The notes under the pieces: model-generated | Database searches by the model: none | Told to the model about the DNA's origin: nothing | What the model saw: only the letters and a program-made list of their open reading frames with translations | Made by a program: the position numbers and the translations under genes | NCBI RefSeq assembly: GCF_014203735.1 | Contig: NZ_JACHJQ010000007.1 | Coordinates: forward strand, 62,001-126,000 | Source of the DNA: Actinophytocola algeriensis | GTDB lineage: Bacteria > Actinomycetota > Actinomycetes > Mycobacteriales > Pseudonocardiaceae | Length of the DNA stretch: 64,000 nucleotides | Reading direction: 5' to 3' | Shown here: in pieces, positions 1 to 64,000 of the stretch | Position numbering within the stretch: position 1 is the first letter of the stretch | Layout of the letters: each line of letters begins with the position of its first letter

Positions 1-240
1 GCCCGGCTTCACCGCGGACAGCTTGCCGACCAGCGCGTAGTCCAGCGCCCGCGCCGCCTCCGGGCCGGTCAGCTCGATCTCCCCCATGTGCGACAGGTCG
101 AAGAGCCCGGCCGCCTCCCGCACGGCCTTGTGCTCGGCCAGCTCGCTGCCGTACCGGAGCGGCATCGACCAGCCTGCGAAGTCGGTGAACGACGCACCGA
201 GCTTGGAATGCACCTCGTGCAGCGGCGACAGTGTGCTCAT
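1..240 (-). CDS. gcvT: Aminomethyltransferase (glycine cleavage T protein), N-terminal part
   Basis: Only the first 80 codons are in the window; the gene runs off the left edge. The translated start ([18 protein letters not shown], then [32 protein letters not shown]) is the hallmark N-terminus of GcvT. The T protein transfers the methylene group from the lipoyl H protein to tetrahydrofolate, releasing ammonia, in the cytoplasmic glycine cleavage system. The ATG (complement of 238-240) overlaps the start codon of the divergent gene by two bases, so there is no leader that could hold a glycine riboswitch. H and P protein genes are not in view. Confidence 0.93.
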
Positions 241-634
241 GACCCCGATCCTGCCTGCTGGGACGCCCGCCCGGAACAACGGGGGTATCCGGCGTGCCGC
301 CCCGCTCGCCGCGGGTCTCGCCTACGCCGCGTTCGGCGCCACGTTCCCCAGTCACAGCACGGGTGCGCTGGTCGCGGTGCTGGTCCCGGCGACCGCCGTA
401 CTGGTCGCGGTCCTGGTGCTGCGCCGCCCCCGCGGTGAGTGTGCGAGACCCGGCCGTGCGCACCTGCCCTGGCTGGTGTGGGTACTCGCGTTCGGGGCCT
501 GGGAGCTGGCCGCGCTGTTCGCGGGCGACCTGACGATCAGCCTGCTCATGGACCCGGTGCTGGTGATCTACCCGTTGCGGGTCGCGGGCTGGGCGCTCTG
601 GCTGTGGGCCGGGTGGCTGCTGGTGCGCCGATGA
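239..634 (+). CDS. Small integral membrane protein, unknown function
   Basis: A 131-residue protein with about four hydrophobic segments: a pair at residues about 20-60 split by a short break, then [19 protein letters not shown] and a C-terminal segment around [12 protein letters not shown]. It has no signal-peptide cleavage site. It is divergent from gcvT with overlapping start codons, which makes the chosen ATG doubtful; an in-frame GTG two codons upstream (233) is the alternative. The stop overlaps the next start (ATGA at 631-634), so the two are probably translated together. I do not recognise a named family. Confidence 0.6.
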
Positions 635-801
635 TCTTCGGTGTCGGTTTCGTCGTGCTCGGCATCGTCGGTCTCATCGTGCAACTCATGAACCCGAGGT
701 TGGCCGCCGAGTTGTTCGCGATGCTGGTGGCCACCCGAACCGGCCGGGTCCTGACGGTGCTCGTCTGGGGCTGGCTCGGGTGGCACTTCCTCGCCCGGTG
801 A
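631..801 (+). CDS. 56-residue membrane protein (DUF6186-like)
   Basis: Starts at an ATG overlapping the stop of the preceding gene. It consists of one long hydrophobic helix ([20 protein letters not shown]), a short polar stretch ending TRTGR, and a second helix (VLTVLVWGWLGWHFL). Proteins of this size and pattern follow small membrane proteins near gcvT in Pseudonocardiaceae, where they are annotated DUF6186; that assignment is from memory. It is convergent with the next gene, with which it has no spacing (stop TGA 799-801, next gene ends at 802). No catalytic motif is visible. Confidence 0.6.
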   Translation: MIFGVGFVVLGIVGLIVQLMNPRLAAELFAMLVATRTGRVLTVLVWGWLGWHFLAR

Positions 802-1698
802 TCAGGGGAACAGCGTCAGCCGCGGGTCGGTGCCGATGGCGACCAGGTGGTCGAGGCCCAGCGGCGGCGCGGTCGCGGTGGGGGCACCGCCGGTCTTGCT
901 CGTCGTGGCGATGTTCTCCGCCTGGACGAGGATCTCGACGCCGTCCTCGCGGAGGATCTCCACCCGGTGCATGGTGGCCCCGCCCTCCAACTGGAGGACC
1001 TGCTTCGCGATCTCCTCACCGAGCGGCCCGGTCGTCGTCTCGCAGAATGTCCGCTCGCCGATGGTGAGGTCATCGCAGGAGATCCCCAGGTGCTCGGTCC
1101 AGGCGGGCTGCATGACGACGAGGATGTTGCCGTCCCCCTCGCCCGCCCGTGTGGTCGCCATGGCCTCGAAACTGGCCATGGGGTCGCAGATGGACAGTTC
1201 CTCGACCGACGCCTGCGGGTCGACCTGGTGGTACTCGAGCGGCCCGTGCGGCGTGCCCGCCGGGTAGTCGCCCATGGCGTTGGGCAGGAGCTGCAGGTCC
1301 GCGCGCTGCGCCGCGACCGCCTCGGTGGTCGCCTGGGTGAGCCGCGCGGCCGCCACGGTCGCCTTCTCCAGCTCGCCTGCGCACTGCGGCGGCGGCACCG
1401 CGTCTGGCATGCCCTTGGGCGTCGACGACGGCGGCGCTGTCGACGAGCTGGGTGGCGCCGTCGTCGACGAGGACACCGGCGGCGGTGCCGTGCCGACCGT
1501 CGTGCCGCCGCCGGTGTCGCGCATCATCGTGTACGCGACCGCGCCGGTCAGCAGCACCACCGCCACCCCGGCAGCGACCGCCGGGTTCGCCACCCGGCGA
1601 ACCATGGCCGCGCGGCGGCCGCGGACGATGACCGCGTCCACGTCGACCGTGGACGGCGGCACCTCCCCGATCGCGTCGTCGAAGACTCGCTTGTCCAT
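802..1698 (-). CDS. Single-pass membrane protein paired with SigE-type sigma factor (possible anti-sigma factor)
   Basis: 298 residues. The cytoplasmic N-terminus (about 33 residues, MDKRVFDDAIGEVPP and a basic RGRRAAMVRR) is followed by one TM segment (about 37-57, VAAGVAVVLLTGAVAYTM), a Ser/Thr/Pro-rich linker, then an extracellular domain with four cysteines (two near positions 104 and 170, then SCDDLTIGERTFC). It starts 13 bases after the sigma factor stop, so both form one operon. That context and the topology suggest membrane control of the sigma factor, but there is no zinc-binding HxxxCxxC anti-sigma motif. A ligand-sensing or merely co-transcribed protein is equally possible. Confidence 0.75.
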   Translation of the reverse strand: MDKRVFDDAIGEVPPSTVDVDAVIVRGRRAAMVRRVANPAVAAGVAVVLLTGAVAYTMMRDTGGGTTVGTAPPPVSSSTTAPPSSSTAPPSSTPKGMPDAVPPPQCAGELEKATVAAARLTQATTEAVAAQRADLQLLPNAMGDYPAGTPHGPLEYHQVDPQASVEELSICDPMASFEAMATTRAGEGDGNILVVMQPAWTEHLGISCDDLTIGERTFCETTTGPLGEEIAKQVLQLEGGATMHRVEILREDGVEILVQAENIATTSKTGGAPTATAPPLGLDHLVAIGTDPRLTLFP

Positions 1699-1711
1699 TC
1701 CGCACCTCTCG

Positions 1712-2209
1712 CTAGTCGGTTCGCGCTGCCTTGGTGCGCAACGTGTCGAGCCCCCGCGCGGTCTGGCTCTTCACGGTGCCCACCGAGCAACCGAGGATCT
1801 CGGCGGTCTCCTCCACCGAGAGATCGCAGTAGAGGCGCAGCACCACCGCTGCTCTGCGCCTGGGCGGCAGCCCGTCCAGCAGGTCGAGCAGCTGGGCCCG
1901 GCTGACCACGGCGAACTCGGCCGCCGTGGGCAGCCCCGTCAGCTCCGGCAGCATCTCGGTGGCCTGCTCGCGGCGCCACGGCCTGCGCTTCTCGTCCAGC
2001 CAGGTGCGCAGCAGCGCCTTGCGGACGTACGCGTCGATGCCGGGTGTCGCGCCGACGCGCGCCCAGTGCCGGTACAGCTTGCTGATGGTGATCGACACGA
2101 GATCGTCCGCGGTGTGCCAGTCCCGGCACAGGAGGTACGCGGTGCGCCGCATGGTCTCCATCCGAGCCGTCACGTACTCGCGGTACGCGTTCTCCTCGGA
2201 CCGTTTCAC
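1712..2209 (-). CDS. SigE-family RNA polymerase sigma factor
   Basis: 165 residues, the usual size of an ECF sigma factor. The region 2 core (residues about 10-60, with AYLLCRDWHTADDLVSITISK) binds the -10 element and core polymerase. Region 4 (residues about 105-160, LDLLDGLPPRRRAAVVLRLYCDLSVEE, GCSVGTVKSQTARGLDTLR) is a helix-turn-helix for the -35 element. This is the SigE-family signature common in actinomycetes. It is the first gene of a two-gene operon with the membrane protein downstream, and likely responds to an envelope or extracellular signal (inference). Confidence 0.92.
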   Translation of the reverse strand: MKRSEENAYREYVTARMETMRRTAYLLCRDWHTADDLVSITISKLYRHWARVGATPGIDAYVRKALLRTWLDEKRRPWRREQATEMLPELTGLPTAAEFAVVSRAQLLDLLDGLPPRRRAAVVLRLYCDLSVEETAEILGCSVGTVKSQTARGLDTLRTKAARTD

Positions 2210-2306
2210 CCCAGTGACCTCCTGTGTCGTGCCTCTACAACATCAGGAACGCGGCCTGGGTGCGGCGAGGTTGCTCCGGAGACGAAGTTCGCTCCGCGAG
2301 CTCCGC

Positions 2307-3038
2307 TCAGTCCAGCCGAAAACCGAAAGGAAGTTCCAGCCGGTGCGCGGCCAGCAGCTCACTGTCGGCCAGCAGGTCGCCGGTCGGGCCGTCGGCGACC
2401 ACGACGCCGTCGTCGATCAGGACGCTGCGCGGGCACAGCTGCAGCGCGTACGGCAGGTCGTGGGTGACCATCAGCGTCGTGCGGCCCAGCGACAGCAGCA
2501 CCTCGGCCAGTTCGCGCCGGGCGACCGGCTCCAGGTTCGCCGACGGCTCGTCCAGCACGAGGATCTCCGGGTCGCACGCCAGCACGGTGGCGAGCGCGAC
2601 GCGGCGGCGCTGCCCGCCGGACAGGTGCAGCGGCGACCGGTCGATGTGGTCGGTCATGCCCACCGCGGCGAGCGCCTGGTGGACCCGCGCGTCCAGCTCG
2701 GCGCCCTTCAGCCCGAAGTTGGCGGGACCGAACGCCACGTCCTCCCCGACGGTCTGCATGAACAGCTGGTCGTCGGGGTCCTGGAAGACGAGGCCGACGC
2801 GGCGGCGGATCTCGTGCAGGTTCACCTTGGTCACCGGCAACCCGGCGACCTCGATGGTCCCGGCGCCTGCGGTGTGCACGCCGTTGAGGTGCAGCGCCAG
2901 CGTCGTCTTGCCCGCGCCGTTGGGGCCGAGCACGGCCACCCGCTCCCCCGGTTCGACGCGCAGGTCGATGCCGTAGAGGGCCTGGTGCCCGTCGGGGTAG
3001 GCGAAGGCGAGCCCCTTGACGAGCAGCGCGGGTGTCAC
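2307..3038 (-). CDS. cbiO: Energy-coupling factor ABC transporter ATP-binding protein (cobalt/nickel)
   Basis: 243 residues. Walker A GPNGAGKTT (about residues 39-47), Q-loop at QDPDDQLF, signature LSGGQ, Walker B ILVLDEPSA, and a switch His in VTHDLPY are all intact. The DDQ(L/I)F after the Q-loop is typical of ECF ATPases. It powers the uptake complex formed with CbiQ and the S-component CbiM. The GTG start at 3036-3038 overlaps the cbiQ stop (GTGA) and yields the natural N-terminus VTPALLVKGLAFAYPDG; the same frame stays open upstream inside cbiQ but that part is not protein. It is the last gene of the ECF operon. Confidence 0.93.
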   Translation of the reverse strand: MTPALLVKGLAFAYPDGHQALYGIDLRVEPGERVAVLGPNGAGKTTLALHLNGVHTAGAGTIEVAGLPVTKVNLHEIRRRVGLVFQDPDDQLFMQTVGEDVAFGPANFGLKGAELDARVHQALAAVGMTDHIDRSPLHLSGGQRRRVALATVLACDPEILVLDEPSANLEPVARRELAEVLLSLGRTTLMVTHDLPYALQLCPRSVLIDDGVVVADGPTGDLLADSELLAAHRLELPFGFRLD

Positions 3039-3766
3039 GGGACCAATACTGCCGTGCCGAGCACGGCCGCGGTGACCAGCACCGGGGTGAGACCGGCCAG
3101 CCAGGTCGCCGGGCTCGCCGCCACGCCCCGGTCCGGCATCGCGCCCCGCCAGCCGCGGGACACCATGGCGAGGTGCACCCGCTCGCCGCGCTCGTAGCTG
3201 CGGATGAACAGCGCGCCGATGCCGCGCGCGGTCGCGCCGACCTGCCACAGGAAGCGGGGGTCGTGCCCACGGGAGATCCTGGCGAGCCGCATCCGCCGCG
3301 CCTCGGCCGCGATGACCTCCAGGTACCGCAGCATCAGCGTCGCGATCGTGGTCAGCATGGCGGGCGTGCGGAGCCGCTGCAGCCCGACGATCAGCTCGCG
3401 CGGGGTGGTCGTCGCGGCCAGGGTCAGTGACGTGAGGACGCCGAGCGTGCCCTTGGCGAGGATGTTCCACCCCGCGAGCGCACCGGCCGCGCCGCCGAGC
3501 AGCGGCATGAGCAGCGCGATCACCACGAACGGCACCTCGATCAGCGCCCGTTTCGCGAAGTGCGACACCGGCACCCGCGCCATCCGCCACACGGTGACGA
3601 CCAGCACGAGGTAGCCCCCGAACGCCCAGAACTCCTCGCGCGGTGTGGCGACGACCCCGATGACCGTGAGCAGCGCGGCGACGATCTTGACCTGCGGAGG
3701 GAGCCGGTGCACGGGTGAGTCACCCGGGTGGTGCAGGACGTTCGTGCCCGCGTGCCCGGCGCTCAC
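3035..3766 (-). CDS. cbiQ: ECF transporter transmembrane (T) component, CbiQ family
   Basis: 243 residues with about five to six TM helices. The coupling motifs are RMRLARISRG (about residues 157-166) and ERGERVHLAMVSRGW (about 193-207); these Ala-Arg-Gly signatures dock on the ATPase. It links CbiO to CbiM for cobalt or nickel uptake. The stop overlaps the cbiO start by GTGA. The start ATG at 3764-3766 lies only about 18 bases from a pair of palindromic repeat units that separate it from the PDGLE gene upstream, so the operon is interrupted by a potential hairpin. Confidence 0.92.
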   Translation of the reverse strand: MSAGHAGTNVLHHPGDSPVHRLPPQVKIVAALLTVIGVVATPREEFWAFGGYLVLVVTVWRMARVPVSHFAKRALIEVPFVVIALLMPLLGGAAGALAGWNILAKGTLGVLTSLTLAATTTPRELIVGLQRLRTPAMLTTIATLMLRYLEVIAAEARRMRLARISRGHDPRFLWQVGATARGIGALFIRSYERGERVHLAMVSRGWRGAMPDRGVAASPATWLAGLTPVLVTAAVLGTAVLVP

Positions 3767-3783
3767 GACGCACCCCCGATGCG

Positions 3784-3833
3784 ACGAAGGACCCCTTCAT
3801 CACGCTCAGTGCGACGAAGGACCCCTTCGTCAC
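3784..3833. repeat. Palindrome array A, two 30-bp units
   Basis: Two copies of the palindromic core GAAGGACCCCTTC start at 3786 and 3816, exactly 30 bp apart, each flanked by GCGAC before and RTCAC after. The same element recurs at 25.4, 35.1 and 42.7 kb. Unlike those, this pair sits between two genes of one operon (PDGLE gene and cbiQ), where it could act as an mRNA processing or attenuation structure. Confidence 0.9.
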
Positions 3834-3851
3834 AGGCACCGGTGGGCTGGC

Positions 3852-4223
3852 TCATTCGTCGCGGCTGTCAGCCTGCTTGGCCGGTCGCCTGCGCAGCACC
3901 CAGAACAGGCCGCCCGCGACGACCAGCGTGCCGACGACACCCAGGACCCCGGCCACGCCGGTGAACCGGTCGTCGCCGCCCACCGCGTAGTCGGCCAGGG
4001 GGCCGTCGGCCAGATCGTGGTCCTTCGCGTTCTTGGCGATGCAGTCGCCGGTCAGTTCCTCGCCCGCGTCGGTCTCGACGACCTCGCAGCCCTTCAGGGT
4101 GGCCGAGTCGAGGCCGTCGGGGTCGGAGTCGGCGAAGTAGGAGAACACGCCCGCGAACACCAGTGCCACGAGCGCGAAGGCCACGAAGAACAGCCCGGTC
4201 TTCTTCGTCGTCGGGGTGCTCAT
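3852..4223 (-). CDS. PDGLE-domain protein (CbiN/NikN-like accessory of ECF metal transporter)
   Basis: 123 residues: N-terminal TM (about 9-29, GLFFVAFALVALVFAGVFS), then the conserved DSDPDGLDSA motif, an extracytoplasmic stretch with two cysteines (GCEVVE and GDCIAK), and a C-terminal TM (GVLGVVGTLVVAGGLFWVL) ending in a basic tail. This is the layout of CbiN/PDGLE subunits, which help the M component load metal. The start overlaps the cbiM stop by four bases (ATGA). PDGLE partners occur with both Co and Ni systems, so the metal cannot be decided. Confidence 0.88.
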   Translation of the reverse strand: MSTPTTKKTGLFFVAFALVALVFAGVFSYFADSDPDGLDSATLKGCEVVETDAGEELTGDCIAKNAKDHDLADGPLADYAVGGDDRFTGVAGVLGVVGTLVVAGGLFWVLRRRPAKQADSRDE

Positions 4224-4897
4224 GCCGCGCTCCGGATCTCGAGTGGCTTCTCCGTGCCCCGCAGCAGGTGCACGAGGTCGGGCCGGGCGGCGGCGACCGC
4301 GGTGACGGTCAGCGCGGTGATGATCCCCTCGCCGATGCCGATCAGCGCGTGCAGCCCGACCATGGTGGCGGTGACGCCGCCCAGGGAGAACGCCGCGTCG
4401 CCGCCGATCGCGAACTCGAGCACGAACCCGAGGGAGGCGATCACGGTGTTGAGGAACGCGGCCAGGAACGCGACGGCGGCGAGCCCCGTCTTGCTCCGCG
4501 TGGCGACCGACCGCAGCGCGACGGCCACGAGGTAGCCGGCGGCGGTGCCGATGATCGCCATGTTGGTGATGTTGGCGCCCAGCGCGGTCAGCCCGCCGTC
4601 CGCGAACACCAGCGCCTGCACCACCAGCACGATGCCGACACACAACGCGCCGACGTAGGGCCCGGCGAGGATCGCGGCGAGCGCACCACCGAGCAGGTGC
4701 CCGCTCACTCCCGGCAGGATCGGGAAGTTGAGCATCTGGGTGGCGAACACGAAGGCGGCGACGAGACCTGCCATCGGCGCGGTGCGGTCGTCGAGGTCGC
4801 GGCGGGCGCCGACCATGGCGACCGCCATGCCGATCACCGCGACCCCGCCGAAGATCAGCGAGGTCGGAGCGTTGATCAGGCCATCGCTCATGTGCAT
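4220..4897 (-). CDS. cbiM: ECF transporter S component, cobalt/nickel permease CbiM
   Basis: 225 residues with about seven TM helices. I chose the ATG at 4895-4897 because the mature-type N-terminus MHMSDGL is the metal-binding site of this family: the free amino group, His2 and a downstream His (SGHLLGG) coordinate the ion. The frame is open 23 codons further upstream, but that would bury the essential N-terminus. Other conserved stretches are FATQMLNFPILPGVSGH and GANITNMAIIG. It heads the operon M-PDGLE-Q-O. The 115-base gap to the divergent araC-type gene shows no cobalamin riboswitch that I can recognise. Confidence 0.92.
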   Translation of the reverse strand: MHMSDGLINAPTSLIFGGVAVIGMAVAMVGARRDLDDRTAPMAGLVAAFVFATQMLNFPILPGVSGHLLGGALAAILAGPYVGALCVGIVLVVQALVFADGGLTALGANITNMAIIGTAAGYLVAVALRSVATRSKTGLAAVAFLAAFLNTVIASLGFVLEFAIGGDAAFSLGGVTATMVGLHALIGIGEGIITALTVTAVAAARPDLVHLLRGTEKPLEIRSAA

Positions 4898-5012
4898 GGC
4901 TACGGTTGCGGACACACCGGTCAGCCTAGATACCACATACAGGCAATCACCAGTGGTTTGCAACAACGATGTGGCGCGGAGCGACCGGGCGGATCCGGCA
5001 TACGCTGGGGGA

Positions 5013-5750
5013 ATGTCCTCGGCGCTGTCGGTGGCGATCCAGCCTGACGAGCGGCTGCGCCCCCTGCTGACCAGGGACTACCTGCGCTACCGCCAGCCAG
5101 CCGAGGACGGTGCCGCGTGGCTCGCGCCGCCGTCGGCCGTGGTGACTGTGATCATCAACATGGGTGCGGCGTTCGGCGGTCTCCCCCACGCGTTCGTGGC
5201 GGGGCCGTCCGACGCGTGCGGCGTGGTGTCGATGGCCGGTGAGATCGACTGCGTCGAGGTGAAGCTCACGCCGCTCGGCGCGTACCGCCTGTTCGGGGTG
5301 CCGGTGTCCGAGCTGACCGGCGAGGTCGTCGACCTCACCGAGCTGGCCGACCTGCGCCCCGACCGCCTCGACGAGGGCCTGCTGCGGCTCGCCGACGCGG
5401 GTAGGGCACCGGCGGGCGAGGTCGCGTGGGTGTGGCGGCGGCTGCACGCGGCGCACGGGAACCTGCCGATCGCCGCGCTGGCCGCCGAGGTCGGCTGGAG
5501 CAGGCGGCACCTGGTCAACCGGTTCCGCGCGCAGACCGGGCTGCCACCCAAGACCCTCGCGCGGGTCCTGCGGTTCTCCGAGCTGCTGCGGCGGCTGCCG
5601 GGCGGTGAGCTGTCCGAGGTCGCGGCCGTGTGCGGGTACTACGACCAGGCGCACATGAACCGCGACTTCCGTGAGTTCGCGGGCACCACGCCGGGCGCGT
5701 GGCTGGCCCGGTTCCCTTCCGTCCAATACCCGTGGGTGCGCGCGACCTAG
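5013..5750 (+). CDS. AraC-family transcriptional regulator
   Basis: 245 residues. The C-terminal half carries the double helix-turn-helix of AraC/XylS proteins (about 150-235: PIAALAAEVGWSRRHLVNRF, then ELSEVAAVCGYYDQAHMNRDFREF, AGTTPGAW). The N-terminal about 130 residues form the DUF6597-like domain (REY/RDYLRYRQP, GPSD, EVKLTPLGAYRLFGVPVSEL). This architecture is usually found beside VOC/glyoxalase-like proteins, as here: the next gene begins 10 bases downstream. The ATG at 5013 was chosen because the domain begins right after it. It is divergent from the ECF operon, but control of metal uptake is not implied. Confidence 0.9.
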   Translation: MSSALSVAIQPDERLRPLLTRDYLRYRQPAEDGAAWLAPPSAVVTVIINMGAAFGGLPHAFVAGPSDACGVVSMAGEIDCVEVKLTPLGAYRLFGVPVSELTGEVVDLTELADLRPDRLDEGLLRLADAGRAPAGEVAWVWRRLHAAHGNLPIAALAAEVGWSRRHLVNRFRAQTGLPPKTLARVLRFSELLRRLPGGELSEVAAVCGYYDQAHMNRDFREFAGTTPGAWLARFPSVQYPWVRAT

Positions 5751-5759
5751 CGTCGCGAC

Positions 5760-6143
5760 ATGAGCATCTACGCCGCCGTCAACTACTCCGACCCCAACGC
5801 CGCCGTCGACTGGTTGTGCAAGGCGTTCGGGTTCACCGCCGACGAGGTCTTCCACGACGACGCGGGGGTGGTCCAGCACGCCGTCCTGTCGTTCGGCGCC
5901 GGGAAGGCAATGGTCAGCGGCCCGCGTGAGCCCGGCTGGCTCGGCGGCACCGCCGCGACGCCGCTCGCCTCGCCCATCAGCCTCTACCTCGTGGTCGACG
6001 ACCCGGTCGCCCACCACGACCACGCCGTGGCCGAGGGCGCGAACGTCGTGCGCGGGCTGGAGCACACGGACTACGGCTCGCACGAGTACTCCGCCCGCGA
6101 CCCCGAGGGCAACCTGTGGTCCTTCGGCACCTACCGGCCCTGA
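5760..6143 (+). CDS. VOC-family (glyoxalase/bleomycin-resistance-like) protein
   Basis: 127 residues with the paired beta-alpha-beta-beta-beta fold: N-terminal YSDPNAAVDWLCKAFGF and C-terminal HDHAVAEGANVVRGLEHTDYGSHEYSARDPEGNLWSFGTYRP. The DPEGNLWSFG ending is classic for the family. Likely metal ligands are the glutamate or histidine of YGSHEYSARD and the N-terminal strand. Substrate unknown. It is co-transcribed with the AraC regulator and overlaps tail to tail (13 bases) with the next gene on the other strand. Confidence 0.9.
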   Translation: MSIYAAVNYSDPNAAVDWLCKAFGFTADEVFHDDAGVVQHAVLSFGAGKAMVSGPREPGWLGGTAATPLASPISLYLVVDDPVAHHDHAVAEGANVVRGLEHTDYGSHEYSARDPEGNLWSFGTYRP

Positions 6144-6751
6144 GGCAGGCTGACCCACAGCCACGCGCGCCGCGGTGACTCCTTCATCGTGAGGTCGACC
6201 AGCGGGACCTGGTCGGCGGCGACCGGCAGGTAGCCGGGCGCGAAGTCGCCGTTCGCCGTGTCGAGCACCAGCACCACCAGGTCGGCGTCGAGGTTCGTGG
6301 CGGCGGCGCGGCGCAGCGGCTCGCTGTCGACCAGCCTGCTGATGTTGATCACGAGCGGGCAGGTGAGGCGGTCCGCCCGACCGGACCCGACGACCATCCG
6401 CAGCCGTATCCGGTCCCCGTGGGCGGCGTTGTCGGCCGCGAGCCGGGTGGCCGCGGAACGCAACACCGCGGGCAGGAGCCCGGCGGGGTCGCCGTGGGCA
6501 GGCAGGCACACGACCGTGCCGTCACCGGTGCCGCTGTCGCTGTCGTGGTCGACCTCGTCGACGGCGTCGCCGAGGTCGGTCACCACCTGCCGCAACAACG
6601 CGTGCAGCCGAGCCCCCAGGTGCACCTGCGCCTGCTCGGTGCGCCTGCCGTAGCTGACCACGTCCACCGCGAACCCGAGCCGGTCGGTCCGGACCCGCCG
6701 CCCCCTCGCCGGCGGGTACGGCGCCGTGGGGTCAGCGGGTTCCCTCGGCAT
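6131..6751 (-). CDS. Degenerate nucleotide-cyclase-like domain protein
   Basis: About 206 residues from the ATG at 6749-6751 (MPREPADPTAPYPP); an ATG at 6772 or 6826 would lengthen it. The domain order matches the cyclase-homology domain seen in actinobacterial signalling proteins: DVVSYGRRTEQAQVHLGARLH (position of the metal-binding strand), GDGTVVCLPAHGDPAGLLPAVL, RLRMVVGSG, INISRLVDSEPLRRA and DADLVVLVLD. The usual catalytic Asp pair is not evident, so enzyme activity is doubtful and nucleotide binding or scaffolding is more likely. It is divergent from an unknown gene and a Crp-family regulator. Family assignment is by pattern, not by search. Confidence 0.6.
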   Translation of the reverse strand: MPREPADPTAPYPPARGRRVRTDRLGFAVDVVSYGRRTEQAQVHLGARLHALLRQVVTDLGDAVDEVDHDSDSGTGDGTVVCLPAHGDPAGLLPAVLRSAATRLAADNAAHGDRIRLRMVVGSGRADRLTCPLVINISRLVDSEPLRRAAATNLDADLVVLVLDTANGDFAPGYLPVAADQVPLVDLTMKESPRRAWLWVSLPQGR

Positions 6752-6801
6752 GATTTCGACCGTAGCGGGCATTGATTTCGCTGCCGGGAAACGACCCGGA
6801 T

Positions 6802-6857
6802 TTGTCAAAGATATGTCCGGAGACATTTTCTGGACACTTCGCCGGTGGACTTGACAA
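6802..6857. promoter_or_regulatory. Nested inverted repeats in divergent promoter region
   Basis: Between the leftward cyclase-like gene and the rightward unknown/Crp unit lie TTGTCAA (6802-6808) and its inverse TTGACAA (6851-6857). Inside them are TGTC-N4-GACA (6814-6825) and TGTCC/GGACA (6814-6818 with 6832-6836). Each outer arm also contains TTGACA in the outward orientation, as expected for divergent -35 elements. A symmetric operator for the Crp-family protein encoded just downstream is plausible but it is not the canonical TGTGA-N6-TCACA site. Confidence 0.5.
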
Positions 6858-6881
6858 TCGCCGACCTGTAACCATGTTCAG

Positions 6882-7808
6882 GTGGCGGCGAGCACGTACG
6901 ACGAACTCCTGGAAATACCGCGTGGACGCGGGATGCTGGCCAACGACGTCGCGGACCGGATCGGCCCGGGGCTGCGAGTCGCGTGCGGGGTCGCCCCGGA
7001 CGACTCCCCCGCGCTGGTCCGGCGCAAGGTCGGCGACCGGCTGGGCGAGCTGTGCGGCAGACTGCCCACCGACCTGCGGATCTCCGTGCTGGCCGCGCTC
7101 GCGCTGCACCCCGAGGCCGACCACCAGTTCATGCAGGACCGCATGGGGTGGGCCGCGCACCACATCAACCGCGACCACCCGAGGGCCGCCGTGCGGCGCA
7201 TGAAGGTCGGGTTCCGGATCATCGCCGAGCAGCTCGACGACCTCGTCGACGACCCGACGATCAACCAGGGCTGGCACGCCGTCTCGCTGCGCGCGCTGCT
7301 CCGAATGGACGTGGACCCGCCGCAGCTGCTCGAGGAACGCACGATCGTGTCGACCGCGGACGGGCTGGAGGAGGTCGAGCTGCGCCTGTCCGCCCCCGGC
7401 GGGGACGACGACAGCCCGATCAACGCGACGGTCCTGTACGGCGGGGAGATCACCGGCAGTGAGCGGGTCGCGCCGAGCCACCGCAAGTTCGCGCTGCGGC
7501 TGCCCGCGCCGCTGCGGGCGGGCGAGCAGCACGAGTACGGTGTACGGTTCACCGCTCACCCGCGTGCGGTCATGCCGCCCTACTACGTGCTGACGCCGCT
7601 GCAGCCGTGCGCGAAGTTCAGCGTCCGCGTGCGGTTCGCCGCGGTGCCCGCCCGGATCTGGCGGGTCGACGGCATCCCGCCGCGCGCCATCGACGACTAC
7701 GCCCCCGACGACGCCCTCGTGTCCGCCGACCGGTTCGGCGAGGTCGCGCTCGAGTTCTCCCGCCTGCAGCAGGGGCTGAGCTACGGCGTCCGGTGGGCGG
7801 CGCCGTGA
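6882..7808 (+). CDS. Unknown two-part protein co-transcribed with Crp-family regulator
   Basis: 308 residues from GTG 6882. The N-terminal half (1-145) is helical, with a conserved-looking core KVGDRLGELCGRLPTDLRISVLAALALHPEA and WAAHHINRDHPRAAVRRMK, resembling a DNA- or protein-binding helical bundle. The C-terminal half (150-308) is beta-rich and ends GLSYGVRWAAP. Similar proteins precede Crp-type regulators in actinobacteria as far as I recall, but I cannot name the family. The stop overlaps the crp-like start (GTGA), implying a shared function. No catalytic motif is visible. Confidence 0.75.
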   Translation: MAASTYDELLEIPRGRGMLANDVADRIGPGLRVACGVAPDDSPALVRRKVGDRLGELCGRLPTDLRISVLAALALHPEADHQFMQDRMGWAAHHINRDHPRAAVRRMKVGFRIIAEQLDDLVDDPTINQGWHAVSLRALLRMDVDPPQLLEERTIVSTADGLEEVELRLSAPGGDDDSPINATVLYGGEITGSERVAPSHRKFALRLPAPLRAGEQHEYGVRFTAHPRAVMPPYYVLTPLQPCAKFSVRVRFAAVPARIWRVDGIPPRAIDDYAPDDALVSADRFGEVALEFSRLQQGLSYGVRWAAP

Positions 7809-8500
7809 CGACAGGCGAACTGGTTCCCGAGACGTTCCTCAGCTACCTCGATCCCGCCGACCACGAGTTCCTCCTCGGCCGCGGCACGACGCGGCGGCTG
7901 CCCGCCGACACCGTGCTCATGCACGAGGGCGACCCGACCAACCACGTGCTGGTGCTGCTGTCCGGCTGGGTGCGGGTGTACCGGACCACCCCGGACGGGC
8001 AGGTGGTCCTGCTCGCGCTGCGCGGGCCGGGCGACGTGATCGGCGACATCGCCGCGATGATGGACGTGCCGCGCACGGCGACCGTGGACTCCATGCAGGA
8101 CACCGGTTTCATGCAGTTCCGGCACGACGAGTTCCTGGCGTGCGTGCACGAGCGGCCCGCGCTGGGCTTCGCCCTGCTCAAGCAGATGGCGGCGCGGCTG
8201 CGGGACTCCGACGCGGCACGCGTGGACTTCGCCGCGATGGACGTCGCGCAGCGCGTCGCGTCCCTGCTGGTGCACCTCGCCGACACCCACGGCAGCATGA
8301 CGTCGCGCGGGGTGGAAGTGCGGATGCCCTTGACACAGCAGGACATCGCGAACAGGGTGGGTGGCTCACTGCGCGCCGTGGCGCGGGCCGTCGCGGCGTT
8401 CCGCGAACGCGGGCTGCTCATCACCGCGCGCCGCGAGTTCGTCGTCACCACGCCCGAGGTGCTGCGGTCGTTCTCCGGCAACATGCCAAATGGCACATAG
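7805..8500 (+). CDS. Crp/Fnr-family transcriptional regulator
   Basis: 231 residues starting at GTG 7805, in GTGA overlap with the preceding gene; the frame is open upstream but that is the other gene. N-terminal cNMP-binding beta-roll (residues about 15-125: LMHEGDPTNHVLVLLSGWVRVYR, ALRGPGDVIGDIAAMMDVPRTATVDSM), the long dimerisation helix, then a winged helix (about 150-220: MPLTQQDIANRVGGSLRAVARAVAAFRERGLL). The phosphate-binding cassette GPGDVIGDIAAMMDVPRTA lacks the RxS/T of true cAMP binders, having RTA, so the ligand may differ. No Fe-S cysteines at the N-terminus, so it is not Fnr-like. Confidence 0.93.
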   Translation: MTTGELVPETFLSYLDPADHEFLLGRGTTRRLPADTVLMHEGDPTNHVLVLLSGWVRVYRTTPDGQVVLLALRGPGDVIGDIAAMMDVPRTATVDSMQDTGFMQFRHDEFLACVHERPALGFALLKQMAARLRDSDAARVDFAAMDVAQRVASLLVHLADTHGSMTSRGVEVRMPLTQQDIANRVGGSLRAVARAVAAFRERGLLITARREFVVTTPEVLRSFSGNMPNGT

Positions 8501-8597
8501 CGAAGGTGTCATCGGTCGTCGAGGTTTCCTCCCCACAGGCGCATTCTTCTCCTTGATCCGGTAGCTCCGGATTCTCACTGGGGGCGGGGAGGTCGAG

Positions 8598-8696
8598 ATG
8601 AAGTACCTGTGCACGGTTTCCGTGGCAATGCGGCTGGGATTCTGGCTGTTTCTGACCGGGGTGGCCTGCGGGCTCTTTATCGGCCTCCACGTCTGA
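8598..8696 (+). CDS. 32-residue hydrophobic small protein
   Basis: ATG at 8598 follows a strong ribosome binding site (GGGGAGG, 8586-8592) at good spacing. The product MKYLCTVSVAMRLGFWLFLT continues GVACGLFIGLHV, a single membrane-spanning helix with two cysteines. It lies 97 bases after the Crp-family gene and 24 bases before a second tiny frame, both ahead of a strong terminator. It could be a small membrane protein or a leader peptide. No homologue is known to me. Confidence 0.4.
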   Translation: MKYLCTVSVAMRLGFWLFLTGVACGLFIGLHV

Positions 8697-8720
8697 GGCA
8701 AAGGAAAAGGAGGCCGAAAG

Positions 8721-8759
8721 TGGAAAGTCACTTTGTGCTGGTCCTGCTGCTCGGCTGAA
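8721..8759 (+). CDS. 12-residue reading frame with strong RBS (possible leader peptide)
   Basis: GTG 8721 is preceded by AAAAGGAGG (8705-8713) at seven-base spacing, among the best Shine-Dalgarno matches in the window. The product is MESHFVLVLLLG, ending 13 bases before the perfect hairpin at 8773-8807. A peptide of this size just upstream of a terminator is a typical attenuator layout, but there is no structural gene downstream on this strand. Coding status is uncertain. Confidence 0.3.
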
Positions 8760-8772
8760 GGGGAACACAAAT

Positions 8773-8807
8773 GGAGCCGCCGGCGACTGGGGGTCGCCGG
8801 CGGCTCC
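8773..8807. terminator. Strong bidirectional hairpin terminator
   Basis: A perfect 15-bp stem: GGAGCCGCCGGCGAC (8773-8787) pairs with GTCGCCGGCGGCTCC (8793-8807) across a five-base loop. It sits between the rightward Crp/small-frame transcript and the end of the leftward acyl-CoA dehydrogenase gene (stop at 8822). No U-tract follows, as is usual in actinomycetes. Confidence 0.85.
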
Positions 8808-8821
8808 GTGTCCGGTGTGGA

Positions 8822-9973
8822 TCAGACGAACGCGTTGATGCCGGTGAGCTTGCGGCCGATCAGCAGCTTCTGCACCTGGCTCGTGCCTTCGTAGAGCGTC
8901 ATCACGCGGGCGTCGCGCAGGATCTTCGCGACCGGGTACTCGTCGAGGTAGCCGTAGCCGCCGTACACCTGGATGGCGAGGTTCGCCGCCGTCACCGCGT
9001 TCTCGCTCGCGAACAGCTTGGCCATGGAGGCCTCGGAGTTGAACGGGAGCCCGCGGTCGACCAGGTCGGCCACCCGCCACACGAGCAGCCGCGCCGCGTC
9101 GGTGCCGACGGCCATGTCGGCGAGCATCTGCTGCACCAGCTGGAAGGACGCGATCGGCTTGCCGAACTGGTTGCGCTCCCCCGCGTACTTCACCGACGCC
9201 TCGAGCGCAGCGCGCGCGAGGCCGACGCACCCGGCCGCGACCGACATGCGTCCCTTGTCGAGCGCCGCCATCGCGATCTTGAAGCCCTGCCCCAGCTCAC
9301 CGAGCACCGCGTCGTCGCCGACCCGCACGCCGTCGAGGACGAGCTCGCCCGTCGACTGGCCACGCAGGCCGAGCTTGCCCTTGATCTCGCGGTGGGTGAA
9401 CCCCTCGGTGCCGGTCGGCACGAGGAACGCGGTCACGCCCCGCGGTCCCCCCTCACCGGTGCGGGCGAAGACGAGTGCCAGGTCGGCCCACGTGCCGTTG
9501 GTGATGAACATCTTCGAGCCGGAGAGGACCCAGCCATCACCGTCGCGGACGGCCTTGGTGGCGAGGTTGCCCGCGTCGGAGCCGGTGTCCGGTTCGGTCA
9601 GTCCGAAGCACGCGAGCGACTCGCCGGAGCACAGGCGGGTGAGCCACCGTTGTTTCTGCTCCTCCGTGCCGTACGTCTGGATCGTCTTGCCGACCAGTCC
9701 CAGCGAGACGGACACGATGCCCCGGATCGCCGAGTCACCCCGGCCGAGTTCCTCCATCATCAGGCAGTACGACAGGTGGTCCCCGCCCGAGCCGCCGTAC
9801 GAGTTCGAGATGGTCAGCCCGAGGAACCCGATGTCGGCGAGCTTGCCGACGATCGCCCGGTCGACCTGCTCTGCCCGGTCCCAGTCACGGACGTGAGGCA
9901 CGACCTCCCGGTCGATGAAGTCCCGCGCGAGCTCCCGCAGCGCGGCCTGCTCTTCGGTGAGCGACAAGTCCAT
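8822..9973 (-). CDS. Acyl-CoA dehydrogenase
   Basis: 383 residues from ATG 9973 (MDLSLTEEQAALRELARDF), chosen because the family N-terminus begins there, although the frame is open for 23 more codons. FAD-dependent alpha,beta-dehydrogenation of acyl-CoA thioesters, passing electrons to ETF. Signatures: ACFGLTEPDTGSDAGNLATKA (residues about 127-147), KMFITNG, RNQFGKPIASFQLVQ, QVYGGYGYLDEYPVAKILRD and LYEGTSQVQ, where the Glu is the catalytic base of the short/medium-chain type. It is a single gene bounded by a terminator at 8773-8807. Chain-length specificity cannot be read from the sequence. Confidence 0.94.
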   Translation of the reverse strand: MDLSLTEEQAALRELARDFIDREVVPHVRDWDRAEQVDRAIVGKLADIGFLGLTISNSYGGSGGDHLSYCLMMEELGRGDSAIRGIVSVSLGLVGKTIQTYGTEEQKQRWLTRLCSGESLACFGLTEPDTGSDAGNLATKAVRDGDGWVLSGSKMFITNGTWADLALVFARTGEGGPRGVTAFLVPTGTEGFTHREIKGKLGLRGQSTGELVLDGVRVGDDAVLGELGQGFKIAMAALDKGRMSVAAGCVGLARAALEASVKYAGERNQFGKPIASFQLVQQMLADMAVGTDAARLLVWRVADLVDRGLPFNSEASMAKLFASENAVTAANLAIQVYGGYGYLDEYPVAKILRDARVMTLYEGTSQVQKLLIGRKLTGINAFV

Positions 9974-10243
9974 GACCTGCACCTTACGTTCATCCGCGGT
10001 GGCTGCGTGACAGCGCCCGGAAAGACCGTTTACTCCGCCCAACCACCCTGTGCACGGAGCCCTACCTCGGCGCGCGGCCGGTCACGCCGTCGAGCCCGTC
10101 CAGGATGGTGTGAACGCGGTCACGCTGCGAGGTCGGGAATGTCCGCACCGTGGCTTTTCCGTCGCTCACGGCGGAGTACTCAACCACAGCGCCCGCCACA
10201 CGTCTGACTCCCGAAATAACCTCTTTCCGAGGGGAGTCGAGAA

Positions 10244-10771
10244 ATGTTACGAAGATCCGGCCTACTGGTTTCCCTACTGGCGATCATCTTCGCCCTCATC
10301 CCGGCGGCCACCGCGTCGGCGGCCCCGTATTGCGGCATCACGTGGGGCTCGACCGCGAAGTCGGCCAACCCCACCGCGACCGGCAACCTGACCAACGTCC
10401 GAGCCGGCCGCCACGACTGCTACGACCGGCTCGTCTTCGACACCACCGGCCCGGCGAACGGGTACTGGGTGTCCTATGTGGACGTCATGCACGAGGACCC
10501 GACCGGGGCGGTGGTCCCGTTGCGCGGCGGGGCGAAGCTGTCGGTCACGGTCCAGGCCCCGTCGTACGACATGTCCGGCGCGCGGACGTACTTCTACGCG
10601 AACCGGGCCGAACTGGTCAACGTGACCGGGTACTCGACGTTCCGGCAGGTCGCGTTCGCCGGCTCGTTCGAGGGCTCGACCACGGTCGGCCTTGGCGTGC
10701 GGGCCCGCCTCCCGTTCCGCGTCTTCACCCTCCCGAACCGCATCGTCGTGGACGTGGCCCACTTCTGGTGA
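10244..10771 (+). CDS. Secreted AMIN-like domain protein
   Basis: 175 residues. Sec signal peptide: MLRRSGLLVSLLAIIFALIP then AATASAAPYCG, with cleavage likely after ASA (about residue 26). The rest is one AMIN-like beta-sandwich domain (ITWGSTAKSA, LTNVRAGRHDCYDRLVFDTTG, GAKLSVTVQAPSYD, YSTFRQVAFAGSFEGSTTVGLGVRARLPFRVF), ending FTLPNRIVVDVAHFW. A cysteine pair (Cys in PYCG and HDCYD) probably forms a disulfide. AMIN domains bind cell-wall components; an outer cell-wall role is inferred. Stand-alone gene with a hairpin 14 bases downstream. Confidence 0.85.
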   Translation: MLRRSGLLVSLLAIIFALIPAATASAAPYCGITWGSTAKSANPTATGNLTNVRAGRHDCYDRLVFDTTGPANGYWVSYVDVMHEDPTGAVVPLRGGAKLSVTVQAPSYDMSGARTYFYANRAELVNVTGYSTFRQVAFAGSFEGSTTVGLGVRARLPFRVFTLPNRIVVDVAHFW

Positions 10772-10784
10772 CCCCGCCCAGGCA

Positions 10785-10816
10785 GGCCCGCGCGGTGCTC
10801 ACACGCCACGCGGGCC
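10785..10816 (+). terminator. Hairpin terminator after the AMIN-like gene
   Basis: GGCCCGCG (10785-10792) pairs with CGCGGGCC (10809-10816) across a 16-base loop that can extend the stem partly. It lies 14 bases after the stop codon. Confidence 0.6.
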
Positions 10817-10869
10817 ACCGCCTTGAGAACGGCTGTCACACCTAGCCCCTGCCGAACGACTCACGTCAT

Positions 10870-11523
10870 ATGACCGTGGCGATCCGAGTCCTGGACGAGC
10901 TACGCCGCTGCAGCGTCCCCCTCGACGACGACCAGTTGGCGAAGCGGCTGAGTGTCAGCCCACGCCAGACGATCAACCAGGTCTGCCGACGCCTGGCGGC
11001 CGAAGGCCGTCTGCGGCGATTCGACGGTCCCGACGGCAAGATCGTCAACGAACTCCAACTCACGGACGGCGAGGTCCTTGTCAGGGAACTTCCTGCCGGT
11101 GACAGCACCGAACAACGCCAAGCGGAGGCCATGGTCCTTCAACTGCTCGGCGAACGTCTCGGATTGACGCTGCGACCGTGCAACATCCCACTCGGCGACG
11201 GCGTTCGGGCGGAAGTCGACGGAGTCGACGAAGCGTTCACGACCCTCGTCGAGGTGTGGGCGCGCCACGGCCCGCCGAAACCCGCTCAGAAACACAAGGT
11301 TCTGGCCGATGCGCTCAAGTTGATCCACGTCGGCAGGGTTCTCAGGACATCGCCGAGGCTCATCCTGTGTCTGTGCGACGCCGAAGCCGCACGCCACTTC
11401 AGTACCGCGCGATCGTGGGCGGCCGACGCGCTTCGCGCCTTCGACGTCGAGGTCATCGTGATCGACGTTCCCGCGGATGTCTCGGCCGCGGTGCGTGCCG
11501 CGCAGCTGCGGCAGGTTCGCTGA
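10870..11523 (+). CDS. Winged-helix protein with possible PD-(D/E)XK nuclease-like domain
   Basis: 217 residues. N-terminus (1-55) is a helix-turn-helix (VLDELRRCSVPLDDDQLAKRL, SVSPRQTINQVCRRLAAEGRLRRF). The C-terminal domain (about 75-215) shows EVDGVDEAFTTLVEVWA then GPPKPAQKHKVLADALKLIHVGR and RLILCLCDAEAARHF, an alpha/beta pattern with acidic residues D-x(n)-E and a Lys on the next helix, as in restriction-like nucleases. The canonical ExK is EVW here, so activity is uncertain. Base composition is slightly less GC-rich than that of its neighbours. It is not linked to a methyltransferase or other defence gene. The assignment is by pattern only. Confidence 0.6.
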   Translation: MTVAIRVLDELRRCSVPLDDDQLAKRLSVSPRQTINQVCRRLAAEGRLRRFDGPDGKIVNELQLTDGEVLVRELPAGDSTEQRQAEAMVLQLLGERLGLTLRPCNIPLGDGVRAEVDGVDEAFTTLVEVWARHGPPKPAQKHKVLADALKLIHVGRVLRTSPRLILCLCDAEAARHFSTARSWAADALRAFDVEVIVIDVPADVSAAVRAAQLRQVR

Positions 11524-11535
11524 ATGCCGTGGCGA

Positions 11536-11553
11536 GCTCGCCTCCCGGCGAGC
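11536..11553. terminator. Short hairpin between convergent genes
   Basis: GCTCGCC (11536-11542) pairs with GGCGAGC (11547-11553) across a four-base loop in the 41-base gap between the nuclease-like gene and the end of cvnD. Confidence 0.4.
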
Positions 11554-11564
11554 CCGCCCCTCGA

Positions 11565-12158
11565 TCAGCTCACGCCCGCGCCGTGGGCGGACACCCAGCG
11601 TTCCATCGAGTACTCGACCATCGTGATCAGTGTGTTCTTCACCGACTCGCGGTCGCGGGCGTCGCACTGGACTATCGGTACGGTTTCCGCGATGGCGAGG
11701 GCGTCGCGGACCTCGTCGATGCCGTGTGTCTGCTCGCCGTCGAAGCAGTTCAGGCCCACCACGTACGGTAGTCCGCGGTCCTCGAAGAAGTCGATCGGTG
11801 AGAAGGAGTCGGCCAGCCGTCGGGTGTCGGTCAGGACCACGGCACCGATGGCGCCCCGGACCAGGTCGTCCCACATGAACCAGAAGCGTTCCTGGCCTGG
11901 GGTGCCGAAGAGGTAGAGCACCAGGTCCTTGTCCAGCGACACGCGGCCGAAGTCCATGGCGACCGTGGTGGTCTGTTTGCGTGGTGTGGCGTCGAGGTTG
12001 TCGATGCCGACGCTGGCCTCGGTCATGACCGCCTCGGTGGTGAGCGGCATGATCTCCGACACCGAACCGACGAACGTGGTCTTGCCCGCGCCGAAGCCGC
12101 CACCGACGACGATCTTCACCGATGTGAGCGACGGGGCGTCAAAGCCGACGGAGTCCAC
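11565..12158 (-). CDS. cvnD: Conservon small GTPase (CvnD type)
   Basis: 197 residues. P-loop GGFGAGKTT (20-28), switch regions with TEASVGIDNLDATPRKQTTTVAMDFGR, DTPGQER-like LFGTPGQERFWFMW (Walker B/G3) and GLNCFDG in place of NKxD, all standard for the Mgl/Cvn family of Ras-like GTPases. It is the last gene of the conservon and overlaps cvnC by 20 bases. In Streptomyces, Cvn GTPases act at the membrane with the roadblock and DUF742 proteins in a G-protein-like signalling complex linked to development and antibiotics. Confidence 0.93.
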   Translation of the reverse strand: MDSVGFDAPSLTSVKIVVGGGFGAGKTTFVGSVSEIMPLTTEAVMTEASVGIDNLDATPRKQTTTVAMDFGRVSLDKDLVLYLFGTPGQERFWFMWDDLVRGAIGAVVLTDTRRLADSFSPIDFFEDRGLPYVVGLNCFDGEQTHGIDEVRDALAIAETVPIVQCDARDRESVKNTLITMVEYSMERWVSAHGAGVS

Positions 12159-12732
12159 TCAAAACCCTTTCCATCAACGTGAGATGTGCTTTGTTGGCGC
12201 CACCGGTGGCGGTCTTGTGCACGATCACCAAGCCCAGCCCGGCCATGTCGCCGAGCAGCACCTTGGCCACGCCGAGCGGTACCGCCAGCAGGGTGGCGAC
12301 CTCGGCGACCGACCTGGGCTCGCCGCAGATCTCCGCGATGGAGCGGTGTTCGGTCTGCGTCAGGGCCTCGATGTTCTCGCCGTGCTCGCTCGTGGACACC
12401 ATCGTCTCGATCCGCAGGTCCACTGTGGACTTCGTGCGGCCCCGCGTCCACGCGTAGGGGCGCACCATCTGCGCGTCCGCGACCAGGTCCTCGTCGGTCA
12501 CCGGGTAGATCGACGGGGTCACGACCGGCGCGGACGACGGAATCGTCCAGGACCACGCCGCGCGGTCGACGATCTCCTGGCCGGACGGGCCCACCGGGTC
12601 GGCCGGGTCGGCGGACGCGGGCTGACCGTCCTGCTCGGCCTTCTTCTTCCGCTTGCGCCTGCCGCCCCCGAGCGTCAGCCCGTTGAGGACGTCGGCGAAC
12701 CCGGCGTCGTGGTCGGTGCCGTCGGTGCTCAC
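12139..12732 (-). CDS. cvnC: Conservon DUF742 protein (CvnC type)
   Basis: 197 residues. The N-terminal 85 residues are variable, with a lysine cluster (GGRRKRKKKAE). The DUF742 core follows: VRPYAWTRGRTKSTVDLRIETMVS, LTQTEHRSIAEICGEPRSVAEVATLLAVPLGVAKVLLGDMAGLGLVIVH, a winged-helix-like fold. It probably bridges the roadblock protein and the GTPase. Overlaps both neighbours (4 bases with cvnB, 20 with cvnD). The extended N-terminus is longer than in the minimal family. Confidence 0.92.
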   Translation of the reverse strand: MSTDGTDHDAGFADVLNGLTLGGGRRKRKKKAEQDGQPASADPADPVGPSGQEIVDRAAWSWTIPSSAPVVTPSIYPVTDEDLVADAQMVRPYAWTRGRTKSTVDLRIETMVSTSEHGENIEALTQTEHRSIAEICGEPRSVAEVATLLAVPLGVAKVLLGDMAGLGLVIVHKTATGGANKAHLTLMERVLSGLRRL

Positions 12733-13169
12733 GCCGGCAGCCCAGCCATCCTCCCGCCGGCACCCTGGAGCTGTGCCCTGAGCTCCGGCGTGAGGATCAC
12801 CCCGACACGGTCGACGAGCAGCGTCATCTCATACGCGACCTGCCCGATGTCACACAGCGGCGACGCGAGCACCGCCAGCGCGGAACCGTCGCTGATGGCC
12901 ATCAGCAGCATGATCCCGCCGTCCATCTCGACGATGGTCTCCTTGACCGTGCCGGCCTCGAAACAGCGCGCGGCGCCCTGCGTGAGCGACACGAGACCGG
13001 ACGCGACGGCGGACAGCTGGTCCGCGCGGTCGATGGGCAACCGGGCGGAACAGGTGAGCAGCATCCCGTCCGCGGACACCACGACGGCGTGCGCAACCCC
13101 GGGGACCCGCTCGGCGAAGTCGTTGACCAACCATCCGAACTGACTTGGTTGGGCCTGCGGCGAAGTCAT
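12729..13169 (-). CDS. cvnB: Conservon roadblock/LC7 protein (CvnB type)
   Basis: 146 residues of the roadblock/LC7 fold: FGWLVNDFAERVPGVAHAVVVSADGMLLTCS, DRADQLSAVASGLVSLTQGAARCF, TVKETIVEMDGGIMLLMAISDGSALAVLAS, CDIGQVAYEMTLLVDRVG. In conservons it acts as a regulator (GAP/GEF-like partner) of the CvnD GTPase. It overlaps cvnA and cvnC by four bases each (ATGA), which indicates translational coupling. Confidence 0.93.
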   Translation of the reverse strand: MTSPQAQPSQFGWLVNDFAERVPGVAHAVVVSADGMLLTCSARLPIDRADQLSAVASGLVSLTQGAARCFEAGTVKETIVEMDGGIMLLMAISDGSALAVLASPLCDIGQVAYEMTLLVDRVGVILTPELRAQLQGAGGRMAGLPA

Positions 13170-16100
13170 TCACTCTCCTGTTGCTGCTTGTGATCACGGT
13201 GCTGTCCATTGAGGAGGCCGTTCGTGGAGGAACGTTCCGCGAGGCTCCTGCGACCGCGGGACAGCCCCTTCTGGAAACTCCCGAGCCGCCCGCGCATCTC
13301 CTCGGCGCGCTCGGCCCTCGGCTGCGCGGCCCCGCTCCCGTTCCCGTTGCCGGAGTGGGAAACGCTGCCGGGCACCAGGTTCTGCCTCGGACTGCGCCGC
13401 GGCAGGCCACCCGAGGTGAAGTCCACCGGGGTCGCCGTGGACACCTGGTTCGCGGCCCGCCAGCCGATGTCCGCGGCGAACCGCCAGCCCGCGTGGGACA
13501 GGTCCAGCCGCACGGTCTCCGCGTCGGCCGCGTCCACAGCGGACTTCGCGGGCGGGGGCGGGACAGGCGGGCCTGCCGGCGCGGGCGGGTCAGTGGTCGG
13601 ACGGGGCGGGGTCACCGGAGCGACGTCAGCGGAGGCGGGTTCGGCGCCGCTCCGGTGATCCCGCGCCTTGCGGACGCCCTGCCGGTAGTCACTCAACCGG
13701 CTGCGGACGTCGTCCGCGTCGCGCGCGTGCCGAGGCAGTTCGCCGGGCGCGTCCGCGCTGCCGGGAACCAGGTTCTGCCTCGGACTGCGGCGCGGCAGCC
13801 CACCCGAGGTGAACTCGGACGGTTCGGCGTTCGACACGGCACGGGCGGTGTCGAAGCCGGAGTCGGCGGCGAAGTTCCAGGCGTCGCGACCGCGTTGCTG
13901 ATCGTCCTTGCTCGGCGGCTGGGATTTCGCGGAGCTGGCGGAGCGAACATCCGACGCGAGCATGGCGGCCGCGGTCGCGTCGTCCACCGCCGGGTCGGAG
14001 ACCGCGCGGAACCAGGCCGACACCATCTCGTCGAAGATCGGCGTGGTCTCCTCGATCGCCGACCGGTCGACCGGGGTGCTCGCGGTCCACCACCCGGTGG
14101 TGTCCTGCTCATCCCCCTCTGCCGGGGAGAACAACCCGGCACCGGACGTCTGGCGGGCGGGTGGCTCGAACGGGCCGCGCGGGCCCGCGATCTCGCCGGG
14201 GCCGGACTGTTCGGTCCGTCCCGTACCGCGCTGCCCCGGCATCTTCCCGCTGGGCGAGCGGCGTGGCAGCGGCGGGTTGCCCGACCGCTCGTCCTGCGTG
14301 CTCTCCCGGGCCGTCTCGCGGGCCGTGGGCTCCTCCGGCGCGGGCTGCTCGCGGCGCGGCAGCGGCGACGGCTTGATCCCGTTGAGACCGTGCACGCCGT
14401 TCACGCCGTTGGTGCCGCTAGTGCTGTTGGCACCGCTCGCGTGCCCGTTGCTGTGACCGTTGGCGTGCCCGTTCGTGCGCCCGTTGGTCCCGTTGACGTG
14501 CGTGCCGTTCGTGCCGTTCGTGCCGTTCGTGCCGTTCGTGCCGTTGACGGTCGTCGACCGCTCACCGGCCAGCGAGAACGGGACGAGCAGGCTGGTGCCG
14601 TTCGGCTGGGCCTTCACCCGCTCCGGCTCGGCCGGGGTCTCGGCGGGCACGATCACGTCGGCGGGCACGGTCACGGTCGCCCGGACGCCCTTGACGTCGT
14701 GGCCGCCGTTCAGCCGGACCTCGATGCCGTGCCGCCCGGCGAGACGGCCGATCACGAACAGGCCCATGCGGCGCGAGGTCGCCACGTCGATCAGCCCGGA
14801 GTCGGCGAGCTTCGCGTTGGCCTCGTCCAGCTCGGCCTGGTTCATGCCGATGCCCTCGTCGAGCACCGCGATGCACACCTGACCGTCCTCGAAGGAGTGG
14901 CTCGCGATCGTCACCTGCGTGTCCGGCGCGGAGAACGCGGTCGCGTTGTCGAGCAGCTCCGCGGTGAGGCGCACCAGGTCGCCGACGGCGTACCCGACCA
15001 CCTGCACCGAGGGCGGCGGCAGCAGCACGACCCGTTGGTACTGCTCGATCTCCGACACCGACGCGCGCAGCAGGTCGGCGAGGTTGGTCGGCCGCTGCGG
15101 ACGCCTGCCGCCCTCGTTGCCCGACAGCACCATGAGGTTCTCGTTGTTGCGGCGCATGCGGGTCGCGAGGTGGTCCAGCTGGAACAGCGTCGCGAGCTGG
15201 TCGGCGTCCTCCTCGTCGCGCTCCAGCCGCTCGAGCAGCTGCAGCTGGCGCTGCACGAGGCCCTGGCTGCGGCGCGACAGGTTCACGAACACCGACGAGT
15301 AGGTCGCCCGCAGGCCTGCCTGCTCGGTGGCGAGCTTGAGCGCCTGGCGCTGCACGGCGTCGAACGCGCGGGCCACCTGCCCGACCTCGTCCATCGACGT
15401 CACCGGCACCGGGGGCAGCTCGATGTCGCCCGCCAGCTCGCCGCGGTCGCGGATGCGGATCACGGCGACGGGCAGCGCGCGCTCGGCGACATCGAGCGCG
15501 CCGTTGCGCAGCGCGGCGAGCGAGCTGAGCAGGTGGCGGCCGACGACGAACATCACGCCGATCGCGACCACGAGCGCGACGAGGAGGATCACCGCGGCGA
15601 GGCCCGCGCCGTCGCTCGCCTCGTCCTGCAGCGCGGCGGACCGGTCCCGCAGGTCCTCGCCGAGGACGGCCGCGACGTCGGCGATCCGCTTGGCGGTCAG
15701 CGTCGAGCCTTCCTCCCACACCTGCGGGCTGGTCGGCAGCGGGGCGCCGGGCGGGTTCGCGATCACCGCCGCGACGATGTTGTTGCGGCCCGCGATGCCG
15801 GTGCCCGACACGGTGGTGTCGTACAGGTCGACGCGGTCGGCGCCGGCGAGGGAGTAGAAGTCGGCGAGCCGGTCGGCCTGCCTGCCGACGGACGCGGTGA
15901 GCGCCTCGACCTCCGGGCCGGTGAGGCTGCCGCGCGCGGCACCGACCGCGATCACGGCGTACTGGAAGGAGACCTCTTCCTTGATCGCCTCGAGGTCGTG
16001 CAGTGCGGAGGCCGTCGACGCCAGGGTCGGGTCGATCGCCTCGGACGCCATGGTGCGGTCGAACCGCAGTAGCGCGCCGACGACCGCGGAGTAGCGGACG

Positions 16101-16630
16101 ACGGCGTTGGCCGCGTCGAAGCCGGGCACCGCGACCTGCTCGCGGATGACGGGGAGCTCGCCGAGCCACCGCTGGGCGTCGGCGAACCGCGCGGCGGCGG
16201 CCTCGTGGTCGAGCGTGACGCGGCCCGCGGCGCGCACGAACGCGGCCCGCGCGTTGTCGGTGTTGAACCGCTCGTCGGTGAGCTTGCGCGGCAGGTCCTC
16301 CGCGCGGGCGGCAAGCAGCGCGCCCGCCGCGCCGCGCTCGGCCTGCAGCGCCCCGACCAGCTCGCGCAGCTCCTGGTCGACCACGACCAGCCGGTCCACC
16401 CGCCGGTACGAGCTCGCCTTCTCGACCTGGTCGGAGATCTGCATGGTGCCGAGCACGATCGCGAAGACGACCGGCACGAGCGTGACCGCGGCGAGCTTGA
16501 CGGGGAGGTTCCAGTCCCGCCAGTTCGCGAGCACGCTCATCAGTGCCGACCACCGGGAGACGGACTCGTCGGCGCGTAGCGCCGCACCGTTCCCTTCCTC
16601 GGTTGACACGTTTTGTGTCGCAGGTTTCAA
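13166..16630 (-). CDS. cvnA: Conservon sensor kinase-like protein (CvnA type) with nitrate/nitrite-sensing domain
   Basis: 1154 residues. TM1 (about 46-66) and TM2 (about 346-366) enclose an extracellular NIT-type sensing domain (VVDQELRELVGALQAERGAAGALLA). A HAMP segment follows, then a coiled coil (LATLFQLDHLATRMRRNNENLMVLSG) and a HATPase domain with LLDNATAFSAPD (N box) and DEGIGM (G1). The phosphoacceptor His is not in an HE/D-x-R context, as usual for CvnA. The C-terminal about 430 residues are disordered: a run of NGT tripeptides (about 690-755) and two copies of GLPRRSPRQNLVPGS (about 938 and 1070), each preceded by an FAAD-containing block. Start ATG at 16628-16630. Confidence 0.92.
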   Translation of the reverse strand: MKPATQNVSTEEGNGAALRADESVSRWSALMSVLANWRDWNLPVKLAAVTLVPVVFAIVLGTMQISDQVEKASSYRRVDRLVVVDQELRELVGALQAERGAAGALLAARAEDLPRKLTDERFNTDNARAAFVRAAGRVTLDHEAAAARFADAQRWLGELPVIREQVAVPGFDAANAVVRYSAVVGALLRFDRTMASEAIDPTLASTASALHDLEAIKEEVSFQYAVIAVGAARGSLTGPEVEALTASVGRQADRLADFYSLAGADRVDLYDTTVSGTGIAGRNNIVAAVIANPPGAPLPTSPQVWEEGSTLTAKRIADVAAVLGEDLRDRSAALQDEASDGAGLAAVILLVALVVAIGVMFVVGRHLLSSLAALRNGALDVAERALPVAVIRIRDRGELAGDIELPPVPVTSMDEVGQVARAFDAVQRQALKLATEQAGLRATYSSVFVNLSRRSQGLVQRQLQLLERLERDEEDADQLATLFQLDHLATRMRRNNENLMVLSGNEGGRRPQRPTNLADLLRASVSEIEQYQRVVLLPPPSVQVVGYAVGDLVRLTAELLDNATAFSAPDTQVTIASHSFEDGQVCIAVLDEGIGMNQAELDEANAKLADSGLIDVATSRRMGLFVIGRLAGRHGIEVRLNGGHDVKGVRATVTVPADVIVPAETPAEPERVKAQPNGTSLLVPFSLAGERSTTVNGTNGTNGTNGTNGTHVNGTNGRTNGHANGHSNGHASGANSTSGTNGVNGVHGLNGIKPSPLPRREQPAPEEPTARETARESTQDERSGNPPLPRRSPSGKMPGQRGTGRTEQSGPGEIAGPRGPFEPPARQTSGAGLFSPAEGDEQDTTGWWTASTPVDRSAIEETTPIFDEMVSAWFRAVSDPAVDDATAAAMLASDVRSASSAKSQPPSKDDQQRGRDAWNFAADSGFDTARAVSNAEPSEFTSGGLPRRSPRQNLVPGSADAPGELPRHARDADDVRSRLSDYRQGVRKARDHRSGAEPASADVAPVTPPRPTTDPPAPAGPPVPPPPAKSAVDAADAETVRLDLSHAGWRFAADIGWRAANQVSTATPVDFTSGGLPRRSPRQNLVPGSVSHSGNGNGSGAAQPRAERAEEMRGRLGSFQKGLSRGRRSLAERSSTNGLLNGQHRDHKQQQESE
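14502..14546. repeat. 9-bp tandem repeat inside cvnA
   Basis: Five units of GTGCCGTTC (the last GTGCCGTTG) encode the (NGT)n run on the minus strand. Further degenerate units extend to about 14390. Copy number is likely variable between strains. Confidence 0.85.
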
Positions 16631-17328
16631 GGCAGCGCCTCATTTCAGAATGAGGAGACGACAATTCCCAGTGGAGCGCACCGCGCGGCTTGCGTCGGGA
16701 CTGCCGCCGCGGCGAGAACTGAGGATCGATCGTACCCCAGTCAGCCGGTCACGAAAGCATTCGAAAAGTTCGGTGTTGACCTGCGAAAACCGACCGAAAA
16801 GCGATCAAGCAAGGGTCGCCGCGGCGCACTCGCCGCCCTTTCGATCATGGCGGTTCTACTGTGGGTCTGGATAGGACTTACTTAATCCCCCGATCGGGTT
16901 ACGTTGCCTCTCGCGCCACTCGCGACAACCCCTCGGACGATCATGACGTGTCCCCCAAGTGAGGTGCAGATGCACGTGCAGTGACCGTCAGCGACGCTCT
17001 CAGCAGGACAAACAGGCCGTAGCCCAGCTTCACCCTGACGCGTGACGCGCTGGTCGGAGCCAGACTTCCGGGATACTGTGCACCCAGCACAACCGGCCCT
17101 TGTGACCACGATCCGTCACCTCGATCCTGCGGTGTGCAACTTTCGCAACGCAACGTCACTCGAAGATTCACCGATAGGTGTGAACGCCTGGACACGGCTC
17201 GTTCTGTAGTGTCTACTTCGGTCCCGCGAGAGGTGTTGCGTTTTTGAGAACGCCCTCTCCGACGCATCTCCACTTTGAATTCCGGCCGCATGCGTTAATG
17301 TGCTGCGGCCACTTCAACGGAGGAACAC
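16631..17328. other. 698-base divergent intergenic region, no convincing gene
   Basis: Separates cvnA from the rightward DUF485-actP operon. A frame at 16613-16885 (TTG start, C-terminal TM ALAALSIMAVLLWVW) is the only plausible peptide, but it has no ribosome binding site and its start lies within cvnA. The end of the region carries the operon's strong ribosome binding site GGAGGAAC (about 17319-17326), preceded by a relatively AT-rich stretch. I see no clear riboswitch or repeat. Confidence 0.6.
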
Positions 17329-17745
17329 ATGACGCAGGTGGTTCACACCCCGATAACGGCACGCGCACCGGAACAGGCCGGTGCCGGTTTCGGCGGAATC
17401 ACCACACAGCACGGCACTCCCCCGGTCCCCCCGGACGGTCCCGACTACGCGGCAATCCACGACAGCCCGCAGTTCGCGGCGCTACGCCGTCGTTTCCGGC
17501 GTTTCGTGTTCCCCATGGCCGCGCTGTTCTTCGGCTGGTACCTCACCTACGTGCTGCTGGCCGCCTACGCCCACGACTTCATGAGCCACCGCCTGTTCGG
17601 ACTGGTGACCGTCGGCCTCGTGCTCGGCGTGCTCCAGTTCGTCTCGACGATCGCCATCACCGCCGCCTACGTGCGGTTCGCGCGCAGGAACCTCGACCCC
17701 GCGGTCGAGGAACTGCGCGCCGGCGCGGGAGTTACCGACCGATGA
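17329..17745 (+). CDS. DUF485 membrane protein, symporter partner
   Basis: 138 residues: disordered N-terminus, then the DUF485 core with HDSPQFAALRRRFRRFVFPMA and two TM helices (about 63-83 and 96-116, FGLVTVGLVLGVLQFVSTIAI), and the conserved YVRFARRNLDP. DUF485 proteins precede actP-type symporters and are thought to be small subunits or stabilisers. The stop overlaps the symporter start (ATGA), and the ribosome binding site GGAGGAAC is strong. Confidence 0.92.
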   Translation: MTQVVHTPITARAPEQAGAGFGGITTQHGTPPVPPDGPDYAAIHDSPQFAALRRRFRRFVFPMAALFFGWYLTYVLLAAYAHDFMSHRLFGLVTVGLVLGVLQFVSTIAITAAYVRFARRNLDPAVEELRAGAGVTDR

Positions 17746-19334
17746 CCATGATCTCCGCACAGTCCGGCCAGGTCGGCAGCCCGCTGCTGAACCTGGCCGT
17801 GTTCGCCGGGTTCGTCGCGATCACGCTGTACGTCGTGTACCGGGTGAGCCACCGCAACACGTCCACAGCGGACTACTACGCGGCGGGCAGCACGTTCACC
17901 GGCTCGCAGAACGGCGTCGCCCTCACCGGCGACTACCTGTCGGCCGCGTCGTTCCTCGGCATCGCCGGTGCGATCGCGGTCCACGGCTACGACGGGTTCC
18001 TGTACTCCATCGGGTTCCTCGTCGCGTGGCTCGTGGCGCTGCTGCTGGTCGCCGAACTGGTCCGCAACACGGGCCGCTTCACGATGGGTGATGTACTGGC
18101 GTACCGGATGCGCCAGCGCCCGGTCCGCGCCGCGGCCGCGACGTCCACGCTCGTGATCTCGTTCTTCTACATGCTGGCGCAGATGGCGGGCGCCGGTGGC
18201 CTCGTGGCGCTGCTGCTCGACGTGCACGGCAAGGGCGGGCAGGCGCTGGTGATCTGCGTCGTCGGCCTGATCATGATCTTCTACGTGCTCGTCGGCGGCA
18301 TGAAGGGCACCACGTGGGTGCAGATCATCAAGGCGACGCTGCTCGTGCTGTGCGTCGTGCTGATGACCGTGTTCCTGCTGGGCAAGTTCGGCTTCAGCGT
18401 GTCCGCGTTGCTGGACGAGGCCGCCGCGAACAACGCCAAGGGTGAGGCCGTGCTCGTGCCGGGCGTCCAGTACGGCAAGACCGCGATCACCCAGCTGGAC
18501 TTCGTGTCCCTGTCGCTGGCCCTGATCCTCGGCGCGGCGGCGCTCCCCCACGTGCTGATGCGGTTCTACACGGTGCCCAACGCGAAGCAGGCCCGCCGGT
18601 CGGTGGTGTGGGCGATCGGCTGCATGGCCGTGTTCTACCTTGCCACGCTGGTGATCGGCTACGGCGCGTCGGCGCTGGTCGGTTCGGACCGGATCCTGTC
18701 GTCGACGGGCAAGGAGAACTCGGCGGCGCCACTGCTGGCGTTCGAGATCGGCGGCACCCTGCTGCTGGGCATCGTGGCGGCGGTCGCCTTCGCGACGATC
18801 CTCGCCGTGGTCGCGGGGCTGACGCTGACCGCGTCGGCGTCGTTCGCCCACGACGTGTACGCGAACATCTTCCGCGGCGGCAAGGCCGACCCCCGCTCGG
18901 AGGTGAAGGTCGCCCGCAGGACGGCGGTGGTCGTCGGCGTCCTGGCCATGATCGGCGGGATCCTCGCCAACGGCCAGAACGTCGCGTTCCTGGTGGCACT
19001 GGCGTTCGCGTTCGCGGCGTCGGCGAACCTGTCGACCCTGTTGTACTCGCTCTTCTGGAAGCGCTTCAACACGACGGGCACGCTGTGGGGCATGTACTGC
19101 GGGCTCGGTTCGTGCCTGCTGCTGGTGTTCCTGTCGCCGGTCGTGTCCGGCGCCCCGACGTCGATCTTCGCGAGCGTGGACTTCCACCTGTTCCCGCTGA
19201 CGAACCCGGGCATCGTCTCGATCCCGATCTCCTTCCTGGCGGGGTACCTCGGCACGGTGCTGTCCAAGGACCAACCGGACGAGGCCCTGCAGAAGGAGAT
19301 GGCGGTCCGCGCGCTGACCGGGATCGGTCAGTGA
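17742..19334 (+). CDS. actP: Cation/acetate (solute:sodium) symporter
   Basis: 530 residues with about 13 TM helices. Sodium:solute symporter family marks: TSTADYYAAGSTFTG, NGVALTGDYLSAASFLGIAG, GYDGFLYSIGFLVAWL, FTMGDVLAYRM and ALPHVLMRFYTVPNAKQARRS. The paired DUF485 protein and the SFYTVPN-like signature indicate the ActP/MctC monocarboxylate branch (acetate, propionate or pyruvate). Start ATG 17742 in ATGA overlap; ATG 17748 is possible. A perfect 11-bp hairpin follows the gene. Confidence 0.92.
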   Translation: MTMISAQSGQVGSPLLNLAVFAGFVAITLYVVYRVSHRNTSTADYYAAGSTFTGSQNGVALTGDYLSAASFLGIAGAIAVHGYDGFLYSIGFLVAWLVALLLVAELVRNTGRFTMGDVLAYRMRQRPVRAAAATSTLVISFFYMLAQMAGAGGLVALLLDVHGKGGQALVICVVGLIMIFYVLVGGMKGTTWVQIIKATLLVLCVVLMTVFLLGKFGFSVSALLDEAAANNAKGEAVLVPGVQYGKTAITQLDFVSLSLALILGAAALPHVLMRFYTVPNAKQARRSVVWAIGCMAVFYLATLVIGYGASALVGSDRILSSTGKENSAAPLLAFEIGGTLLLGIVAAVAFATILAVVAGLTLTASASFAHDVYANIFRGGKADPRSEVKVARRTAVVVGVLAMIGGILANGQNVAFLVALAFAFAASANLSTLLYSLFWKRFNTTGTLWGMYCGLGSCLLLVFLSPVVSGAPTSIFASVDFHLFPLTNPGIVSIPISFLAGYLGTVLSKDQPDEALQKEMAVRALTGIGQ

Positions 19335-19363
19335 GCTGACCCGGGCCTGCGCCCACCCGGACT

Positions 19364-19404
19364 GTGCCCCTGGCAGCGGCTGCGCCGACCGCCGCCAGGG
19401 GCAC
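19364..19404 (+). terminator. Hairpin terminator after actP
   Basis: GTGCCCCTGGC (19364-19374) pairs perfectly with GCCAGGGGCAC (19394-19404), 30 bases after the actP stop; the loop can pair further. Confidence 0.8.
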
Positions 19405-19428
19405 ACCGCTGTCCGGAGTAGTGCGTGA

Positions 19429-19889
19429 GGTATCGCCGCTCGACGCCGGAACGGCCTGAAAGTCGTGCTGTGGGGCACGTGGGCGCTGTTCGTCGGCGAC
19501 TACGTCGTGCGGTTCCTGCTGGCCGTCCACAAGGGCCGCTTCCTCGTGCGCACGACCTTCGACCTCGCGGTGGTCGCGCTGCCCATGTTGCGGCCGTGGC
19601 GTGCCCTGCGGCTGGTCACCGTCGTGACCGGCAGCTGATGCACTCCGTGCACCGCCAGGTGGCGATGTCGACGCTGATGGTCGGTGGCATCGCCCTGCTC
19701 GGCGTGGTCACCGGGCTGGTGGCGTCCTGGTTCGTCCGCACGATCGAGGGGGCCGGACAGCAGGCCGATGAACTGGCCGGGCTGCGGCGGGAACTGCGGG
19801 CGGCGGTCGACGCGCTCACCGAGGCGCGGGCCCGCGCTTCAGGTACCGGTGAGACCTCGTTCACTGACGAACGGCCCGCGGTGCGGTAG
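19429..19889 (+). pseudogene. Remnant of a voltage-gated-type ion channel gene, pore deleted
   Basis: From 19429 one frame reads LKVVLWGTWALFVGDYVVRF, FLVRTTFDLAVVALPMLRPWRALRLVT and then a stop (19636-19638). This resembles the S3-S4 part of small bacterial channels. A second frame beginning at ATG 19638 reads MSTLMVGGIALLGVVTGLVASWF followed by a coiled coil, which resembles the S6 helix and C-terminus. The pore helix and the TVGYGD selectivity filter that should lie between are absent, the reading frame changes, and there is no start codon for the first part. A functional 84-residue S6-only peptide cannot be excluded. Confidence 0.65.
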
Positions 19890-19898
19890 AACGGTTGT

Positions 19899-20609
19899 GT
19901 GCGTGACCCACTCGCTGGTCTGGCGGACGTGCCGTGGCGGCAGTTGAACCATGCCGACGGCGGCGACGCCTCGGATGTGCCCGATCGGTTGCGGATGTTG
20001 CGGTCCGAGAACCTCGACACGCGGACCAGGGCGCTGACCTGGCTTTCCCGGTTGCCCGGGTCGACAGCGGGCGCGGCTGTCGTCGAGTTTCTCGTGGCGA
20101 TGGTGGACGATCCGGGGACACCGGACCGGGAGGCGCTCGTCAGCCTCCTGCACGACGTCGCGCTCCGGGACATCGATCTGCCCCTGCCCGACGACTTCGA
20201 GGCCGACGACGCCTTCCGTGCGGCCGCCAAGCACGTCGACTCCTATGTCGCCTGGCTCTCCGAGCCGCTGCTCGCGGCCCAGGCGGCCGAGATGCTCGCC
20301 TACTTCCCCGTCTCGCAGCGGGTGGTCGACGCGTTGCTCGCCGCCGCGGTGCCGGCCAGCGCCAACCTCACCCTCGGCTACGTGACGGGCTACCCGCCCA
20401 TCGACGCGCACCTCACCGCGGCGCTCGAGTCGTCGGCCAGGGACGTGCGGATGACGGCGGCCGTCGCGCTCGCGTTCCGGCTGGGGTCCGACCTGCCGGG
20501 GCAGGCGCTCGACCTGCTCGTCGACGAGGCGCCGCCGCCCGCGCCGCCCGGCTGGGACCGGTCCATGCGGGGGTTCGTCGCGCTCGCGTTGCGCCGGGTC
20601 GGGCTCTAG
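19899..20609 (+). CDS. HEAT-like helical repeat protein, unknown function
   Basis: 236 residues from GTG 19899. Entirely helical, with repeated units such as DTRTRALTWLSRLPGSTAGAAVVEFLVAMV, EPLLAAQAAEMLAYFPVSQRVVDALLAAA and DVRMTAAVALAFRLGSD, suggesting HEAT/ARM-type repeats for protein binding. No enzymatic motif. The last codons are RRVGL followed by TAG at 20607-20609, and the TA of this stop is the left TA of the MITE described next, so the original C-terminus may have been changed by the insertion. Confidence 0.7.
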   Translation: MRDPLAGLADVPWRQLNHADGGDASDVPDRLRMLRSENLDTRTRALTWLSRLPGSTAGAAVVEFLVAMVDDPGTPDREALVSLLHDVALRDIDLPLPDDFEADDAFRAAAKHVDSYVAWLSEPLLAAQAAEMLAYFPVSQRVVDALLAAAVPASANLTLGYVTGYPPIDAHLTAALESSARDVRMTAAVALAFRLGSDLPGQALDLLVDEAPPPAPPGWDRSMRGFVALALRRVGL

Positions 20610-20846
20610 TGCTGTGTCCACCAACGTTTGCCGGGTCCTGCGGCGGGTCCGGCCAAGCCGACGGGGATCGCCGTACCCGTGGTGGGGCTGGGTTTGCCGT
20701 GAAAGACGCGTTCAGGACATCGCCGACGCTGTGAAAGCGCCTTTCACAGCACAACGGACGTCGTCAGGGTGCGGGAGACGCCGGGGGCAAACCCGTCCGG
20801 CGAGAACAAACCACGAACCCGGCCAACGTAAGTGGACACAGCACTA
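20607..20846. mobile_element. 240-bp MITE-like element with long terminal inverted repeats
   Basis: The left end TAGTGCTGTGTCCAC (20607-20621) is the exact reverse complement of the right end GTGGACACAGCACTA (20832-20846). Similarity continues inward through ACGTT and GCCGGGT. The TA at each edge would be a target duplication as made by IS630/Tc1-type transposases. No coding capacity. Internally it carries a perfect hairpin with arms GCTGTGAAAG/CTTTCACAGC (20728-20750). It begins in the stop codon of the HEAT-like gene. Confidence 0.85.
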
Positions 20847-20903
20847 ACTACCTGGTGCGGGATCGCGCCGGATCGATGAGAAAGCGGGGGCATCCACCCC
20901 GAG

Positions 20904-21269
20904 CTAGATCGCTTCGCCCGCGCGGACCTTGTGCGTGACCTTGCGCTCGGCGAAGAACGAGCCGATCGGCACGACGCCGGACAGCATCACCAGGATCGTG
21001 CCCTTCAGCGACCAGCGGGCCTTCAGCGCGAGGTCGACGATCACGACCAGGTAGACGATGTACAGGAACCCGTGCACCGGCCCGACGATCGCCGAGAACC
21101 GCGGCTCGTCGAACACGTACCTCATGATCATCGCGAAGCACAGCGCCAGCAGGCCGACGCCGACGATGTACGCGAGCACCCGGAACCGGGCCAGCGCACC
21201 CCGGACACCGGGGTCGCCGACGGCCTGGGCGGGGTTCTCCTCGTCGGTGACGGGGGACTCGGCGGTCAT
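20904..21269 (-). CDS. DUF3817 integral membrane protein
   Basis: 121 residues, three TM helices: FRVLAYIVGVGLLALCFAMI, HGFLYIVYLVVIVDLAL and GTILVMLSGVVPIGSFFAE, with the family's GPVHGFLYIVY and VPIGSFFAERKV motifs. Function unknown. The start overlaps the upstream gene stop by four bases (ATGA). The same gene pair (LprD-like then DUF3817) is found in mycobacteria (Rv1343c-Rv1342c). Confidence 0.9.
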   Translation of the reverse strand: MTAESPVTDEENPAQAVGDPGVRGALARFRVLAYIVGVGLLALCFAMIMRYVFDEPRFSAIVGPVHGFLYIVYLVVIVDLALKARWSLKGTILVMLSGVVPIGSFFAERKVTHKVRAGEAI

Positions 21270-21637
21270 CGCGTCTCCTGCTCGTGTCGTGCGTTGAGCT
21301 GGGCGAGGTAGCGGTTGTACGCGGCCAGCTCAGGGTCGTCATCGTGCGTGTCGCTGTGCGCCTCATCCTGCCTGAGCGGTGTTTTGTCCGGTTCAGGCGG
21401 GGGTGCCACGTGTGACACGGGTTGCTCTCGGGGGTGTTCGCGGCTCAGCTTGCGCAGCCGCCAGAACATGAACGCCGGGAAGAGCCCGAACAGCGGCCAC
21501 TGCAGGACGTACCCGAGGTTCTGCCAGGTCCCGCCGTTCTCGAAGCGCTGCCACTGCCACCAGGCCAGCCCGACACACGCGACGAGCGACACCACACAGA
21601 GCAGGACGATCCCGGCTCGGCGAGCCACCACGTTCAC
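21266..21637 (-). CDS. LprD-like membrane protein
   Basis: 123 residues. N-terminal TM (about 8-25, GIVLLCVVSLVACVGLAWW), then WQWQRFENGGTWQNLGYVLQWPLFGLFPAFMFWRLRKL, which contains a second TM and is the LprD signature, and a charged cytoplasmic tail (EREHPREQP through HEQETR). The cysteine in VACVG resembles a lipobox but not convincingly. Co-transcribed and overlapping with the DUF3817 gene. Overlaps the DUF397 gene start region by four bases. Confidence 0.75.
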   Translation of the reverse strand: MNVVARRAGIVLLCVVSLVACVGLAWWQWQRFENGGTWQNLGYVLQWPLFGLFPAFMFWRLRKLSREHPREQPVSHVAPPPEPDKTPLRQDEAHSDTHDDDPELAAYNRYLAQLNARHEQETR

Positions 21638-21840
21638 GACCGTGACGCTAACACTCCCCCGGCGAACGCCTGCCAGGCCGCACCACCGAAGACGAGGTGC
21701 CCCGCGGCCACGTTCTTGGAGTCCCGCACCCCGACGGCGACACCGGCGAAAGCCACTTCGACACAGGCGTCGTTGGCGCCGCCGCCACTGCGGCTGCTCT
21801 TGCGCCAGACCGCGCCGGAAAACTCAACCGTGGACACCAC
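21634..21840 (-). CDS. DUF397 protein
   Basis: 68 residues from GTG 21840. Contains the two family motifs: WRKSSRSGGGANDACVEVAF and VGVRDSKNVAAGHLVFGGAAWQAF. DUF397 proteins are small partners of DUF5753-containing XRE regulators, whose gene ends 16 bases upstream. Such pairs (WhiJ/BldB-associated) influence development in Streptomyces; the second pair in this window is at 61.8-62.9 kb. Confidence 0.9.
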   Translation of the reverse strand: MVSTVEFSGAVWRKSSRSGGGANDACVEVAFAGVAVGVRDSKNVAAGHLVFGGAAWQAFAGGVLASRS

Positions 21841-21856
21841 AACCGCCTTCTCGGGA

Positions 21857-22672
21857 CTACAGTTCGCCGGCCAGCCGCTCGATGAGCGCCACGGATTCGT
21901 TCGGGCTCAGCGCTTCGGACCGCAGCTGATCGAACATCAGTCTAGCCTGGTCGAGTTCCTCGGGTTTCTCGATGTGAAGTGCGCCGGTCACGTGCGCCAC
22001 GTAGAGCAGAGCGGGGTCCCCGTCGGGAAAACTCAGGACGATGTAGGCGCCACTCGTGCCGGTGTGAGCCCCCGCGGCGTCGGACAGCACCTGGATGCTG
22101 ACCGTGGGCAGCTCCGCACACTCGACGAGGTGCCGCAGCTGCGCACGCATCACCTCGGCTCCGCCGACCAGCTTGCGCAGGGCCGCTTCATCGATGATCG
22201 CCGTCAGCTCGAGGGGGAACTCCTCGTCCTCGAGCCGCCCTTGCCGCATCAGCCGGGCGATCACCTCGTTCTCGACCTGGTCCGCGGGCAGCCGGTGCGC
22301 GGCGAAGAGCGCGCGCATGTAGGCCTCGGTCTGGAGCAGCCCCGGGATCTGGATGAGGCTGAACTCGTAGACAGTCGAGGCTTCGGTCTCCGTGCTGATG
22401 TAGCCGCGGTCGTCGATGTTGTACTTCGTCCACCAGCCCGGGCGGTTGGCCTCCCGGACGAGGTCGAGCAGCTCCGGGTCGTAGATGTCGTAGAAGTCCA
22501 TCATCGAGCGGGCCAGGTGCACGTCCGCCCTCGACTGGCCGGTCTCGACGCGGCCCAACGAGCTGCGGGTCTTGTCCAGCCGCAGTGCGGCCTCCGCCAG
22601 GGTCAGCCCCGCCTGCTCCCGCATCTGCCGCAGCCGCCGCGCCAGGCGTCGCCGCCGGAACGTGGGCGTCAC
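21857..22672 (-). CDS. XRE-family regulator with DUF5753 domain
   Basis: 271 residues from GTG 22672, chosen because GGGAGG lies eight bases upstream; a GTG at 22702 has no ribosome binding site. Helix-turn-helix at residues about 5-60 (RRLARRLRQMREQAGLTLAE, LRLDKTRSSLGRVETGQSR), then DUF5753 (VYEFSLIQIPGLLQTEAYMRAL, LPTVSIQVLSDAAGAH, LIERLAGEL). Probably represses or activates its own operon with the DUF397 partner. It could sense a small ligand through DUF5753. Confidence 0.92.
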   Translation of the reverse strand: MTPTFRRRRLARRLRQMREQAGLTLAEAALRLDKTRSSLGRVETGQSRADVHLARSMMDFYDIYDPELLDLVREANRPGWWTKYNIDDRGYISTETEASTVYEFSLIQIPGLLQTEAYMRALFAAHRLPADQVENEVIARLMRQGRLEDEEFPLELTAIIDEAALRKLVGGAEVMRAQLRHLVECAELPTVSIQVLSDAAGAHTGTSGAYIVLSFPDGDPALLYVAHVTGALHIEKPEELDQARLMFDQLRSEALSPNESVALIERLAGEL

Positions 22673-22742
22673 CCCGATTACCTCCCGTAGCCGAACGATC
22701 ACAGCATGATCGCAGGCGGGAGGGCGTGAGTGGGAATCCCAG

Positions 22743-23522
22743 TCAGACCGCGGCCTTGGCGTAGCCGTCGGCGAGGCCGAAGACCTTCTGGCCGTACGGC
22801 ACGGAGTTGTTGTAGGAGAACACCGCCGCCCACCAGTCCTTCGGCGTGGCGAGGTCGCGGCCGCCGACGCAGAGGTAGCGGGCGGCGGCCAGTGCGGCGT
22901 CGTCGATCTGCTGGGGGTCGCCGATGCCGTCGAGGTTGGCGTCGGCGGTCCAGCGCTTCCAGGTCGACGGGATGAACTGCATCGGGCCGACGGCGCGGTC
23001 GTGCTCGGCGTCGCCGTCGTAGCGGCCGTTGTCGGTGTCGGAGATGGCCTTCACGCCCGGCGAACCGTCCAGCGGGACACCGATGATCGGCTTGGAGGGG
23101 CGGCCGTCGTCGTTCAACCGGGCGCCGCCGTAGCGGCCGTGGTTCGACTCGACGCGGCCGATGCCCGCGAGTGTCGCCCAGGAGAGATGGCAGGCCGGCT
23201 GTTCTGTGCGCAGGACCAGTTCGGCGTTGCCGTACGCCATGAGTGCTCTGGCGGGGACATCGATACCGCCGGACACGCGGCCTGCCCAGGCCCGCAGGGG
23301 GTCCTCGCCTACCGCGCCCGCCTGGGGCTGCGGTGGGGCCACGGCGCCGGGTCGCACGTTCGCGACAGGAACCGACGCGGCCGGAACCTCGATGGGGCTC
23401 TGCTCGGGTGCCGTCGCCGCCTTGTACAGCCACACGCCGCCACCGGCGACCGCGATGACCAGCAGAACCAGGCCGGCGCGGACGAGCACGCCTCGGATGT
23501 CAGGTAGCTGGCCGTCGGTCAC
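22743..23522 (-). CDS. Lytic murein transglycosylase, membrane-anchored
   Basis: 259 residues. N-terminal signal anchor (about 14-33, LVRAGLVLLVIAVAGGGVWL), Pro/Ala linker, then an SLT domain of the MltB-like type: LAGIGRVESNHGRYGG with catalytic Glu125, GPMQFIPSTWKRW, DANLDGIGDPQQIDDAALAAARYLC and FSYNNSVPYGQKV. Cleaves the glycan strand of peptidoglycan, making anhydromuropeptides. Acts outside the membrane; monocistronic. Cys111 and the Cys of RYLC probably form the usual disulfide. Confidence 0.93.
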   Translation of the reverse strand: MTDGQLPDIRGVLVRAGLVLLVIAVAGGGVWLYKAATAPEQSPIEVPAASVPVANVRPGAVAPPQPQAGAVGEDPLRAWAGRVSGGIDVPARALMAYGNAELVLRTEQPACHLSWATLAGIGRVESNHGRYGGARLNDDGRPSKPIIGVPLDGSPGVKAISDTDNGRYDGDAEHDRAVGPMQFIPSTWKRWTADANLDGIGDPQQIDDAALAAARYLCVGGRDLATPKDWWAAVFSYNNSVPYGQKVFGLADGYAKAAV

Positions 23523-23565
23523 ACAAGGTCAACGACGGCCGTGCCACAACGTTACGAAACGAAGA

Positions 23566-24060
23566 TCAGGCCGACCGGCGCTCGTTGGCGCGCTGCAGCC
23601 GGTTGACGCACCAGGCCGGGGCGCTGCCGCGGCGGAGGTGGTCGAGGACGGTCAGGGGACCGAGGCGACGACTGAGGTCGGACGGCGCGAGACCGGCGGC
23701 ACGGTAGTCCAGCGCGCGCTGGTCGAGCGGGCTGATGCCGGCGTCCCACCACTCCTTGGCCTCGGCGAGACCGCCCACCATCTGCCACCAGCCCGCGGCC
23801 GCGGAGATCAGCTCGGCCGGCACATCCGGCAGCCGCTCACGCATGGCCGCGAAGAACCTCGGGTCCGTCGCCTCGACGGCGGCCCAGGGGTTGCTGCTGT
23901 TGCCGCCGCGTGCGCGCTGGCCGGGGATCCCCCGCGGCTGGACCGGTACCTCCGCGAGCCACTCCGACGCGATGCGGCTGATCTCGTCCGACTCGGCGGC
24001 CTTCGAGTGGTCCTCAGTCCACTGCCGCACCAGGTCATCCACACCGGGATCGTCGAGCAT
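23566..24060 (-). CDS. Hypothetical protein
   Basis: 164 residues from ATG 24060, which has GGAGG just upstream; the frame is open further but has no ribosome binding site. The N-terminus is acidic (MLDDPGVDDLVRQWTEDHSK, EISRIASEWLAEVP). The C-terminal region is helical: GWWQMVGGLAEAKEWWDAGI, DLSRRLGPLTVLDHLRRGS, ending NRLQRANERRSA, which looks DNA- or RNA-binding because of its basic end. No known family recognised. Confidence 0.7.
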   Translation of the reverse strand: MLDDPGVDDLVRQWTEDHSKAAESDEISRIASEWLAEVPVQPRGIPGQRARGGNSSNPWAAVEATDPRFFAAMRERLPDVPAELISAAAGWWQMVGGLAEAKEWWDAGISPLDQRALDYRAAGLAPSDLSRRLGPLTVLDHLRRGSAPAWCVNRLQRANERRSA

Positions 24061-24299
24061 CCTGCCTCCTCCGAGAACTGCGGACTGCCCCGCGGGCTGT
24101 GTCTGATGATCGCCTCGCGAGCTTCGCGAAGTCGATGCGGGAACCGTAAAGGCCACCACCGACAATTCGCCAGACCTGATCTCGAGGAAAGGCCGCCAAC
24201 AGGGCGTACTGGGCCAGAATCCACCCGTACGGTCCAATGTGGCGCGTAGTTGACCCGAAGACAGTCACGTTCCGTGATCCGGCGTGGTACAGACACAGA

Positions 24300-24333
24300 G
24301 AAGCGCCGCCAGGCGTCTGCCGGGCGGCGCTTC
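24300..24333 (-). terminator. Hairpin terminator of the 53-residue membrane protein gene
   Basis: GAAGCGCCGCC (24300-24310) pairs with GGCGGCGCTTC (24323-24333), an 11-bp perfect stem, 15 bases downstream of the stop of the leftward gene. Confidence 0.8.
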
Positions 24334-24348
24334 GTGGGTGCCAGTGGC

Positions 24349-24510
24349 TCAGGCGAACACGTTCTTGACGAAGGTGATGATCGCCTCGGCGCCGTCGCGC
24401 AGCCAGCCGAGGATGCCCTGCACGGCCTCAGCTGCCTGGGAAGGCTGTGTGATCACGTAGAACAGGATCAGCGCCACGCCCACGAGCATCATGGCCTTCT
24501 TCGCGTTCAT
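24349..24510 (-). CDS. 53-residue membrane protein
   Basis: Starts at ATG 24510 (MNAKKAMMLVGVALILFYVI), with GGAGAG seven bases upstream, and contains one TM helix followed by an amphipathic helix (AAEAVQGILGWLRDGAEAIITFVKNVFA). Small proteins of this form are widespread in actinomycetes and have no assigned role. It is transcribed alone and ends at a clean hairpin. Confidence 0.75.
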   Translation of the reverse strand: MNAKKAMMLVGVALILFYVITQPSQAAEAVQGILGWLRDGAEAIITFVKNVFA

Positions 24511-24666
24511 CAGACTCTCCGTCCCGCCTACTACCCCGTCGGTCGCCCGTGGTTCAACCATCCCATGCGGTTGGACCCGCGTTCATGCAGATGGCTGAGC
24601 CCCAGCTTACGGTGCGTACACCGCTGCGCACAGCATCTTCATCCAAACCAGCGAGGAGGCCTACCC

Positions 24667-25431
24667 ATGGTGGAGGAAGTCCGCGTCGAGAAGGCAGGGC
24701 CGGTCACGACGGTCCTGATCAACCGCCCAGCGGCGCGCAACGCGGTCGACGGCCCGACCGCCGAGGCACTGGCCGAGGCGTTCCGCGCCTTCGACGCGGA
24801 CGACTCGTCGTCGGTGGCGGTGCTCGGCGGTGTCGGCGAGGCGTTCTGCGCGGGTGCGGACCTCAAGTCGGTGGGTACCGGTCGAGGGAACCAGCTCACC
24901 CCGGTGGCCGACGGTGACGGCCCGATGGGCCCCACCCGCATGGTCCTGACGAAGCCGGTGATCGCGGCGGTCCAGGGCCACGCGGTCGCGGGCGGGCTGG
25001 AGCTGGCGCTGTGGTGCGACCTGCGCGTGGCGGACACGACGGCCGTGTTCGGGGTGTTCTGCCGCCGGTGGGGCGTGCCGCTGATCGACGGCGGGACGGT
25101 GCGGCTGCCGCGTCTCATCGGCCAGAGCCGGGCCATGGACATGATCCTGACCGGGCGGGCGGTGGACGCGGCGGAGGCGTTCGCGATGGGACTGGCGAAC
25201 CGGGTGGTCCCGGCCGGGACGGCGTTGTCCTCGGCGCGGGAGCTGGCGTTGTCGCTGGCCGCCTTCCCGCAGACGTGCCTGCGGTCGGACCGGGCTTCGG
25301 CACTGTCGCAGTGGGACGCGCCGGACCCGATGGCGGCGGAGTTCGCGCACGGCGGACGTGCGCTGGCGGAAGGCCTGTCCGGGGCGGCCCGCTTCGCAGC
25401 GGGCGAGGGCCGCCACGGCGCCTTCGGCTGA
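24667..25431 (+). CDS. Enoyl-CoA hydratase/isomerase (crotonase family)
   Basis: 254 residues. Oxyanion-hole segments AFCAGADLKSV (about 58-68) and HAVAGGLELALWCDLRVAD (about 105-123) are intact. The usual second catalytic Glu (in the GVPLIDGG region, where hydratases have E) appears to be Asp, so hydratase activity is not assured. Likely works with the CoA transferase and acyl-CoA dehydrogenase encoded nearby. Good start at ATG 24667 after GCGAGGAGG. The gene is followed at once by palindrome array B. Confidence 0.9.
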   Translation: MVEEVRVEKAGPVTTVLINRPAARNAVDGPTAEALAEAFRAFDADDSSSVAVLGGVGEAFCAGADLKSVGTGRGNQLTPVADGDGPMGPTRMVLTKPVIAAVQGHAVAGGLELALWCDLRVADTTAVFGVFCRRWGVPLIDGGTVRLPRLIGQSRAMDMILTGRAVDAAEAFAMGLANRVVPAGTALSSARELALSLAAFPQTCLRSDRASALSQWDAPDPMAAEFAHGGRALAEGLSGAARFAAGEGRHGAFG

Positions 25432-25432
25432 C

Positions 25433-25600
25433 ATGAAGGACCCCTTCGTCGCGCTGGGCGTACCGAAGGACCCCTTCCTCACACTGGGCGCACTGAAGGA
25501 CCCCTTCATCCGCTGGGCGTGACGAAGGACCCCTTCGTTGCGCTGGCTGCGCTGAAGGACTCCTTCATCGCGCCCGACGTGACGAAGGACCCCTTCATCA
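25433..25600. repeat. Palindrome array B, six units
   Basis: Cores GAAGGA(C/T)YCCTTC begin at 25435, 25465, 25495, 25524, 25554 and 25584: periods of 30, 30, 29, 30 and 30 bp. Unit edges vary (RTCGCGC, CTCACACT and so on). Placed between convergent genes (enoyl-CoA hydratase and STAS protein), it would form several stacked hairpins in either transcript. Confidence 0.92.
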
Positions 25601-25617
25601 CAAGTCGGGGGGCTGCC

Positions 25618-25929
25618 TCAGTGGCGGGCTGTCATGACCTGCCGAACCGCCTCGCTCGGGACCACGCGCAACGCCACCGCGCGTTCCGCGCACACGGACT
25701 GTGCGTGGCGGACGGCGGCGGACACCGCGTGGTCGCAGGCGGACACCGTGCTCAGGTCGAGGGTCAGCATGTCCAGGTCGGACGTGTCCGTCACCTCGAA
25801 GAAGTCGGTCACCGAGCGGTTCAGCTCGGCGATCGTGGTCGCGTCCAGGGTGCCGGTGACGCTGATCCCCGACGTGCCGTCGACGAAGATCGTCACCGGC
25901 GAGTGTTTCTCAGGCCCTGTGGAGGTCAT
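25618..25929 (-). CDS. STAS-domain protein (anti-sigma factor antagonist-like)
   Basis: 103 residues from ATG 25929 (MTSTGPEKHS). STAS fold: TIFVDGTSGISVTGTLDATTIAELNRSV, DLDMLTLDLSTVSACDHAVSAAVRHAQSVC. The phosphorylatable Ser of SpoIIAA-type antagonists would be in DLSTVSACD, where Ser residues are present. No kinase or anti-sigma gene is adjacent. It could be part of a distant partner-switching module. Lies between array B and the CoA transferase gene. Confidence 0.75.
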   Translation of the reverse strand: MTSTGPEKHSPVTIFVDGTSGISVTGTLDATTIAELNRSVTDFFEVTDTSDLDMLTLDLSTVSACDHAVSAAVRHAQSVCAERAVALRVVPSEAVRQVMTARH

Positions 25930-25983
25930 GACGCGGAGACTATGTCGAAACCCTGCGTTCACACATCCGGGTGTGACCCTGAA

Positions 25984-27120
25984 TCACGCAATGACACCAT
26001 TTGTACGCAAACGGTCAATTTCCGACTGCGCGTAACCCAGGTCAGTGAGTACCTCCGTGGTCGACGAGCGCGGCTCGACCGGAGGCGTCGGCGTCTCGGC
26101 GGTCGTGCGGGAGAACTTCGGCGCCGGACTGGGCTGGGTGTGCCCGTCCAGTGCCACGAACGTCCCGCGCGCCACGTTGTGCGGGTGCGCCGCCGCCTCC
26201 GCCGTGTCGAGCACCGGCGTCAGGCAGGCGTCCGTGCCCTCCGCGCGCTTGGTCCACTCGTCCCGGGTCCTGGTGCGAATCGCGGCCGCCAGGATCGAGC
26301 GCACCGGCTCCCACTGCGCCGGGTCCAGCCGTCCGGCCACCGATGACGGGTCGATCTCCAGCACCTTCACCAGGTCGCCCCAGAAGCGTTCCTCGATCGC
26401 GCCCACCGCCACGTACTTGCCGTCCGACGTCTCGTACGTGTCGTAGAAGGGAGCACCGCCGTCGAGCATGTTCTCGCCGCGGCCCTTGCTCCACAGGCCG
26501 ATGTTCTTCAGCCCGTGCATCCCGGCGGTCAGCAGCGCCGAGCCCTCGACCATCGACGCGTCGACGACCTGGCCCCGGCCCGACACCGAGCGCTCGACCA
26601 GGGCCGCCAGCACACCCATGGCCAGGAGCATGCCGCCGCCACCGAAGTCACCGAGCAGGTTCAGCGGCGGGACCGGCCGCTCCCCCGCCCGCCCGATCGG
26701 CTCGAGCGCGCCCGCGAGCCCGATGTAGTTGATGTCGTGCCCCGCCGCCTGCGCCAGCGGGCCGTCCTGGCCCCAGCCCGTGATCCGGCCGTAGATCAGC
26801 CCTGGGTTGCGGGCCAGGCAGTCGTCGGGCCCGATGCCCAGCCGCTCGGTCACACCGGGGCGGAAGCCCTCGATCAGTACGTCCGCGTCCTCGACCAGCC
26901 GCAGCACGATGTCGCGGCCCTCCTGGCTCTTCGTGTCGACGCCGATCCACCGCCGCGACCGGGACAGCGGGTCGTGGGGGAACGTGAGCACGTCGAAGCC
27001 CGGCTTGGCGCGGTCGACCCGCACGACGTCCGCGCCGAGGTCGGCGAGCACGGTCGTCGCGAACGGCGCGGGGGCGAGCCCGGCCAGCTCGACGACCTTC
27101 AGCGATGAGAGCGGTCCCAT
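25984..27120 (-). CDS. CoA transferase, CaiB/BaiF family (alpha-methylacyl-CoA racemase-like)
   Basis: 378 residues. Class III CoA transferase fold: ELAGLAPAPFATTVLADLGADVVRVD, the catalytic Asp in QAAGHDINYIGLAGAL, NLLGDFGGGGMLLAMGVLAAL, and ADVLIEGFRPGVTERLGIGPDDC. The GHDINYI context is that of alpha-methylacyl-CoA racemases, which epimerise 2-methylacyl-CoA during branched-chain fatty acid breakdown. Starts 25 bases after the acyl-CoA dehydrogenase stop, so both are one operon. Confidence 0.92.
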   Translation of the reverse strand: MGPLSSLKVVELAGLAPAPFATTVLADLGADVVRVDRAKPGFDVLTFPHDPLSRSRRWIGVDTKSQEGRDIVLRLVEDADVLIEGFRPGVTERLGIGPDDCLARNPGLIYGRITGWGQDGPLAQAAGHDINYIGLAGALEPIGRAGERPVPPLNLLGDFGGGGMLLAMGVLAALVERSVSGRGQVVDASMVEGSALLTAGMHGLKNIGLWSKGRGENMLDGGAPFYDTYETSDGKYVAVGAIEERFWGDLVKVLEIDPSSVAGRLDPAQWEPVRSILAAAIRTRTRDEWTKRAEGTDACLTPVLDTAEAAAHPHNVARGTFVALDGHTQPSPAPKFSRTTAETPTPPVEPRSSTTEVLTDLGYAQSEIDRLRTNGVIA

Positions 27121-27145
27121 GGAGCGTCCCCTTGTCCAGAGAAGG

Positions 27146-28297
27146 TCAGAGCGAGCGGGAGATGATTTCCTTCATGATCTCGTTCGTGCCGCCGAAGATC
27201 CGCTGCACGCGCGCGGACGTCCAGGCCCGCGAGATCGGGTACTCGTTCATGTAGCCGTAGCCGCCGAACAGCTGCAGGCACTCGTCGGCAACGCGGGAGA
27301 GCCGGTCGGTGGTCCACCACTTGACCATCGCCGCGCCGGTCACGTCCAGCTCGGCCTTCAGGTGCCGCTCGATGCTCTGGTCCAGGAACGCCTTGCTCAC
27401 CGCGACCTCGGTCGCCGCCTCCGCCAGCTTGAACCGCGTGTTCTGGAACTTGAAGATCTCGCGGCCGAACGCCGTGCGCTCCTTGGTGTACTGGATGGTC
27501 TGCTCGACCGCGCTCTCCATGGCCGCGACCGCGCCGACGGCGATGATCAGGCGTTCCTGCGGCAGCTGCTGCATGAGGTGGACGAAGCCGAGGCCCTCCT
27601 GCCCGCCGAGCAGGTTCTCCACGGGCACGCGCACGTCGTCGAAGAACAGCTCCGAGGTGTCCTGGCCCTTCAGCCCGATCTTGTCGAGCACCCGGCCGCG
27701 CCGGAAGCCCTCGGCTCCCTCGGTTTCCAGGACCAGCAGCGACACGCCCTTGGCGGCCTCGCCGGGGTCGGTCTTCGCGACCACGACGATCAGCCCGGCC
27801 TGCGCGCCGTTGGTGATGAACGTCTTGGCGCCGTTCAGCACGTAGTGGTCGCCGTCCCGGATGGCCTTGGTCCTGACGTTCTGCAGGTCGGAGCCGGTGC
27901 CGGGCTCGGTCATCGCGATCGCGCCGACCAGCTCACCGGACGCCAGCTTCGGCAGCCACCGCTTCTTCTGGTCCTCGGTGCCGCACGAGCCGATGTAGTG
28001 GGCGACGATGCCGGAGTGCACCGAGTTGCCCCACGAGTCGTCCCCGGCCTTGGCCTGTTCCTCCAGCAGGATCGCCTCGTGGGCGAACGTGCCGCCACCG
28101 CCGCCGTACTCCTCCGGGATCGACAGGCACAGCAGGCCCACCTCGCCCGCCTTGTTCCACAGCTCGCGGTCGACCTGCTTCTGCTCACCCCAGCGCTCGA
28201 TGTTGGGCGCCAGCTCCTTCTGGCAGAACGATCGGGCGAGCTCGCGGAACGAGTCGAGATCGGGGTCCAACCAGGAGGAACGCTGGGTGATCGGCAT
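27146..28297 (-). CDS. Acyl-CoA dehydrogenase
   Basis: 383 residues from ATG 28297 (MPITQRSSWLDPDLDSF); the open frame continues upstream across the regulatory region and is not used. FAD-binding MTEPGTGSDLQNVRTKA, KTFITNGAQ, RTAFGREIFKFQNTRF, and C-terminal LFGGYGYMNEYPISRAW, RIFGGTNEIMKEII. The usual catalytic Glu of the short-chain enzymes is Gly here (RIFGGT), as in the isovaleryl/long-chain type where the base sits on another helix. First gene of the operon with the CoA transferase, divergent from a TetR gene. Confidence 0.93.
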   Translation of the reverse strand: MPITQRSSWLDPDLDSFRELARSFCQKELAPNIERWGEQKQVDRELWNKAGEVGLLCLSIPEEYGGGGGTFAHEAILLEEQAKAGDDSWGNSVHSGIVAHYIGSCGTEDQKKRWLPKLASGELVGAIAMTEPGTGSDLQNVRTKAIRDGDHYVLNGAKTFITNGAQAGLIVVVAKTDPGEAAKGVSLLVLETEGAEGFRRGRVLDKIGLKGQDTSELFFDDVRVPVENLLGGQEGLGFVHLMQQLPQERLIIAVGAVAAMESAVEQTIQYTKERTAFGREIFKFQNTRFKLAEAATEVAVSKAFLDQSIERHLKAELDVTGAAMVKWWTTDRLSRVADECLQLFGGYGYMNEYPISRAWTSARVQRIFGGTNEIMKEIISRSL

Positions 28298-28352
28298 TGA
28301 CGACTCCAAAAACAATCCGGATGGCATGTAAAGTCTGGCTCGAATGTACCTG

Positions 28353-28368
28353 CGTGCAGACCTGCACG
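28353..28368. promoter_or_regulatory. Probable TetR operator
   Basis: A perfect palindrome CGTGCAG-AC-CTGCACG lies 17 bases upstream of the tetR-type start and 55 bases upstream of the divergent acyl-CoA dehydrogenase start, the expected place for an auto-regulated TetR site. Confidence 0.6.
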
Positions 28369-28385
28369 TAAAGCAGAGGAGCACC

Positions 28386-29006
28386 ATGGCCAGCCCGACC
28401 GCCCGCAAGCACCGGACGCAGGCCGAGCGCAGTGAGCGCACGCGTGAGCTGCTGCTCGACGCGACGGTCGAGTGCCTGGTGGAGCTGGGGTACGCGCACA
28501 CGACCGTGCAGGAGATCTGTCAGCGCGCCGGCCTGTCCCGCGGTGCGCAGCAGCACCACTTCACGACCAAGGCCGAGCTGATGGCCAGCGCGCTCGAGCA
28601 CCTGTTCGCGCGGCTGTCCGCACAAATCCTGCACACCACGGCGGACCTGCCGCCCGGTCCGGAACGCATCGAGATCGGCGTCGACCAGCTGTGGGCGGCG
28701 TACTCGGGGACGCTGTCGACCGCGGCCGTCGAGCTGTGGGTCGCGGCACGCACCGAACCGGAGCTGCGCAGGAGCCTGCTGCCGGTGGACCGCGCGCTCG
28801 GACACGCCACGCTGCAGTTCTACCGGCAGATCATCGGCAACGACGCCGACGAGCACCGCACGGAGACGCTGCTGCTGCTGACCGTCAACCTGATCCGGGG
28901 GCTGGCGCTGGACGCGATGATCGGTGGCGACGAGACGCGGCGGACCGCGCTGCTCCGCGAGTGGAAGTCGCGCATGCTCGCCGAGCTCGCCGCCCACGAC
29001 GACTGA
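28386..29006 (+). CDS. TetR-family transcriptional regulator
   Basis: 206 residues from ATG 28386, with GAGGAG upstream. N-terminal HTH (about 15-60: SERTRELLLDATVECLVELG, TTVQEICQRAGLSRGAQQHHF). Ligand domain is all-helical with TAAVELWVAARTEPELRRSLLPVDR. Divergent from the acyl-CoA dehydrogenase-CoA transferase operon with a palindrome between; a fatty acyl-CoA-responsive repressor of that operon is the natural inference. Confidence 0.92.
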   Translation: MASPTARKHRTQAERSERTRELLLDATVECLVELGYAHTTVQEICQRAGLSRGAQQHHFTTKAELMASALEHLFARLSAQILHTTADLPPGPERIEIGVDQLWAAYSGTLSTAAVELWVAARTEPELRRSLLPVDRALGHATLQFYRQIIGNDADEHRTETLLLLTVNLIRGLALDAMIGGDETRRTALLREWKSRMLAELAAHDD

Positions 29007-29061
29007 TCCTTCGCGGTATTTCGGGCGCGCACGCCGCCCCGGTGCGGTACGCACGTGGGTC

Positions 29062-30135
29062 ATGGGGAACTTCAAGGTGGCCGCGTTCTGCTTCGTCGCG
29101 ATCCTGCTCACAGGCGCCCCGGCCACCGTGCTGATCGGCCGCACCGAGCCGGCCGCCGTGTCCTGGACACCGGCGCTGGTCGTGGTCGCGATCGCCGTCG
29201 TCGGCTACGCCGGGTGCTACTGGCTGCGGAAACGGGCGTCCGAGCGGTACCTGGTCAGAGCGGAGGTCGACCGCACGTTCTCCGGATCGCCCGTGTTCGC
29301 CTACACGCTGATCGCGTGGGTGCTCATCGCGGGCGCGGGCGGCATGGTGATGGGCACGTTCTTCGCCACCAAGCCCGTCGAGGAGGACTCCTACCGGCAA
29401 GGGCTCGCCGACTACCCGCTGCCGGTGCTGTTCCTGTTCGCCGGGCTCATGGTGCTCGCCGGGGCCGGGTACAGCGCGCGGGTGTTCCGCCGCACGCACG
29501 AGGTGCCGTGGCTGCGGACCAGGGGGATCGCCGTGGAGCGGGCGCAGATCGAGAGGCTGAGGCCGAAGGAGGCCGTCAAGCTGTGGCTGGTCGGCGCGGC
29601 CATCGACGGCATGCTGTTCCTGAGCGGCTTGCTACCTCGGCTGATCAGCGGGGACAAGCCCGAGAAGGACGAACTGGCCCTCGGTGTACTGGGCGTCGTC
29701 GGCGGTCCCGGCATCGTGAGCTTCGTGCTGCTGGTGGTGATGCTGTTCGCGTGGCCGACCCGGGGCGCCGCGTTCGACGCGCTGCGGCAGCCGTCGTCGC
29801 TGGTCGCCATCGCCCTCGTGGTGCTCGGCATGGCCATCGGCGACTCCGCGGTCGGCGGGATCCTCGCCCTCGCCGGCGTGCTCCTCGGGTCCATCACCTG
29901 CATGAACATCCAGAACCGCGGCAGCCAGCCCTGGCTGGGTTTCCTGTACCTCGCCGGCAACTACGCGATCGGTTACCTGTCGGCCCCCAACGGTGGCAGC
30001 GCGCTGCCCGTCGGGTTCGTCGGCTGGTCCATCGCGCTGGTCGCCGCCGCGTACACGATCCGCGAGGCGTACAAGCACTGGAAGGACTGGCCGATGCTCG
30101 TACCGGTCGCGCGGCCGGCGGACTGGCATGGATAG
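29062..30135 (+). CDS. Multi-pass membrane protein, unknown function
   Basis: 357 residues with about nine hydrophobic segments, e.g. VAAFCFVAILLTGAPATVLI, TPALVVVAIAVVGYAGCYWL, GIVSFVLLVVMLFAWPT, LVAIALVVLGMAIGDSAVGGILALAGVLL and the C-terminal GWSIALVAAAYTI. Central loops are charged (ISGDKPEKDEL). Start ATG 29062 preferred; a GTG six bases upstream also fits. It has no transporter signature that I know. Ends at a 15-bp stem terminator. Confidence 0.75.
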   Translation: MGNFKVAAFCFVAILLTGAPATVLIGRTEPAAVSWTPALVVVAIAVVGYAGCYWLRKRASERYLVRAEVDRTFSGSPVFAYTLIAWVLIAGAGGMVMGTFFATKPVEEDSYRQGLADYPLPVLFLFAGLMVLAGAGYSARVFRRTHEVPWLRTRGIAVERAQIERLRPKEAVKLWLVGAAIDGMLFLSGLLPRLISGDKPEKDELALGVLGVVGGPGIVSFVLLVVMLFAWPTRGAAFDALRQPSSLVAIALVVLGMAIGDSAVGGILALAGVLLGSITCMNIQNRGSQPWLGFLYLAGNYAIGYLSAPNGGSALPVGFVGWSIALVAAAYTIREAYKHWKDWPMLVPVARPADWHG

Positions 30136-30174
30136 GCGGTGAGCGGCCCGGCCCTCGCGCGGGCCGCTCACCGC
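30136..30174. terminator. Perfect 15-bp hairpin terminator
   Basis: GCGGTGAGCGGCCCG (30136-30150) pairs with CGGGCCGCTCACCGC (30160-30174) around a nine-base loop. It begins at the stop of the membrane protein gene and faces the end of the leftward Nudix gene. Confidence 0.88.
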
Positions 30175-30235
30175 ACTGACAGAGAAGAGGGCATCGGACG
30201 CGAAACGTGACGTTTGCAGGCGCAACTGTTTGCAC

Positions 30236-30700
30236 TCAGTCGGCGCCCTGCCACGTTTCGTCGCTGAGGAACCAGTCGGCGATCTCGCCCGCGGCGATCC
30301 GTGCCTCGTCCCGCCACGGGCCGACGCTGTCGAGCTCCTCGACCGGCACCCAGCTCGTGTCGTCGTAGCGGTACATGTTCGGCCGCGGCTCGCCATCGGC
30401 GAAGGTGACCTCCGCGGGGAACTGGCAGCGCCACACCCGCAGCGCGGCATCGACCGTCTGGCTGTCCGCGTCCCGCCAGCTCAGGAGCACGCGGTCGCTC
30501 AGGATCTGGTCGACCGGTCGCAGCGCGACGCCGAACTCGGTGGCGAACAGGTCCTGGAGCGTGCCGCGCTCGTCACCGGTCGACTCGTCGCCCGGCAGCT
30601 CCCAGAACCCCGCCATCGACGGCGGTTGCGACCGGCGTGCCACGAACAGCCGGTGGTCGCGGAAGATGGCCGCGCCGAGCACGATGGTCGTCTCGCTCAT
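30236..30700 (-). CDS. Nudix-like hydrolase with degenerate Nudix box
   Basis: 154 residues. MutT-type fold start: VLGAAIFRDHRLFVARRSQP and MAGFWELPGD, then the position of the Nudix box. The normal GX5EX7REUXEEXGU is reduced to GDERGTLQDLFATEFGV: the REUXEE core is DLFATE, leaving only one of the metal-binding glutamates. Catalysis is therefore questionable; the protein may bind a nucleotide without cleaving it or use other residues. Family usually sanitises oxidised dNTPs or hydrolyses ADP-ribose derivatives. Confidence 0.8.
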   Translation of the reverse strand: MSETTIVLGAAIFRDHRLFVARRSQPPSMAGFWELPGDESTGDERGTLQDLFATEFGVALRPVDQILSDRVLLSWRDADSQTVDAALRVWRCQFPAEVTFADGEPRPNMYRYDDTSWVPVEELDSVGPWRDEARIAAGEIADWFLSDETWQGAD

Positions 30701-30799
30701 GGCCCCAGTACCTCAGGTCGCGCGACGACCGGGCAGTGGGCCGCGGGAGACCGTTCGGGCGACGAACGCGTCACTTACGGGCACTGGCATCATGCGCGT

Positions 30800-32086
30800 G
30801 TGACTCAGCCCGCACGTGGTTACCAGCCGTACCAGCCGATGGCGCCCATGATGGCTCCCCCTGCGCCGCCGAAGCGGTCAAGAGGCGGTCTCACCACGTT
30901 GCTGGCGGGTCTCCTCGCACTCGTCGCCGCGGGGCTGGTGGTGGGCGGCTCGTTCGGCGCCATCACCGAGTACCGCAACAGCTACCGCATCGACGACGAC
31001 CCATCGGTCTACGCCACGTCGACCACGTGGTGGGGCTTCCACGACGCGGGCAGCAGCAGCCCGGTCGAGGAGGAGAGCGTCCTCACGGGCCTGACGCTCG
31101 TGCTCGCGGGCGCTCTTCTCGTGCTGGGCGCGGTGTTCGCGTTCGTCGCGGCGCGGACCAGGACGTCCGGTCCCGTGTCGGGCAGCCGGTCCCTGATCTC
31201 GGCAGGCGTCGGCGTCATCGCCGGTGTGACCGTGCTGCAGCTGCTGGCGGTGCTGAAGCAGATGGACCGGTACAACGAGCAGGAACTCGACGCGGGCGAG
31301 TCGCTCGAGTTCACGGCCGGGCTGGGCCTGTGGCTGCCGCTGGGCGGTCTCGTGCTCGGCGTGGTCGCCGTGGTGCTGGCACACGTGGGCCAGCGGTCCG
31401 CCGCCGCTCGTGTGGAGCCGAACACGCCGCGCATGGGTTTCCCGGCGCCGTACGGCTACCGGCCGCAGCCGCCCGTCGCGGAGCGGCCGACGGATGTGCA
31501 GATCTCCGACGAGGACGCCGCCGCCGACACGCAGGTGGTGAGCGCGGCCACGGCCAGTGGCGCGGACGCCCCGGCGCCTGCCGCCCCGGTCACGCCGTCG
31601 TCGCCCGCGCCGGTCGTGCCCCCGGCGGCCGTCGTGCCACCCGCCCCGGTCGCGCCGCCGGTCACCCCGGCGACCACGGCGGTGCCGGAGCCGTCCACCT
31701 CGCCGGCGTCTTCGGCCGAAGCGCCCGCGACCCAGGAGGCGGAGTCACCCGCGGCCGCGCCGCCGGTCACCCCGGCCACCACGTCGGTGCCCGAGCAGGC
31801 ACCAGCGCAACCGTCCACTCCGGCCACGTCCTCGGCCGAGGCACCCGCCTCTCCGGCGACGCCCGCGGCTCCGGCAACGCCCGCCGAGTCCCCGGCAACG
31901 CCGCCCGCCGACGCGGCACCCGCTGCCCCGGCCGAGCCGGCAGCCGCGCCCGCGACCGAGCCGCGGGCCGACGCGCCGACCGCCGACAAGCCGGCCGAGG
32001 CGGCCAAGCCGACGCCACTGTCCGACCTGCCCGCCGCTCCCCCGGCTCCCGAACTGTCCTCTCCGGACGACAAGAGCGACAAGTAG
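30800..32086 (+). CDS. Membrane protein with long Pro/Ala/Thr-rich C-terminal tail
   Basis: 428 residues from GTG 30800, chosen because the next residues (TQPARGYQPYQPMAPMMAPP) form the usual short proline-rich N-terminus. TM helices: about 32-53 (TTLLAGLLALVAAGLVVGGSF), about 96-118 (LTGLTLVLAGALLVLGAVFAFVAA), about 130-150 and about 178-198. The last about 210 residues are disordered with repeats of PPVTPATTxVPE and APATPAESPAT; the composition suggests a wall-spanning or crowding tail. No recognised family. Confidence 0.7.
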   Translation: MTQPARGYQPYQPMAPMMAPPAPPKRSRGGLTTLLAGLLALVAAGLVVGGSFGAITEYRNSYRIDDDPSVYATSTTWWGFHDAGSSSPVEEESVLTGLTLVLAGALLVLGAVFAFVAARTRTSGPVSGSRSLISAGVGVIAGVTVLQLLAVLKQMDRYNEQELDAGESLEFTAGLGLWLPLGGLVLGVVAVVLAHVGQRSAAARVEPNTPRMGFPAPYGYRPQPPVAERPTDVQISDEDAAADTQVVSAATASGADAPAPAAPVTPSSPAPVVPPAAVVPPAPVAPPVTPATTAVPEPSTSPASSAEAPATQEAESPAAAPPVTPATTSVPEQAPAQPSTPATSSAEAPASPATPAAPATPAESPATPPADAAPAAPAEPAAAPATEPRADAPTADKPAEAAKPTPLSDLPAAPPAPELSSPDDKSDK

Positions 32087-32158
32087 CCCCCGAACCGGCA
32101 GGTCACTTAATAACGCACCATCGGGCAGCGGAGCCGAAATGCTCTGTCGTGAGCCCCG

Positions 32159-34450
32159 GTGGTGCGGGATGATCCGGGAGTGATCGGCCCGGTGGGTGCG
32201 CGGCGTGTACCCGCCTCGCTCCTCCTCCTCACTCTCGCCCTCTTCGGGGTCGCCGGCTGGTGCGTCTGGTCCAGGGCCGCCTCGCCCACGGACGGTGCCA
32301 CCGTCAGCCCCGCGGTGAGTGCTGTCTCGATCGGGCACATCATCGTCTCCGACATCGAGCCGGGCAGTGTGCTGCGGCTGGGTGACGAGGTCATCGCGAT
32401 CGACGGGCAGCGGCTCGCGGAGCTGCCGGTGGAGCGGCCGGGCGGTGCCAGGACACAGGCGGGGGACGTGCTCAGCTACCTCGTCGAGCGGGATGGGCAA
32501 GCGCTGACGCTGCGCGTCACGCTGCAGCAGTTCCCCATCCTGCGTGCCATGGGCGAGTGGTGGCCCATGGTGGTCGTGGCGGCGCTGCTCGTGGCCACGA
32601 GCGTCACCGTCTTCTGGGCCCGCCCTCGGGACCCGGCCGCGCACGCCACGCTGCTGACCTCGGCGGTCGGCATCGTCGCGATCACCGGGGCCGGGTTCTT
32701 CCCGCTGATGGCCGTGGACCTCGTGGCCGGGGACCAGTTCTGGCGGCACTACACCGGGCAGGTCGCGTTCGCCATGTTGTGGGGTGCGGTGCTGCACTTC
32801 GCGGTCGCGTTCCCCGCCACGACGATCACGCGCAGGCAGAAGTGGCTGATCGCGGGCGGGTACGCGGGGCCGCTCGTGCTGTACGGGCTGCTGTGGCTCG
32901 TGACGCTCGTCGTGTACAGCGAACCGCTCGAACGGGTCCACGCGCTCGTCGTGCCGGTGCTGCCAGCCCTGTTCGTGTACCCGCCGCTGATCGCCACCGT
33001 GCTGGTCCGCAAGTACCTCGGCCTGCGCGGTGAGCCGACACGCAGGCCGATCCTGTGGCTCCTGGTGGCACTCCTGGCGAGCGTGGTCGCGTACTTCACG
33101 ATCTGGGTGGTGCCGGTGCTCGCCACCGGGAGCCCGCTCGTGCCGTACGAGATGCAGGCGCTGCCGTTCATGGCCGTGCCGATCGCGATGTCGGCGGCCG
33201 TGCTGCGGTACCGGGCGCTGAACGTCGAGGTCGCGGTCAGCAGGATGGTCGTCTACGGCGCGCTGACCATCGGCGCGATCGGGGTGTACGTCGGCGTGGT
33301 CTCGGCGTGGACCGCGTTGTTCGGGCCGGTCACGAGCGTGTGGTGGCAGGCGGTCGTCGTCGCGGGCATCGCCGTGCTGTCCCAGCCGGTGCGCAGACGG
33401 CTGCAGGCGCTGATCAACCGGCGGCTCTACGGCGACCGGGACGACCCGTACCGCGTCGTGTCGGCGCTCGCGTCGCGGCTGGAGAACACGCCGACCGCGG
33501 CCACGATGCTGCCGGAGATCGTCGACACGGTGTCCGCGGCGCTGCGGCTGCCGTACATGGCGATCGAGATCCAGGCGCGTGGCCGCAGCGAGACCGCGGC
33601 GACCGTCGGCGTCCCGACCGGCGAGCCGCACCGGATGCCACTGACGTTCCACGGCGAGCGGGTCGGCGCACTGGTGGTGGGCAGGCGGTCGGCGCAGCGG
33701 GAGCTGACGCGGCCGGACCGGATCGCGCTCGCCGAGGTGGCGCGCCACGCGGGCGCCGCCGTGTACACCGCGCGCCTCACCCGCGACCTGCGCCGCAGCC
33801 GCGACCGGCTGGTGCGGGCGCGGGAGATGGAACGCAGGCGGATCCTGCACGAGCTGCACGACGGGGTCGGCCCGACACTGGCGGCGGTGGCGCTGGGACT
33901 GGACGTGAGCAGGCGGACCGTGGGCGACACCTCGCCGACCGGTGAGCTGCTGGGCAGACTGCGCGACGAGCTGCAGGCCGCGATCGTGGAGATCCGCAGG
34001 CTCGCGCACGGCCTGCGACCGCCGGTGCTGGACCGGATCGGGCTGATCCCGGCGATCCGCGAGTACGCTGGCGCGCTCGCCAGCCGCACCGGCGGCGGGG
34101 ACGCGTCGGCCGCCGGTGTGACGATCGTGCTCGAGGTGCCGTCGGCGATGCCGAAGCTCCCGGCGCCGGTGGACGTGGCCGCGTACCGGATCATCTGCGA
34201 GGCACTCACGAACGTGACGCGGCACGCGGCGGCGAGCTCGTGCGCGGTACGCCTGTGGGTGGATGACGACCTGCACATCGAGGTCGTCGACGACGGGGTC
34301 GGGCTGCCCACGGTGACGAACGGCGGCGTCGGCCTTTCGTCGATGCGGGAACGGGCGACCGAACTGGGGGGCGAGTGTCTGGTGGAAGCGGAATCCGAAG
34401 GCGGGACACGGGTTTTCGCCACGCTTCCACTGCCGAAGGAGGGCGCGTGA
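32159..34450 (+). CDS. Sensor histidine kinase with N-terminal PDZ-like domain
   Basis: 763 residues (start uncertain: GTGs at 32159, 32180 and 32192). N-terminal TM, an extracellular PDZ-like segment (SDIEPGSVLRLGDEVIAIDGQRL, residues about 65-90), then about seven more TM helices, a GAF-like region, and a HisKA_3 dimerisation domain with ERRRILHELHDGVGPTLAAVALG (His in HELHDGVG). The HATPase has EALTNVTRHAAAS and DDGVGLP. The response regulator gene overlaps its end (GTGA). NarL-type two-component system; signal unknown. Confidence 0.9.
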   Translation: MVRDDPGVIGPVGARRVPASLLLLTLALFGVAGWCVWSRAASPTDGATVSPAVSAVSIGHIIVSDIEPGSVLRLGDEVIAIDGQRLAELPVERPGGARTQAGDVLSYLVERDGQALTLRVTLQQFPILRAMGEWWPMVVVAALLVATSVTVFWARPRDPAAHATLLTSAVGIVAITGAGFFPLMAVDLVAGDQFWRHYTGQVAFAMLWGAVLHFAVAFPATTITRRQKWLIAGGYAGPLVLYGLLWLVTLVVYSEPLERVHALVVPVLPALFVYPPLIATVLVRKYLGLRGEPTRRPILWLLVALLASVVAYFTIWVVPVLATGSPLVPYEMQALPFMAVPIAMSAAVLRYRALNVEVAVSRMVVYGALTIGAIGVYVGVVSAWTALFGPVTSVWWQAVVVAGIAVLSQPVRRRLQALINRRLYGDRDDPYRVVSALASRLENTPTAATMLPEIVDTVSAALRLPYMAIEIQARGRSETAATVGVPTGEPHRMPLTFHGERVGALVVGRRSAQRELTRPDRIALAEVARHAGAAVYTARLTRDLRRSRDRLVRAREMERRRILHELHDGVGPTLAAVALGLDVSRRTVGDTSPTGELLGRLRDELQAAIVEIRRLAHGLRPPVLDRIGLIPAIREYAGALASRTGGGDASAAGVTIVLEVPSAMPKLPAPVDVAAYRIICEALTNVTRHAAASSCAVRLWVDDDLHIEVVDDGVGLPTVTNGGVGLSSMRERATELGGECLVEAESEGGTRVFATLPLPKEGA

Positions 34451-35118
34451 TGGAGGGGGCACCACAGCTGCGGGTCCTGGTGGTCGACGACCATCCCCTG
34501 TTCCGGTTCGGACTGTGCACCGTACTGGCGGCCGAACCGTCCCTGGACGTGATCGGCGAGGCCGCGAACGGCCGGGACGCGGTGTCCGCGGCCCGGACGT
34601 TCGAACCCGACGTCGTCGTGATGGACCTGCACCTACCCGACATCGACGGCATCGAGGCGACCCGCCAGATCGTCGGAGAACGGGCGAGCACCGGCGTGAT
34701 GGTGCTGACCATGTTCAACGACACGGAGTCCGTCTTCGCGGCGATGCGGGCCGGCGCACGCGGCTACCTGCTGAAGGGATCGGGCCAGGAGGAGATCGTG
34801 CGCGCGGTGCACGCGGTCGGCCGTGGCGAGGCCATCTTCGGCCCCGACATCGCCACCCGGGTGCTCGGTTTCTTCAACAGCGGCCCGATGACACAGACCG
34901 ACACCATGTTCCCGGAGCTGACGTCGCGGGAACGGGAGGTGCTGGCACTGATCGCGGAGGGCGAGAGCAACTCCACCATCGCACGGCGGCTGTCACTGTC
35001 CCCGAAGACGGTCCGCAACCACGTGTCGAGCATCTTCACGAAACTCCACGTGGCAGACCGCGCACAAGCGATAGTCCGTGCCCGCAAGGCAGGGATGGGA
35101 GAAGGCGGAAAGCACTGA
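34447..35118 (+). CDS. NarL/LuxR-type response regulator
   Basis: 223 residues from GTG 34447 (ATG 34450 also possible). Receiver domain: VVDDHPLFRFGL, phosphoacceptor Asp in VVVMDLHLPDIDG (about 59), LTMFNDTES and the Lys of YLLKGSG. C-terminal LuxR HTH: LTSREREVLALIAEGESNSTIARRLSLSPKTVRNHVSSIFTKL, within residues about 157-205. Partner of the histidine kinase just upstream. The palindrome array C follows 25 bases after the stop. Confidence 0.93.
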   Translation: MMEGAPQLRVLVVDDHPLFRFGLCTVLAAEPSLDVIGEAANGRDAVSAARTFEPDVVVMDLHLPDIDGIEATRQIVGERASTGVMVLTMFNDTESVFAAMRAGARGYLLKGSGQEEIVRAVHAVGRGEAIFGPDIATRVLGFFNSGPMTQTDTMFPELTSREREVLALIAEGESNSTIARRLSLSPKTVRNHVSSIFTKLHVADRAQAIVRARKAGMGEGGKH

Positions 35119-35142
35119 AGGTGCCGTCACGCCCGGCGTGAT

Positions 35143-35365
35143 GAAGGACCCCTTCGTCACACCCGGTGCGATGAAGGACCCCTTCGTTGCGCCCACCGTG
35201 ATGAAGGACCCCTTCGTTGCGCCCGGCGTGACGAAGGGCCCCTTCGTTGCGCCCACCGTGATGAAGGACCCCTTCATAACGTCCGGCGTGATGAAGGACC
35301 CCTTCATAACGTCCGGCGTGATGAAGGACCCCTTCATTGCGCCCGGTGTAATGAAGGGGCCCTTC
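35143..35365. repeat. Palindrome array C, eight exact 30-bp units
   Basis: Cores GAAGGRNCCCTTC begin at 35143, 35173, 35203, 35233, 35263, 35293, 35323 and 35353, exactly 30 bp apart. Between cores the sequence is GTTGCGCCCRCCGTGAT or close variants. Because 30 is a multiple of 3, both strands stay open and would encode ten-residue repeats, but no ribosome binding site supports this. It fills the gap between two convergent LuxR-type genes. Confidence 0.95.
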
Positions 35366-35382
35366 ATGACATCGGTCCGCGT

Positions 35383-35401
35383 CCTGAAAGGACCTTTCAG
35401 G
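35383..35401. repeat. Single palindrome near array C
   Basis: CCTGAAAGGACCTTTCAGG is symmetric except for its central base. It resembles the array unit but has AAAGGACCTTT in place of GAAGGACCCCTTC. Confidence 0.8.
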
Positions 35402-35450
35402 GCACGAAGGCCAACCGAGCAAAGGCGGAGCCCGCCACAAGGGGCTCCCT

Positions 35451-35482
35451 GCCATCCCAGAGACCTGCCCCTCCGGCGAGGA
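35451..35482 (+). repeat. 32-base dispersed repeat, copy 1
   Basis: GCCATCCCAGAGACCTGCCC and the following 12 bases match, with one mismatch, the reverse complement of 42402-42433. Both copies lie beside a palindrome array in a convergent intergenic region, with no coding role seen. Confidence 0.85.
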
Positions 35483-35541
35483 GCCCCCGGAGGGCACGAC
35501 AGAGATGGAACGTCCTGAATGGCCCCTCAAGGCATGCGCGC

Positions 35542-36174
35542 TCAGATAAGGCCTTCGCGCAAGGCGTAGGCAACGGCGTGCGACCGGTTCCGGAGCTGGA
35601 AACGGTTGGTCACGTCATGAAGAATGCTCTTCACGGTTCGCTGCGAGTAGCAGAGCTTGTCAGCGATCTCCTTGGTGGACAGTCCGGACGCGACGAGGCG
35701 CAGGACCTCCGTCTCGCGGTTCGTGATGCCCGCGAGGTGCAGACCACGGGGCTCCAGCACGTGGCGCTGCAGCCGGGACACCCGGTTCAGCAGGCGCCCG
35801 AGCAGGTCCGGCGGCAACGCGCCCTCGCCTGCCGAAGCAGCCTTGATCAGACGGACCAGCACGTCCGGTGTGGTGTCGGCGCGGCGAGCGACCGCGCACA
35901 CGCCGCCCTCGACGGCCGTCAGGATCTCCGTGTCCTCCAGCTCCCCCGCGATGAGCACCACTCTGGTGAACCCCCGCACCTGCAGCGTGCGCAGCACCTG
36001 GGCCCCCCGGTCGTCGAACCGGTCGGTCACCACCAGCGCCACGGCCTCCGGGGTCGCCGCCTCCTCGTCGACCAGCCACACCTCCTGCCGCGTCCGCAGT
36101 GCCATCTGGACACCGCTCTGCAGGATGGGATCGGTCGCACGCACGACGACCGGGATACGGCTTTGCTCCAACAT
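35542..36174 (-). CDS. Orphan LuxR-type regulator
   Basis: 210 residues from ATG 36174. C-terminal LuxR HTH (about 145-205): ITNRETEVLRLVASGLSTKE, CYSQRTVKSILHDVTNRFQLRNRSHAVAYALREGLI. The N-terminal 130 residues look like a receiver fold (VVVRATDPILQSGVQMALRT, VALVVTDRFDDRG, VVLIAGELEDTE), but the acidic pocket and phosphoacceptor Asp are not clear, so it is probably phosphorylation-independent. Streptomyces CIS loci include a regulator of this type near the Ig-like membrane gene (recollection), so it may belong to the injection system. Confidence 0.88.
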   Translation of the reverse strand: MLEQSRIPVVVRATDPILQSGVQMALRTRQEVWLVDEEAATPEAVALVVTDRFDDRGAQVLRTLQVRGFTRVVLIAGELEDTEILTAVEGGVCAVARRADTTPDVLVRLIKAASAGEGALPPDLLGRLLNRVSRLQRHVLEPRGLHLAGITNRETEVLRLVASGLSTKEIADKLCYSQRTVKSILHDVTNRFQLRNRSHAVAYALREGLI

Positions 36175-36331
36175 CGTTCTTCCGCTCTCTAGCACGCCCC
36201 CGACCCGACGCCCAGCACGTCGAAGCCCGCGCACCGAGAAGGTTGCCCGAACGTGCGTCCCAGGCACATGGGACCGGTGTCCCGGGTTTGCCCGTCCGTA
36301 CCACGGACCGTGCCCGCCCGTGCACACAGCG

Positions 36332-36358
36332 GGGGCCTCCGGCGTCGCCGGAGGCCCC
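36332..36358 (-). terminator. Hairpin terminator of the Ig-like membrane gene
   Basis: GGGGCCTCCGG (36332-36342) pairs with CCGGAGGCCCC (36348-36358), starting 18 bases beyond the stop at 36376. Confidence 0.8.
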
Positions 36359-36375
36359 GTTACGGGTCGGAGATC

Positions 36376-37722
36376 TCAGTTGGGTGTCGGACCGGAAAGC
36401 CTGCCCGAGAAGGACACCGCGGGCGTGCACTTGCCCGTCGCCGGTTCCGGTGCGCCCGGCAGCTGGCAGCTGACCTCCACGGTCAGCGGCTGGTCGGGGC
36501 TGAACGTCCACGGCTCCAGGAAGTGGAAGTCCATGTCCCGGAAGTTCTGCAACCCGGTCGCGTACAGGACGTCGTCACCGCGCTTGATCGCGAGCGTGCC
36601 GCTGTCGCCGCGCGGGTTCTGCAGGATGATGTCGGTCAGCACCAACGTCTTGTCCGGCGGAATCGCACCGTTCGGCACGGCGAACGACTCGAACTCGGCC
36701 GGGTCGGCCTGCGCGTCCGCGTCGGTCGTGATGCGGAAGTCCACAGCGGTCCCGTCGGAGATGTCCACGCCCTGATCGTCCGTCGTCGCGCCCCGGGCAC
36801 CGCCACCGGCCGCGCCGTCGCCGGGACCACCGTTCGCGGCCATCTCGTCGACCTTCTTCTCCGCCGCGTTGGCCTTCTCCTCCGCCGCCACGGCACGCCG
36901 CTCGGCCAGGTTCGCCTGCTCCTGCAGCTCGGCCTGTGCCTCCTCGGCCGCCGCCTTGCCCGCCTCGCGGGCCGCGGTCTGCACCGTCGGCTTGACGAGC
37001 GTGAACCACAGCACCGCCAGCACGACCGCGGCGGCGAGCACCGCGACCGCCGCGGGCAGCAGCCACTTCGGCAGCATCTGCTGCTGCACGACCGTGCCGT
37101 CCATGTTGACCGGTGGCTGGTCCGGCGCGATCGCGGTGACCCCGAACGGCAGCCGCTTGTCGGCGCCGCGCAGGAACCGGTCGTACGGCTTGGCCTTCAG
37201 CTTGAGGAACGCGGAGGTACCCGGCTGCACGGTGAGCGCGCTGTGGTCCAGCGACAGCTTCAGCTGCTCCTCCGGGTCGTTCGTGATGACCTCGACCGGG
37301 ATCGGGTAGTTGCCGGAGTTCTCGACGACGACCTCGTGCACGGCCTTGGTGCGGCACCGCGACGACTTGGGCGACAGCTCCAGCTGCAGGTCCATGAACG
37401 GCTCGACGTCGACCGCACCTTCGGCGACCGACGAGTTCGGCGGGTCCTCCCGCGAGATCACCCGTACGCCGAACGGCACCTGCCCGGCGGGCACCGACGA
37501 GTTCCGTGGCGGCTCGAACCGCACGGTGGCCTCGCCGTCCTGCCCCGGCATCAGGTTCATGACGCGCGGTGTGACCTCGGACCATTCCCGAGAATCACCG
37601 ACGATGTCCAAGGTGAACTGGTCGACCAGTGTGCCGTTGTTCCGCACCAGGACCGTCGCCTCGACCGCCTGACCCGGAGTCACGGACAGCTGCCTGTTGG
37701 CCAGCGACGTGGTTGCTCCCAT
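36376..37722 (-). CDS. Ig-like/coiled-coil single-pass membrane protein (COG1470 'hydrolytic protein' type)
   Basis: 448 residues. Two Ig-like (CARDB-type) domains (about 1-110 and 110-200; VTPGQAVEATVLVRNNGTLVDQFTL and VVVENSGNYPIPVEV), a TM helix (about 220-243, WLLPAAVAVLAAAVVLAVLWFTLV), a coiled coil rich in Ala/Glu/Lys (EAGKAAAEEAQAELQEQANL through EEKANAAEKKVDEMA), then a beta domain with a single cysteine pair near the end (VSCQLPG and GKCTPA). There is no signal peptide before the Ig domains, which therefore may be cytoplasmic. Genes like this, annotated 'hydrolytic protein', lie in Streptomyces CIS loci (from memory). No hydrolase motif is seen. Confidence 0.75.
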   Translation of the reverse strand: MGATTSLANRQLSVTPGQAVEATVLVRNNGTLVDQFTLDIVGDSREWSEVTPRVMNLMPGQDGEATVRFEPPRNSSVPAGQVPFGVRVISREDPPNSSVAEGAVDVEPFMDLQLELSPKSSRCRTKAVHEVVVENSGNYPIPVEVITNDPEEQLKLSLDHSALTVQPGTSAFLKLKAKPYDRFLRGADKRLPFGVTAIAPDQPPVNMDGTVVQQQMLPKWLLPAAVAVLAAAVVLAVLWFTLVKPTVQTAAREAGKAAAEEAQAELQEQANLAERRAVAAEEKANAAEKKVDEMAANGGPGDGAAGGGARGATTDDQGVDISDGTAVDFRITTDADAQADPAEFESFAVPNGAIPPDKTLVLTDIILQNPRGDSGTLAIKRGDDVLYATGLQNFRDMDFHFLEPWTFSPDQPLTVEVSCQLPGAPEPATGKCTPAVSFSGRLSGPTPN

Positions 37723-37884
37723 GAGAGAGCAGTGTCGCGGCGCGGGCCTGCCGGGACAGCTTGCGCGGGGGAGTGTGGCGGGGCGGCCCCGGCTGCCCGA
37801 TGGGGCGTACCCGGGCGTCCACTACGCCACCCACGCGCCGGGACCGGCGCCACGCCATCCACCATACGGTCGGGCGCGGTGAAT

Positions 37885-40677
37885 ATGGAGGTCCCCGTGC
37901 CCGAATCCCTGCTCCGCGGCAAACGTGCCGTCGCCGTTGTCGTCGCCGCGACGCTGGTCGGCGTTTCCGCCGCGGTGTTGCTGTCCGGTCAGAACACGAC
38001 CGCGCGTGCCGCGGCCGCGCCCGGTTCCACCGTACGCGCGTCCGTCTCCGACGACGGCGTGGAAGGCACCGCGAGCGGCGGTGCGTACTCGGAGCTGTCC
38101 TCGGACGGCACGTCCGTGGTGTTCACGAGCTACGCGCGGCTCGACGCGCTGTCGAACGAGCAGAACGAGGCCGTGTACCTGCGTGACCTGCGCAACGGCC
38201 GCACGGTGATGATCAGCCGCGGCCAGCTGGTGCGCCCGCCGGAGCCGGAACCAGAGCCGGAGCCGGAACCGGAACCCGGGACGTCCGTGCCGAGCGAGCC
38301 GACCTTCGAACCGCCGCACCTCGCCGGGAAACCGCTGGTGTCGCTGAACGGGCGGCGTCAGCAGCCGCAGCCGGAGTACGGCGAGGTGGCGCCGAACGGC
38401 GGCAGCAGCGATCCCACGGTGTCGGCGGACGGCCGCTTCGTCGCGTTCATCACGCAGGCCGACAACATCATCGTCGAGGACGCCGACAGCGACCAGGACC
38501 TGCTGGTGTGCGACCGCGATCCCGACGGTGACGGCGAGTTCGACGAGGAGCGCGAGAACGGCGAGCTGGACTACCGGTACTTCCGCGCCAACGAGCCGCA
38601 GTGGGAGCAGGGCGACGGGTACGTGTACCGCAGCGACTTCCCGCAGCGGCCCAAGCTGTCCGACGACGCGAACCGGGTCGTGTGGGAGGACGAGTTCACC
38701 GACGACAACGGCACGTACCACCAGGTGGTGCGGACCGCCACGGTCACGCCCGCCGGCGCGGGCCCGGCCGAGGTGCTCGGCACGTCGCTCGGCGAGCTGT
38801 CGCCGACCCACCAGGAGCAGCCGGACGTGTCCGCCGACGGCCGGTTCGTGGTGCTGGTCGCCGACTACGTCCGGCAGGAGGGCGGCGGCGAGTTCCCGGA
38901 CTACATCCCGTTCCACGCGGTCGTCCGCAAGGACACGGTGACGGGTTCGGTCGCCCGCGTGGACCTGGACGTGAACACCACGCCGGAGGAGCCCGCGCCG
39001 CTGTCGGAGGACGAGTCGGTGCACCTCGCGTCCCCCGCGATCGCCGGTGACGGCGGCACGGTCGCGTTCGAGGCCGAGGCGTACGAGGACAACTGCTCCG
39101 AGGGCTCCTGCTGGCGTTCGGTCGCCGACCAGCCGACCGTGTACGTGGTGCGCGTGCGGGAGGACGGCACGCCGGTCGACTCCGCCATCGCGTCGCGGGA
39201 CAACGAGAACGAGATCGTCAACGGCTTCCGCCCCGCGCTGTCCGGCGACGGCCGGTTCCTCGCGTTCGTCACCGACAACGCGGGCGCGCACGACGGCGTC
39301 GACCGCGCCCTCGACTACTACGACTACACCTGCCTCTACGACGACTCGACGGACTCCGTGCAGCGGGCGCTGCCGCCGGTCACCGAGGAGCGGGACCAGC
39401 GGGTCGTGTGCCAGGTCGTGGTGCGGGACCTGGTGGTCGACCGGGAGCGGCTCGTCACCGGGGAGCCGAGGCTGCCGGGCACGCTCGCGTCGCCGGGCAC
39501 CGGCACGGGCTGCGCGGAGACGCTGCCCGAGGACGCGACGTGCGCGGGCGACGACAACTCGCCGCCGTACCGCGCGACCGCGCCTTCGCTGTCCCGCAAC
39601 GGTTCCACCGTCGCGTACGACTCTGATGCGACCGATCTCGTGCCGGACGCGGTGGACGACAACGAGCAGACCGACGTGTTCGTGCGGACGTTCCGGCCGG
39701 AGCTCCGCGCGGACCCGACCCCGCTCGAGTTCGGCGAGGTGACACTCGGCGAGACGCTCGACCGCGTGGTGCGGCTCGACCACGTCGGCTTCGGCCCGCT
39801 CGCGGTGACCGAGCTGGCGGTCGACGGGTCGGCGGAGTTCACGGTCGGCGCGCAGACGTGCACCGGCGAGGAAACCGTTGTGCTGCAACAGACCGGGAGC
39901 TGCGAGGTGTCGGTGACGTTCGCGCCGGAGACCGAGGGCGAGCGGACCGGCACCCTGGTGATCAGGCTGCGCGACGGCCGCGAGTTCACGGTGCCCTTGC
40001 GCGGCACGGGGTTCGAGGAGGAGATCCCGCCACCGGACGACGCCCGGTTCGCGGCGAGCCCGGACCCGTTGGCCTTCGGTGACCGGCTGCTCCTGTCGAA
40101 CGCGCCCGCCCAGGCGGTGACGGTGACGAACACGGGTGGCTCGGACCTGACGGTGACCGGTGTCGCCGTCGTGGCGCCGCCGCTCACGCCTGCCGACTAC
40201 ACGATCGAGACCAACACGTGCGATGACGGTCCGGTCCCCCCGGACGGCACGTGCCAGGTGGCGGTGACGTTCTCGCCGCAGGCCGCAGGCCCCCGGGCGG
40301 CGGTGCTCCGCTTCACCGACGACATCCCCGGCGGCACCCCGCACCTGATCGCGCTGACGGGCACCGGCAGCACCCCTGCGGTCGAGGTCTCCCCCGGCGT
40401 GACCCAGCCGGGCCGCGCGATCACGGTGTCGGGCACGGGCTTCGCCCCGAACCGTCCGACCACGATCGCGGTGACGGGCTCGGTGGAGAGGGCAACGGTG
40501 ACCCCAGACGCGACGGGCGCGTTCCGCGTGAACCTGCTGATCATGCCCAAGTCCTCGATCGGCACCCACCCGGTGGTCGCCACCATCGACGGCACCGACC
40601 CGGCCATCGCCGCGGCCAAACCGGTCCTGATCGTGGCCCCGTCGGTGAGCCCGGCGGACTTCGTGATCCGGAACTGA
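37885..40677 (+). CDS. Large exported beta-propeller (PD40) and Ig-like protein
   Basis: 930 residues from ATG 37885. A signal peptide/anchor (RGKRAVAVVVAATLVGVSAAVLL) is followed by a TolB/PD40-like propeller: SSDGTSVVFTSYARL, VSADGRFVAFITQ, VSADGRFVVLVAD, LSGDGRFLAFVTDNA, LSRNGSTVAYDSDATDL. A PEPEPEPEPEPEP linker interrupts it. After about residue 605 come two choice-of-anchor (ASPM/SPD2/Hydin) Ig-like domains (PLEFGEVTLGETLDRVVRL and DPLAFGDRLLLSNAPAQAVTV) and a C-terminal IPT-like domain (SGTGFAPNRPTTI). Six or more cysteines. Divergent from the preceding membrane gene. Surface adhesive or scaffolding role inferred. Confidence 0.82.
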   Translation: MEVPVPESLLRGKRAVAVVVAATLVGVSAAVLLSGQNTTARAAAAPGSTVRASVSDDGVEGTASGGAYSELSSDGTSVVFTSYARLDALSNEQNEAVYLRDLRNGRTVMISRGQLVRPPEPEPEPEPEPEPGTSVPSEPTFEPPHLAGKPLVSLNGRRQQPQPEYGEVAPNGGSSDPTVSADGRFVAFITQADNIIVEDADSDQDLLVCDRDPDGDGEFDEERENGELDYRYFRANEPQWEQGDGYVYRSDFPQRPKLSDDANRVVWEDEFTDDNGTYHQVVRTATVTPAGAGPAEVLGTSLGELSPTHQEQPDVSADGRFVVLVADYVRQEGGGEFPDYIPFHAVVRKDTVTGSVARVDLDVNTTPEEPAPLSEDESVHLASPAIAGDGGTVAFEAEAYEDNCSEGSCWRSVADQPTVYVVRVREDGTPVDSAIASRDNENEIVNGFRPALSGDGRFLAFVTDNAGAHDGVDRALDYYDYTCLYDDSTDSVQRALPPVTEERDQRVVCQVVVRDLVVDRERLVTGEPRLPGTLASPGTGTGCAETLPEDATCAGDDNSPPYRATAPSLSRNGSTVAYDSDATDLVPDAVDDNEQTDVFVRTFRPELRADPTPLEFGEVTLGETLDRVVRLDHVGFGPLAVTELAVDGSAEFTVGAQTCTGEETVVLQQTGSCEVSVTFAPETEGERTGTLVIRLRDGREFTVPLRGTGFEEEIPPPDDARFAASPDPLAFGDRLLLSNAPAQAVTVTNTGGSDLTVTGVAVVAPPLTPADYTIETNTCDDGPVPPDGTCQVAVTFSPQAAGPRAAVLRFTDDIPGGTPHLIALTGTGSTPAVEVSPGVTQPGRAITVSGTGFAPNRPTTIAVTGSVERATVTPDATGAFRVNLLIMPKSSIGTHPVVATIDGTDPAIAAAKPVLIVAPSVSPADFVIRN

Positions 40678-40761
40678 TCTTCACCCGGGTGGCGGCTCCC
40701 CGTCCCCGGGTGTGCGGGGCAGGCTGGAAAGGCACGGCATCCAGCCTGTCGGGGAGCGCGC

Positions 40762-42315
40762 TTGGTCACTGGTCGGCAGCAGCACCTCAACCAGGCACTC
40801 CTGCGGATCCCGCGGCGTGCGGAGAACTCCGCGCCGCACACGGTGTCCAAGACCTACGTCGAGGCCGGGTCGTTCGCCGCGCTGCTGCACTCCAGCGACC
40901 ACCAGATCCTGTACGGCAGGCGCGGCACCGGGAAGACGCACGCGCTGCTGCACCTCGCCGACCTGCTCACCGGCATGGACGACGTGGCCGTGTACGTCGA
41001 CCTGCGGACCATCGGGTCGGCCGGTGGCATGCACGCCGACAGGACGCAGACCCCGGCCGAGCGCGGCACGCAGCTGCTCATCGACACCCTCGAGGAGGTG
41101 CACGACGGGCTGCTCACCGTCGCCATGGAACGTGACCTGCGCGACCCGACCGCGCTGCTCCGCGAGCTGGACGGGCTCGCCGAGGCCGCCACCACGGTGA
41201 AGGTGGTCGGGGAGGTCGAGCGGGAGACGACGTACTCCGGTGCGGCGGAGTCGACGCGGTCTGCGGAGGTGACGCTGTCACGTGGGCCCGGGTTGCGCGG
41301 CGCGGCGGCGAGCAGGCGGTCGGTGTCGGCGCAAAGCAGGCTGCTGCGCACCGGTGTCGAGCGGCACCAGGTGATGTTCGGGCCGCTCAGCCGTGCCGTC
41401 CGAGGGGTCGCCCGCGCACTCGCGCCCGCGCGGCTGTGGCTGCTGCTCGACGAGTGGAGCAGCGTGCCGAAGGACCTGCAGCCGTTCCTCGCCGACCTGC
41501 TGCGCCGAGCGGTGCTGGCGGTGGGCGGGCTGACGGTGAAGATCGCGGCGATCGAGCGGCGGTCGCGGTTCGCGGCGCCGACCGGGGCAGGCGAGTACGT
41601 CGGCATCGAGGTCGGTTCGGACGCGGCGTCGGCGGTGGACCTGGACGAGTTCCTCGTGTTCGACAACAGCGGGGCCCGCGCGCGGGAGTTCTTCGCGCGG
41701 CTGTTCCACAACCACACAGCGGTCTGGCTGGCGACGATGGTCAAGGACCCGCCGCGGGACGTGCCCGAGTTCGTCGAGGAATGCTTCCGCCGCAACGCGT
41801 TCGCCGAGCTGGTGCGGGCCGCGGAGGGCGTGCCGAGGGACGCGATCAACATCGCCGCGCTCGCCGCGCAGCACGCGCACGACAAGCAGGTCACGGTCGC
41901 CGACGTCCGCCGCGCCGCCCGCGACTGGTACCTGCGCGACAAGCAGACCGCGATCCGCGGCAACGAGGACGCCCGCACCGCGTTGCGTGCCCTGGTCGAC
42001 GAGGTGGTCGGGCACCGCAGAGCGCGGACGTTCGTGGTGGACCAGCTGGCCGTCGACCGCGCCGGGGTCGTCGAGGACCTGCACGACGCACGCCTGTTGC
42101 ACCTGCTGCGCCGCGGGATCGCCGACCCCGGCAACCCCGGCGCGCTCTACGACGGGTTCGCCATCGACTACGGCTGTTACGTGTCACTGCTGCTCGACGA
42201 CGCGAAGTTCCACGCCCGCGGCAAGGGCGACTGGCTCAACTCCCCCGACGGCGTGCCCCCGGAGGGCTTCAAGTTCGCGCGAGCGGCGATCGATCTGGGT
42301 GCGCTGCTGGGCTAG
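40762..42315 (+). CDS. AAA-type ATPase (ORC/CDC6-like P-loop)
   Basis: 517 residues from TTG 40762, with GGGGAGCG eight bases upstream. P-loop GRRGTGKT (52-59), Walker B LWLLLDEW (about 223-230), and sensor-like GGLTVKIAAIERRSRF (Asn is absent, Glu-Arg-Arg present). The C-terminal domain has helices (EGVPRDAINIAALAAQHAHD, EVVGHRRARTFVVDQLAV) and ends DYGCYVSLLLDDAKF. The family is widespread in actinobacteria; function unknown. It could serve the CIS, but it does not look like the Afp15-type AAA+ protein. Confidence 0.82.
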   Translation: MVTGRQQHLNQALLRIPRRAENSAPHTVSKTYVEAGSFAALLHSSDHQILYGRRGTGKTHALLHLADLLTGMDDVAVYVDLRTIGSAGGMHADRTQTPAERGTQLLIDTLEEVHDGLLTVAMERDLRDPTALLRELDGLAEAATTVKVVGEVERETTYSGAAESTRSAEVTLSRGPGLRGAAASRRSVSAQSRLLRTGVERHQVMFGPLSRAVRGVARALAPARLWLLLDEWSSVPKDLQPFLADLLRRAVLAVGGLTVKIAAIERRSRFAAPTGAGEYVGIEVGSDAASAVDLDEFLVFDNSGARAREFFARLFHNHTAVWLATMVKDPPRDVPEFVEECFRRNAFAELVRAAEGVPRDAINIAALAAQHAHDKQVTVADVRRAARDWYLRDKQTAIRGNEDARTALRALVDEVVGHRRARTFVVDQLAVDRAGVVEDLHDARLLHLLRRGIADPGNPGALYDGFAIDYGCYVSLLLDDAKFHARGKGDWLNSPDGVPPEGFKFARAAIDLGALLG

Positions 42316-42370
42316 CTGTGTCTGCTTGCGTTGGCCGGGGTGGGTTCGTGGTGTGTTCTCGCCGGACAGG

Positions 42371-42400
42371 GTTTGCCTCCGGCGGGTTTGCCTCCGGCGG
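42371..42400. repeat. Two 15-bp tandem units
   Basis: GTTTGCCTCCGGCGG occurs twice in a row, just before dispersed repeat copy 2 in the 508-base gap between the ATPase and the zinc-ribbon gene. Confidence 0.9.
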
Positions 42401-42401
42401 G

Positions 42402-42433
42402 TCCTCGCCGGAGGGGCAGGTCTCCGGGATGGC
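42402..42433 (-). repeat. 32-base dispersed repeat, copy 2
   Basis: Reverse complement of the copy at 35451-35482 with one mismatch. It lies 44 bases before the long inverted repeat. Confidence 0.85.
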
Positions 42434-42476
42434 CTTGCGGGTTGGCATCTTCGGTTCTTTGGCGAGGATCGGTCTG

Positions 42477-42613
42477 CCTGCCATCCCGTCGACCTCCCTT
42501 CGGGCTATCACACCGGCTCAAGGGGGCGGTTCCAGCGTTTGGCGCCGGTTTGGTTGCTGGGTGCCCCCTTGATCCGGTGTGATCGGGCTTTGCCAGGTCG
42601 ACGGGATGGCAGG
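42477..42613. repeat. Long imperfect inverted repeat (137 bp)
   Basis: The outer arms are CCTGCCATCCCGTCGACCT (42477-42495) and its exact complement (42595-42613). The inner arms start ATCACACCGG (42507-) and run through TCAAGGGGGC to 42526, with matching complement 42563-42583, and an 11-base mismatched segment on each side. The loop is about 36 bases. It could be a MITE or a very stable RNA hairpin between convergent genes. Confidence 0.88.
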
Positions 42614-42703
42614 CAGCCTCGGGGGTGGTGTGGGGCTTGCGCCCCCCTTGCTTTCGCACCCTCACGACGTCCGTTGTGCAGCCGGGACGTGGCTCGATGT
42701 CAT

Positions 42704-42776
42704 GAAGGACCCCTTCATTATGTTGAGCGCAACGAAGGGGCCCTTCATCGCGCCGGGCGTTATGAAGGGGCCCTTC
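42704..42776. repeat. Palindrome array D, three 30-bp units
   Basis: Cores GAAGGACCCCTTC (42704) and GAAGGGGCCCTTC (42734, 42764) at exact 30-bp spacing, ending 48 bases before the stop of the zinc-ribbon gene. With the long inverted repeat it accounts for most of the gap 42316-42823, in which I see no gene. Confidence 0.92.
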
Positions 42777-42823
42777 GTGGCATCGCAGCTGTCCCGAAGC
42801 GTCCTTCAGGGCGGCGGCAGCTT

Positions 42824-44491
42824 CTACACCTCCTCGAAGAACTCGATCTCGCTGATCGCCAACGTGTTGCCGGTGACCGACTTGAAGGTCGACACCACGT
42901 GGACCTCCACGCTGGACACGCCGTCGCCGTTCTCCAACTCCAGTGTCTGCGGGTCGGGCAGGTCCTGGAGGTTGACGTCGGTGGTCTTGCCGGTGGAGTA
43001 CACGAGGTGCAGCTTCTGGGCGCGGGCCGTCGCCTTGAAGTCGTTGCCGTCGCCGTTGTGGACGATGATGCGGGCCAGGTCCACGGTGCGGTCGAACTTC
43101 ACGACCAGGTTCGGCTCCGCGCCGCCCATGGGGGCGCCCCAGAAGCTGTCGGAAGCACCGTCCACCGCGTTGTTGGCGGGGTGGTCGGGCAACGCGACGG
43201 ACGCCGTGGGCGCCTCGGCGGCGGACACGGGCGCGTACTGGGGGAAGACGAGCCGCTCGAACGTGCCCTTGGCCTCGGCCGCCTGTTCGTTCACCCAGCC
43301 GCGGAACGGCGCGAACAGCCCGTAGGCGATGCCACCCAGCACGAGCGCGAGCGCGACCACCCGGCGGGCGACCTTGAAGACGGTGCTGAACGCGACACCG
43401 AGCTTGGACTTGCCGCCCCGGCCACGGCGTTTCGACCGTTCGCCCGCCGTGCGGACCTTCGCGCCACGCCTGGGGAGCAGCTTGCGCCACCAGGGCGTCT
43501 TGACGACCTCCGCCGCGGCGAGGGACGTGCCGCAGCGGCTGCAGAACTTGCGGGTGGGGGCGTTGCCCTCACCGCAGTCGCCGCAGACCAGCTCGCCCGG
43601 TTGCAGCTTCTTGGACGGCGGCTGCTTGCGGACCTGGGGTGGCTTCTTCTGCGCCTCCTGGGGTACGACCGCGTCCGGTTGTGCGGTCGCCGTTCCGGTG
43701 ACCGGGGTGACCAGCGCCTTCGCGTCGTCCGATGACGGCGGTGCGGGCGGCTTCGGCGGTGGCGGAGGGGGCAGCGCGAGCCCGCCGGACGGCGCAGGTG
43801 GCGCGGCCGCCCCGCCGGGTGGGGACGGCGGAGCCGTCGGCGGAGCCGTCGGCGGCTTCGGTGGCGGAGGTGGTGGCAGCGCCGGACCAGCCGCCGTCGG
43901 CGGCCCCGGTGGCGCGGGCGGGGGGCCCGGCGGGGGCGGGGGCTTCGGCGGTGCGGCAGGCGGTCCCCCGGCCGCTCCCGGTGGTGGGGGCGGCTTCGGT
44001 GGTCCGGGGGGCGGCGGTGGCTTCGGCGGCCCGGGCGGAGACGGCGGCCCACCCGCGCCCGGCGGAGGCGGTGGCTTCGGTGGTCCAGGGGGCGGTGGTG
44101 GCTTCGGTGGTCCGGGCGGCGGCGGTGGCCCACCCGCGCCCGGTGGCTTGGGCGGCCCGGCCGGCGGCCCGCCGGCACCAGGTGGCCTCGGCGGTCCAGG
44201 AGGCCCGGGCTTCGCGCCGGGCGGACCAGGCGGACCGGCACCCGGACGCCCTGGCATCCCCGGCTTCGCCGGGGTCTGCACCGGCTCCCGCTCACCGACA
44301 TCCAGGTACAGCGCCGACTGCAGCCGGGACAGCCAGCCCCGCTTGGGCGTCTCCTCTTCCTCCTCCTGCGGCGCCGCGGGCACCGGCGCCGGGGCCAGCT
44401 TCTCCCCCGTCCACTCGAGGAACGCCCCGCACGAACCGCAGAACGCGTCCGTTTCCTTGTTGTGGAAACCGCACGTCTTGCACACGATCAT
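42824..44491 (-). CDS. Zinc-ribbon, polyproline, single-TM, discoidin-like membrane protein of the CIS (CisA-like)
   Basis: 555 residues. Zinc ribbon 1 (Cys4, Cys7, Cys18, Cys21; CKTCGFHN, FCGSCG), a short polar part, about 180 residues of Gly/Pro repeats (PPKPPPPPGPPKPPPPPG), zinc ribbon 2 (about 303-320: CGDCGEGN, FCSRCG), a basic segment, one TM (about 373-395), and a C-terminal domain (about 430-555) resembling F5/8-type or NADase-type carbohydrate-binding folds (ASDSFWGAPMG, VDLARIIVHNGDG, ISEIEFFEEV). Topology: ribbons inside, C-domain outside. From memory, Streptomyces CIS have a membrane tether (CisA) of this build. Last gene of the CIS operon. Confidence 0.85.
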   Translation of the reverse strand: MIVCKTCGFHNKETDAFCGSCGAFLEWTGEKLAPAPVPAAPQEEEEETPKRGWLSRLQSALYLDVGEREPVQTPAKPGMPGRPGAGPPGPPGAKPGPPGPPRPPGAGGPPAGPPKPPGAGGPPPPPGPPKPPPPPGPPKPPPPPGAGGPPSPPGPPKPPPPPGPPKPPPPPGAAGGPPAAPPKPPPPPGPPPAPPGPPTAAGPALPPPPPPKPPTAPPTAPPSPPGGAAAPPAPSGGLALPPPPPPKPPAPPSSDDAKALVTPVTGTATAQPDAVVPQEAQKKPPQVRKQPPSKKLQPGELVCGDCGEGNAPTRKFCSRCGTSLAAAEVVKTPWWRKLLPRRGAKVRTAGERSKRRGRGGKSKLGVAFSTVFKVARRVVALALVLGGIAYGLFAPFRGWVNEQAAEAKGTFERLVFPQYAPVSAAEAPTASVALPDHPANNAVDGASDSFWGAPMGGAEPNLVVKFDRTVDLARIIVHNGDGNDFKATARAQKLHLVYSTGKTTDVNLQDLPDPQTLELENGDGVSSVEVHVVSTFKSVTGNTLAISEIEFFEEV

Positions 44492-44529
44492 GATGGCTCC
44501 TCCGCGGAAAGAAGTGCGTCGTCGCTCAT
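44488..44529 (-). CDS. 13-residue coupling frame between tail protein I and the zinc-ribbon gene
   Basis: ATG (44527-44529) overlaps the upstream stop, and its own stop TGA (44488-44490) overlaps the zinc-ribbon start, both as ATGA. The peptide is MSDDALLSAEEPS, and the GGAGGA motif of the next gene lies within it. It may exist only to pass ribosomes on to the next gene; expression as a peptide is uncertain. Confidence 0.4.
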   Translation of the reverse strand: MSDDALLSAEEPS

Positions 44530-45065
44530 GGTCTGTCCACCTCCACCCTGTGCACCACGTGCGCGGGCTTCGCGGCGGCCACCGCGGAGTCGACCAGGTC
44601 CATCGGCACGGTGGACGGGTCGTGCACGCGGATCCGGACGGCCAGGCGGGGCGACGCCTCGCCCGGCATCCCGGCGTCCGGGTTCTTCGACCAGCCCACC
44701 CCGCCGCTGTCGGCGATCTCCACCCGGCCGCCGGTCAGGACCTGCAGGTTCGCGCGCAGGCCCGCTACCGTGCCGCGCATCCGGTACATCTCGACCGCCG
44801 TCGCGACGACCGCTCTGCGGCGTTCGATCGGCCAGCCCTCTTCGAGGGAGATCCCCACCCAGTCGGCGATCCACTCGAGGAAGTCCTCCGGCGCCAGGTA
44901 CGGGTCGAAGTAGTACACCAGGCAGTCCAAAGTGGACAACACCGGCGCGAGGACGTCGTCGAAGCCGCCCACGAACCGGTCCGTGAACGGGTCCTCCTGG
45001 TACACCGCGGGCAGCATCCTGATGAACGGCGACGCGTTCGCCATGCCCGTCACCATGCCGCGCAT
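44526..45065 (-). CDS. CIS baseplate/tail protein I (P2 gpI-like)
   Basis: 179 residues from ATG 45065 (MRGMVTGMANASPF). Conserved core of the tail-protein-I family: MLPAVYQEDPFTDRFVGGFDDVL, FDPYLAPEDFLEWIADWVGI, IERRRAVVATAVEMYRMRGTVAGLRANLQVLTGG. In contractile particles it sits at the outer baseplate, where fibres usually attach. Overlaps the J gene by one base (TGATG). No fibre gene follows; the zinc-ribbon gene takes its place. Confidence 0.9.
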   Translation of the reverse strand: MRGMVTGMANASPFIRMLPAVYQEDPFTDRFVGGFDDVLAPVLSTLDCLVYYFDPYLAPEDFLEWIADWVGISLEEGWPIERRRAVVATAVEMYRMRGTVAGLRANLQVLTGGRVEIADSGGVGWSKNPDAGMPGEASPRLAVRIRVHDPSTVPMDLVDSAVAAAKPAHVVHRVEVDRP

Positions 45066-47017
45066 CAGTGGTCCTCCACCCTGACGTGGTGCTCGAAGGA
45101 GAAGATGAGGCTGTGCCGGTCGACGTCGAGCCGCTGGCACTCCTCACCGCGCTCGCCGGTCACCGGGTTCGCGCCGAACAGCCGGACGTCCTCCACCAGG
45201 TCCACGCCGCGCACCCGTTGCAGCAGCGCGTAGACGTCCCCGGACTGCACCGGCCTGCCGAAGTCCCAACCGCGGCCGTCGCGCCCGCCGCTGATCGGGT
45301 TCAGGTACTCGTACAGCGCCGCCAACGCATCGGCGCGGACGCGGGCCTTGTCCAGTCGTGGCCGGGCGATCACCCGCGCCACCACCGTCACGCCCCGGTA
45401 CTTCGGCGGCGACACCAGCACTCGCGTGCCGATCAGCCGCACCTCGTCCAGGCGCTCGGAGATCCGCCGCAGCGTCTCCTCCTCCGGCACCAGCTCGGCG
45501 AAGTCGATCCGGCCCTCCACCTCGGCGGCCGCGGGCACGATCAGCACCCGCACCGAACCGGGGTCGGTGTCCTCGTCGCCCGCGGTCACGCAGCGCACGC
45601 GGGCCACGTCCGGCGCCGCCTCCTGCGTGATCGCCTCGTAGTCCTCGGCGGTGACCGCACGACTCCTCGTACGCAGGAGAATCGGGCCGCGCGCCTTCGC
45701 CTCGTCGACGCTCTCGCCGTCGACCCCGCCCCACGCGGCCTCGATGTTCTCGACCCGGGAGACGAAGGGGATGGACGACTTCAGCGTCTGGATCGCACCC
45801 TTGCCGACGTTGCCGACGCGGCCGCCACCGGTGGCGTACTTGCGGAGCCGGACCGTCGACCCGTACGGCGGCACCGCGCCGTACTGGCGCAGACCCCCGT
45901 CCGGCTCGCGGATCACCGGTCCGAAATGGACAGTGCCGGAGGTGCCGTCGAGGAGGTAGTGCCGGTCGGACGGGTCGCTGCCCGCGAAGTTGTGGACCTG
46001 CGTCCACTCCTGCCAGCCCTCCTCGGACGTGGTCTCCAGCACCGTCTCGCCCGCGCCGATCACGATCGGGCGCCGGGTCGTCCGGAACTCCTGACCTGGC
46101 ACGCCCTCCGAGTCGCCGAGCACCTCCTCCTCGACGATCTCGCAGTGGTTCGCCTCGACCGTGCCGCCGATCGTGCTGGCCGACAGCGCGGTCACGAGCG
46201 GCGACGCCTGGTAGGTCGGCCAGTCCTCGGCCACCTCGATCACCCGCGCCCGCAGCCAGCCTGCCGCGTTGCCGCCGAGCACCGCCGACTCGTGGTCGGC
46301 GGGCACGTGGAGGTGGATCTCACCGGCCGTGTTCAGCGCACCAGTGCCGTCGGTGCTGACCACGCACTTGCGCCACTCCTTGCCGTTCCACGCCTCCCAC
46401 ACCAGCGGCGGGTGGTCGGGGTGCACGCCGACACCCTCGACGCGGCAGTCGAGGTCGAGGCGCACCACGCAGTTCGGCACCGGGTCGGACAGGCCGACGA
46501 GCACCGTGTCGCCCGAGCGCGGGACAGCAGAGAACGCCTGGAACGACTGGCCCATCTTCAGCTCGTCGGTCCGGTCGACCTGCGCGTCGGCGTCGGCCGC
46601 CCTGGTGGCGACGAAGTTCAGCGCGCACGGCACGATCCGCAGGTCCGCGCCGGTGGCGAACACGACCGACTCGTCGGTCTCGGTGCGCAGCGTCGCGACG
46701 TTCGTGCCCATGGCCACCCCGACCGGGGTGATCGCGGGCGCGGACAGCCAGAACGTGACGTCCGCCTGCGCCGGGGTGGCCGGGATGAGCCGCAGCCCGA
46801 TGAGCTCGAGGAACTTCACGTACAGCCGGTCCGGCACCTGGTTGAGGCGGAACAGCAGCTGGTCGGTCATGAACGCGAACGTCTCGATCAGCGTGACGCC
46901 CGGGTCGGACACGTTGTGGTCCGTCCACTCCGGACACCGGCGCATGACCATGCGCTTCGCGTCGTCCACCAGGTCCTGGAACCGGCGGTCATCGAGGTTC
47001 GGGGCAGGCAGCGCCAT
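45065..47017 (-). CDS. CIS baseplate wedge protein J (Afp11/T4 gp6-like)
   Basis: 650 residues. ALPAPNLDDRRFQDLVDDAKR at the start, WTDHNVSDPGVTLIETFAFMTDQLLFRLNQVP, then YKFLELIGLRLIPATPAQADV, later GGVDGESVDEAKARGPILLRTRSRAVTAEDYEAI, typical of baseplate J proteins. Forms the ring of baseplate wedges that triggers sheath contraction. Overlaps gp25 start and tail I start by one base each. Confidence 0.93.
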   Translation of the reverse strand: MALPAPNLDDRRFQDLVDDAKRMVMRRCPEWTDHNVSDPGVTLIETFAFMTDQLLFRLNQVPDRLYVKFLELIGLRLIPATPAQADVTFWLSAPAITPVGVAMGTNVATLRTETDESVVFATGADLRIVPCALNFVATRAADADAQVDRTDELKMGQSFQAFSAVPRSGDTVLVGLSDPVPNCVVRLDLDCRVEGVGVHPDHPPLVWEAWNGKEWRKCVVSTDGTGALNTAGEIHLHVPADHESAVLGGNAAGWLRARVIEVAEDWPTYQASPLVTALSASTIGGTVEANHCEIVEEEVLGDSEGVPGQEFRTTRRPIVIGAGETVLETTSEEGWQEWTQVHNFAGSDPSDRHYLLDGTSGTVHFGPVIREPDGGLRQYGAVPPYGSTVRLRKYATGGGRVGNVGKGAIQTLKSSIPFVSRVENIEAAWGGVDGESVDEAKARGPILLRTRSRAVTAEDYEAITQEAAPDVARVRCVTAGDEDTDPGSVRVLIVPAAAEVEGRIDFAELVPEEETLRRISERLDEVRLIGTRVLVSPPKYRGVTVVARVIARPRLDKARVRADALAALYEYLNPISGGRDGRGWDFGRPVQSGDVYALLQRVRGVDLVEDVRLFGANPVTGERGEECQRLDVDRHSLIFSFEHHVRVEDH

Positions 47018-47430
47018 CAGTAGTCACTCCCGTCCTCTGGGATGGTGTAGAAGGGGAAGACCAGGTTGCGCCGGTCGTTGGTGTCCTTCGGGCGGTACTG
47101 GATGTCGATGTACAGCACGCCGTCCTCCTCCGGGTGCGGCGTGACGAGCACCCCCTCGACGTCCACGCGCGGCTCCCAGCGCAGCAGTGCCTCGCGCACC
47201 ACCTGCGACAGCTCGCCGATCGTCTCGATGTTGATCGGCCGGAACACGAAGTCGCGGATCCGGCTGCCGAACTGCGGGCGCATGGGCCGCTCACCGGGGT
47301 AGGTGGACAGGATCAGGCGCATCGCCTGCTCCAGCTCCATCTCCCTGCGCACCAGGGCGATGCCGCCCTGCGGCGCGACCCCGAGCGGGAACGCCCACCC
47401 GGCACCGATGAAGTCTTGTTGTGTGGTCAC
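47017..47430 (-). CDS. CIS baseplate gp25-like (GPW/gp25) protein
   Basis: 137 residues with GWAFPLGVAPQGGIALVRREMELEQAMRLIL and TYPGERPMRPQFGSRIRDFVF, the gp25 fold with the EPR-like motif (here GERPMRP). It joins the inner baseplate to the sheath and nucleates sheath assembly. Its start lies eight bases after the spike gene stop. Confidence 0.93.
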   Translation of the reverse strand: MTTQQDFIGAGWAFPLGVAPQGGIALVRREMELEQAMRLILSTYPGERPMRPQFGSRIRDFVFRPINIETIGELSQVVREALLRWEPRVDVEGVLVTPHPEEDGVLYIDIQYRPKDTNDRRNLVFPFYTIPEDGSDY

Positions 47431-47438
47431 GAAATCCC

Positions 47439-49397
47439 CTAGTTCAGCTTGATCAGAGAGCCCTTGACCTCGACGATGGCGCTGCTCTCGATCTTCACGC
47501 CCATCTTCCCGTTCAGCGACAGCTGCCCGTCGGTCTCGATCTTGATCCCGCCCATGCCGCCCTTGATCGTGATGCCGCCGAGCTCACCGCACTCGATGGT
47601 CAGCGATCCCTTGGGGGACTTGGACTCCGGTGGTTTCGGGTTGCACGCCAGCGTCACCGTGCCCGCCACCTGGTCGATGACGAGCCCGAGCTTGTCACCC
47701 TTGGTGCCGAGCTGGACCTTCGACTGGATCGGCGGCAGACTGCCCGGCGGTCCGGGCGGCAGCTCGTCGGTGAACGTCAGCTGGTTCGCCGCTGGGCTCG
47801 CGATTCCGCGCTTGGTGACGATCCCCGAGCCGGCCACGGCGGTCTTCAGCTCACCGAAGTCGGACTTGCTGTTGATCAGTCCACCCAGGACGTACGGCCG
47901 CCGCGAGTCGCCGAACTCGAAGCCCACCAGCACCTCGTCGCCGACCGACGGCAGGAACAGCGCGCCGGTCTTCGCACCGGCGCCGAACTGCACGACCCGC
48001 GCCCAGTCCGACTCGAAGTTCGGGGCGAGCCACGGCAGCGAGACCTTGACCCGGCCGAGCTTCTCCTTGTCGGCGACGTTGGTGACGATCCCGCACACCA
48101 GCCCGCCGAAGTCGGTCCGCTTCGCCGCGGCACCGCCGGAGGTGAGCCCCAGCAGCGACCGGTTCTGCCGCCCGGACACCCAGAACCTGGTGCGGTAGCC
48201 GAACTCCTCCGGGTCGAACACGTGCCGCGCGTTGGTGACGTACCACTTGCCGCAGAACTGTTCCGGCACACCCGCGATCTCGACCTCGGCACCCGCCTGG
48301 ACCTTCGGGTCGCCGTTCGCGACGCCCTCGGCCTCGGCGAACGTGCTGGCGATGTGGTCGGCGACGCCCTTGGCCGCCGCCTCCGCCGCCGTGTCCGCCG
48401 CGGGTCCGACGCCGAGCGGCCGGTCCACCACGACGTACGCGGTGTTGCTCGACGGCAGCCCGAAGTCGAGCTTGGGCAGGCCGGGGATGGACGGCAGCGC
48501 GGGCATCGACGGCAGCGAGATCAGCCCGTCGGTGAACGACTTCGCGAGCTTCGCCGGGTCCTGGTCCTTGATCGTCGCGGTGCCGGTGGCCGAGTCGGTC
48601 TTGGCGACGGCGACGCGGGCGTCCTTCGGGTCCCACACCCGCACCTCGACGTCCGGCGTGATGTTCGCGGCCGACAGCCTCGGCAGGAACGTGTGCAGGT
48701 TGTCCTTGAACGTCAGCTTCCCGTTGCCGAGACCGACCATGCTCGCGACGGCGTCCACGGCGGACGCGAGCGCGCCGCCGATGCCGCCGCCACCGTCCTT
48801 GCGTCCGGATGCCTTGCGGAAGAAGAACTCCCCGCCGACGACTCCGGTCTCGTAGCCGATCTCGCGCGCCCGCTGCAGCAGGAAGTCCCAGTCGGACTGG
48901 GCGACCTGCGCGACGTGGTCGTGCGCGACCGAGGTCTCCTCGACCTTGCCGATGGTGAGGCCCGCGTTCGTCGCGACCTCCTTGGCGATCTCGGAGTCCT
49001 TCATGTTCACGAAGGTGCGGGTGCGCTTCGCGCGCTGCAGCCGGTGCGCCTTCTCGTACCCGCGGACCACCGAGTAGATCAGGCCTTCCTGGCAGATCGC
49101 CTCGATCGAGGTCACCTCGCCCTTGATGAGCGAGGTGGTGTTGTCGCTGTCCGCCGGCCCGGCCAGGATCTCCACGACCGACCCGATCTTGAGGCCGGCG
49201 TCGTTCACGACCGTGCCCTCCAGGTCGTGGAAGGTCAGCTCGAACATGTCGGGCAGGTGCAGGTGGGTGTCGACGACGGCGCGCATCAGCTTCGGCAGCA
49301 CCAGCGGCGACAGCGGCAGCCCGACCGGCTTGCCGATCTTGACGGTCGGCCAGACGATCGCGGTCTTGCTGCCGCCGAGGAGACCACCGAGCGTCAT
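47439..49397 (-). CDS. CIS hub-spike protein (gp27/gp5, VgrG-like)
   Basis: 652 residues. N-terminal late-control-D/gp27-like hub (about 45-370: LHLPDMFELTFHDLEGTVVND, DWDFLLQRAREIGYE), then the OB fold of gp5/VgrG (about 440-510: GIVTNVADKEKLGRVKVSLPWL, DEVLVGFEFGDSRRPYVLGGL) and a short beta-helical needle (LTIECGELGGITIKGGMGGIKIE, MGVKIESSAIVEVKGSLIKLN). No lysozyme domain. The tip is the PAAR protein from the opposite operon. Start ATG 49397, overlapping the LysM gene stop by four bases. Confidence 0.93.
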   Translation of the reverse strand: MTLGGLLGGSKTAIVWPTVKIGKPVGLPLSPLVLPKLMRAVVDTHLHLPDMFELTFHDLEGTVVNDAGLKIGSVVEILAGPADSDNTTSLIKGEVTSIEAICQEGLIYSVVRGYEKAHRLQRAKRTRTFVNMKDSEIAKEVATNAGLTIGKVEETSVAHDHVAQVAQSDWDFLLQRAREIGYETGVVGGEFFFRKASGRKDGGGGIGGALASAVDAVASMVGLGNGKLTFKDNLHTFLPRLSAANITPDVEVRVWDPKDARVAVAKTDSATGTATIKDQDPAKLAKSFTDGLISLPSMPALPSIPGLPKLDFGLPSSNTAYVVVDRPLGVGPAADTAAEAAAKGVADHIASTFAEAEGVANGDPKVQAGAEVEIAGVPEQFCGKWYVTNARHVFDPEEFGYRTRFWVSGRQNRSLLGLTSGGAAAKRTDFGGLVCGIVTNVADKEKLGRVKVSLPWLAPNFESDWARVVQFGAGAKTGALFLPSVGDEVLVGFEFGDSRRPYVLGGLINSKSDFGELKTAVAGSGIVTKRGIASPAANQLTFTDELPPGPPGSLPPIQSKVQLGTKGDKLGLVIDQVAGTVTLACNPKPPESKSPKGSLTIECGELGGITIKGGMGGIKIETDGQLSLNGKMGVKIESSAIVEVKGSLIKLN

Positions 49398-50161
49398 CGG
49401 GCGATCCCCTCGTCCAGCTCCTGCGGGTTCGGCAGGTAGACGGTGTCGCCGGGCCGCACGCGGGTCGGGTCCTGGATGCCGTTGACCTCGGCGATCCGCC
49501 GCCACGCCCCGGGGTTGCCGTAGTTGGTGGTGGCGATGGACTGCAGCGACTCGCCGTGCCCGACGGTGTGCGCGCGGCGGCCGACGAGCCCGCCGGAGGT
49601 GGGGTTCTGCGGGAGCGACCCGAGCAGCGTCGGGACCTCGATCAGCGACAGGTTCACCTTGGCGCGCACGGGAATCCCGGCGGAGGTGAACCGGACGTAC
49701 TTGATCCCGACCTGCTGCATCACGACCGTGTACATGAACCCGATCATCGGCGGGCCCCACTGGAACGTCAGCTCCGGCGGCTGCGTCTTGAGGTTCTTGC
49801 CCGCGACCACCGACATCAGCTGACCGAGGAACCCGGCGTCGGGGCTGGCCCACGTGAGCAGCGTGTCGCAGCGCAGCTTCGTGTCCATGCCCTCGAGCGT
49901 GATCTCGTTGATCGTGATCTTCGACGGCTCGGACTTCGGGGTGGCCTGCTGCGTGCCACCGGTCTGGGGCGAGGGCATGGACCGCCGCGCAGCGGTGCGC
50001 CCCATCGAGATCTCCTTCGGGTTGAAGTCGAAGTAGACGAACCCGATGTTGGGCAGCGTGGTGCAGCGCAGCGACGCGGGCACCCTGGCCCCGGCGAGCG
50101 CGGCGGCGCCGATCGCGGCGCCGGCGGCGAGGTTGGCGCCCGCACCGATCATGGCGGTCAT
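49394..50161 (-). CDS. CIS LysM-domain tube/baseplate adaptor (Afp7-like)
   Basis: 255 residues from ATG 50161. A central contractile-particle domain (IGFVYFDFNPKEISMGRTA, NEITLEGMDTKLRCDTLL, LTFQWGPPMIGFMYTVVMQQVGIKYVRF) and a C-terminal LysM (about 195-245: HTVGHGESLQSIATTNYGNPGAWRRIAEVNGI, VRPGDTVYLP). Typical of the hub-linked LysM protein that joins tube and spike. Ala-rich N-terminus (GAGANLAAGAAIGAAALAGA) is an amphipathic or hydrophobic stretch. Confidence 0.9.
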   Translation of the reverse strand: MTAMIGAGANLAAGAAIGAAALAGARVPASLRCTTLPNIGFVYFDFNPKEISMGRTAARRSMPSPQTGGTQQATPKSEPSKITINEITLEGMDTKLRCDTLLTWASPDAGFLGQLMSVVAGKNLKTQPPELTFQWGPPMIGFMYTVVMQQVGIKYVRFTSAGIPVRAKVNLSLIEVPTLLGSLPQNPTSGGLVGRRAHTVGHGESLQSIATTNYGNPGAWRRIAEVNGIQDPTRVRPGDTVYLPNPQELDEGIAR

Positions 50162-50177
50162 CGTGTGGTCCCTCCTG

Positions 50178-50630
50178 CTACAGGAATCCCTCGTGCACGA
50201 GCACGAGTTGTTCGGTCGCGATGCCGAGCGTCCCGGCGTCGAGGTCCGGGCCCTTCCAGCTGTCCGGGTAGACGTTGCGCAGCGTCCAGGTCGCGACCTT
50301 CTGCGCGTGCGCGTCGAACAGCGAGATCTGCGCGGTGCCACCCCCGCCGCTGGCGTGCGCATCGATCCAGCCGGACGCGCGTTCCCGCAGCCAGGACTGG
50401 ACCTTCGCGGTGTCGGCGGCGTTGATGGCGCGCTGCAACGTGACGGGCGTGTACTTGATGGCGCCCGGCATGACCGTCTCGTACTGGTAGTTCCCGCCGT
50501 CGTGCTGCGGCTCGGGGTTGAACTTCACCTCGAGGCCCTGACAGCGCGCCCACCCGCCGAGGTCCACCCCGTCGACGGACACGTGGAACCGCGTCGTCAG
50601 GGCGAGCATGGTGTTGAGGCTGATCGGCAT
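50178..50630 (-). CDS. CIS tail tube paralogue (Afp5-like)
   Basis: 150 residues. Phage T4 gp19/tube fold: MPISLNTMLALTTRFHVSVDGVDLGGWARCQGLEVKF and YTPVTLQRAINAADTAKVQSWL, IATEQLVLVHEGF. The second of three tube-like proteins; with the next gene it probably forms the tube-baseplate adaptor rings. Spacing of nine bases from the upstream gene. Confidence 0.9.
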   Translation of the reverse strand: MPISLNTMLALTTRFHVSVDGVDLGGWARCQGLEVKFNPEPQHDGGNYQYETVMPGAIKYTPVTLQRAINAADTAKVQSWLRERASGWIDAHASGGGGTAQISLFDAHAQKVATWTLRNVYPDSWKGPDLDAGTLGIATEQLVLVHEGFL

Positions 50631-50639
50631 CGTGAGTCC

Positions 50640-51098
50640 TCAGCTGAGCTTGCGCTCGTCCTCGAGGAACCCGCGGTGCACGAGTTCGAGGGTTTCCATG
50701 GCGACCTGGCTCGCGCCGGCGTCGAACGACGTGATCGACCACTTGGCGGGCATCACGTCACGCAGCGTCCACTCGGTGACCTTCTTCGCGGCGGTGGTGT
50801 ACAGCTGGATGGAGCCGGCGAAGACCTCCATCTCCCAGGAGTTCTTGTTCAGCCACTGCTTGACCTTCTCGGTCTCCTCGGACACCCCTCGGATGAGCTT
50901 CACGTTGGTGTACTTGGTGTTGCCGGGGAAGTAGAGCCGGTCGTTGCCGCCGTCGCCCATGCGGTACTCGGCGATGTCCCAGGCGACGTCGAGCCCCTCC
51001 GCCTTGGTCCAGCTGCCGAGGTCGTACTCGGACTTGCCGGACATGCTCACGACGAAGCGGTTCGCGAGGCCGATCGATGAGGTGTCGGTCAGTCCCAT
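50640..51098 (-). CDS. CIS tail tube paralogue (tube initiator type)
   Basis: 152 residues. ANRFVVSMSGKSEYDLGSWTKAEGLDV, FPGNTKYTNVKLIRGVSEETEKVKQWL, SQVAMETLELVHRGFLEDE. It is a gp19-like fold clearly related to the preceding gene's product, but with a longer loop. Twelve bases after the DUF4157 gene stop. Probably a tube-initiator or adaptor ring. Confidence 0.9.
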   Translation of the reverse strand: MGLTDTSSIGLANRFVVSMSGKSEYDLGSWTKAEGLDVAWDIAEYRMGDGGNDRLYFPGNTKYTNVKLIRGVSEETEKVKQWLNKNSWEMEVFAGSIQLYTTAAKKVTEWTLRDVMPAKWSITSFDAGASQVAMETLELVHRGFLEDERKLS

Positions 51099-51110
51099 GG
51101 TGTTGTTCTC

Positions 51111-53429
51111 CTAACGGAAGTCGGTGAGCAGTCCCGCGCGCTCACGGTCGACGAGCAGTTCGAGCCGCAGCCTGCTGCGGAGGCGGTCGTAGAGGCGCTC
51201 GGACAGCTCGTCGAGATCGAGCCTGCTGACGGCGATCGGCTGGTCGTCCGTGGCGGTGGCACCGGCGGTCTGGGTCAGCGCGGCGGCCTGCTGCTGTTGC
51301 TGCGGTGTCGCCGCGTTGCCCGTGTCGTCCGCCTTCTTCTGGTCCGGCTCGTCGGCGAACCAGTTGTCCGGGTCGGCGCCTGCCGCGGTGCCGGAGAGGC
51401 CGAACCCACCCAGCAGGCGTTGTTTCAGCGGCCGCTTGTCCTCGCTGCCGAACCAGCTCTTGTCGGACCCGACCGGTTGGCTGAAACCGGTCAGCCCGAG
51501 CCCGTAGTTCGGGTCCGTGCCGGTCAGCCCGTGGATCCACGCCTCTTTCGAGTTCGCCTTGTAGTTCGGCCGTGTCGGGGTGGAAACCGGTGTCGCGGTG
51601 CCGTTCTGCATGTCGTCGAGCTGGCGCTCGATCCGTTCGTAGTGCGCGGCGTCGAGGTCGGTCAGGGGGTCCTTGCCCTGGTCGAACCGCTCCTGGTTGA
51701 CCGCGTCCAGGGTCTGGCGGACCAGCTCCTCCTTGCGGGCGGCGCGGTCGAACGGCGGCCTCGCCTGCTGCTGCGTCGTGGTGCCGCCCGACGTGCTGCC
51801 CTGCTTGCGTTCCAGCTTCGGGTTGGTCCACTCGGTGACCACGTGCCGGGCGGACTCCTCGGCGATCCGGCCGACCTCGGCCTTCGTGGCCGAGTCGAAC
51901 GGGCTCTGGACCGGCTGGGCGACCACGGGTGCCTGCGCCTGCGCGGGTGCCGTGAACAGCTGGGCCGGGGCGGACAGGTCGGGCTCCGGCGAGTGGACCG
52001 CGGGTTGCGGGGCGTGGATGAGCGGTGCGGGCTCCGGCGCGCCGGACTCGCCGCCGTAGAAGCGTTCCGCGGCCTGCGCCTCGGCCTCCAGCTGCTGCCC
52101 GAGCGGGGAGTCCGGCGACGGGAGGACCGGGCCGAGCGTGCGCTGCTGCACGGCGTGCACCAGCTCGTGCGCGAGCAGCCCCCGGGCCCGCGGCGAGTCG
52201 ACCGGGCCGGCGTCGTCGGGCAGGAACACCGCACCGCCGGACGCGAACGCCTTGGCACCACGTGCTTTCGCCGCCTCGCCCACCTTCTGGCCGCGGTAGA
52301 CGGGAACGTTCGCGACGTCGGCGTGCTGGTGTGCGCGGACGGCGTGCGCGAGGTCGCCAGGCACCCGGTCGACGACCGTGGCACGCGGCAGCGGCTTCGG
52401 CTTGCGTGGCGGCAGCAGCCGCGCGGTGGCGCGGAACGACGTGGCGGTGACGCGCTTCTCGGGCGCCGGGCCCGCGCCCGGCGGGTTCGGCCGGACCGCC
52501 GTGGACGTCGTCGGTGCCGTCGGAGGTGGCGGCGGGGGCGGCGGGGGTGGCGGGCGCAGCGGCTCGGGATCCGGCTCCGGTTCCGGCTCTGGCTCGGGTT
52601 CCGGTTCGGCGGCCACACGCACAGGGGCCGCCGGTGGGGGCGGCGGCTCCTGTGGTGTCGCGGGCTCGACCGACCCGTCCACGACCCGTGGCGGTGCCTC
52701 GGGATGGATCAGGTCTTCTCGTGATGGCGCTGGGATAGGAGCGCCGAGGCCGAGCCTGCGTGTCTGGCCGAGGTTGGGCTTGCGCTTGCGCATCGCGCGC
52801 TGCACGGGCGCCTCGGCCCGATCGACTCCCTCCACCATGCGCGGCGGCGGTTCCGGCGCCGGGGTGGCCGCCGGCGGTTCCGGTGCGTTCCGCAGCTCCG
52901 GCGGGAGGAAGGACGGTGGTTCCGCGAGGGGCGCTTCCGGTTCGTGGCCGGGGAGGCCGGGGAACATCGGCAGCCCGGGGTTGGTGGCGAACCGCAGCCA
53001 GTCGGGCGCCCGGTAGGGCTCGGCGGCCACCCTCGGCTCGCCGACGTACTTGTCGACCGCGTCGGTCAGCACCTGCGCCTCGGTGGGTGCCGGACGCACG
53101 GCCCTGCGCACCACCGGTGCCGGCGGCAACGGTGCGGCGGGCACCGCCTCGGCCACCGGCTGACTCGCCCGCACCACGGGCCGGGCGAGCCCGGTGACCG
53201 ACCCGGTGGGCGGCGCTTCGGCAGGCGCCTTCCGGACCGATGGCCGCAACGGCGGCAGCACGGGCGCGGGCCCCGCGACCAGCGGGGCCCCTCGGCTGAT
53301 CGTGACGGGGATGGCGGGCAGCGCGGCCCACTGCCGGACAGGCGGCGCCACCCTGCTCGCGGCAGGAGCGGCAGGAGGAGCCACGGCAGTCTCCGTGGTC
53401 TCCCGCTTCCGCCGGAATGGCCAGCGCAT
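51111..53429 (-). CDS. Large DUF4157 (HExxH) protein of the CIS, possible effector or loader
   Basis: 772 residues from ATG 53429 (MRWPFRRKRETTE). The first 380 residues are low-complexity Pro/Ala/Glu-rich with PEPEPEPEPEPDPEPL. The DUF4157 domain (about 355-455) contains ALAHAVRAHQHADVANVPVY, then SGGAVFLPDDA and RGLLAHELVHAVQQRTLG, the metallopeptidase-like HExxH at about 420-424. The C-terminal 300 residues hold helical segments and NYGLGLTGFSQPVGSDKSWFG. eCIS loci nearly always include such a protein. It has no signal peptide and lies in the particle operon. Confidence 0.88.
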   Translation of the reverse strand: MRWPFRRKRETTETAVAPPAAPAASRVAPPVRQWAALPAIPVTISRGAPLVAGPAPVLPPLRPSVRKAPAEAPPTGSVTGLARPVVRASQPVAEAVPAAPLPPAPVVRRAVRPAPTEAQVLTDAVDKYVGEPRVAAEPYRAPDWLRFATNPGLPMFPGLPGHEPEAPLAEPPSFLPPELRNAPEPPAATPAPEPPPRMVEGVDRAEAPVQRAMRKRKPNLGQTRRLGLGAPIPAPSREDLIHPEAPPRVVDGSVEPATPQEPPPPPAAPVRVAAEPEPEPEPEPEPDPEPLRPPPPPPPPPPPTAPTTSTAVRPNPPGAGPAPEKRVTATSFRATARLLPPRKPKPLPRATVVDRVPGDLAHAVRAHQHADVANVPVYRGQKVGEAAKARGAKAFASGGAVFLPDDAGPVDSPRARGLLAHELVHAVQQRTLGPVLPSPDSPLGQQLEAEAQAAERFYGGESGAPEPAPLIHAPQPAVHSPEPDLSAPAQLFTAPAQAQAPVVAQPVQSPFDSATKAEVGRIAEESARHVVTEWTNPKLERKQGSTSGGTTTQQQARPPFDRAARKEELVRQTLDAVNQERFDQGKDPLTDLDAAHYERIERQLDDMQNGTATPVSTPTRPNYKANSKEAWIHGLTGTDPNYGLGLTGFSQPVGSDKSWFGSEDKRPLKQRLLGGFGLSGTAAGADPDNWFADEPDQKKADDTGNAATPQQQQQAAALTQTAGATATDDQPIAVSRLDLDELSERLYDRLRSRLRLELLVDRERAGLLTDFR

Positions 53430-53457
53430 CGGCTTTTCCCCTTCTTCCGGAGTCCAC

Positions 53458-53616
53458 TCAGGACTCGTCCGTGAACCGCGTGTGGATCTTGCCGATCTCA
53501 CCGATCACGCGGTTCCGGACCGGGTGTTCGAGGTCGAGGATCTTGTCCAGGTCCCAGTGCAGGTAGTAGGCGACGTACGCGAGTTCCTCCCACACGCGGT
53601 CAACCGCGTACGTCAC
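53458..53616 (-). CDS. Small CIS protein, DUF6760-type (52 residues)
   Basis: Starts at GTG 53616 with GTGA overlap on the upstream stop. Product: VTYAVDRVWEELAYVAYYLH then WDLDKILDLEHPVRNRVIGEIGKIHTRFTDES. It has the EELAYVAYYLHW signature of small helical proteins found between the assembly protein and DUF4157 gene in actinobacterial CIS (DUF6760 by memory). It is too short for most gene finders. Probably a tail-assembly chaperone-like factor. Confidence 0.8.
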   Translation of the reverse strand: MTYAVDRVWEELAYVAYYLHWDLDKILDLEHPVRNRVIGEIGKIHTRFTDES

Positions 53617-54011
53617 GATCCCCCCGGCGCATCACCGGCGACGTCCACCGCGAAGTCGTTGCCGCAGTGCGGACAGCTCACCGCGACCTCCGTGTGTCCG
53701 TCGGCGTTGATGCGCCGGTACAGGTCCTGCAGGAACGCGAGGTCCGAGGCGAACAGGCTCTCGACGAGGAACGTGTCCACCACCGGCACGTCCCCGAGCG
53801 AGGTGACCGTCCGCTCCAGCAACAGAACCGTCAGGTACGCCGGGTTCTGCTTGGCGCGCTGGTCGTTCTGCGTGGTGATCTCGTCCCGCGCGGTCGCGAG
53901 CCGCATGACGCCGTCCCGGTGCACGCGGCCCGTCTCGTCGACGTAGCCGCGCGGCAGCGTGAACGGGTACTCGGTCCGCAGGCCGGTCTCGGCGGCAGCG
54001 GGCGCTGTCAC
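53613..54011 (-). CDS. CIS assembly protein with zinc-ribbon end (T4 gp26/51-type slot)
   Basis: 132 residues from GTG 54011 (VTAPAAAETGLRTEYPFTLPRGYVDETG), in GTGA overlap with the tube gene stop. Core: AYLTVLLLERTVTSLGDVPVVDTFLVESLFASDLAFLQDLYRRIN, then a CPHCGNDF motif with only one CxxC near the end. In CIS loci this gene always follows the tube. I infer a tail assembly role; the exact function is unknown. Confidence 0.82.
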   Translation of the reverse strand: MTAPAAAETGLRTEYPFTLPRGYVDETGRVHRDGVMRLATARDEITTQNDQRAKQNPAYLTVLLLERTVTSLGDVPVVDTFLVESLFASDLAFLQDLYRRINADGHTEVAVSCPHCGNDFAVDVAGDAPGGS

Positions 54012-54448
54012 GCCGACACGCGCTGGATGCGCTCGGACACGATCGTGACCGTCTCCATGAGCACCTCGGACGAACCCGCCTTCAGCGCGCCGATCTCCAG
54101 CTTCGACGGCCACGCGTGCTCGAGGTGGTACCGCGCGACCGGCTTGCCGTCCGGCCCGTACATCACCAGCGAGCACGACTTGCGGGCGTTGATGATGTCG
54201 CCGTTGAGCACGGACTCGTGCCACGCCCACAGCGCCATGTGGTCGGACTTGCCGCGCTTGAGCACGACGGTCGCCGGCTCGGTCTTGCCCGGCAGCTTCT
54301 TGAGGATCACCTCTTTGTCACTGGACTCCAGGTGCTCCACCGGCTTCACCTCGGTGGTGATGCCCTGCAGCTCGGAGAACGCGGCGATCTCGTAGCCGTC
54401 GATGGTGATCGAGAACCGTGCAGCTGTGATCGGGTCGCCAGCAGCCAT
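54008..54448 (-). CDS. CIS main tail tube protein
   Basis: 146 residues: GDPITAARFSITIDGYEIAAFSELQGITTEV, VLKRGKSDHMALWAWHESVL, ARYHLEHAWPSKLEIGALKAGSSEVLMETVTIVSE. It is the gp19/Hcp-like ring protein that forms the inner tube. Immediately downstream of the sheath gene (35-base gap), the position of the main tube in CIS. Confidence 0.93.
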   Translation of the reverse strand: MAAGDPITAARFSITIDGYEIAAFSELQGITTEVKPVEHLESSDKEVILKKLPGKTEPATVVLKRGKSDHMALWAWHESVLNGDIINARKSCSLVMYGPDGKPVARYHLEHAWPSKLEIGALKAGSSEVLMETVTIVSERIQRVSA

Positions 54449-54483
54449 GCGAGTAACTCCTTACGGGAGAAGGGGGAAAGACG

Positions 54484-56016
54484 TCATTCCTCGAGGCCGG
54501 CACCCTCGGCGAACTGCGAGATCCGGAAGACCACGAACTCGGCCGGCTTCACCGGCGCGATGCCGATCTCGACGGTCAGGATCCCGGCGTCCCGGTTCTC
54601 CGCCGGGTTGTTCTCCTCGTCGCACTTGACGAAGAACGCCTGCGCGGGCTGCTGCCCGAACAACGCGCCGTCCCGCCACACGCGGCGGAGGAACATGGTG
54701 ACCGTGCGCTTGACCGAGTCCCACAGCTTCGGGTCGTTCGGCTCGAACACGACCCAGTTCGTGCCCTGCAGGATCGACTTCTCGACGTAGTTGAACAACC
54801 GCCGCACGTTCAGGTAGCGCCACTCCGGGTCGCTCGACAGCGTGCGCGCGCCCCACACCCGGATGCCCTGGCCGCGGAAGCTGCGGATGCAGTTGACCGC
54901 GATCGGGTTGAGCACGTCGTGCTCGCCCTTGGTGATGTTGAGCTCCAGGGTGACCGCACCGCGCACGACCTCGTTCGCGGGCGCCTTGTGCACGCCGCGG
55001 CTGGTGTCGTTGCGCGCCCAGATGCCTGCCATGTGACCCGACGGCGGGATGAACACCTGCTTGCCTGCCACCGGGTCCGCGACCTTGATCCACGGCCAGT
55101 ACATGGCGGCGTACTTCGAGTCGTAGCCGGTGACGTCCTGCCGCCAGTCCTTGACGTCCTGCGCGTTGAGGCCGGGCGGGGTGTCGAGGATGGCGACGCG
55201 GTCGGCCATCAGCTCGCAGTGCGCGATCATCGCGAGCTGCACTGCCTTGACGTCCTCCGCGGACAGCGTGCCGCGCTGGTAGGCGGCCATCAGGTCCGGC
55301 ACGCACAGCATGGTCACCTCGTCGATGGCCTCCAGGCCACCGAAACCGGTGCGGTCGGCGGAGTTGCCGACGTAGGCGTTCGCCTCGACCTTGACCGGCG
55401 CGGGCGCCGGGGAGCCGAGCGCGACCTCGCCCGCCTTGGGCAGCGCGAGCGCCTTGCCCTTGGTCTCCTCGACGGTGATCAGCTTCGACTGCTGGCGCAC
55501 CACGGTCGCGACGTTGTTGGGACCGCGCTTGGTGGTCACGTTGTCGAACGTCTCCACCGGCTGCCCGTGCTGCTTCACGACGAGCTTGAACGTGTCGTCG
55601 CCGTCCTCGGACGCGGACGCGACCTCGACGGCCAGGTCGGCGGTCTCGGCGCTGCGGGCCGAGATGGTGAGGCCGGGGCGGTCCGCGCCCGCGGCGGGCA
55701 GCTCGGCGGCGGGCAGCGCCACCTGGCCGTTGACCGAACCGTTCTGCGACTCACCGCCGACGCGCACGACGTAGGCCGTGCCGCCACCGTTCTGGAAGTA
55801 GCCGTACACGGAGTGCGCGAGGTAGTAGCCCTCGACGAAGTCACCGAAGTTCTGCTTGAACTGCGTCCAGTTGGTGACCATCACGGGCTCGTGCAGGGGG
55901 CCGCGCTCGGCGAAGCCCACGAAGGCGGCAACCGCGGTTCCCACGGCCTCGATGGGCCGCGAACCTGAGGAAACCTCCTCCATGTACACACCGGGCGCGA
56001 GGTAACTGCTGGCCAT
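54484..56016 (-). CDS. CIS contractile sheath protein
   Basis: 510 residues. N-terminal arm ASSYLAPGVYMEEVSSGSRPIEAVGTAVAAFVG, domain with FKQNFGDFVEGYYLAHSVYGYFQNGGGTAYVVRV, and conserved C-terminal domain with GIRVWGARTLSSDPEWRYLNVRRLFNYVEKSIL, EPNDPKLWDSVKRTV, AGILTVEIGIAPVKPAEFVVFRI. This is the single sheath gene; Photorhabdus-type PVCs have several. Head of the long leftward operon. Confidence 0.95.
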   Translation of the reverse strand: MASSYLAPGVYMEEVSSGSRPIEAVGTAVAAFVGFAERGPLHEPVMVTNWTQFKQNFGDFVEGYYLAHSVYGYFQNGGGTAYVVRVGGESQNGSVNGQVALPAAELPAAGADRPGLTISARSAETADLAVEVASASEDGDDTFKLVVKQHGQPVETFDNVTTKRGPNNVATVVRQQSKLITVEETKGKALALPKAGEVALGSPAPAPVKVEANAYVGNSADRTGFGGLEAIDEVTMLCVPDLMAAYQRGTLSAEDVKAVQLAMIAHCELMADRVAILDTPPGLNAQDVKDWRQDVTGYDSKYAAMYWPWIKVADPVAGKQVFIPPSGHMAGIWARNDTSRGVHKAPANEVVRGAVTLELNITKGEHDVLNPIAVNCIRSFRGQGIRVWGARTLSSDPEWRYLNVRRLFNYVEKSILQGTNWVVFEPNDPKLWDSVKRTVTMFLRRVWRDGALFGQQPAQAFFVKCDEENNPAENRDAGILTVEIGIAPVKPAEFVVFRISQFAEGAGLEE

Positions 56017-56338
56017 CTCGGATGTCTCCCTCGTTGGGTCGTACGCGTGTGACCGGCGTGACCGGCCCCGTCTGAGTGTGTTGATTTCGCACCGGACGGC
56101 TCAGTCGTCGCGGGGCGGTGGGGAGGGCGGGCGCAGCCGCCCCTTCGGGCGGCCGCTGGTGCTTGTCCCCCTGTGTCGCGTCCGATCTCCGAACCTGCTG
56201 GCACCGGCACCGGGCGCGGCAGTCGTCGCGGGGAGGGACGGCGGGCGGCACCGGCTGCCCTTTCGGGCGGCGGTCACGCGCTGAAAGGACGGGCGACGGA
56301 CTGCTGTGCCCGCGTCTGCCCGCCGTGACACTGGTGCC
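56017..56338. promoter_or_regulatory. Divergent promoter region of the two CIS operons
   Basis: The 322 bases between the sheath gene and the DUF4255 gene carry no gene. They include two copies of a GC-rich, hairpin-forming block (next entry). The segment nearest the sheath start is less GC-rich and probably holds that promoter. The nearby LAL regulator is a candidate controller (inference). Confidence 0.7.
56102..56275. repeat. Two direct copies of a hairpin-forming block
   Basis: CAGTCGTCGCGGGG begins copies at 56102 and 56219. Each contains a GGGCGG...hairpin (CCGCCCCTTCGGGCGG in the first, TGCCCTTTCGGGCGG in the second) about 30-45 bases on. A duplicated block in a promoter region suggests tandem regulatory sites. 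Confidence 0.75.
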
Positions 56339-56944
56339 GTGATCACCGAGGTGGACGAGGCGTTGTGCGTGCTGCTCGGCCGGTCGCTGCCGGAGGGCAC
56401 GATGGTCCGGCTCGACCCGCCGAAACCGACGTGGGAGACCGAACGCCCGACGAACGCGATCGACCTGTTCCTGTACGGGTTGCACGACGACCCGAGCGGG
56501 CGCGAGTCAGGGTGGGCCGACGAGCGCGACGACCGCGGCGCGGTCCGGGCCCGGCGGGAGCCGAACCGGCGCTGCTCGCTGTCCTACCTCGTCACCGCGC
56601 GGGCGGAGAAGGTCAACGAGGAGCATCTGCTGCTCGGGGCCGCGTTGCGCACCATGCTGTTCACCGACTCGCTGCCCGCGGACTGCATGCCCGAGACGCT
56701 GGCGGCCGCGGGCGCGCCCGTGCTGATCAAGATCGCGGACACCGACCCCGGCGCGCTCTGGAGCAACCTCGGCATGCCGGCCCGCGCGTCGTTCGCGATC
56801 ACCGTGAGCGCGCCGTTCCTGCCCGCGGCCGACACCGACCTCGCGCCGCCCGCGGAGAAGATCCGGCTCGACAGCGGGCAGAACGTGCCGCCGCGCGGTT
56901 CGCTGGCGCCCGCGCAGCCCCGGCGCTGGGTGCGTACGCCATGA
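56339..56944 (+). CDS. CIS tube terminator, DUF4255 (Afp16/Pvc16-like)
   Basis: 201 residues from GTG 56339. DUF4255 marks: VITEVDEALCVLLGRSLPEG, NAIDLFLYGLHDDPSGRESGWAD, RRCSLSYLVTARAEKVNEEHLLLG. It caps the tube and sheath at the far end and sets length with the tape measure. First gene of the rightward operon, overlapping the next frame by ATGA. Confidence 0.92.
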   Translation: MITEVDEALCVLLGRSLPEGTMVRLDPPKPTWETERPTNAIDLFLYGLHDDPSGRESGWADERDDRGAVRARREPNRRCSLSYLVTARAEKVNEEHLLLGAALRTMLFTDSLPADCMPETLAAAGAPVLIKIADTDPGALWSNLGMPARASFAITVSAPFLPAADTDLAPPAEKIRLDSGQNVPPRGSLAPAQPRRWVRTP

Positions 56945-57027
56945 GCGGAGCCTGCGGAGCCTGCGGAGCGAACCAGCGAGCCGTGCCGAGCGAGCGGCCG
57001 GTCGGAGTCTGCGAGGAGCGGTCGTGA
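56941..57027 (+). CDS. 28-residue Cys-rich coupling frame before PAAR
   Basis: ATG 56941 overlaps the DUF4255 stop (ATGA), and its TGA overlaps the PAAR GTG start (GTGA). The product is MSGACGACGANQRAVPSERP followed by VGVCEERS, with three cysteines, from a tandem GAGCCTGCG stretch. Precise overlap at both ends suggests translational coupling. Expression unknown. Confidence 0.4.
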   Translation: MSGACGACGANQRAVPSERPVGVCEERS

Positions 57028-57416
57028 GCCCCGGCGCGAAGATGGGTGACAAGGTCGTCGGGACCGACATCCACATCATCATGATCCCGTCGCCCGGCGG
57101 CCCGGTGCCGACCCCGCTCCCCCACCCGTTCGCAGGCACGATCACGGGTGGCTGCAGCACGAACGTCATGATCGGCGGCCAGCCGGCGGCGACGGTGGGC
57201 AGCACCGCGACGAACGCACCCCCGCACCTCCCGCAGGGCGGCCCGTTCCAGGTCCCGCCGACGAACCAGGGCACGGTCACCAAGGGCAGCGGCACGGTCC
57301 TGATCAACAACAAACCGGCGGCCCGCACCGGCGACACGGTCATGACGTGCAACGACCCGTCCCCGGCCCCCACCGGCTCGATAGTCGCGGTGGGCACGGT
57401 CATGATCGGCGGCTGA
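57024..57416 (+). CDS. CIS PAAR-domain spike tip protein
   Basis: 130 residues. PAAR repeat signatures: GDKVVGTDIHIIMIP, GSTATNAPPHLPQG and ARTGDTVMTCNDP, ending VGTVMIGG. It caps the VgrG-like spike with a sharp metal-bound cone. No effector domain is fused. Start GTG 57024. Encoded in the rightward operon, apart from the spike gene. Confidence 0.93.
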   Translation: MSPGAKMGDKVVGTDIHIIMIPSPGGPVPTPLPHPFAGTITGGCSTNVMIGGQPAATVGSTATNAPPHLPQGGPFQVPPTNQGTVTKGSGTVLINNKPAARTGDTVMTCNDPSPAPTGSIVAVGTVMIGG

Positions 57417-57419
57417 GCG

Positions 57420-57992
57420 GTGGCCGGCGAGCCGGAGCTGCGCGCGGGCGAGGGTGGTGAATGGGTGCTCTACCTCCAGCAGTCGCTCAACCACCACTAC
57501 CGGCAGCAGGTGACCACCGAGTCCGGCGAGTTCGACGCGGCGCTCGCGGGGGTGGTCCGGCACTTCCAGGCACAGCTCGGACTTCCGGAGACCGGTGACG
57601 TCGACACCGCGACCTGGGAGGCCCTCACCGGCACGCGCTACCGCTGGCCCGACGAGCCCGTCGCCACCACCGAGGTGACCGCGGGCGGCACCGTGGTCCG
57701 GCTCGCACTCACCCTGACCGGTGAGGTCGGCGCCGGTGGTGTGGACGCGCTCGCGGACCTGACCGTCGACCTCGCGGACGACCCGCCGGCACTCGCGTGC
57801 ACGGGCGCCACGTTCATCCCCGGCTTCCCCGAGGCGGTGGCGGACGGCGTCGAGTACACCGGCACGTGCGCGCTCCCCGGCGCGGCCGACGCGACGGGCT
57901 ACGTCCTCGCCATCACGGGCAGGCCGGACGCGTGGTCCTCGGCCGGGACCGTGGCGCTGCCCGCCACCACCGGTCTGGTCGAGGTGACGTGA
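57420..57992 (+). CDS. Peptidoglycan-binding-domain protein of the CIS operon
   Basis: 190 residues from GTG 57420, three bases after the PAAR stop. N-terminal PG_binding_1 domain (about 10-65: VLYLQQSLNHHYRQQVTTESGEFDAALAGVVRHFQAQLGLPETGDVDTATWEAL). The C-terminal about 110 residues are a beta domain (GGTVVRLALTLTGEVGAGG, CTGATFIPGFP) with two cysteines. No signal peptide, so binding would occur only after delivery or lysis. Likely a cargo or tip-associated protein. Confidence 0.85.
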   Translation: MAGEPELRAGEGGEWVLYLQQSLNHHYRQQVTTESGEFDAALAGVVRHFQAQLGLPETGDVDTATWEALTGTRYRWPDEPVATTEVTAGGTVVRLALTLTGEVGAGGVDALADLTVDLADDPPALACTGATFIPGFPEAVADGVEYTGTCALPGAADATGYVLAITGRPDAWSSAGTVALPATTGLVEVT

Positions 57993-58516
57993 TGACCGCC
58001 GCCGAGTCCGGTGACCACGTACCGTTCCGCTACGCGCTGCCGCCCACCCCGGTCGCGGGCGCGGCTGTCGAGATCGACCACGTCGCCGTGACCGTCGAAC
58101 TGCGCCTGACCGGCGACCTGGACGTGCTGACCACCGCCCCGGCCGACCGCACCCGCGCGCTGGCCGCGCTGCGTACCGTCGCGAAGGGACTGATGATCCG
58201 CGGCCTCGGCTCCCCCGCGCCCAGCGTCTCCGCCACCGCGGGCCACCGGTTCACCCAGCGCCACCACGACTTCCGCACCCCGGACACCGTCACGTTCACC
58301 GGCGACTGCGTCATCGGCTTCACCCAGCAGTCGGTGACCGTGCACGGCGAGGCGACCTACGCGCTCACCGTCACCGCCGCCAGCGCCCACGCCACCGACG
58401 ACGACACCGGCAACGCACGCACCTGGTTCCTGCGCCACGAGAAGGAACTCGCGGCGATCGGCATGGTGCTGCTGATCGCCGCCCCGATCACCCCGGGCCG
58501 CCTCAGCCCGCGCTGA
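57992..58516 (+). CDS. Unknown protein at the end of the CIS operon
   Basis: 174 residues from ATG 57992, overlapping the stop of the preceding gene by one base. A beta-rich body (VPFRYALPPTPVAGAAVEI, VAVTVELRLTGDLDV, RHHDFRTPDTVTFTGDCVIGFTQQSVTVHGEATYALTVTAA) and a C-terminal segment KELAAIGMVLLIAAPITPGRL that is hydrophobic enough for a weak TM. No known family. It is convergent with the LAL regulator (five-base gap). Confidence 0.78.
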   Translation: MTAAESGDHVPFRYALPPTPVAGAAVEIDHVAVTVELRLTGDLDVLTTAPADRTRALAALRTVAKGLMIRGLGSPAPSVSATAGHRFTQRHHDFRTPDTVTFTGDCVIGFTQQSVTVHGEATYALTVTAASAHATDDDTGNARTWFLRHEKELAAIGMVLLIAAPITPGRLSPR

Positions 58517-58521
58517 GCCGC

Positions 58522-61500
58522 CTACGCGTGCTGCTCCTCCAGCAGTCCCCGGTCGTAGGCGATCGCGACGGCCTCCGCGCGGCGGGCCGCGCCGAGCTTC
58601 GCCATGATGCGCGACAGGTGGACGCTCACCGTCTTCTCGCTGATGAACAGTTCCTCGCCCACCTGGCGGTTGGTGCGGCCCAGCGCGACGAGCCGCAGCA
58701 CGGTCCGTTCGCGCGGGGTGAACGGGTCCAGCGTCTCGCTGGGGGTCTGCCCGTCGGACAGTGCGATCCGGCCGCGGCGGGCGAGCTTGCGCAGCGCGTC
58801 CCGCAGCGGGCGGGCGTCCAGCCGGGCCGCGACCTCGTCCGCCGCCTTCAGCACCTCGGCCGCGTCGTCCCGGCGGTCGGCGCCCAGCAGCGCCTCCGCG
58901 AGCCGCCACCGGCACACGGCCTGCTCGTACACCGCGCCGTACGAGAACGCCGCCACCGCCTTCTCCCACAGCGCCGGGTCGCCCGCGCCCCGCAGCCTGC
59001 TCTCCTCGGCCTCGGCCCGCGCGAGCCACGCCCGGCCCTCCGGACCGAGCGAGCCGGTGCGCGGCCTGCCGTACTTGGCGGTCTTGCGCGCCAGCTCGAC
59101 CAGCGCCAGGCCCTCGTCGACGTAGGCCTTCCGGTCCCGCTCGTCCTTGCGCCGCCCGGCCCGCTCCGCGCAGTCGGCGTACAGGGTCGCACCGAGCGCG
59201 CCGAGCCGGATGTTCACGAGGACCCACTGGCCGCCGACCCGCTCTGCCCACTCCAGGGCCTCGCGCACCAGCTTCGCGCCCTCCTCGGGGCGGCCCTGCC
59301 ACAACGCCAGCTCCGCGCCGACCGCGCTCATGGACGAGAAGATCTGGAAGTCCCGGTGCCACTCCGACCGCAGCTCCGCCGCCAGCTTCGCGGCCTCGGC
59401 GAGCCTGCCGCGCGACACCGTCACATAGCTGCCGACCGCCGCGAGCCGCGCGGACACCGTGCTCGACACCCGCATGCCCGGTGGTTCCGCGGCCGCCTCG
59501 CTCTGGTCCCAGTCGCCGCGCGCGTAGCGGGTGATCACCTTGATGGCACGCAGCTCGAAGCCGTAGGTGCTCCACGTGAGGCCGGTGTCGCGGGCCCGCT
59601 CGACGCCCTCCTCGATGATCCGCACGGCGTCGTCCAGCTCGCCTGCCTCGTACGTGTTGATCGCGAGGTAGTAGCGGGCCCGCAGCTCCACGCTCAGCGC
59701 GTCGTCGTCGCGGGCGATGCGGATGGCCTCCCGCAAACGCTCGCGGCCCTCCTCGACCCGGCCCTCGGACTCGTCGAGGGCGCCGAGGGTGATCAGCGCG
59801 TCGGCGACCACGCCCACCTCGTCGCACGCCCGCGCCTCCCGCACGGCCAGCTCGGCGAACTTCCGCGACTCGACCGGCTCCCGCATGCTGCGCAGGATCA
59901 GCGCGTACACGGCGAGCACCCACGCCTTCTCGCAGCTCGCGGGCAGGTCCTCGGCGATCTCCCACGCCCGTTCGATGACCTGCCGCGCCTCTTCATCGCG
60001 ACCCTCGACGGCGAAGAGCGCCGACGCGAGGCGCCGCCGCATCATCGCCGAGGAGCGCCGGTCACCGGAGGAGTCGGCGAGCTTCACCGCGGACCGCGCG
60101 AACGACACCGCCCGCTCGGGATCCCCGGAGCTGCCCGCCATGAACGACGCGGTGCGCAGCAGCTTCACCTCGTCCATGTGCTCCGGCCGGTCGGCTGGCG
60201 CGACACCGTCCCACAGCTTCAGCGCGCGCTCGAGGTGTCCCAGTGCCTCGGCGGGCGCACCGCTGTCGGCGGCCTCCGTGGCCGCGGCGATCGACGCGGC
60301 CAGCGCCTGCGGCAGCGCGTGGCTCTCCATGCTGTGGTGCGCGAGGGCCGCCGCCGCGCCGCGCTGCCCCTGCACACCGGCCAGCTCGCGGGCGTACGCG
60401 GCGTGCAGCCGCACCCGCTCGCCGGGCAGCAGGTCGCCGTACACGGCCTCGCTCAGCAGCGCGTGGCGGAACGCGTACACGTCCATCCACTGCTCGCGCT
60501 TGGCGACCAGCACGTGGTGCTGGACGGCCTCGCGCAGCGCCTCCTCCAGCTCCGGCTCGGTGAGCCCGGACACCGCGAGCAGCCGGGCGTGCGGTGCGCG
60601 GCGACCGGCCACCGAGGCGACCCTGACCACCCGCTGCGCGGCCTCGCTCAGCCGCTCCACCCGCGCGAGCAGCACGTCGACCAGTGTGGACGGCAGCTCG
60701 TCACCGTCCTCCGTGTACGCGGCGAGCAGCTCCTCCGCGAAGAACGCGTTGCCCTCCGAACGGCCCGCGACCTCCCGGACCAGGTTGTCGGGCAGGCCAC
60801 CCTCGGCGAGCGAGGTGACGAACAGGCGCGAGTCGGCCTTGTTGAACGGGGCCAGCTCCATCCGCTCCATCGCGGGCTGGCGGACCAGCTCGGCGAGCAG
60901 CGGGCGCAGCGGGTGGCGGCGGTGCAGGTCGTCGCCGCGGTAGGTGCCGACGATGAGGATGCGCTGGTTGCGCAGCCGCGCGACCAGGAAGGACAGGAGC
61001 CGCCGGGTGGAGCCGTCGGCCCAGTGGAGGTCCTCGAGGATCAGCACCACGGGTGCGGTGGCGGCGAGGTCGGTGAGCAGCGCGTGGACCGCGTCGAACA
61101 GCTGGAGCTGGCCGATGTCCTGCTCCGGCCGGTTGCCGGTCCGCCCGCCGACGCCGGGGACGACGGCGGTGAGCGCGGACATGTAGGCCTCGCGACGCTC
61201 ACCGCTGTCCCGGCCGACGGGCAGCGTCACGTCGGGGAACAGGCGCGCGAGGGCGGGGTGCGCGAGCACCGCCTGCTCCCGGTCGGGCACCTGCGACATC
61301 GCCTCGGCGAACGGGAGGTAGGGCAGACCGGTCTCGCCGGCGTCGAGGCAGCGGCCGGTCAGCACGGCGGCGCCCTTGTCCCGCGCGAGGGCGGCGAGCT
61401 CGTCGGTCAGCCTGGTCTTGCCGACACCGGCGTCCCCGGAGATGAGCACCGCGGTGGCGGTGCCACCAGCGGCCTGTGCGAAGGCACCGCGCAACCGGTC

Positions 61501-61560
61501 GAGCTCCCGGTCACGTGCCACCAGAGGTATTCCTGATCCGAGACGCGCCACGCCCTGCAT
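58522..61560 (-). CDS. LAL-type (large ATP-binding LuxR) transcriptional regulator
   Basis: 1012 residues from ATG 61560 (MQGVARLGSGIPLVAR). AAA/STAND ATPase at the N-terminus: VARDRELDRLRGAF, Walker A GDAGVGKT (about 38-45), Walker B VVLILEDLHWADGSTRRLL. A long TPR-like middle (about 400-900) and C-terminal LuxR HTH (about 950-1010: LDPFTPRERTVLRLVALGRTNRQVGEELF, SEKTVSVHLSRIMAKL). In Streptomyces, LAL/LuxR regulators flank the CIS locus and this one is a candidate activator of the two particle operons (inference). Confidence 0.93.
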   Translation of the reverse strand: MQGVARLGSGIPLVARDRELDRLRGAFAQAAGGTATAVLISGDAGVGKTRLTDELAALARDKGAAVLTGRCLDAGETGLPYLPFAEAMSQVPDREQAVLAHPALARLFPDVTLPVGRDSGERREAYMSALTAVVPGVGGRTGNRPEQDIGQLQLFDAVHALLTDLAATAPVVLILEDLHWADGSTRRLLSFLVARLRNQRILIVGTYRGDDLHRRHPLRPLLAELVRQPAMERMELAPFNKADSRLFVTSLAEGGLPDNLVREVAGRSEGNAFFAEELLAAYTEDGDELPSTLVDVLLARVERLSEAAQRVVRVASVAGRRAPHARLLAVSGLTEPELEEALREAVQHHVLVAKREQWMDVYAFRHALLSEAVYGDLLPGERVRLHAAYARELAGVQGQRGAAAALAHHSMESHALPQALAASIAAATEAADSGAPAEALGHLERALKLWDGVAPADRPEHMDEVKLLRTASFMAGSSGDPERAVSFARSAVKLADSSGDRRSSAMMRRRLASALFAVEGRDEEARQVIERAWEIAEDLPASCEKAWVLAVYALILRSMREPVESRKFAELAVREARACDEVGVVADALITLGALDESEGRVEEGRERLREAIRIARDDDALSVELRARYYLAINTYEAGELDDAVRIIEEGVERARDTGLTWSTYGFELRAIKVITRYARGDWDQSEAAAEPPGMRVSSTVSARLAAVGSYVTVSRGRLAEAAKLAAELRSEWHRDFQIFSSMSAVGAELALWQGRPEEGAKLVREALEWAERVGGQWVLVNIRLGALGATLYADCAERAGRRKDERDRKAYVDEGLALVELARKTAKYGRPRTGSLGPEGRAWLARAEAEESRLRGAGDPALWEKAVAAFSYGAVYEQAVCRWRLAEALLGADRRDDAAEVLKAADEVAARLDARPLRDALRKLARRGRIALSDGQTPSETLDPFTPRERTVLRLVALGRTNRQVGEELFISEKTVSVHLSRIMAKLGAARRAEAVAIAYDRGLLEEQHA

Positions 61561-61819
61561 ACTGTCACGCCCCGCGCAAGGAGGCGCGCGTCTTTTCCTG
61601 CGGCTGTTCCACGGTCCGGGACACGGCACCGATCGTGGCACTGAGGGTGACGGGGGCGACATCGGGAGAACACGCAGTTCCGGCGCGAACTCCCGGGTAA
61701 GGGGTACGGGGGACGGCCCTCCTGAGGGGCCGTGGGCGGTGCTCCGGGGTCAGGAGAGCACCTTCGGGCTGCGATTCATGCAGGGCCAGGATCTGTCGTC
61801 CGGCGCAGCCTGGGGAGCC

Positions 61820-62026
61820 TCACTCGCCGTCGAGGCTTCCCTCCTTGACGACTCCCATGAACGCGTTCCAGCCGGTCGCCTCGAACGAGACGTGGCCTGC
61901 CTCCGGGTTCTTGGAGTCACGCACCGCTGCGCCGATTCTGGCCACGACGAGTTCGACACAGTCGTTGCCCGCGCCGCTGCGGCTGCTCTTGCGCCACCGC
62001 GCCCCGCTCAGGTCAGAAACGGTCAC
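61820..62026 (-). CDS. DUF397 protein
   Basis: 68 residues from GTG 62026 with GAGGAG just upstream. LSGARWRKSSRSGAGNDCVELVVA, AAVRDSKNPEAGHVSFEATGWNAF. Partner of the XRE/DUF5753 regulator whose gene ends 23 bases upstream. The same family as the protein at 21634-21840. Confidence 0.9.
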   Translation of the reverse strand: MTVSDLSGARWRKSSRSGAGNDCVELVVARIGAAVRDSKNPEAGHVSFEATGWNAFMGVVKEGSLDGE

Positions 62027-62049
62027 GCTCTGCTCCTCTCGAATTGCCA

Positions 62050-62901
62050 CTAGGACAGCCGGTCGGCTGTCCGATCGACCATCTCGACGGTGTCGTCCGG
62101 TTTCAACGCGGCCGCACGCAAATGGTCGAACATCAACGTATACCGATGAACGTCCTCCGGTTGTTCCAAGTAGACACCAGAAGTGGAGTTCTCGACATAC
62201 ACGACATCGGGATCGGCCTGCTCCGGAAAGCCGAGTATCAGGAAGGGCGCCTCCATGCCCGCGTGCGCGCCAGAGGAGAACGGCACTATCTGCAGGGTCA
62301 CGTGCGGCAGCGAGGCCAGCTCGACCAGCTTCTTCAGCTGGTCGCGCATCGCCTCCGGCCCGCCGACCACGCGGTGGAGCACCGCCTCGTCGAGCACCGC
62401 CCAGTACTCCGGCGGGTTCGACTCCTCGGTGATGAGCTTCTGCCGGTTGATACGGGCACGTACGCGAAGCTCCACATCGGCCTCCGCGGAGTCCGGCCGG
62501 ATCGCGCGGATCACGGCGCGGGTGTACGCCTCGGTCTGCAGCAGCCCGGGCACCAGCAGCGCCTGGTGGGTGTGCAGGAACGACGCGTCGGACTCCAGGC
62601 CGACGAACGAGCCGGTGAACACCTCGTTGTAGGCGTGCCACCAGCCCTTCTTGCGGGCTTCCCTCGCCAGCTGGACGAGCGCCTCGCGCTCGTCGTCGTC
62701 GACGCCGTACACCTCGAGCATGTCCCGCACGTCACGCGGGGTCACGCCGACGTGCCCGGTCTCGATGCGACTGATCTTCGATGCCGAACACTCCAGCTTG
62801 TCGCCGACCTCGTCGATGGTCAGGTTGGCGTTTTCGCGCAGCTCACGCAGCCGGGCCGCGAGCCGTCGACGGCGAACCGTCGGGCTGGGACCTCGCGACA
62901 T
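62050..62901 (-). CDS. XRE-family regulator with DUF5753 domain
   Basis: 283 residues. HTH (about 8-65: RRRLAARLRELRENANLTIDEVG, LECSASKISRIETGHVGVTPRDV) then DUF5753 (ALLVPGLLQTEAYTRAVIRAI, LPHVTLQIVPFSSGAHAGMEAPF, VVYVENSTSGVYLEQPEDV). Together with DUF397 it makes a toxin-antitoxin-like or developmental pair. Starts at ATG 62901. Confidence 0.93.
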   Translation of the reverse strand: MSRGPSPTVRRRRLAARLRELRENANLTIDEVGDKLECSASKISRIETGHVGVTPRDVRDMLEVYGVDDDEREALVQLAREARKKGWWHAYNEVFTGSFVGLESDASFLHTHQALLVPGLLQTEAYTRAVIRAIRPDSAEADVELRVRARINRQKLITEESNPPEYWAVLDEAVLHRVVGGPEAMRDQLKKLVELASLPHVTLQIVPFSSGAHAGMEAPFLILGFPEQADPDVVYVENSTSGVYLEQPEDVHRYTLMFDHLRAAALKPDDTVEMVDRTADRLS

Positions 62902-63227
62902 GGATCACCTCACTGTGGATGGGTTGCTGAGATCGATGTTCTCACCTGGACACGAGATGTCACGAGATGCTCGGAAACCGTGATCAGGGTGCATGCACAG
63001 CGTATGCAAATGCATCCCACCCGAAAGCGCTTCACCCGATCGTGTACTGCAACTTGCAATATGCGTGTCCCCCATCGCAAGCTGCTAATCGAGCTTCTGG
63101 CGCCGGCCAAGGCTTGGTGGACCGGAGTGTTCCTTCGAGAAGCAATTTGACGCGTGGGTCAGGTTTGCGCAACTCGGGGTGTGCACCGAGGCCGCCCACC
63201 CTCCTCCAGGACCCGGGGAGTCACACC
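62902..63227. other. Divergent intergenic region, no gene found
   Basis: 326 bases between the XRE gene and the small rightward gene. It is less GC-rich than its surroundings (around 62930-63080), which fits two divergent promoters. No convincing palindrome or coding frame. Confidence 0.6.
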
Positions 63228-63560
63228 GTGAGCAGTCCGATCTTTGGACAGCTGGAAACGTCGCTGGCCGACTATCTGACCAACATCACGTACCGCGCCC
63301 AGTTCGGCGACGAACAGGCGGCCGCGCTCGTGGCGCGGCTCGAGTTGCCGAGGGTGGTGGACGCGCTGAAGGCCGTGCTCGACGAGCACACCCCGGACGC
63401 GCACGGACGCTGCCCGAGCTGCAGGACCAGGCGTTTCGGCCGCGCTCCCGCGCCGTGCCGCGCCTACCTCACCGCCCACCTGTGCCTGGTGGTGACCGAG
63501 GACGAGACCCCGGAGGAGACCACCGCACCGATGCGCAGGCAGGTCGCCTACGGCAGTTGA
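63228..63560 (+). CDS. Small Cys-containing protein, unknown function
   Basis: 110 residues from GTG 63228 with GGGGAG upstream. Helical N-terminus (FGQLETSLADYLTNITYRAQFGDEQAAALVARLELPRVVDALKAVLD), then RCPSCRTRRFGRAPAPCRAYL, a possible zinc-binding CxxC with further cysteines. Short acidic tail. No family recognised; similar proteins are common in Pseudonocardiaceae. Confidence 0.7.
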   Translation: MSSPIFGQLETSLADYLTNITYRAQFGDEQAAALVARLELPRVVDALKAVLDEHTPDAHGRCPSCRTRRFGRAPAPCRAYLTAHLCLVVTEDETPEETTAPMRRQVAYGS

Positions 63561-63661
63561 CACCCCCGACGACGAGCCCGGGCGCTCCCTGATTCCCCGC
63601 GGCTCGTTGAGGTCGAGCGGCTCGCCTCCCCTCATCTCCCCGAGCCGCCCGACACGTGGTC

Positions 63662-63696
63662 GGGTCCAGGGTCTTCCCCCGACCGGCCCTGGACCC
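63662..63696 (+). terminator. Hairpin 1 after the small Cys protein
   Basis: GGGTCCAGGG (63662-63671) pairs with CCCTGGACCC (63687-63696), 15-base loop. Confidence 0.7.
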
Positions 63697-63710
63697 ACCA
63701 CCACGATCTT

Positions 63711-63742
63711 GAGGGCCCCCGCAACGTCCCGCGGGGGCCCTC
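63711..63742 (+). terminator. Hairpin 2, strong terminator
   Basis: GAGGGCCCCCGC (63711-63722) pairs perfectly with GCGGGGGCCCTC (63731-63742). Confidence 0.85.
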
Positions 63743-63774
63743 AGGACTGTCCGGATCCGCTCGATCAACTCCCC

Positions 63775-63867
63775 GGTCAACTCTGAGTGTGCCTCTGATT
63801 TCCAAAGTCCCCGGAATGGGACATCAGGTGCCGGGATTTCGATCGACGACGACACTCAGAGTTGACC
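63775..63867. repeat. Perfect 16-bp inverted repeat spanning 93 bp
   Basis: GGTCAACTCTGAGTGT (63775-63790) is the exact complement of ACACTCAGAGTTGACC (63852-63867). The 61 bases between encode nothing apparent. It could be the two ends of a very small mobile element or a regulatory operator pair. The rest of 63868-64000 shows no gene. Confidence 0.85.
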
Positions 63868-64000
63868 AAAAACCGGCGTTCCGGGCCCACAACGAAAATC
63901 GTGGTCAACCCAATGAAGGTAACCCGTGTGAGTGATGCCAGCCGACCGGCAAACTCAGCACGCCTTCACCCAACTGCATTCCAGTTCGGTCGTTTCCGCC

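Follow-up and report, generated by a model that had tools for sequence, protein, structure and literature searches.

The window, that is, the whole 64,000-nucleotide stretch of Actinophytocola algeriensis DNA that was analysed, carries the gene cluster of a contractile injection system (CIS), in which the gene considered here, a homologue of Streptomyces cisA, is found together with the following genes.

36376..37722, minus strand: protein with one transmembrane (TM) segment and an N-terminal ASH/Cep192-type domain, candidate CIS effector of the Sco4256 type (homology, match to description)
42824..44491, minus strand: cisA homologue, whole gene (open reading frame, Pfam and NCBIfam matches, homology to Streptomyces proteins in the CisA position)
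44526..45125, minus strand: cis12-like baseplate wedge protein, TIGR02242 / Tail_P2_I (profile match)
45065..47017, minus strand: cis11, TIGR02243 baseplate protein (profile; best PDB match 9gtp_1K)
47017..47430, minus strand: cis9, gp25-like (profile match)
47439..49400, minus strand: cis8, VgrG-like spike (profile match)
49394..50362, minus strand: cis7-like protein, CIS_tube plus LysM (profile match; true start probably further in)
50178..50630, minus strand: inner tube paralogue, gp19 family (profile match)
50640..51098, minus strand: inner tube paralogue, gp19 family (profile match)
51111..53501, minus strand: protein with an eCIS_core domain, PF13699 (profile match)
54008..54448, minus strand: inner tube protein, gp19 family (profile match)
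54484..56016, minus strand: cis2, contractile sheath (best PDB match 8bky/9gtp)
56306..56944, plus strand: cis16-like cap protein, Pvc16_N (PF14065), divergent (profile match)

Among PDB chains, the closest matches of both Cis11 (9gtp_1K, E 6e-226) and the sheath (8bky/9gtp, E 9e-203) belong to the CIS of Streptomyces coelicolor, 9GTP being its baseplate (PMC12237407) and 8BKY a structure entry of PMC10066040. The order cis8-cis9-cis11-cis12-cisA is confirmed, in line with the initial annotation, which placed the gene at the end of the baseplate genes in the position of a fibre; cisA thus closes the run of baseplate genes in a CIS with S. coelicolor-kind Cis11 and sheath. Its ATG, with GGAGGAG just 5' of it, lies 34 bases from the cis12 stop. 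Such a position after the wedge genes would suit a true tail fibre, which as a structural component of the particle would bind target-cell carbohydrates through its discoidin domain and use its hydrophobic helix for assembly or insertion. Directly past cisA and on the opposite strand is a gene for a P-loop ATPase (40762-42315(+), ORC-CDC6-like, weakly Sll1717 family), and the interval from the cisA end to this neighbouring gene (window 42700-42780) holds three short units that resemble one another around 'aaggggcccttc' and may form a small repeat array.

The product of 555 aa is laid out as follows, where A5 denotes a full-length alignment of 23 rows, 22 of them from Streptomyces.

44429..44482, minus strand: zinc ribbon 1, aa 4-21, Cys 4, 7, 18 and 21 (Pfam; invariant in A5)
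43718..44251, minus strand: Pro/Gly-rich linker tract, aa 81-258, 73% Pro plus Gly (composition; partly 27- and 81-base tandem repeats)
43628..43723, minus strand: conserved cytosolic segment ahead of ribbon 2, aa 257-288 (A5)
43532..43585, minus strand: zinc ribbon 2, juxtamembrane, aa 303-320 (Pfam, A5, Cys positions)
43466..43492, minus strand: basic-aromatic segment WWRKLLPRR, aa 334-342, between ribbon 2 and the TM segment (A5)
43304..43360, minus strand: TM segment, aa 378-396 (hydrophobicity; model helix 365-414)
42833..43204, minus strand: extracytoplasmic discoidin / F5/8-type-C domain, about aa 430-553 (Pfam, NCBIfam, profile and fold comparison)

All eight Cys residues of the protein (4, 7, 18, 21, 303, 306, 317 and 320) fall within the two Cys4 ribbons, which match Pfam Zn_Ribbon_1 and DZR, and the tract comprises 178 residues with 99 Pro and 31 Gly, in agreement with the initial description of two Cys4 ribbons flanking about 180 Pro/Gly residues and followed by a TM segment. 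Since the gap of 281 residues between the ribbons exceeds the length of the tract, the tract is set off from the two ribbons by some 60 and 45 residues. In a full-length model, pLDDT averaged over blocks of ten residues was 60-85 across the ribbons and 36-70 in between. Ahead of the TM segment, aa 330-377 hold 17 Lys/Arg against one Asp/Glu, which by the positive-inside rule predicts an inside N-terminus, and hydrophobicity and charge together predict a long cytosolic N-terminal part, a single TM segment and an outer C-terminal domain. A strong TM segment with a 17:1 positive-inside charge argues against the tail fibre.

An origin of the Pro/Gly frame by chance or as a GC artefact was considered and ruled out, as both ends of the protein are conserved in the paralogue and the relatives with a variable tract in between. 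The architecture is not due to chance either, because the same layout recurs in the 45%-identical paralogue of the same genome and in relatives.

The C-terminal domain matched NF047619 (NADase_discoid; E 1.2e-17, 64.3 bits against a cut-off of 38) and PF25302 (NADase_transloc, F5/8 type C; E 1.2e-8, 35.7 against 27), with PF00754 below its cut-off (22.4 against 28.2). NF047619 matched 23 of 23 rows of A5 and PF25302 18 of 23 (E<=0.001), so the discoidin assignment is sequence-supported for the Streptomyces members too. Comparison of profile A2, consisting of 13 rows of window-type proteins with none from the Streptomyces-like family f33, against the PDB returned 7ji1 as the best sequence match of the domain (E 7e-13, labelled ADP-ribosyl cyclase / cyclic ADP-ribose hydrolase), with weaker matches to F5/8-type-C, fucosidase, hyaluronidase and sialidase modules. 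Entry 7ji1, which we take to be the streptococcal NADase translocation domain, agrees with PF25302 and is the closest PDB relative of the outer domain in sequence, but it is part of a secreted toxin, whereas the 555-aa protein has no enzyme domain by Pfam or NCBIfam.

An AF2 model of aa 400-555 reached moderate confidence (pLDDT 66, pTM 0.64), and its best Foldseek match was the CBM32 structure 2v72 (E 4e-6); VIA-align against the CBM32 chain 7d2a_A gave Z 15.0 and rmsd 2.5 over 122 aligned residues, with many rows tied within 1. As modelled, the fold of the outer domain is discoidin-like, and the carbohydrate-binding-like domain proposed at the outset is upheld by profile (discoidin / F5/8-type-C) and by structural comparison with CBM32; a fold unlike those of glycan-binding domains did not emerge for the last ~125 residues (AF2 model, Foldseek, VIA). 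The fold alone is no proof of glycan binding, because APC10 and muskelin, presumably protein binders, are also among the matches. Several fold matches among viral proteins are annotated as F5/8-type-C or discoidin domains, and NF047619 is present in 66 of 340 class genomes, so the domain occurs outside CIS too. A carbohydrate-binding-type fold is also what a fibre would carry. In the 2023 descriptions, the C-terminal domain of the S. coelicolor protein SCO4242 was called sugar-binding or like carbohydrate-degrading domains (PMC10020575, PMC10066040), and in eLife 2025 that of CisA was described as similar to solute-binding domains (PMC12237407), unlike the discoidin assignment made here.

Sequence comparison firmly establishes the homology of the window protein to Streptomyces proteins in the same position. 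Alignment of A2 with A6, a profile of 14 Streptomyces members, by hhalign gave a probability of 100 and E 4.9e-39 over 233 columns spanning ribbon 2, the TM segment and the C-terminal domain, and blastp of the window protein against the S. albidoflavus member gave E 6e-10. The members in A6 include those of S. albidoflavus (L088) and S. violaceorubidus (L059, 464 aa), the link to SCO4242 running via such orthologues of other Streptomyces species; strain J1074, the published query, is assumed here to belong to S. albidoflavus. The window protein shares only 23-31% identity with the Streptomyces members, so a functional shift is possible.

The family is closely linked to CIS genes. Among 60 genomes, the window's own included, the protein was found at E<=1e-10 in 10 and TIGR02243 in 23, and in all 10 at least one match adjoins a TIGR02243 gene, as far as the listed places were compared. 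Across 345 class genomes, A2 matched at 1e-6 in 36 and at E<=1e-15 in 25 with 27 matches; TIGR02243 is present in 25 of these 25 genomes versus 55 of the 345 overall (hypergeometric 4e-23, shared ancestry ignored), and by the listed places 21 of the 27 strong matches lie within 2.5 kb of a TIGR02243 gene, 4 at 5.8-15.2 kb and 2 on other contigs. Weak A2 matches (E 4e-10 to 1e-6), several of which span only the ribbon positions of the profile, were kept out of this linkage count. Many TIGR02243-type tails do without CisA, since 30 of the 55 genomes with TIGR02243 have no match at E<=1e-15. A scan of genome contigs yielded 256 relatives, 80 of which were kept, 78 of these labelled Streptomyces. 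Where both cis12 and cisA were recognised (80 loci, namely 62 of the 80 kept relatives and 18 others), cisA lies on the same strand at -41 to +32 bases from the cis12 stop in 76, the exceptions being L168 (a false upstream ribbon was taken), L183 (other strand), L091 and L122. The scan of viral contigs matched 60 stretches, none of which was confirmed as a relative. Distant CisA-like proteins adjoining TIGR02243 genes were seen in L016 (G039), L017 (G048) and L024 (G002:C3) at E 6e-11 to 4e-12; their linkers between the ribbons are shorter, at 166 aa (L016) and 98 aa (L017).

Apart from 17 of the 80 kept loci that are cut by a contig end, both ribbons are in frame in 60 of 63; in L122 ribbon 1 lies in a different frame, and no ribbon is seen in L091 or L118. 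The 22 further CIS-linked proteins, from which L034 and L045 are left out for giving no open reading frame, carry two strict ribbons in 20 cases, one strict and one degenerate ribbon in L048, and a degenerate juxtamembrane ribbon in L047, which was read in part. Judged by these sequences, both ribbons are general in the CisA family. In 49 proteins of these loci read from the start codon, a set that serves for lengths and Cys counts only because it was chosen by the presence of two ribbons, the ribbon gap is 146-419 residues, with 8 Cys in 45 proteins and 9 Cys in 4. Across nine loci of window relatives, window included, the gap extends from 98 to 524 residues, and linker length is hypervariable in the family (98-524 aa). 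Besides both ribbons, the invariant positions of A5 include A257, L260, P263, V264, V275, P277, P285 and R288 in the segment ahead of ribbon 2, W334-W335-R336, and D444 and W451 in the C-terminal domain. The WW-basic pattern is not universal, being found in 17 of the 22 CIS-linked proteins.

Ribbon 2 itself is not new, since a Cys-rich, possibly Zn-binding domain before the TM segment of SCO4242, which might attach to the baseplate, is described in PMC10020575. No mention of ribbon 1 was found in the text passages on CisA/SCO4242 consulted, and a literature search combining contractile injection system, Streptomyces and zinc ribbon found no paper. New here are the general occurrence of ribbons 1 and 2 in the family, the hypervariable linker, and 14 CIS-unlinked relatives without ribbon 2.

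These 14 proteins, from two other families, came from a search with NF047619, and 11 of them have one ribbon and 3 none in the frame read. They are counted as unlinked because 11 are encoded in genomes without a listed TIGR02243 gene, those of G116 and G230 lie more than 1 Mb from TIGR02243, and that of G248 stands at a contig end with TIGR02243 on another contig; L136 is outside this count. Most share ribbon 1, the TM segment and the discoidin domain with CisA, and neither the juxtamembrane ribbon nor the WW pattern was found in any of the 14. For instance, the actinobacterial proteins of L145, L147 and L162, not near TIGR02243 as far as listed, resemble CisA in the N-terminal ribbon, Pro-rich linker, TM segment and NF047619 domain, but are devoid of the second, juxtamembrane ribbon and the WW-basic segment. 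Profile A2 includes ribbon 2, so its match set leans to ribbon 2, unlike that of the NF047619 search. From this modest sample, the sequences suggest that ribbon 2 was acquired when the protein was recruited to the CIS, and as none but the CIS-linked members in the set examined were seen to have it, it is a good candidate for the baseplate-docking part. The existence of ribbon-TM-discoidin proteins away from any CIS is a further point against the tail fibre.

In the literature consulted, CisA is the one factor named for the way in which the cytoplasmic CIS of Gram-positive bacteria reach the membrane and commit to firing. CisA (SCO4242) is reported to be membrane-bound with its N-terminus inside and to be needed for firing and for contraction in cells; it is absent from the solved S. 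coelicolor particle and predicted to bind Cis11 (PMC12237407). On account of that absence, direct binding of the particle by CisA is only putative, even in S. coelicolor. SCO4242 peptides were present in particle preparations (PMC10020575, PMC12237407), in three of three according to PMC10020575, where the protein, with its TM segment and carbohydrate-type C-terminal domain, was named a putative fibre. Against this naming stand the membrane location and the absence from the solved particle (PMC12237407), and with the points raised above a true tail fibre is very unlikely.

The window protein resembles SCO4242 in its position after cis11 and cis12, long cytosolic N-terminal region, single TM segment, sugar-binding or carbohydrate-type outer domain (in the 2023 naming), Cys-rich juxtamembrane domain (PMC10020575) and same-kind CIS. 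It differs in length (555 versus 468 aa), and its linker is near-pure Pro/Gly (73%), whereas the Streptomyces orthologues in A5 have linkers of mixed composition (Ala, Pro, Thr, Gly and charged residues); the two CIS loci of the window genome, with one CisA copy each, count as another difference from the S. coelicolor system.

Very probably, then, the window protein is the CisA of this organism's cytoplasmic CIS, a bitopic membrane adaptor that captures particles and permits firing, a confidence that applies to family and general role only. The published properties of SCO4242 are carried over to the window protein by analogy, and docking, sensing and reach are putative steps. Two ribbons and a long disordered Pro/Gly arm would lie in the cytoplasm, one helix would cross the membrane, and the discoidin-type domain would face outside. 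Most likely the arm extends into the cytoplasm and captures a free particle by its baseplate, probably docking on the cis11/cis12 wedge via ribbon 2 and the adjoining conserved segment, with the Pro/Gly linker as a putative setter of reach. CisA would bring the caught particle to the membrane, and would license contraction when the outer domain or the oligomer state signals envelope stress, possibly through sensing of glycans or the wall.

The initial annotation had proposed a membrane tether for the particle, an idea already in print for SCO4242 in two 2023 papers (PMC10020575, PMC10066040), the latter of which describes it as a possible membrane adaptor. The build of cytosolic arm, TM segment and outer discoidin domain, the CIS linkage and the CisA family support this proposal in outline; the published CisA data, however, agree better with particles being recruited transiently ahead of firing than with a permanent tether (PMC12237407). 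The cyanobacterial thylakoid CIS anchor and the T6SS membrane complex likewise bring a contractile machine to the producer's membrane (PMC12237407, PMC10020575), but are built as a baseplate extension or a trans-envelope complex, unlike CisA; the likeness is functional and no homology is claimed. The family comparison yields small testable parts, namely two Cys4 ribbons, a linker of variable length, and an outer domain assigned to the discoidin type instead of an undefined solute-binding one.

In a reading that overlaps with the adaptor and differs from it on docking, the protein senses the envelope or acts as a checkpoint, with firing controlled by oligomerisation of its outer domain and the particle docked by another factor. 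The discoidin-type outer domain, the pentamer predicted for the C-terminal domain of CisA (PMC12237407) and a second one-TM protein encoded in both CIS loci of the genome are in line with it. The long cytosolic side, in contrast, has conserved elements of its own (ribbon 1, segment 257-288 and ribbon 2), and the restriction of ribbon 2 to CIS-linked members among those examined points to a cytosolic CIS partner, which leaves the sensor possible but not probable.

The least likely reading is a cargo or effector, in which a toxic TM protein is ejected by the CIS. It would agree with the toxicity of full-length CisA in Escherichia coli (PMC12237407) and with the known effectors of this CIS type, which have one TM segment and in two cases a ricin-like C-terminus (PMC10066040). 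By contrast, deletion of SCO4242 blocks contraction in cells (PMC12237407), which is not expected on loss of a cargo, no toxin family scored above the Pfam or NCBIfam cut-off in the 555-aa protein except the F5/8-type domain named after the translocation part of an NADase toxin, and a separate family fitting the effector description is present at 36376-37722. Sco4256 is described with a chaperone-like N-terminus, a TM segment and a variable C-terminus (PMC10020575), which fits these ASH/Cep192-type one-TM proteins. They lie 5.1 and 3.0 kb beyond cisA in the two CIS loci of the genome, the second-locus copy being at G000:C3:795236-796456 (L004:318-1577), and the pair shares 30% identity (E 9e-56). 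Of 20 genomes searched, 18 have matches, some of them on other contigs, and tandem copies stand 10-13 kb from cis11 in G168, G281 and G317.

The second CIS cluster of the genome, on another contig (G000:C3:776800-792300, L003), comprises cap, sheath, tubes, eCIS_core protein, spike, gp25, cis11, cis12 and a CisA copy of its own with 45% identity to the window CisA. Over 31 loci, the pairwise distances correlate with r 0.941 for CisA and Cis11, 0.925 for CisA and Cis12, and 0.961 for Cis11 and Cis12; 12 Streptomyces loci were taken for this comparison from 61 with cis11 and 62 with cis12, and L169 and L177 were dropped as their cisA was unrecognised. The tracking of Cis11 by CisA is no evidence of contact, because Cis11 and Cis12 track each other at 0.961 and joint inheritance gives the same result. 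Nearest neighbours agree for CisA, Cis11 and Cis12, the window copy pairing with L165 and the second copy, L164, with L174 and L170, so each CisA of the genome has moved together with its own cluster. In genome G290, which also has two copies (L179, L180), the three proteins do not agree in their nearest neighbours.

A tentative joint reading, held with low confidence, is that CisA arose from a common actinobacterial ribbon-linker-TM-discoidin envelope protein through the gain of a second, juxtamembrane ribbon. This ribbon with the adjoining segment would form a CIS-specific dock for the wedge, the hypervariable Pro linker would set reach, and the discoidin domain would read the glycan state of the cell wall to license firing, and two co-diverging CisA proteins could allow two death machines to be triggered separately. 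Possible cluster-linked regulators occur at both loci, the window CIS cluster lying beside a large regulator of AAA_16 / TPR / LuxR type (58522-61662(-)) and the second being flanked by a BTAD-type regulator (L003:17291-19777).
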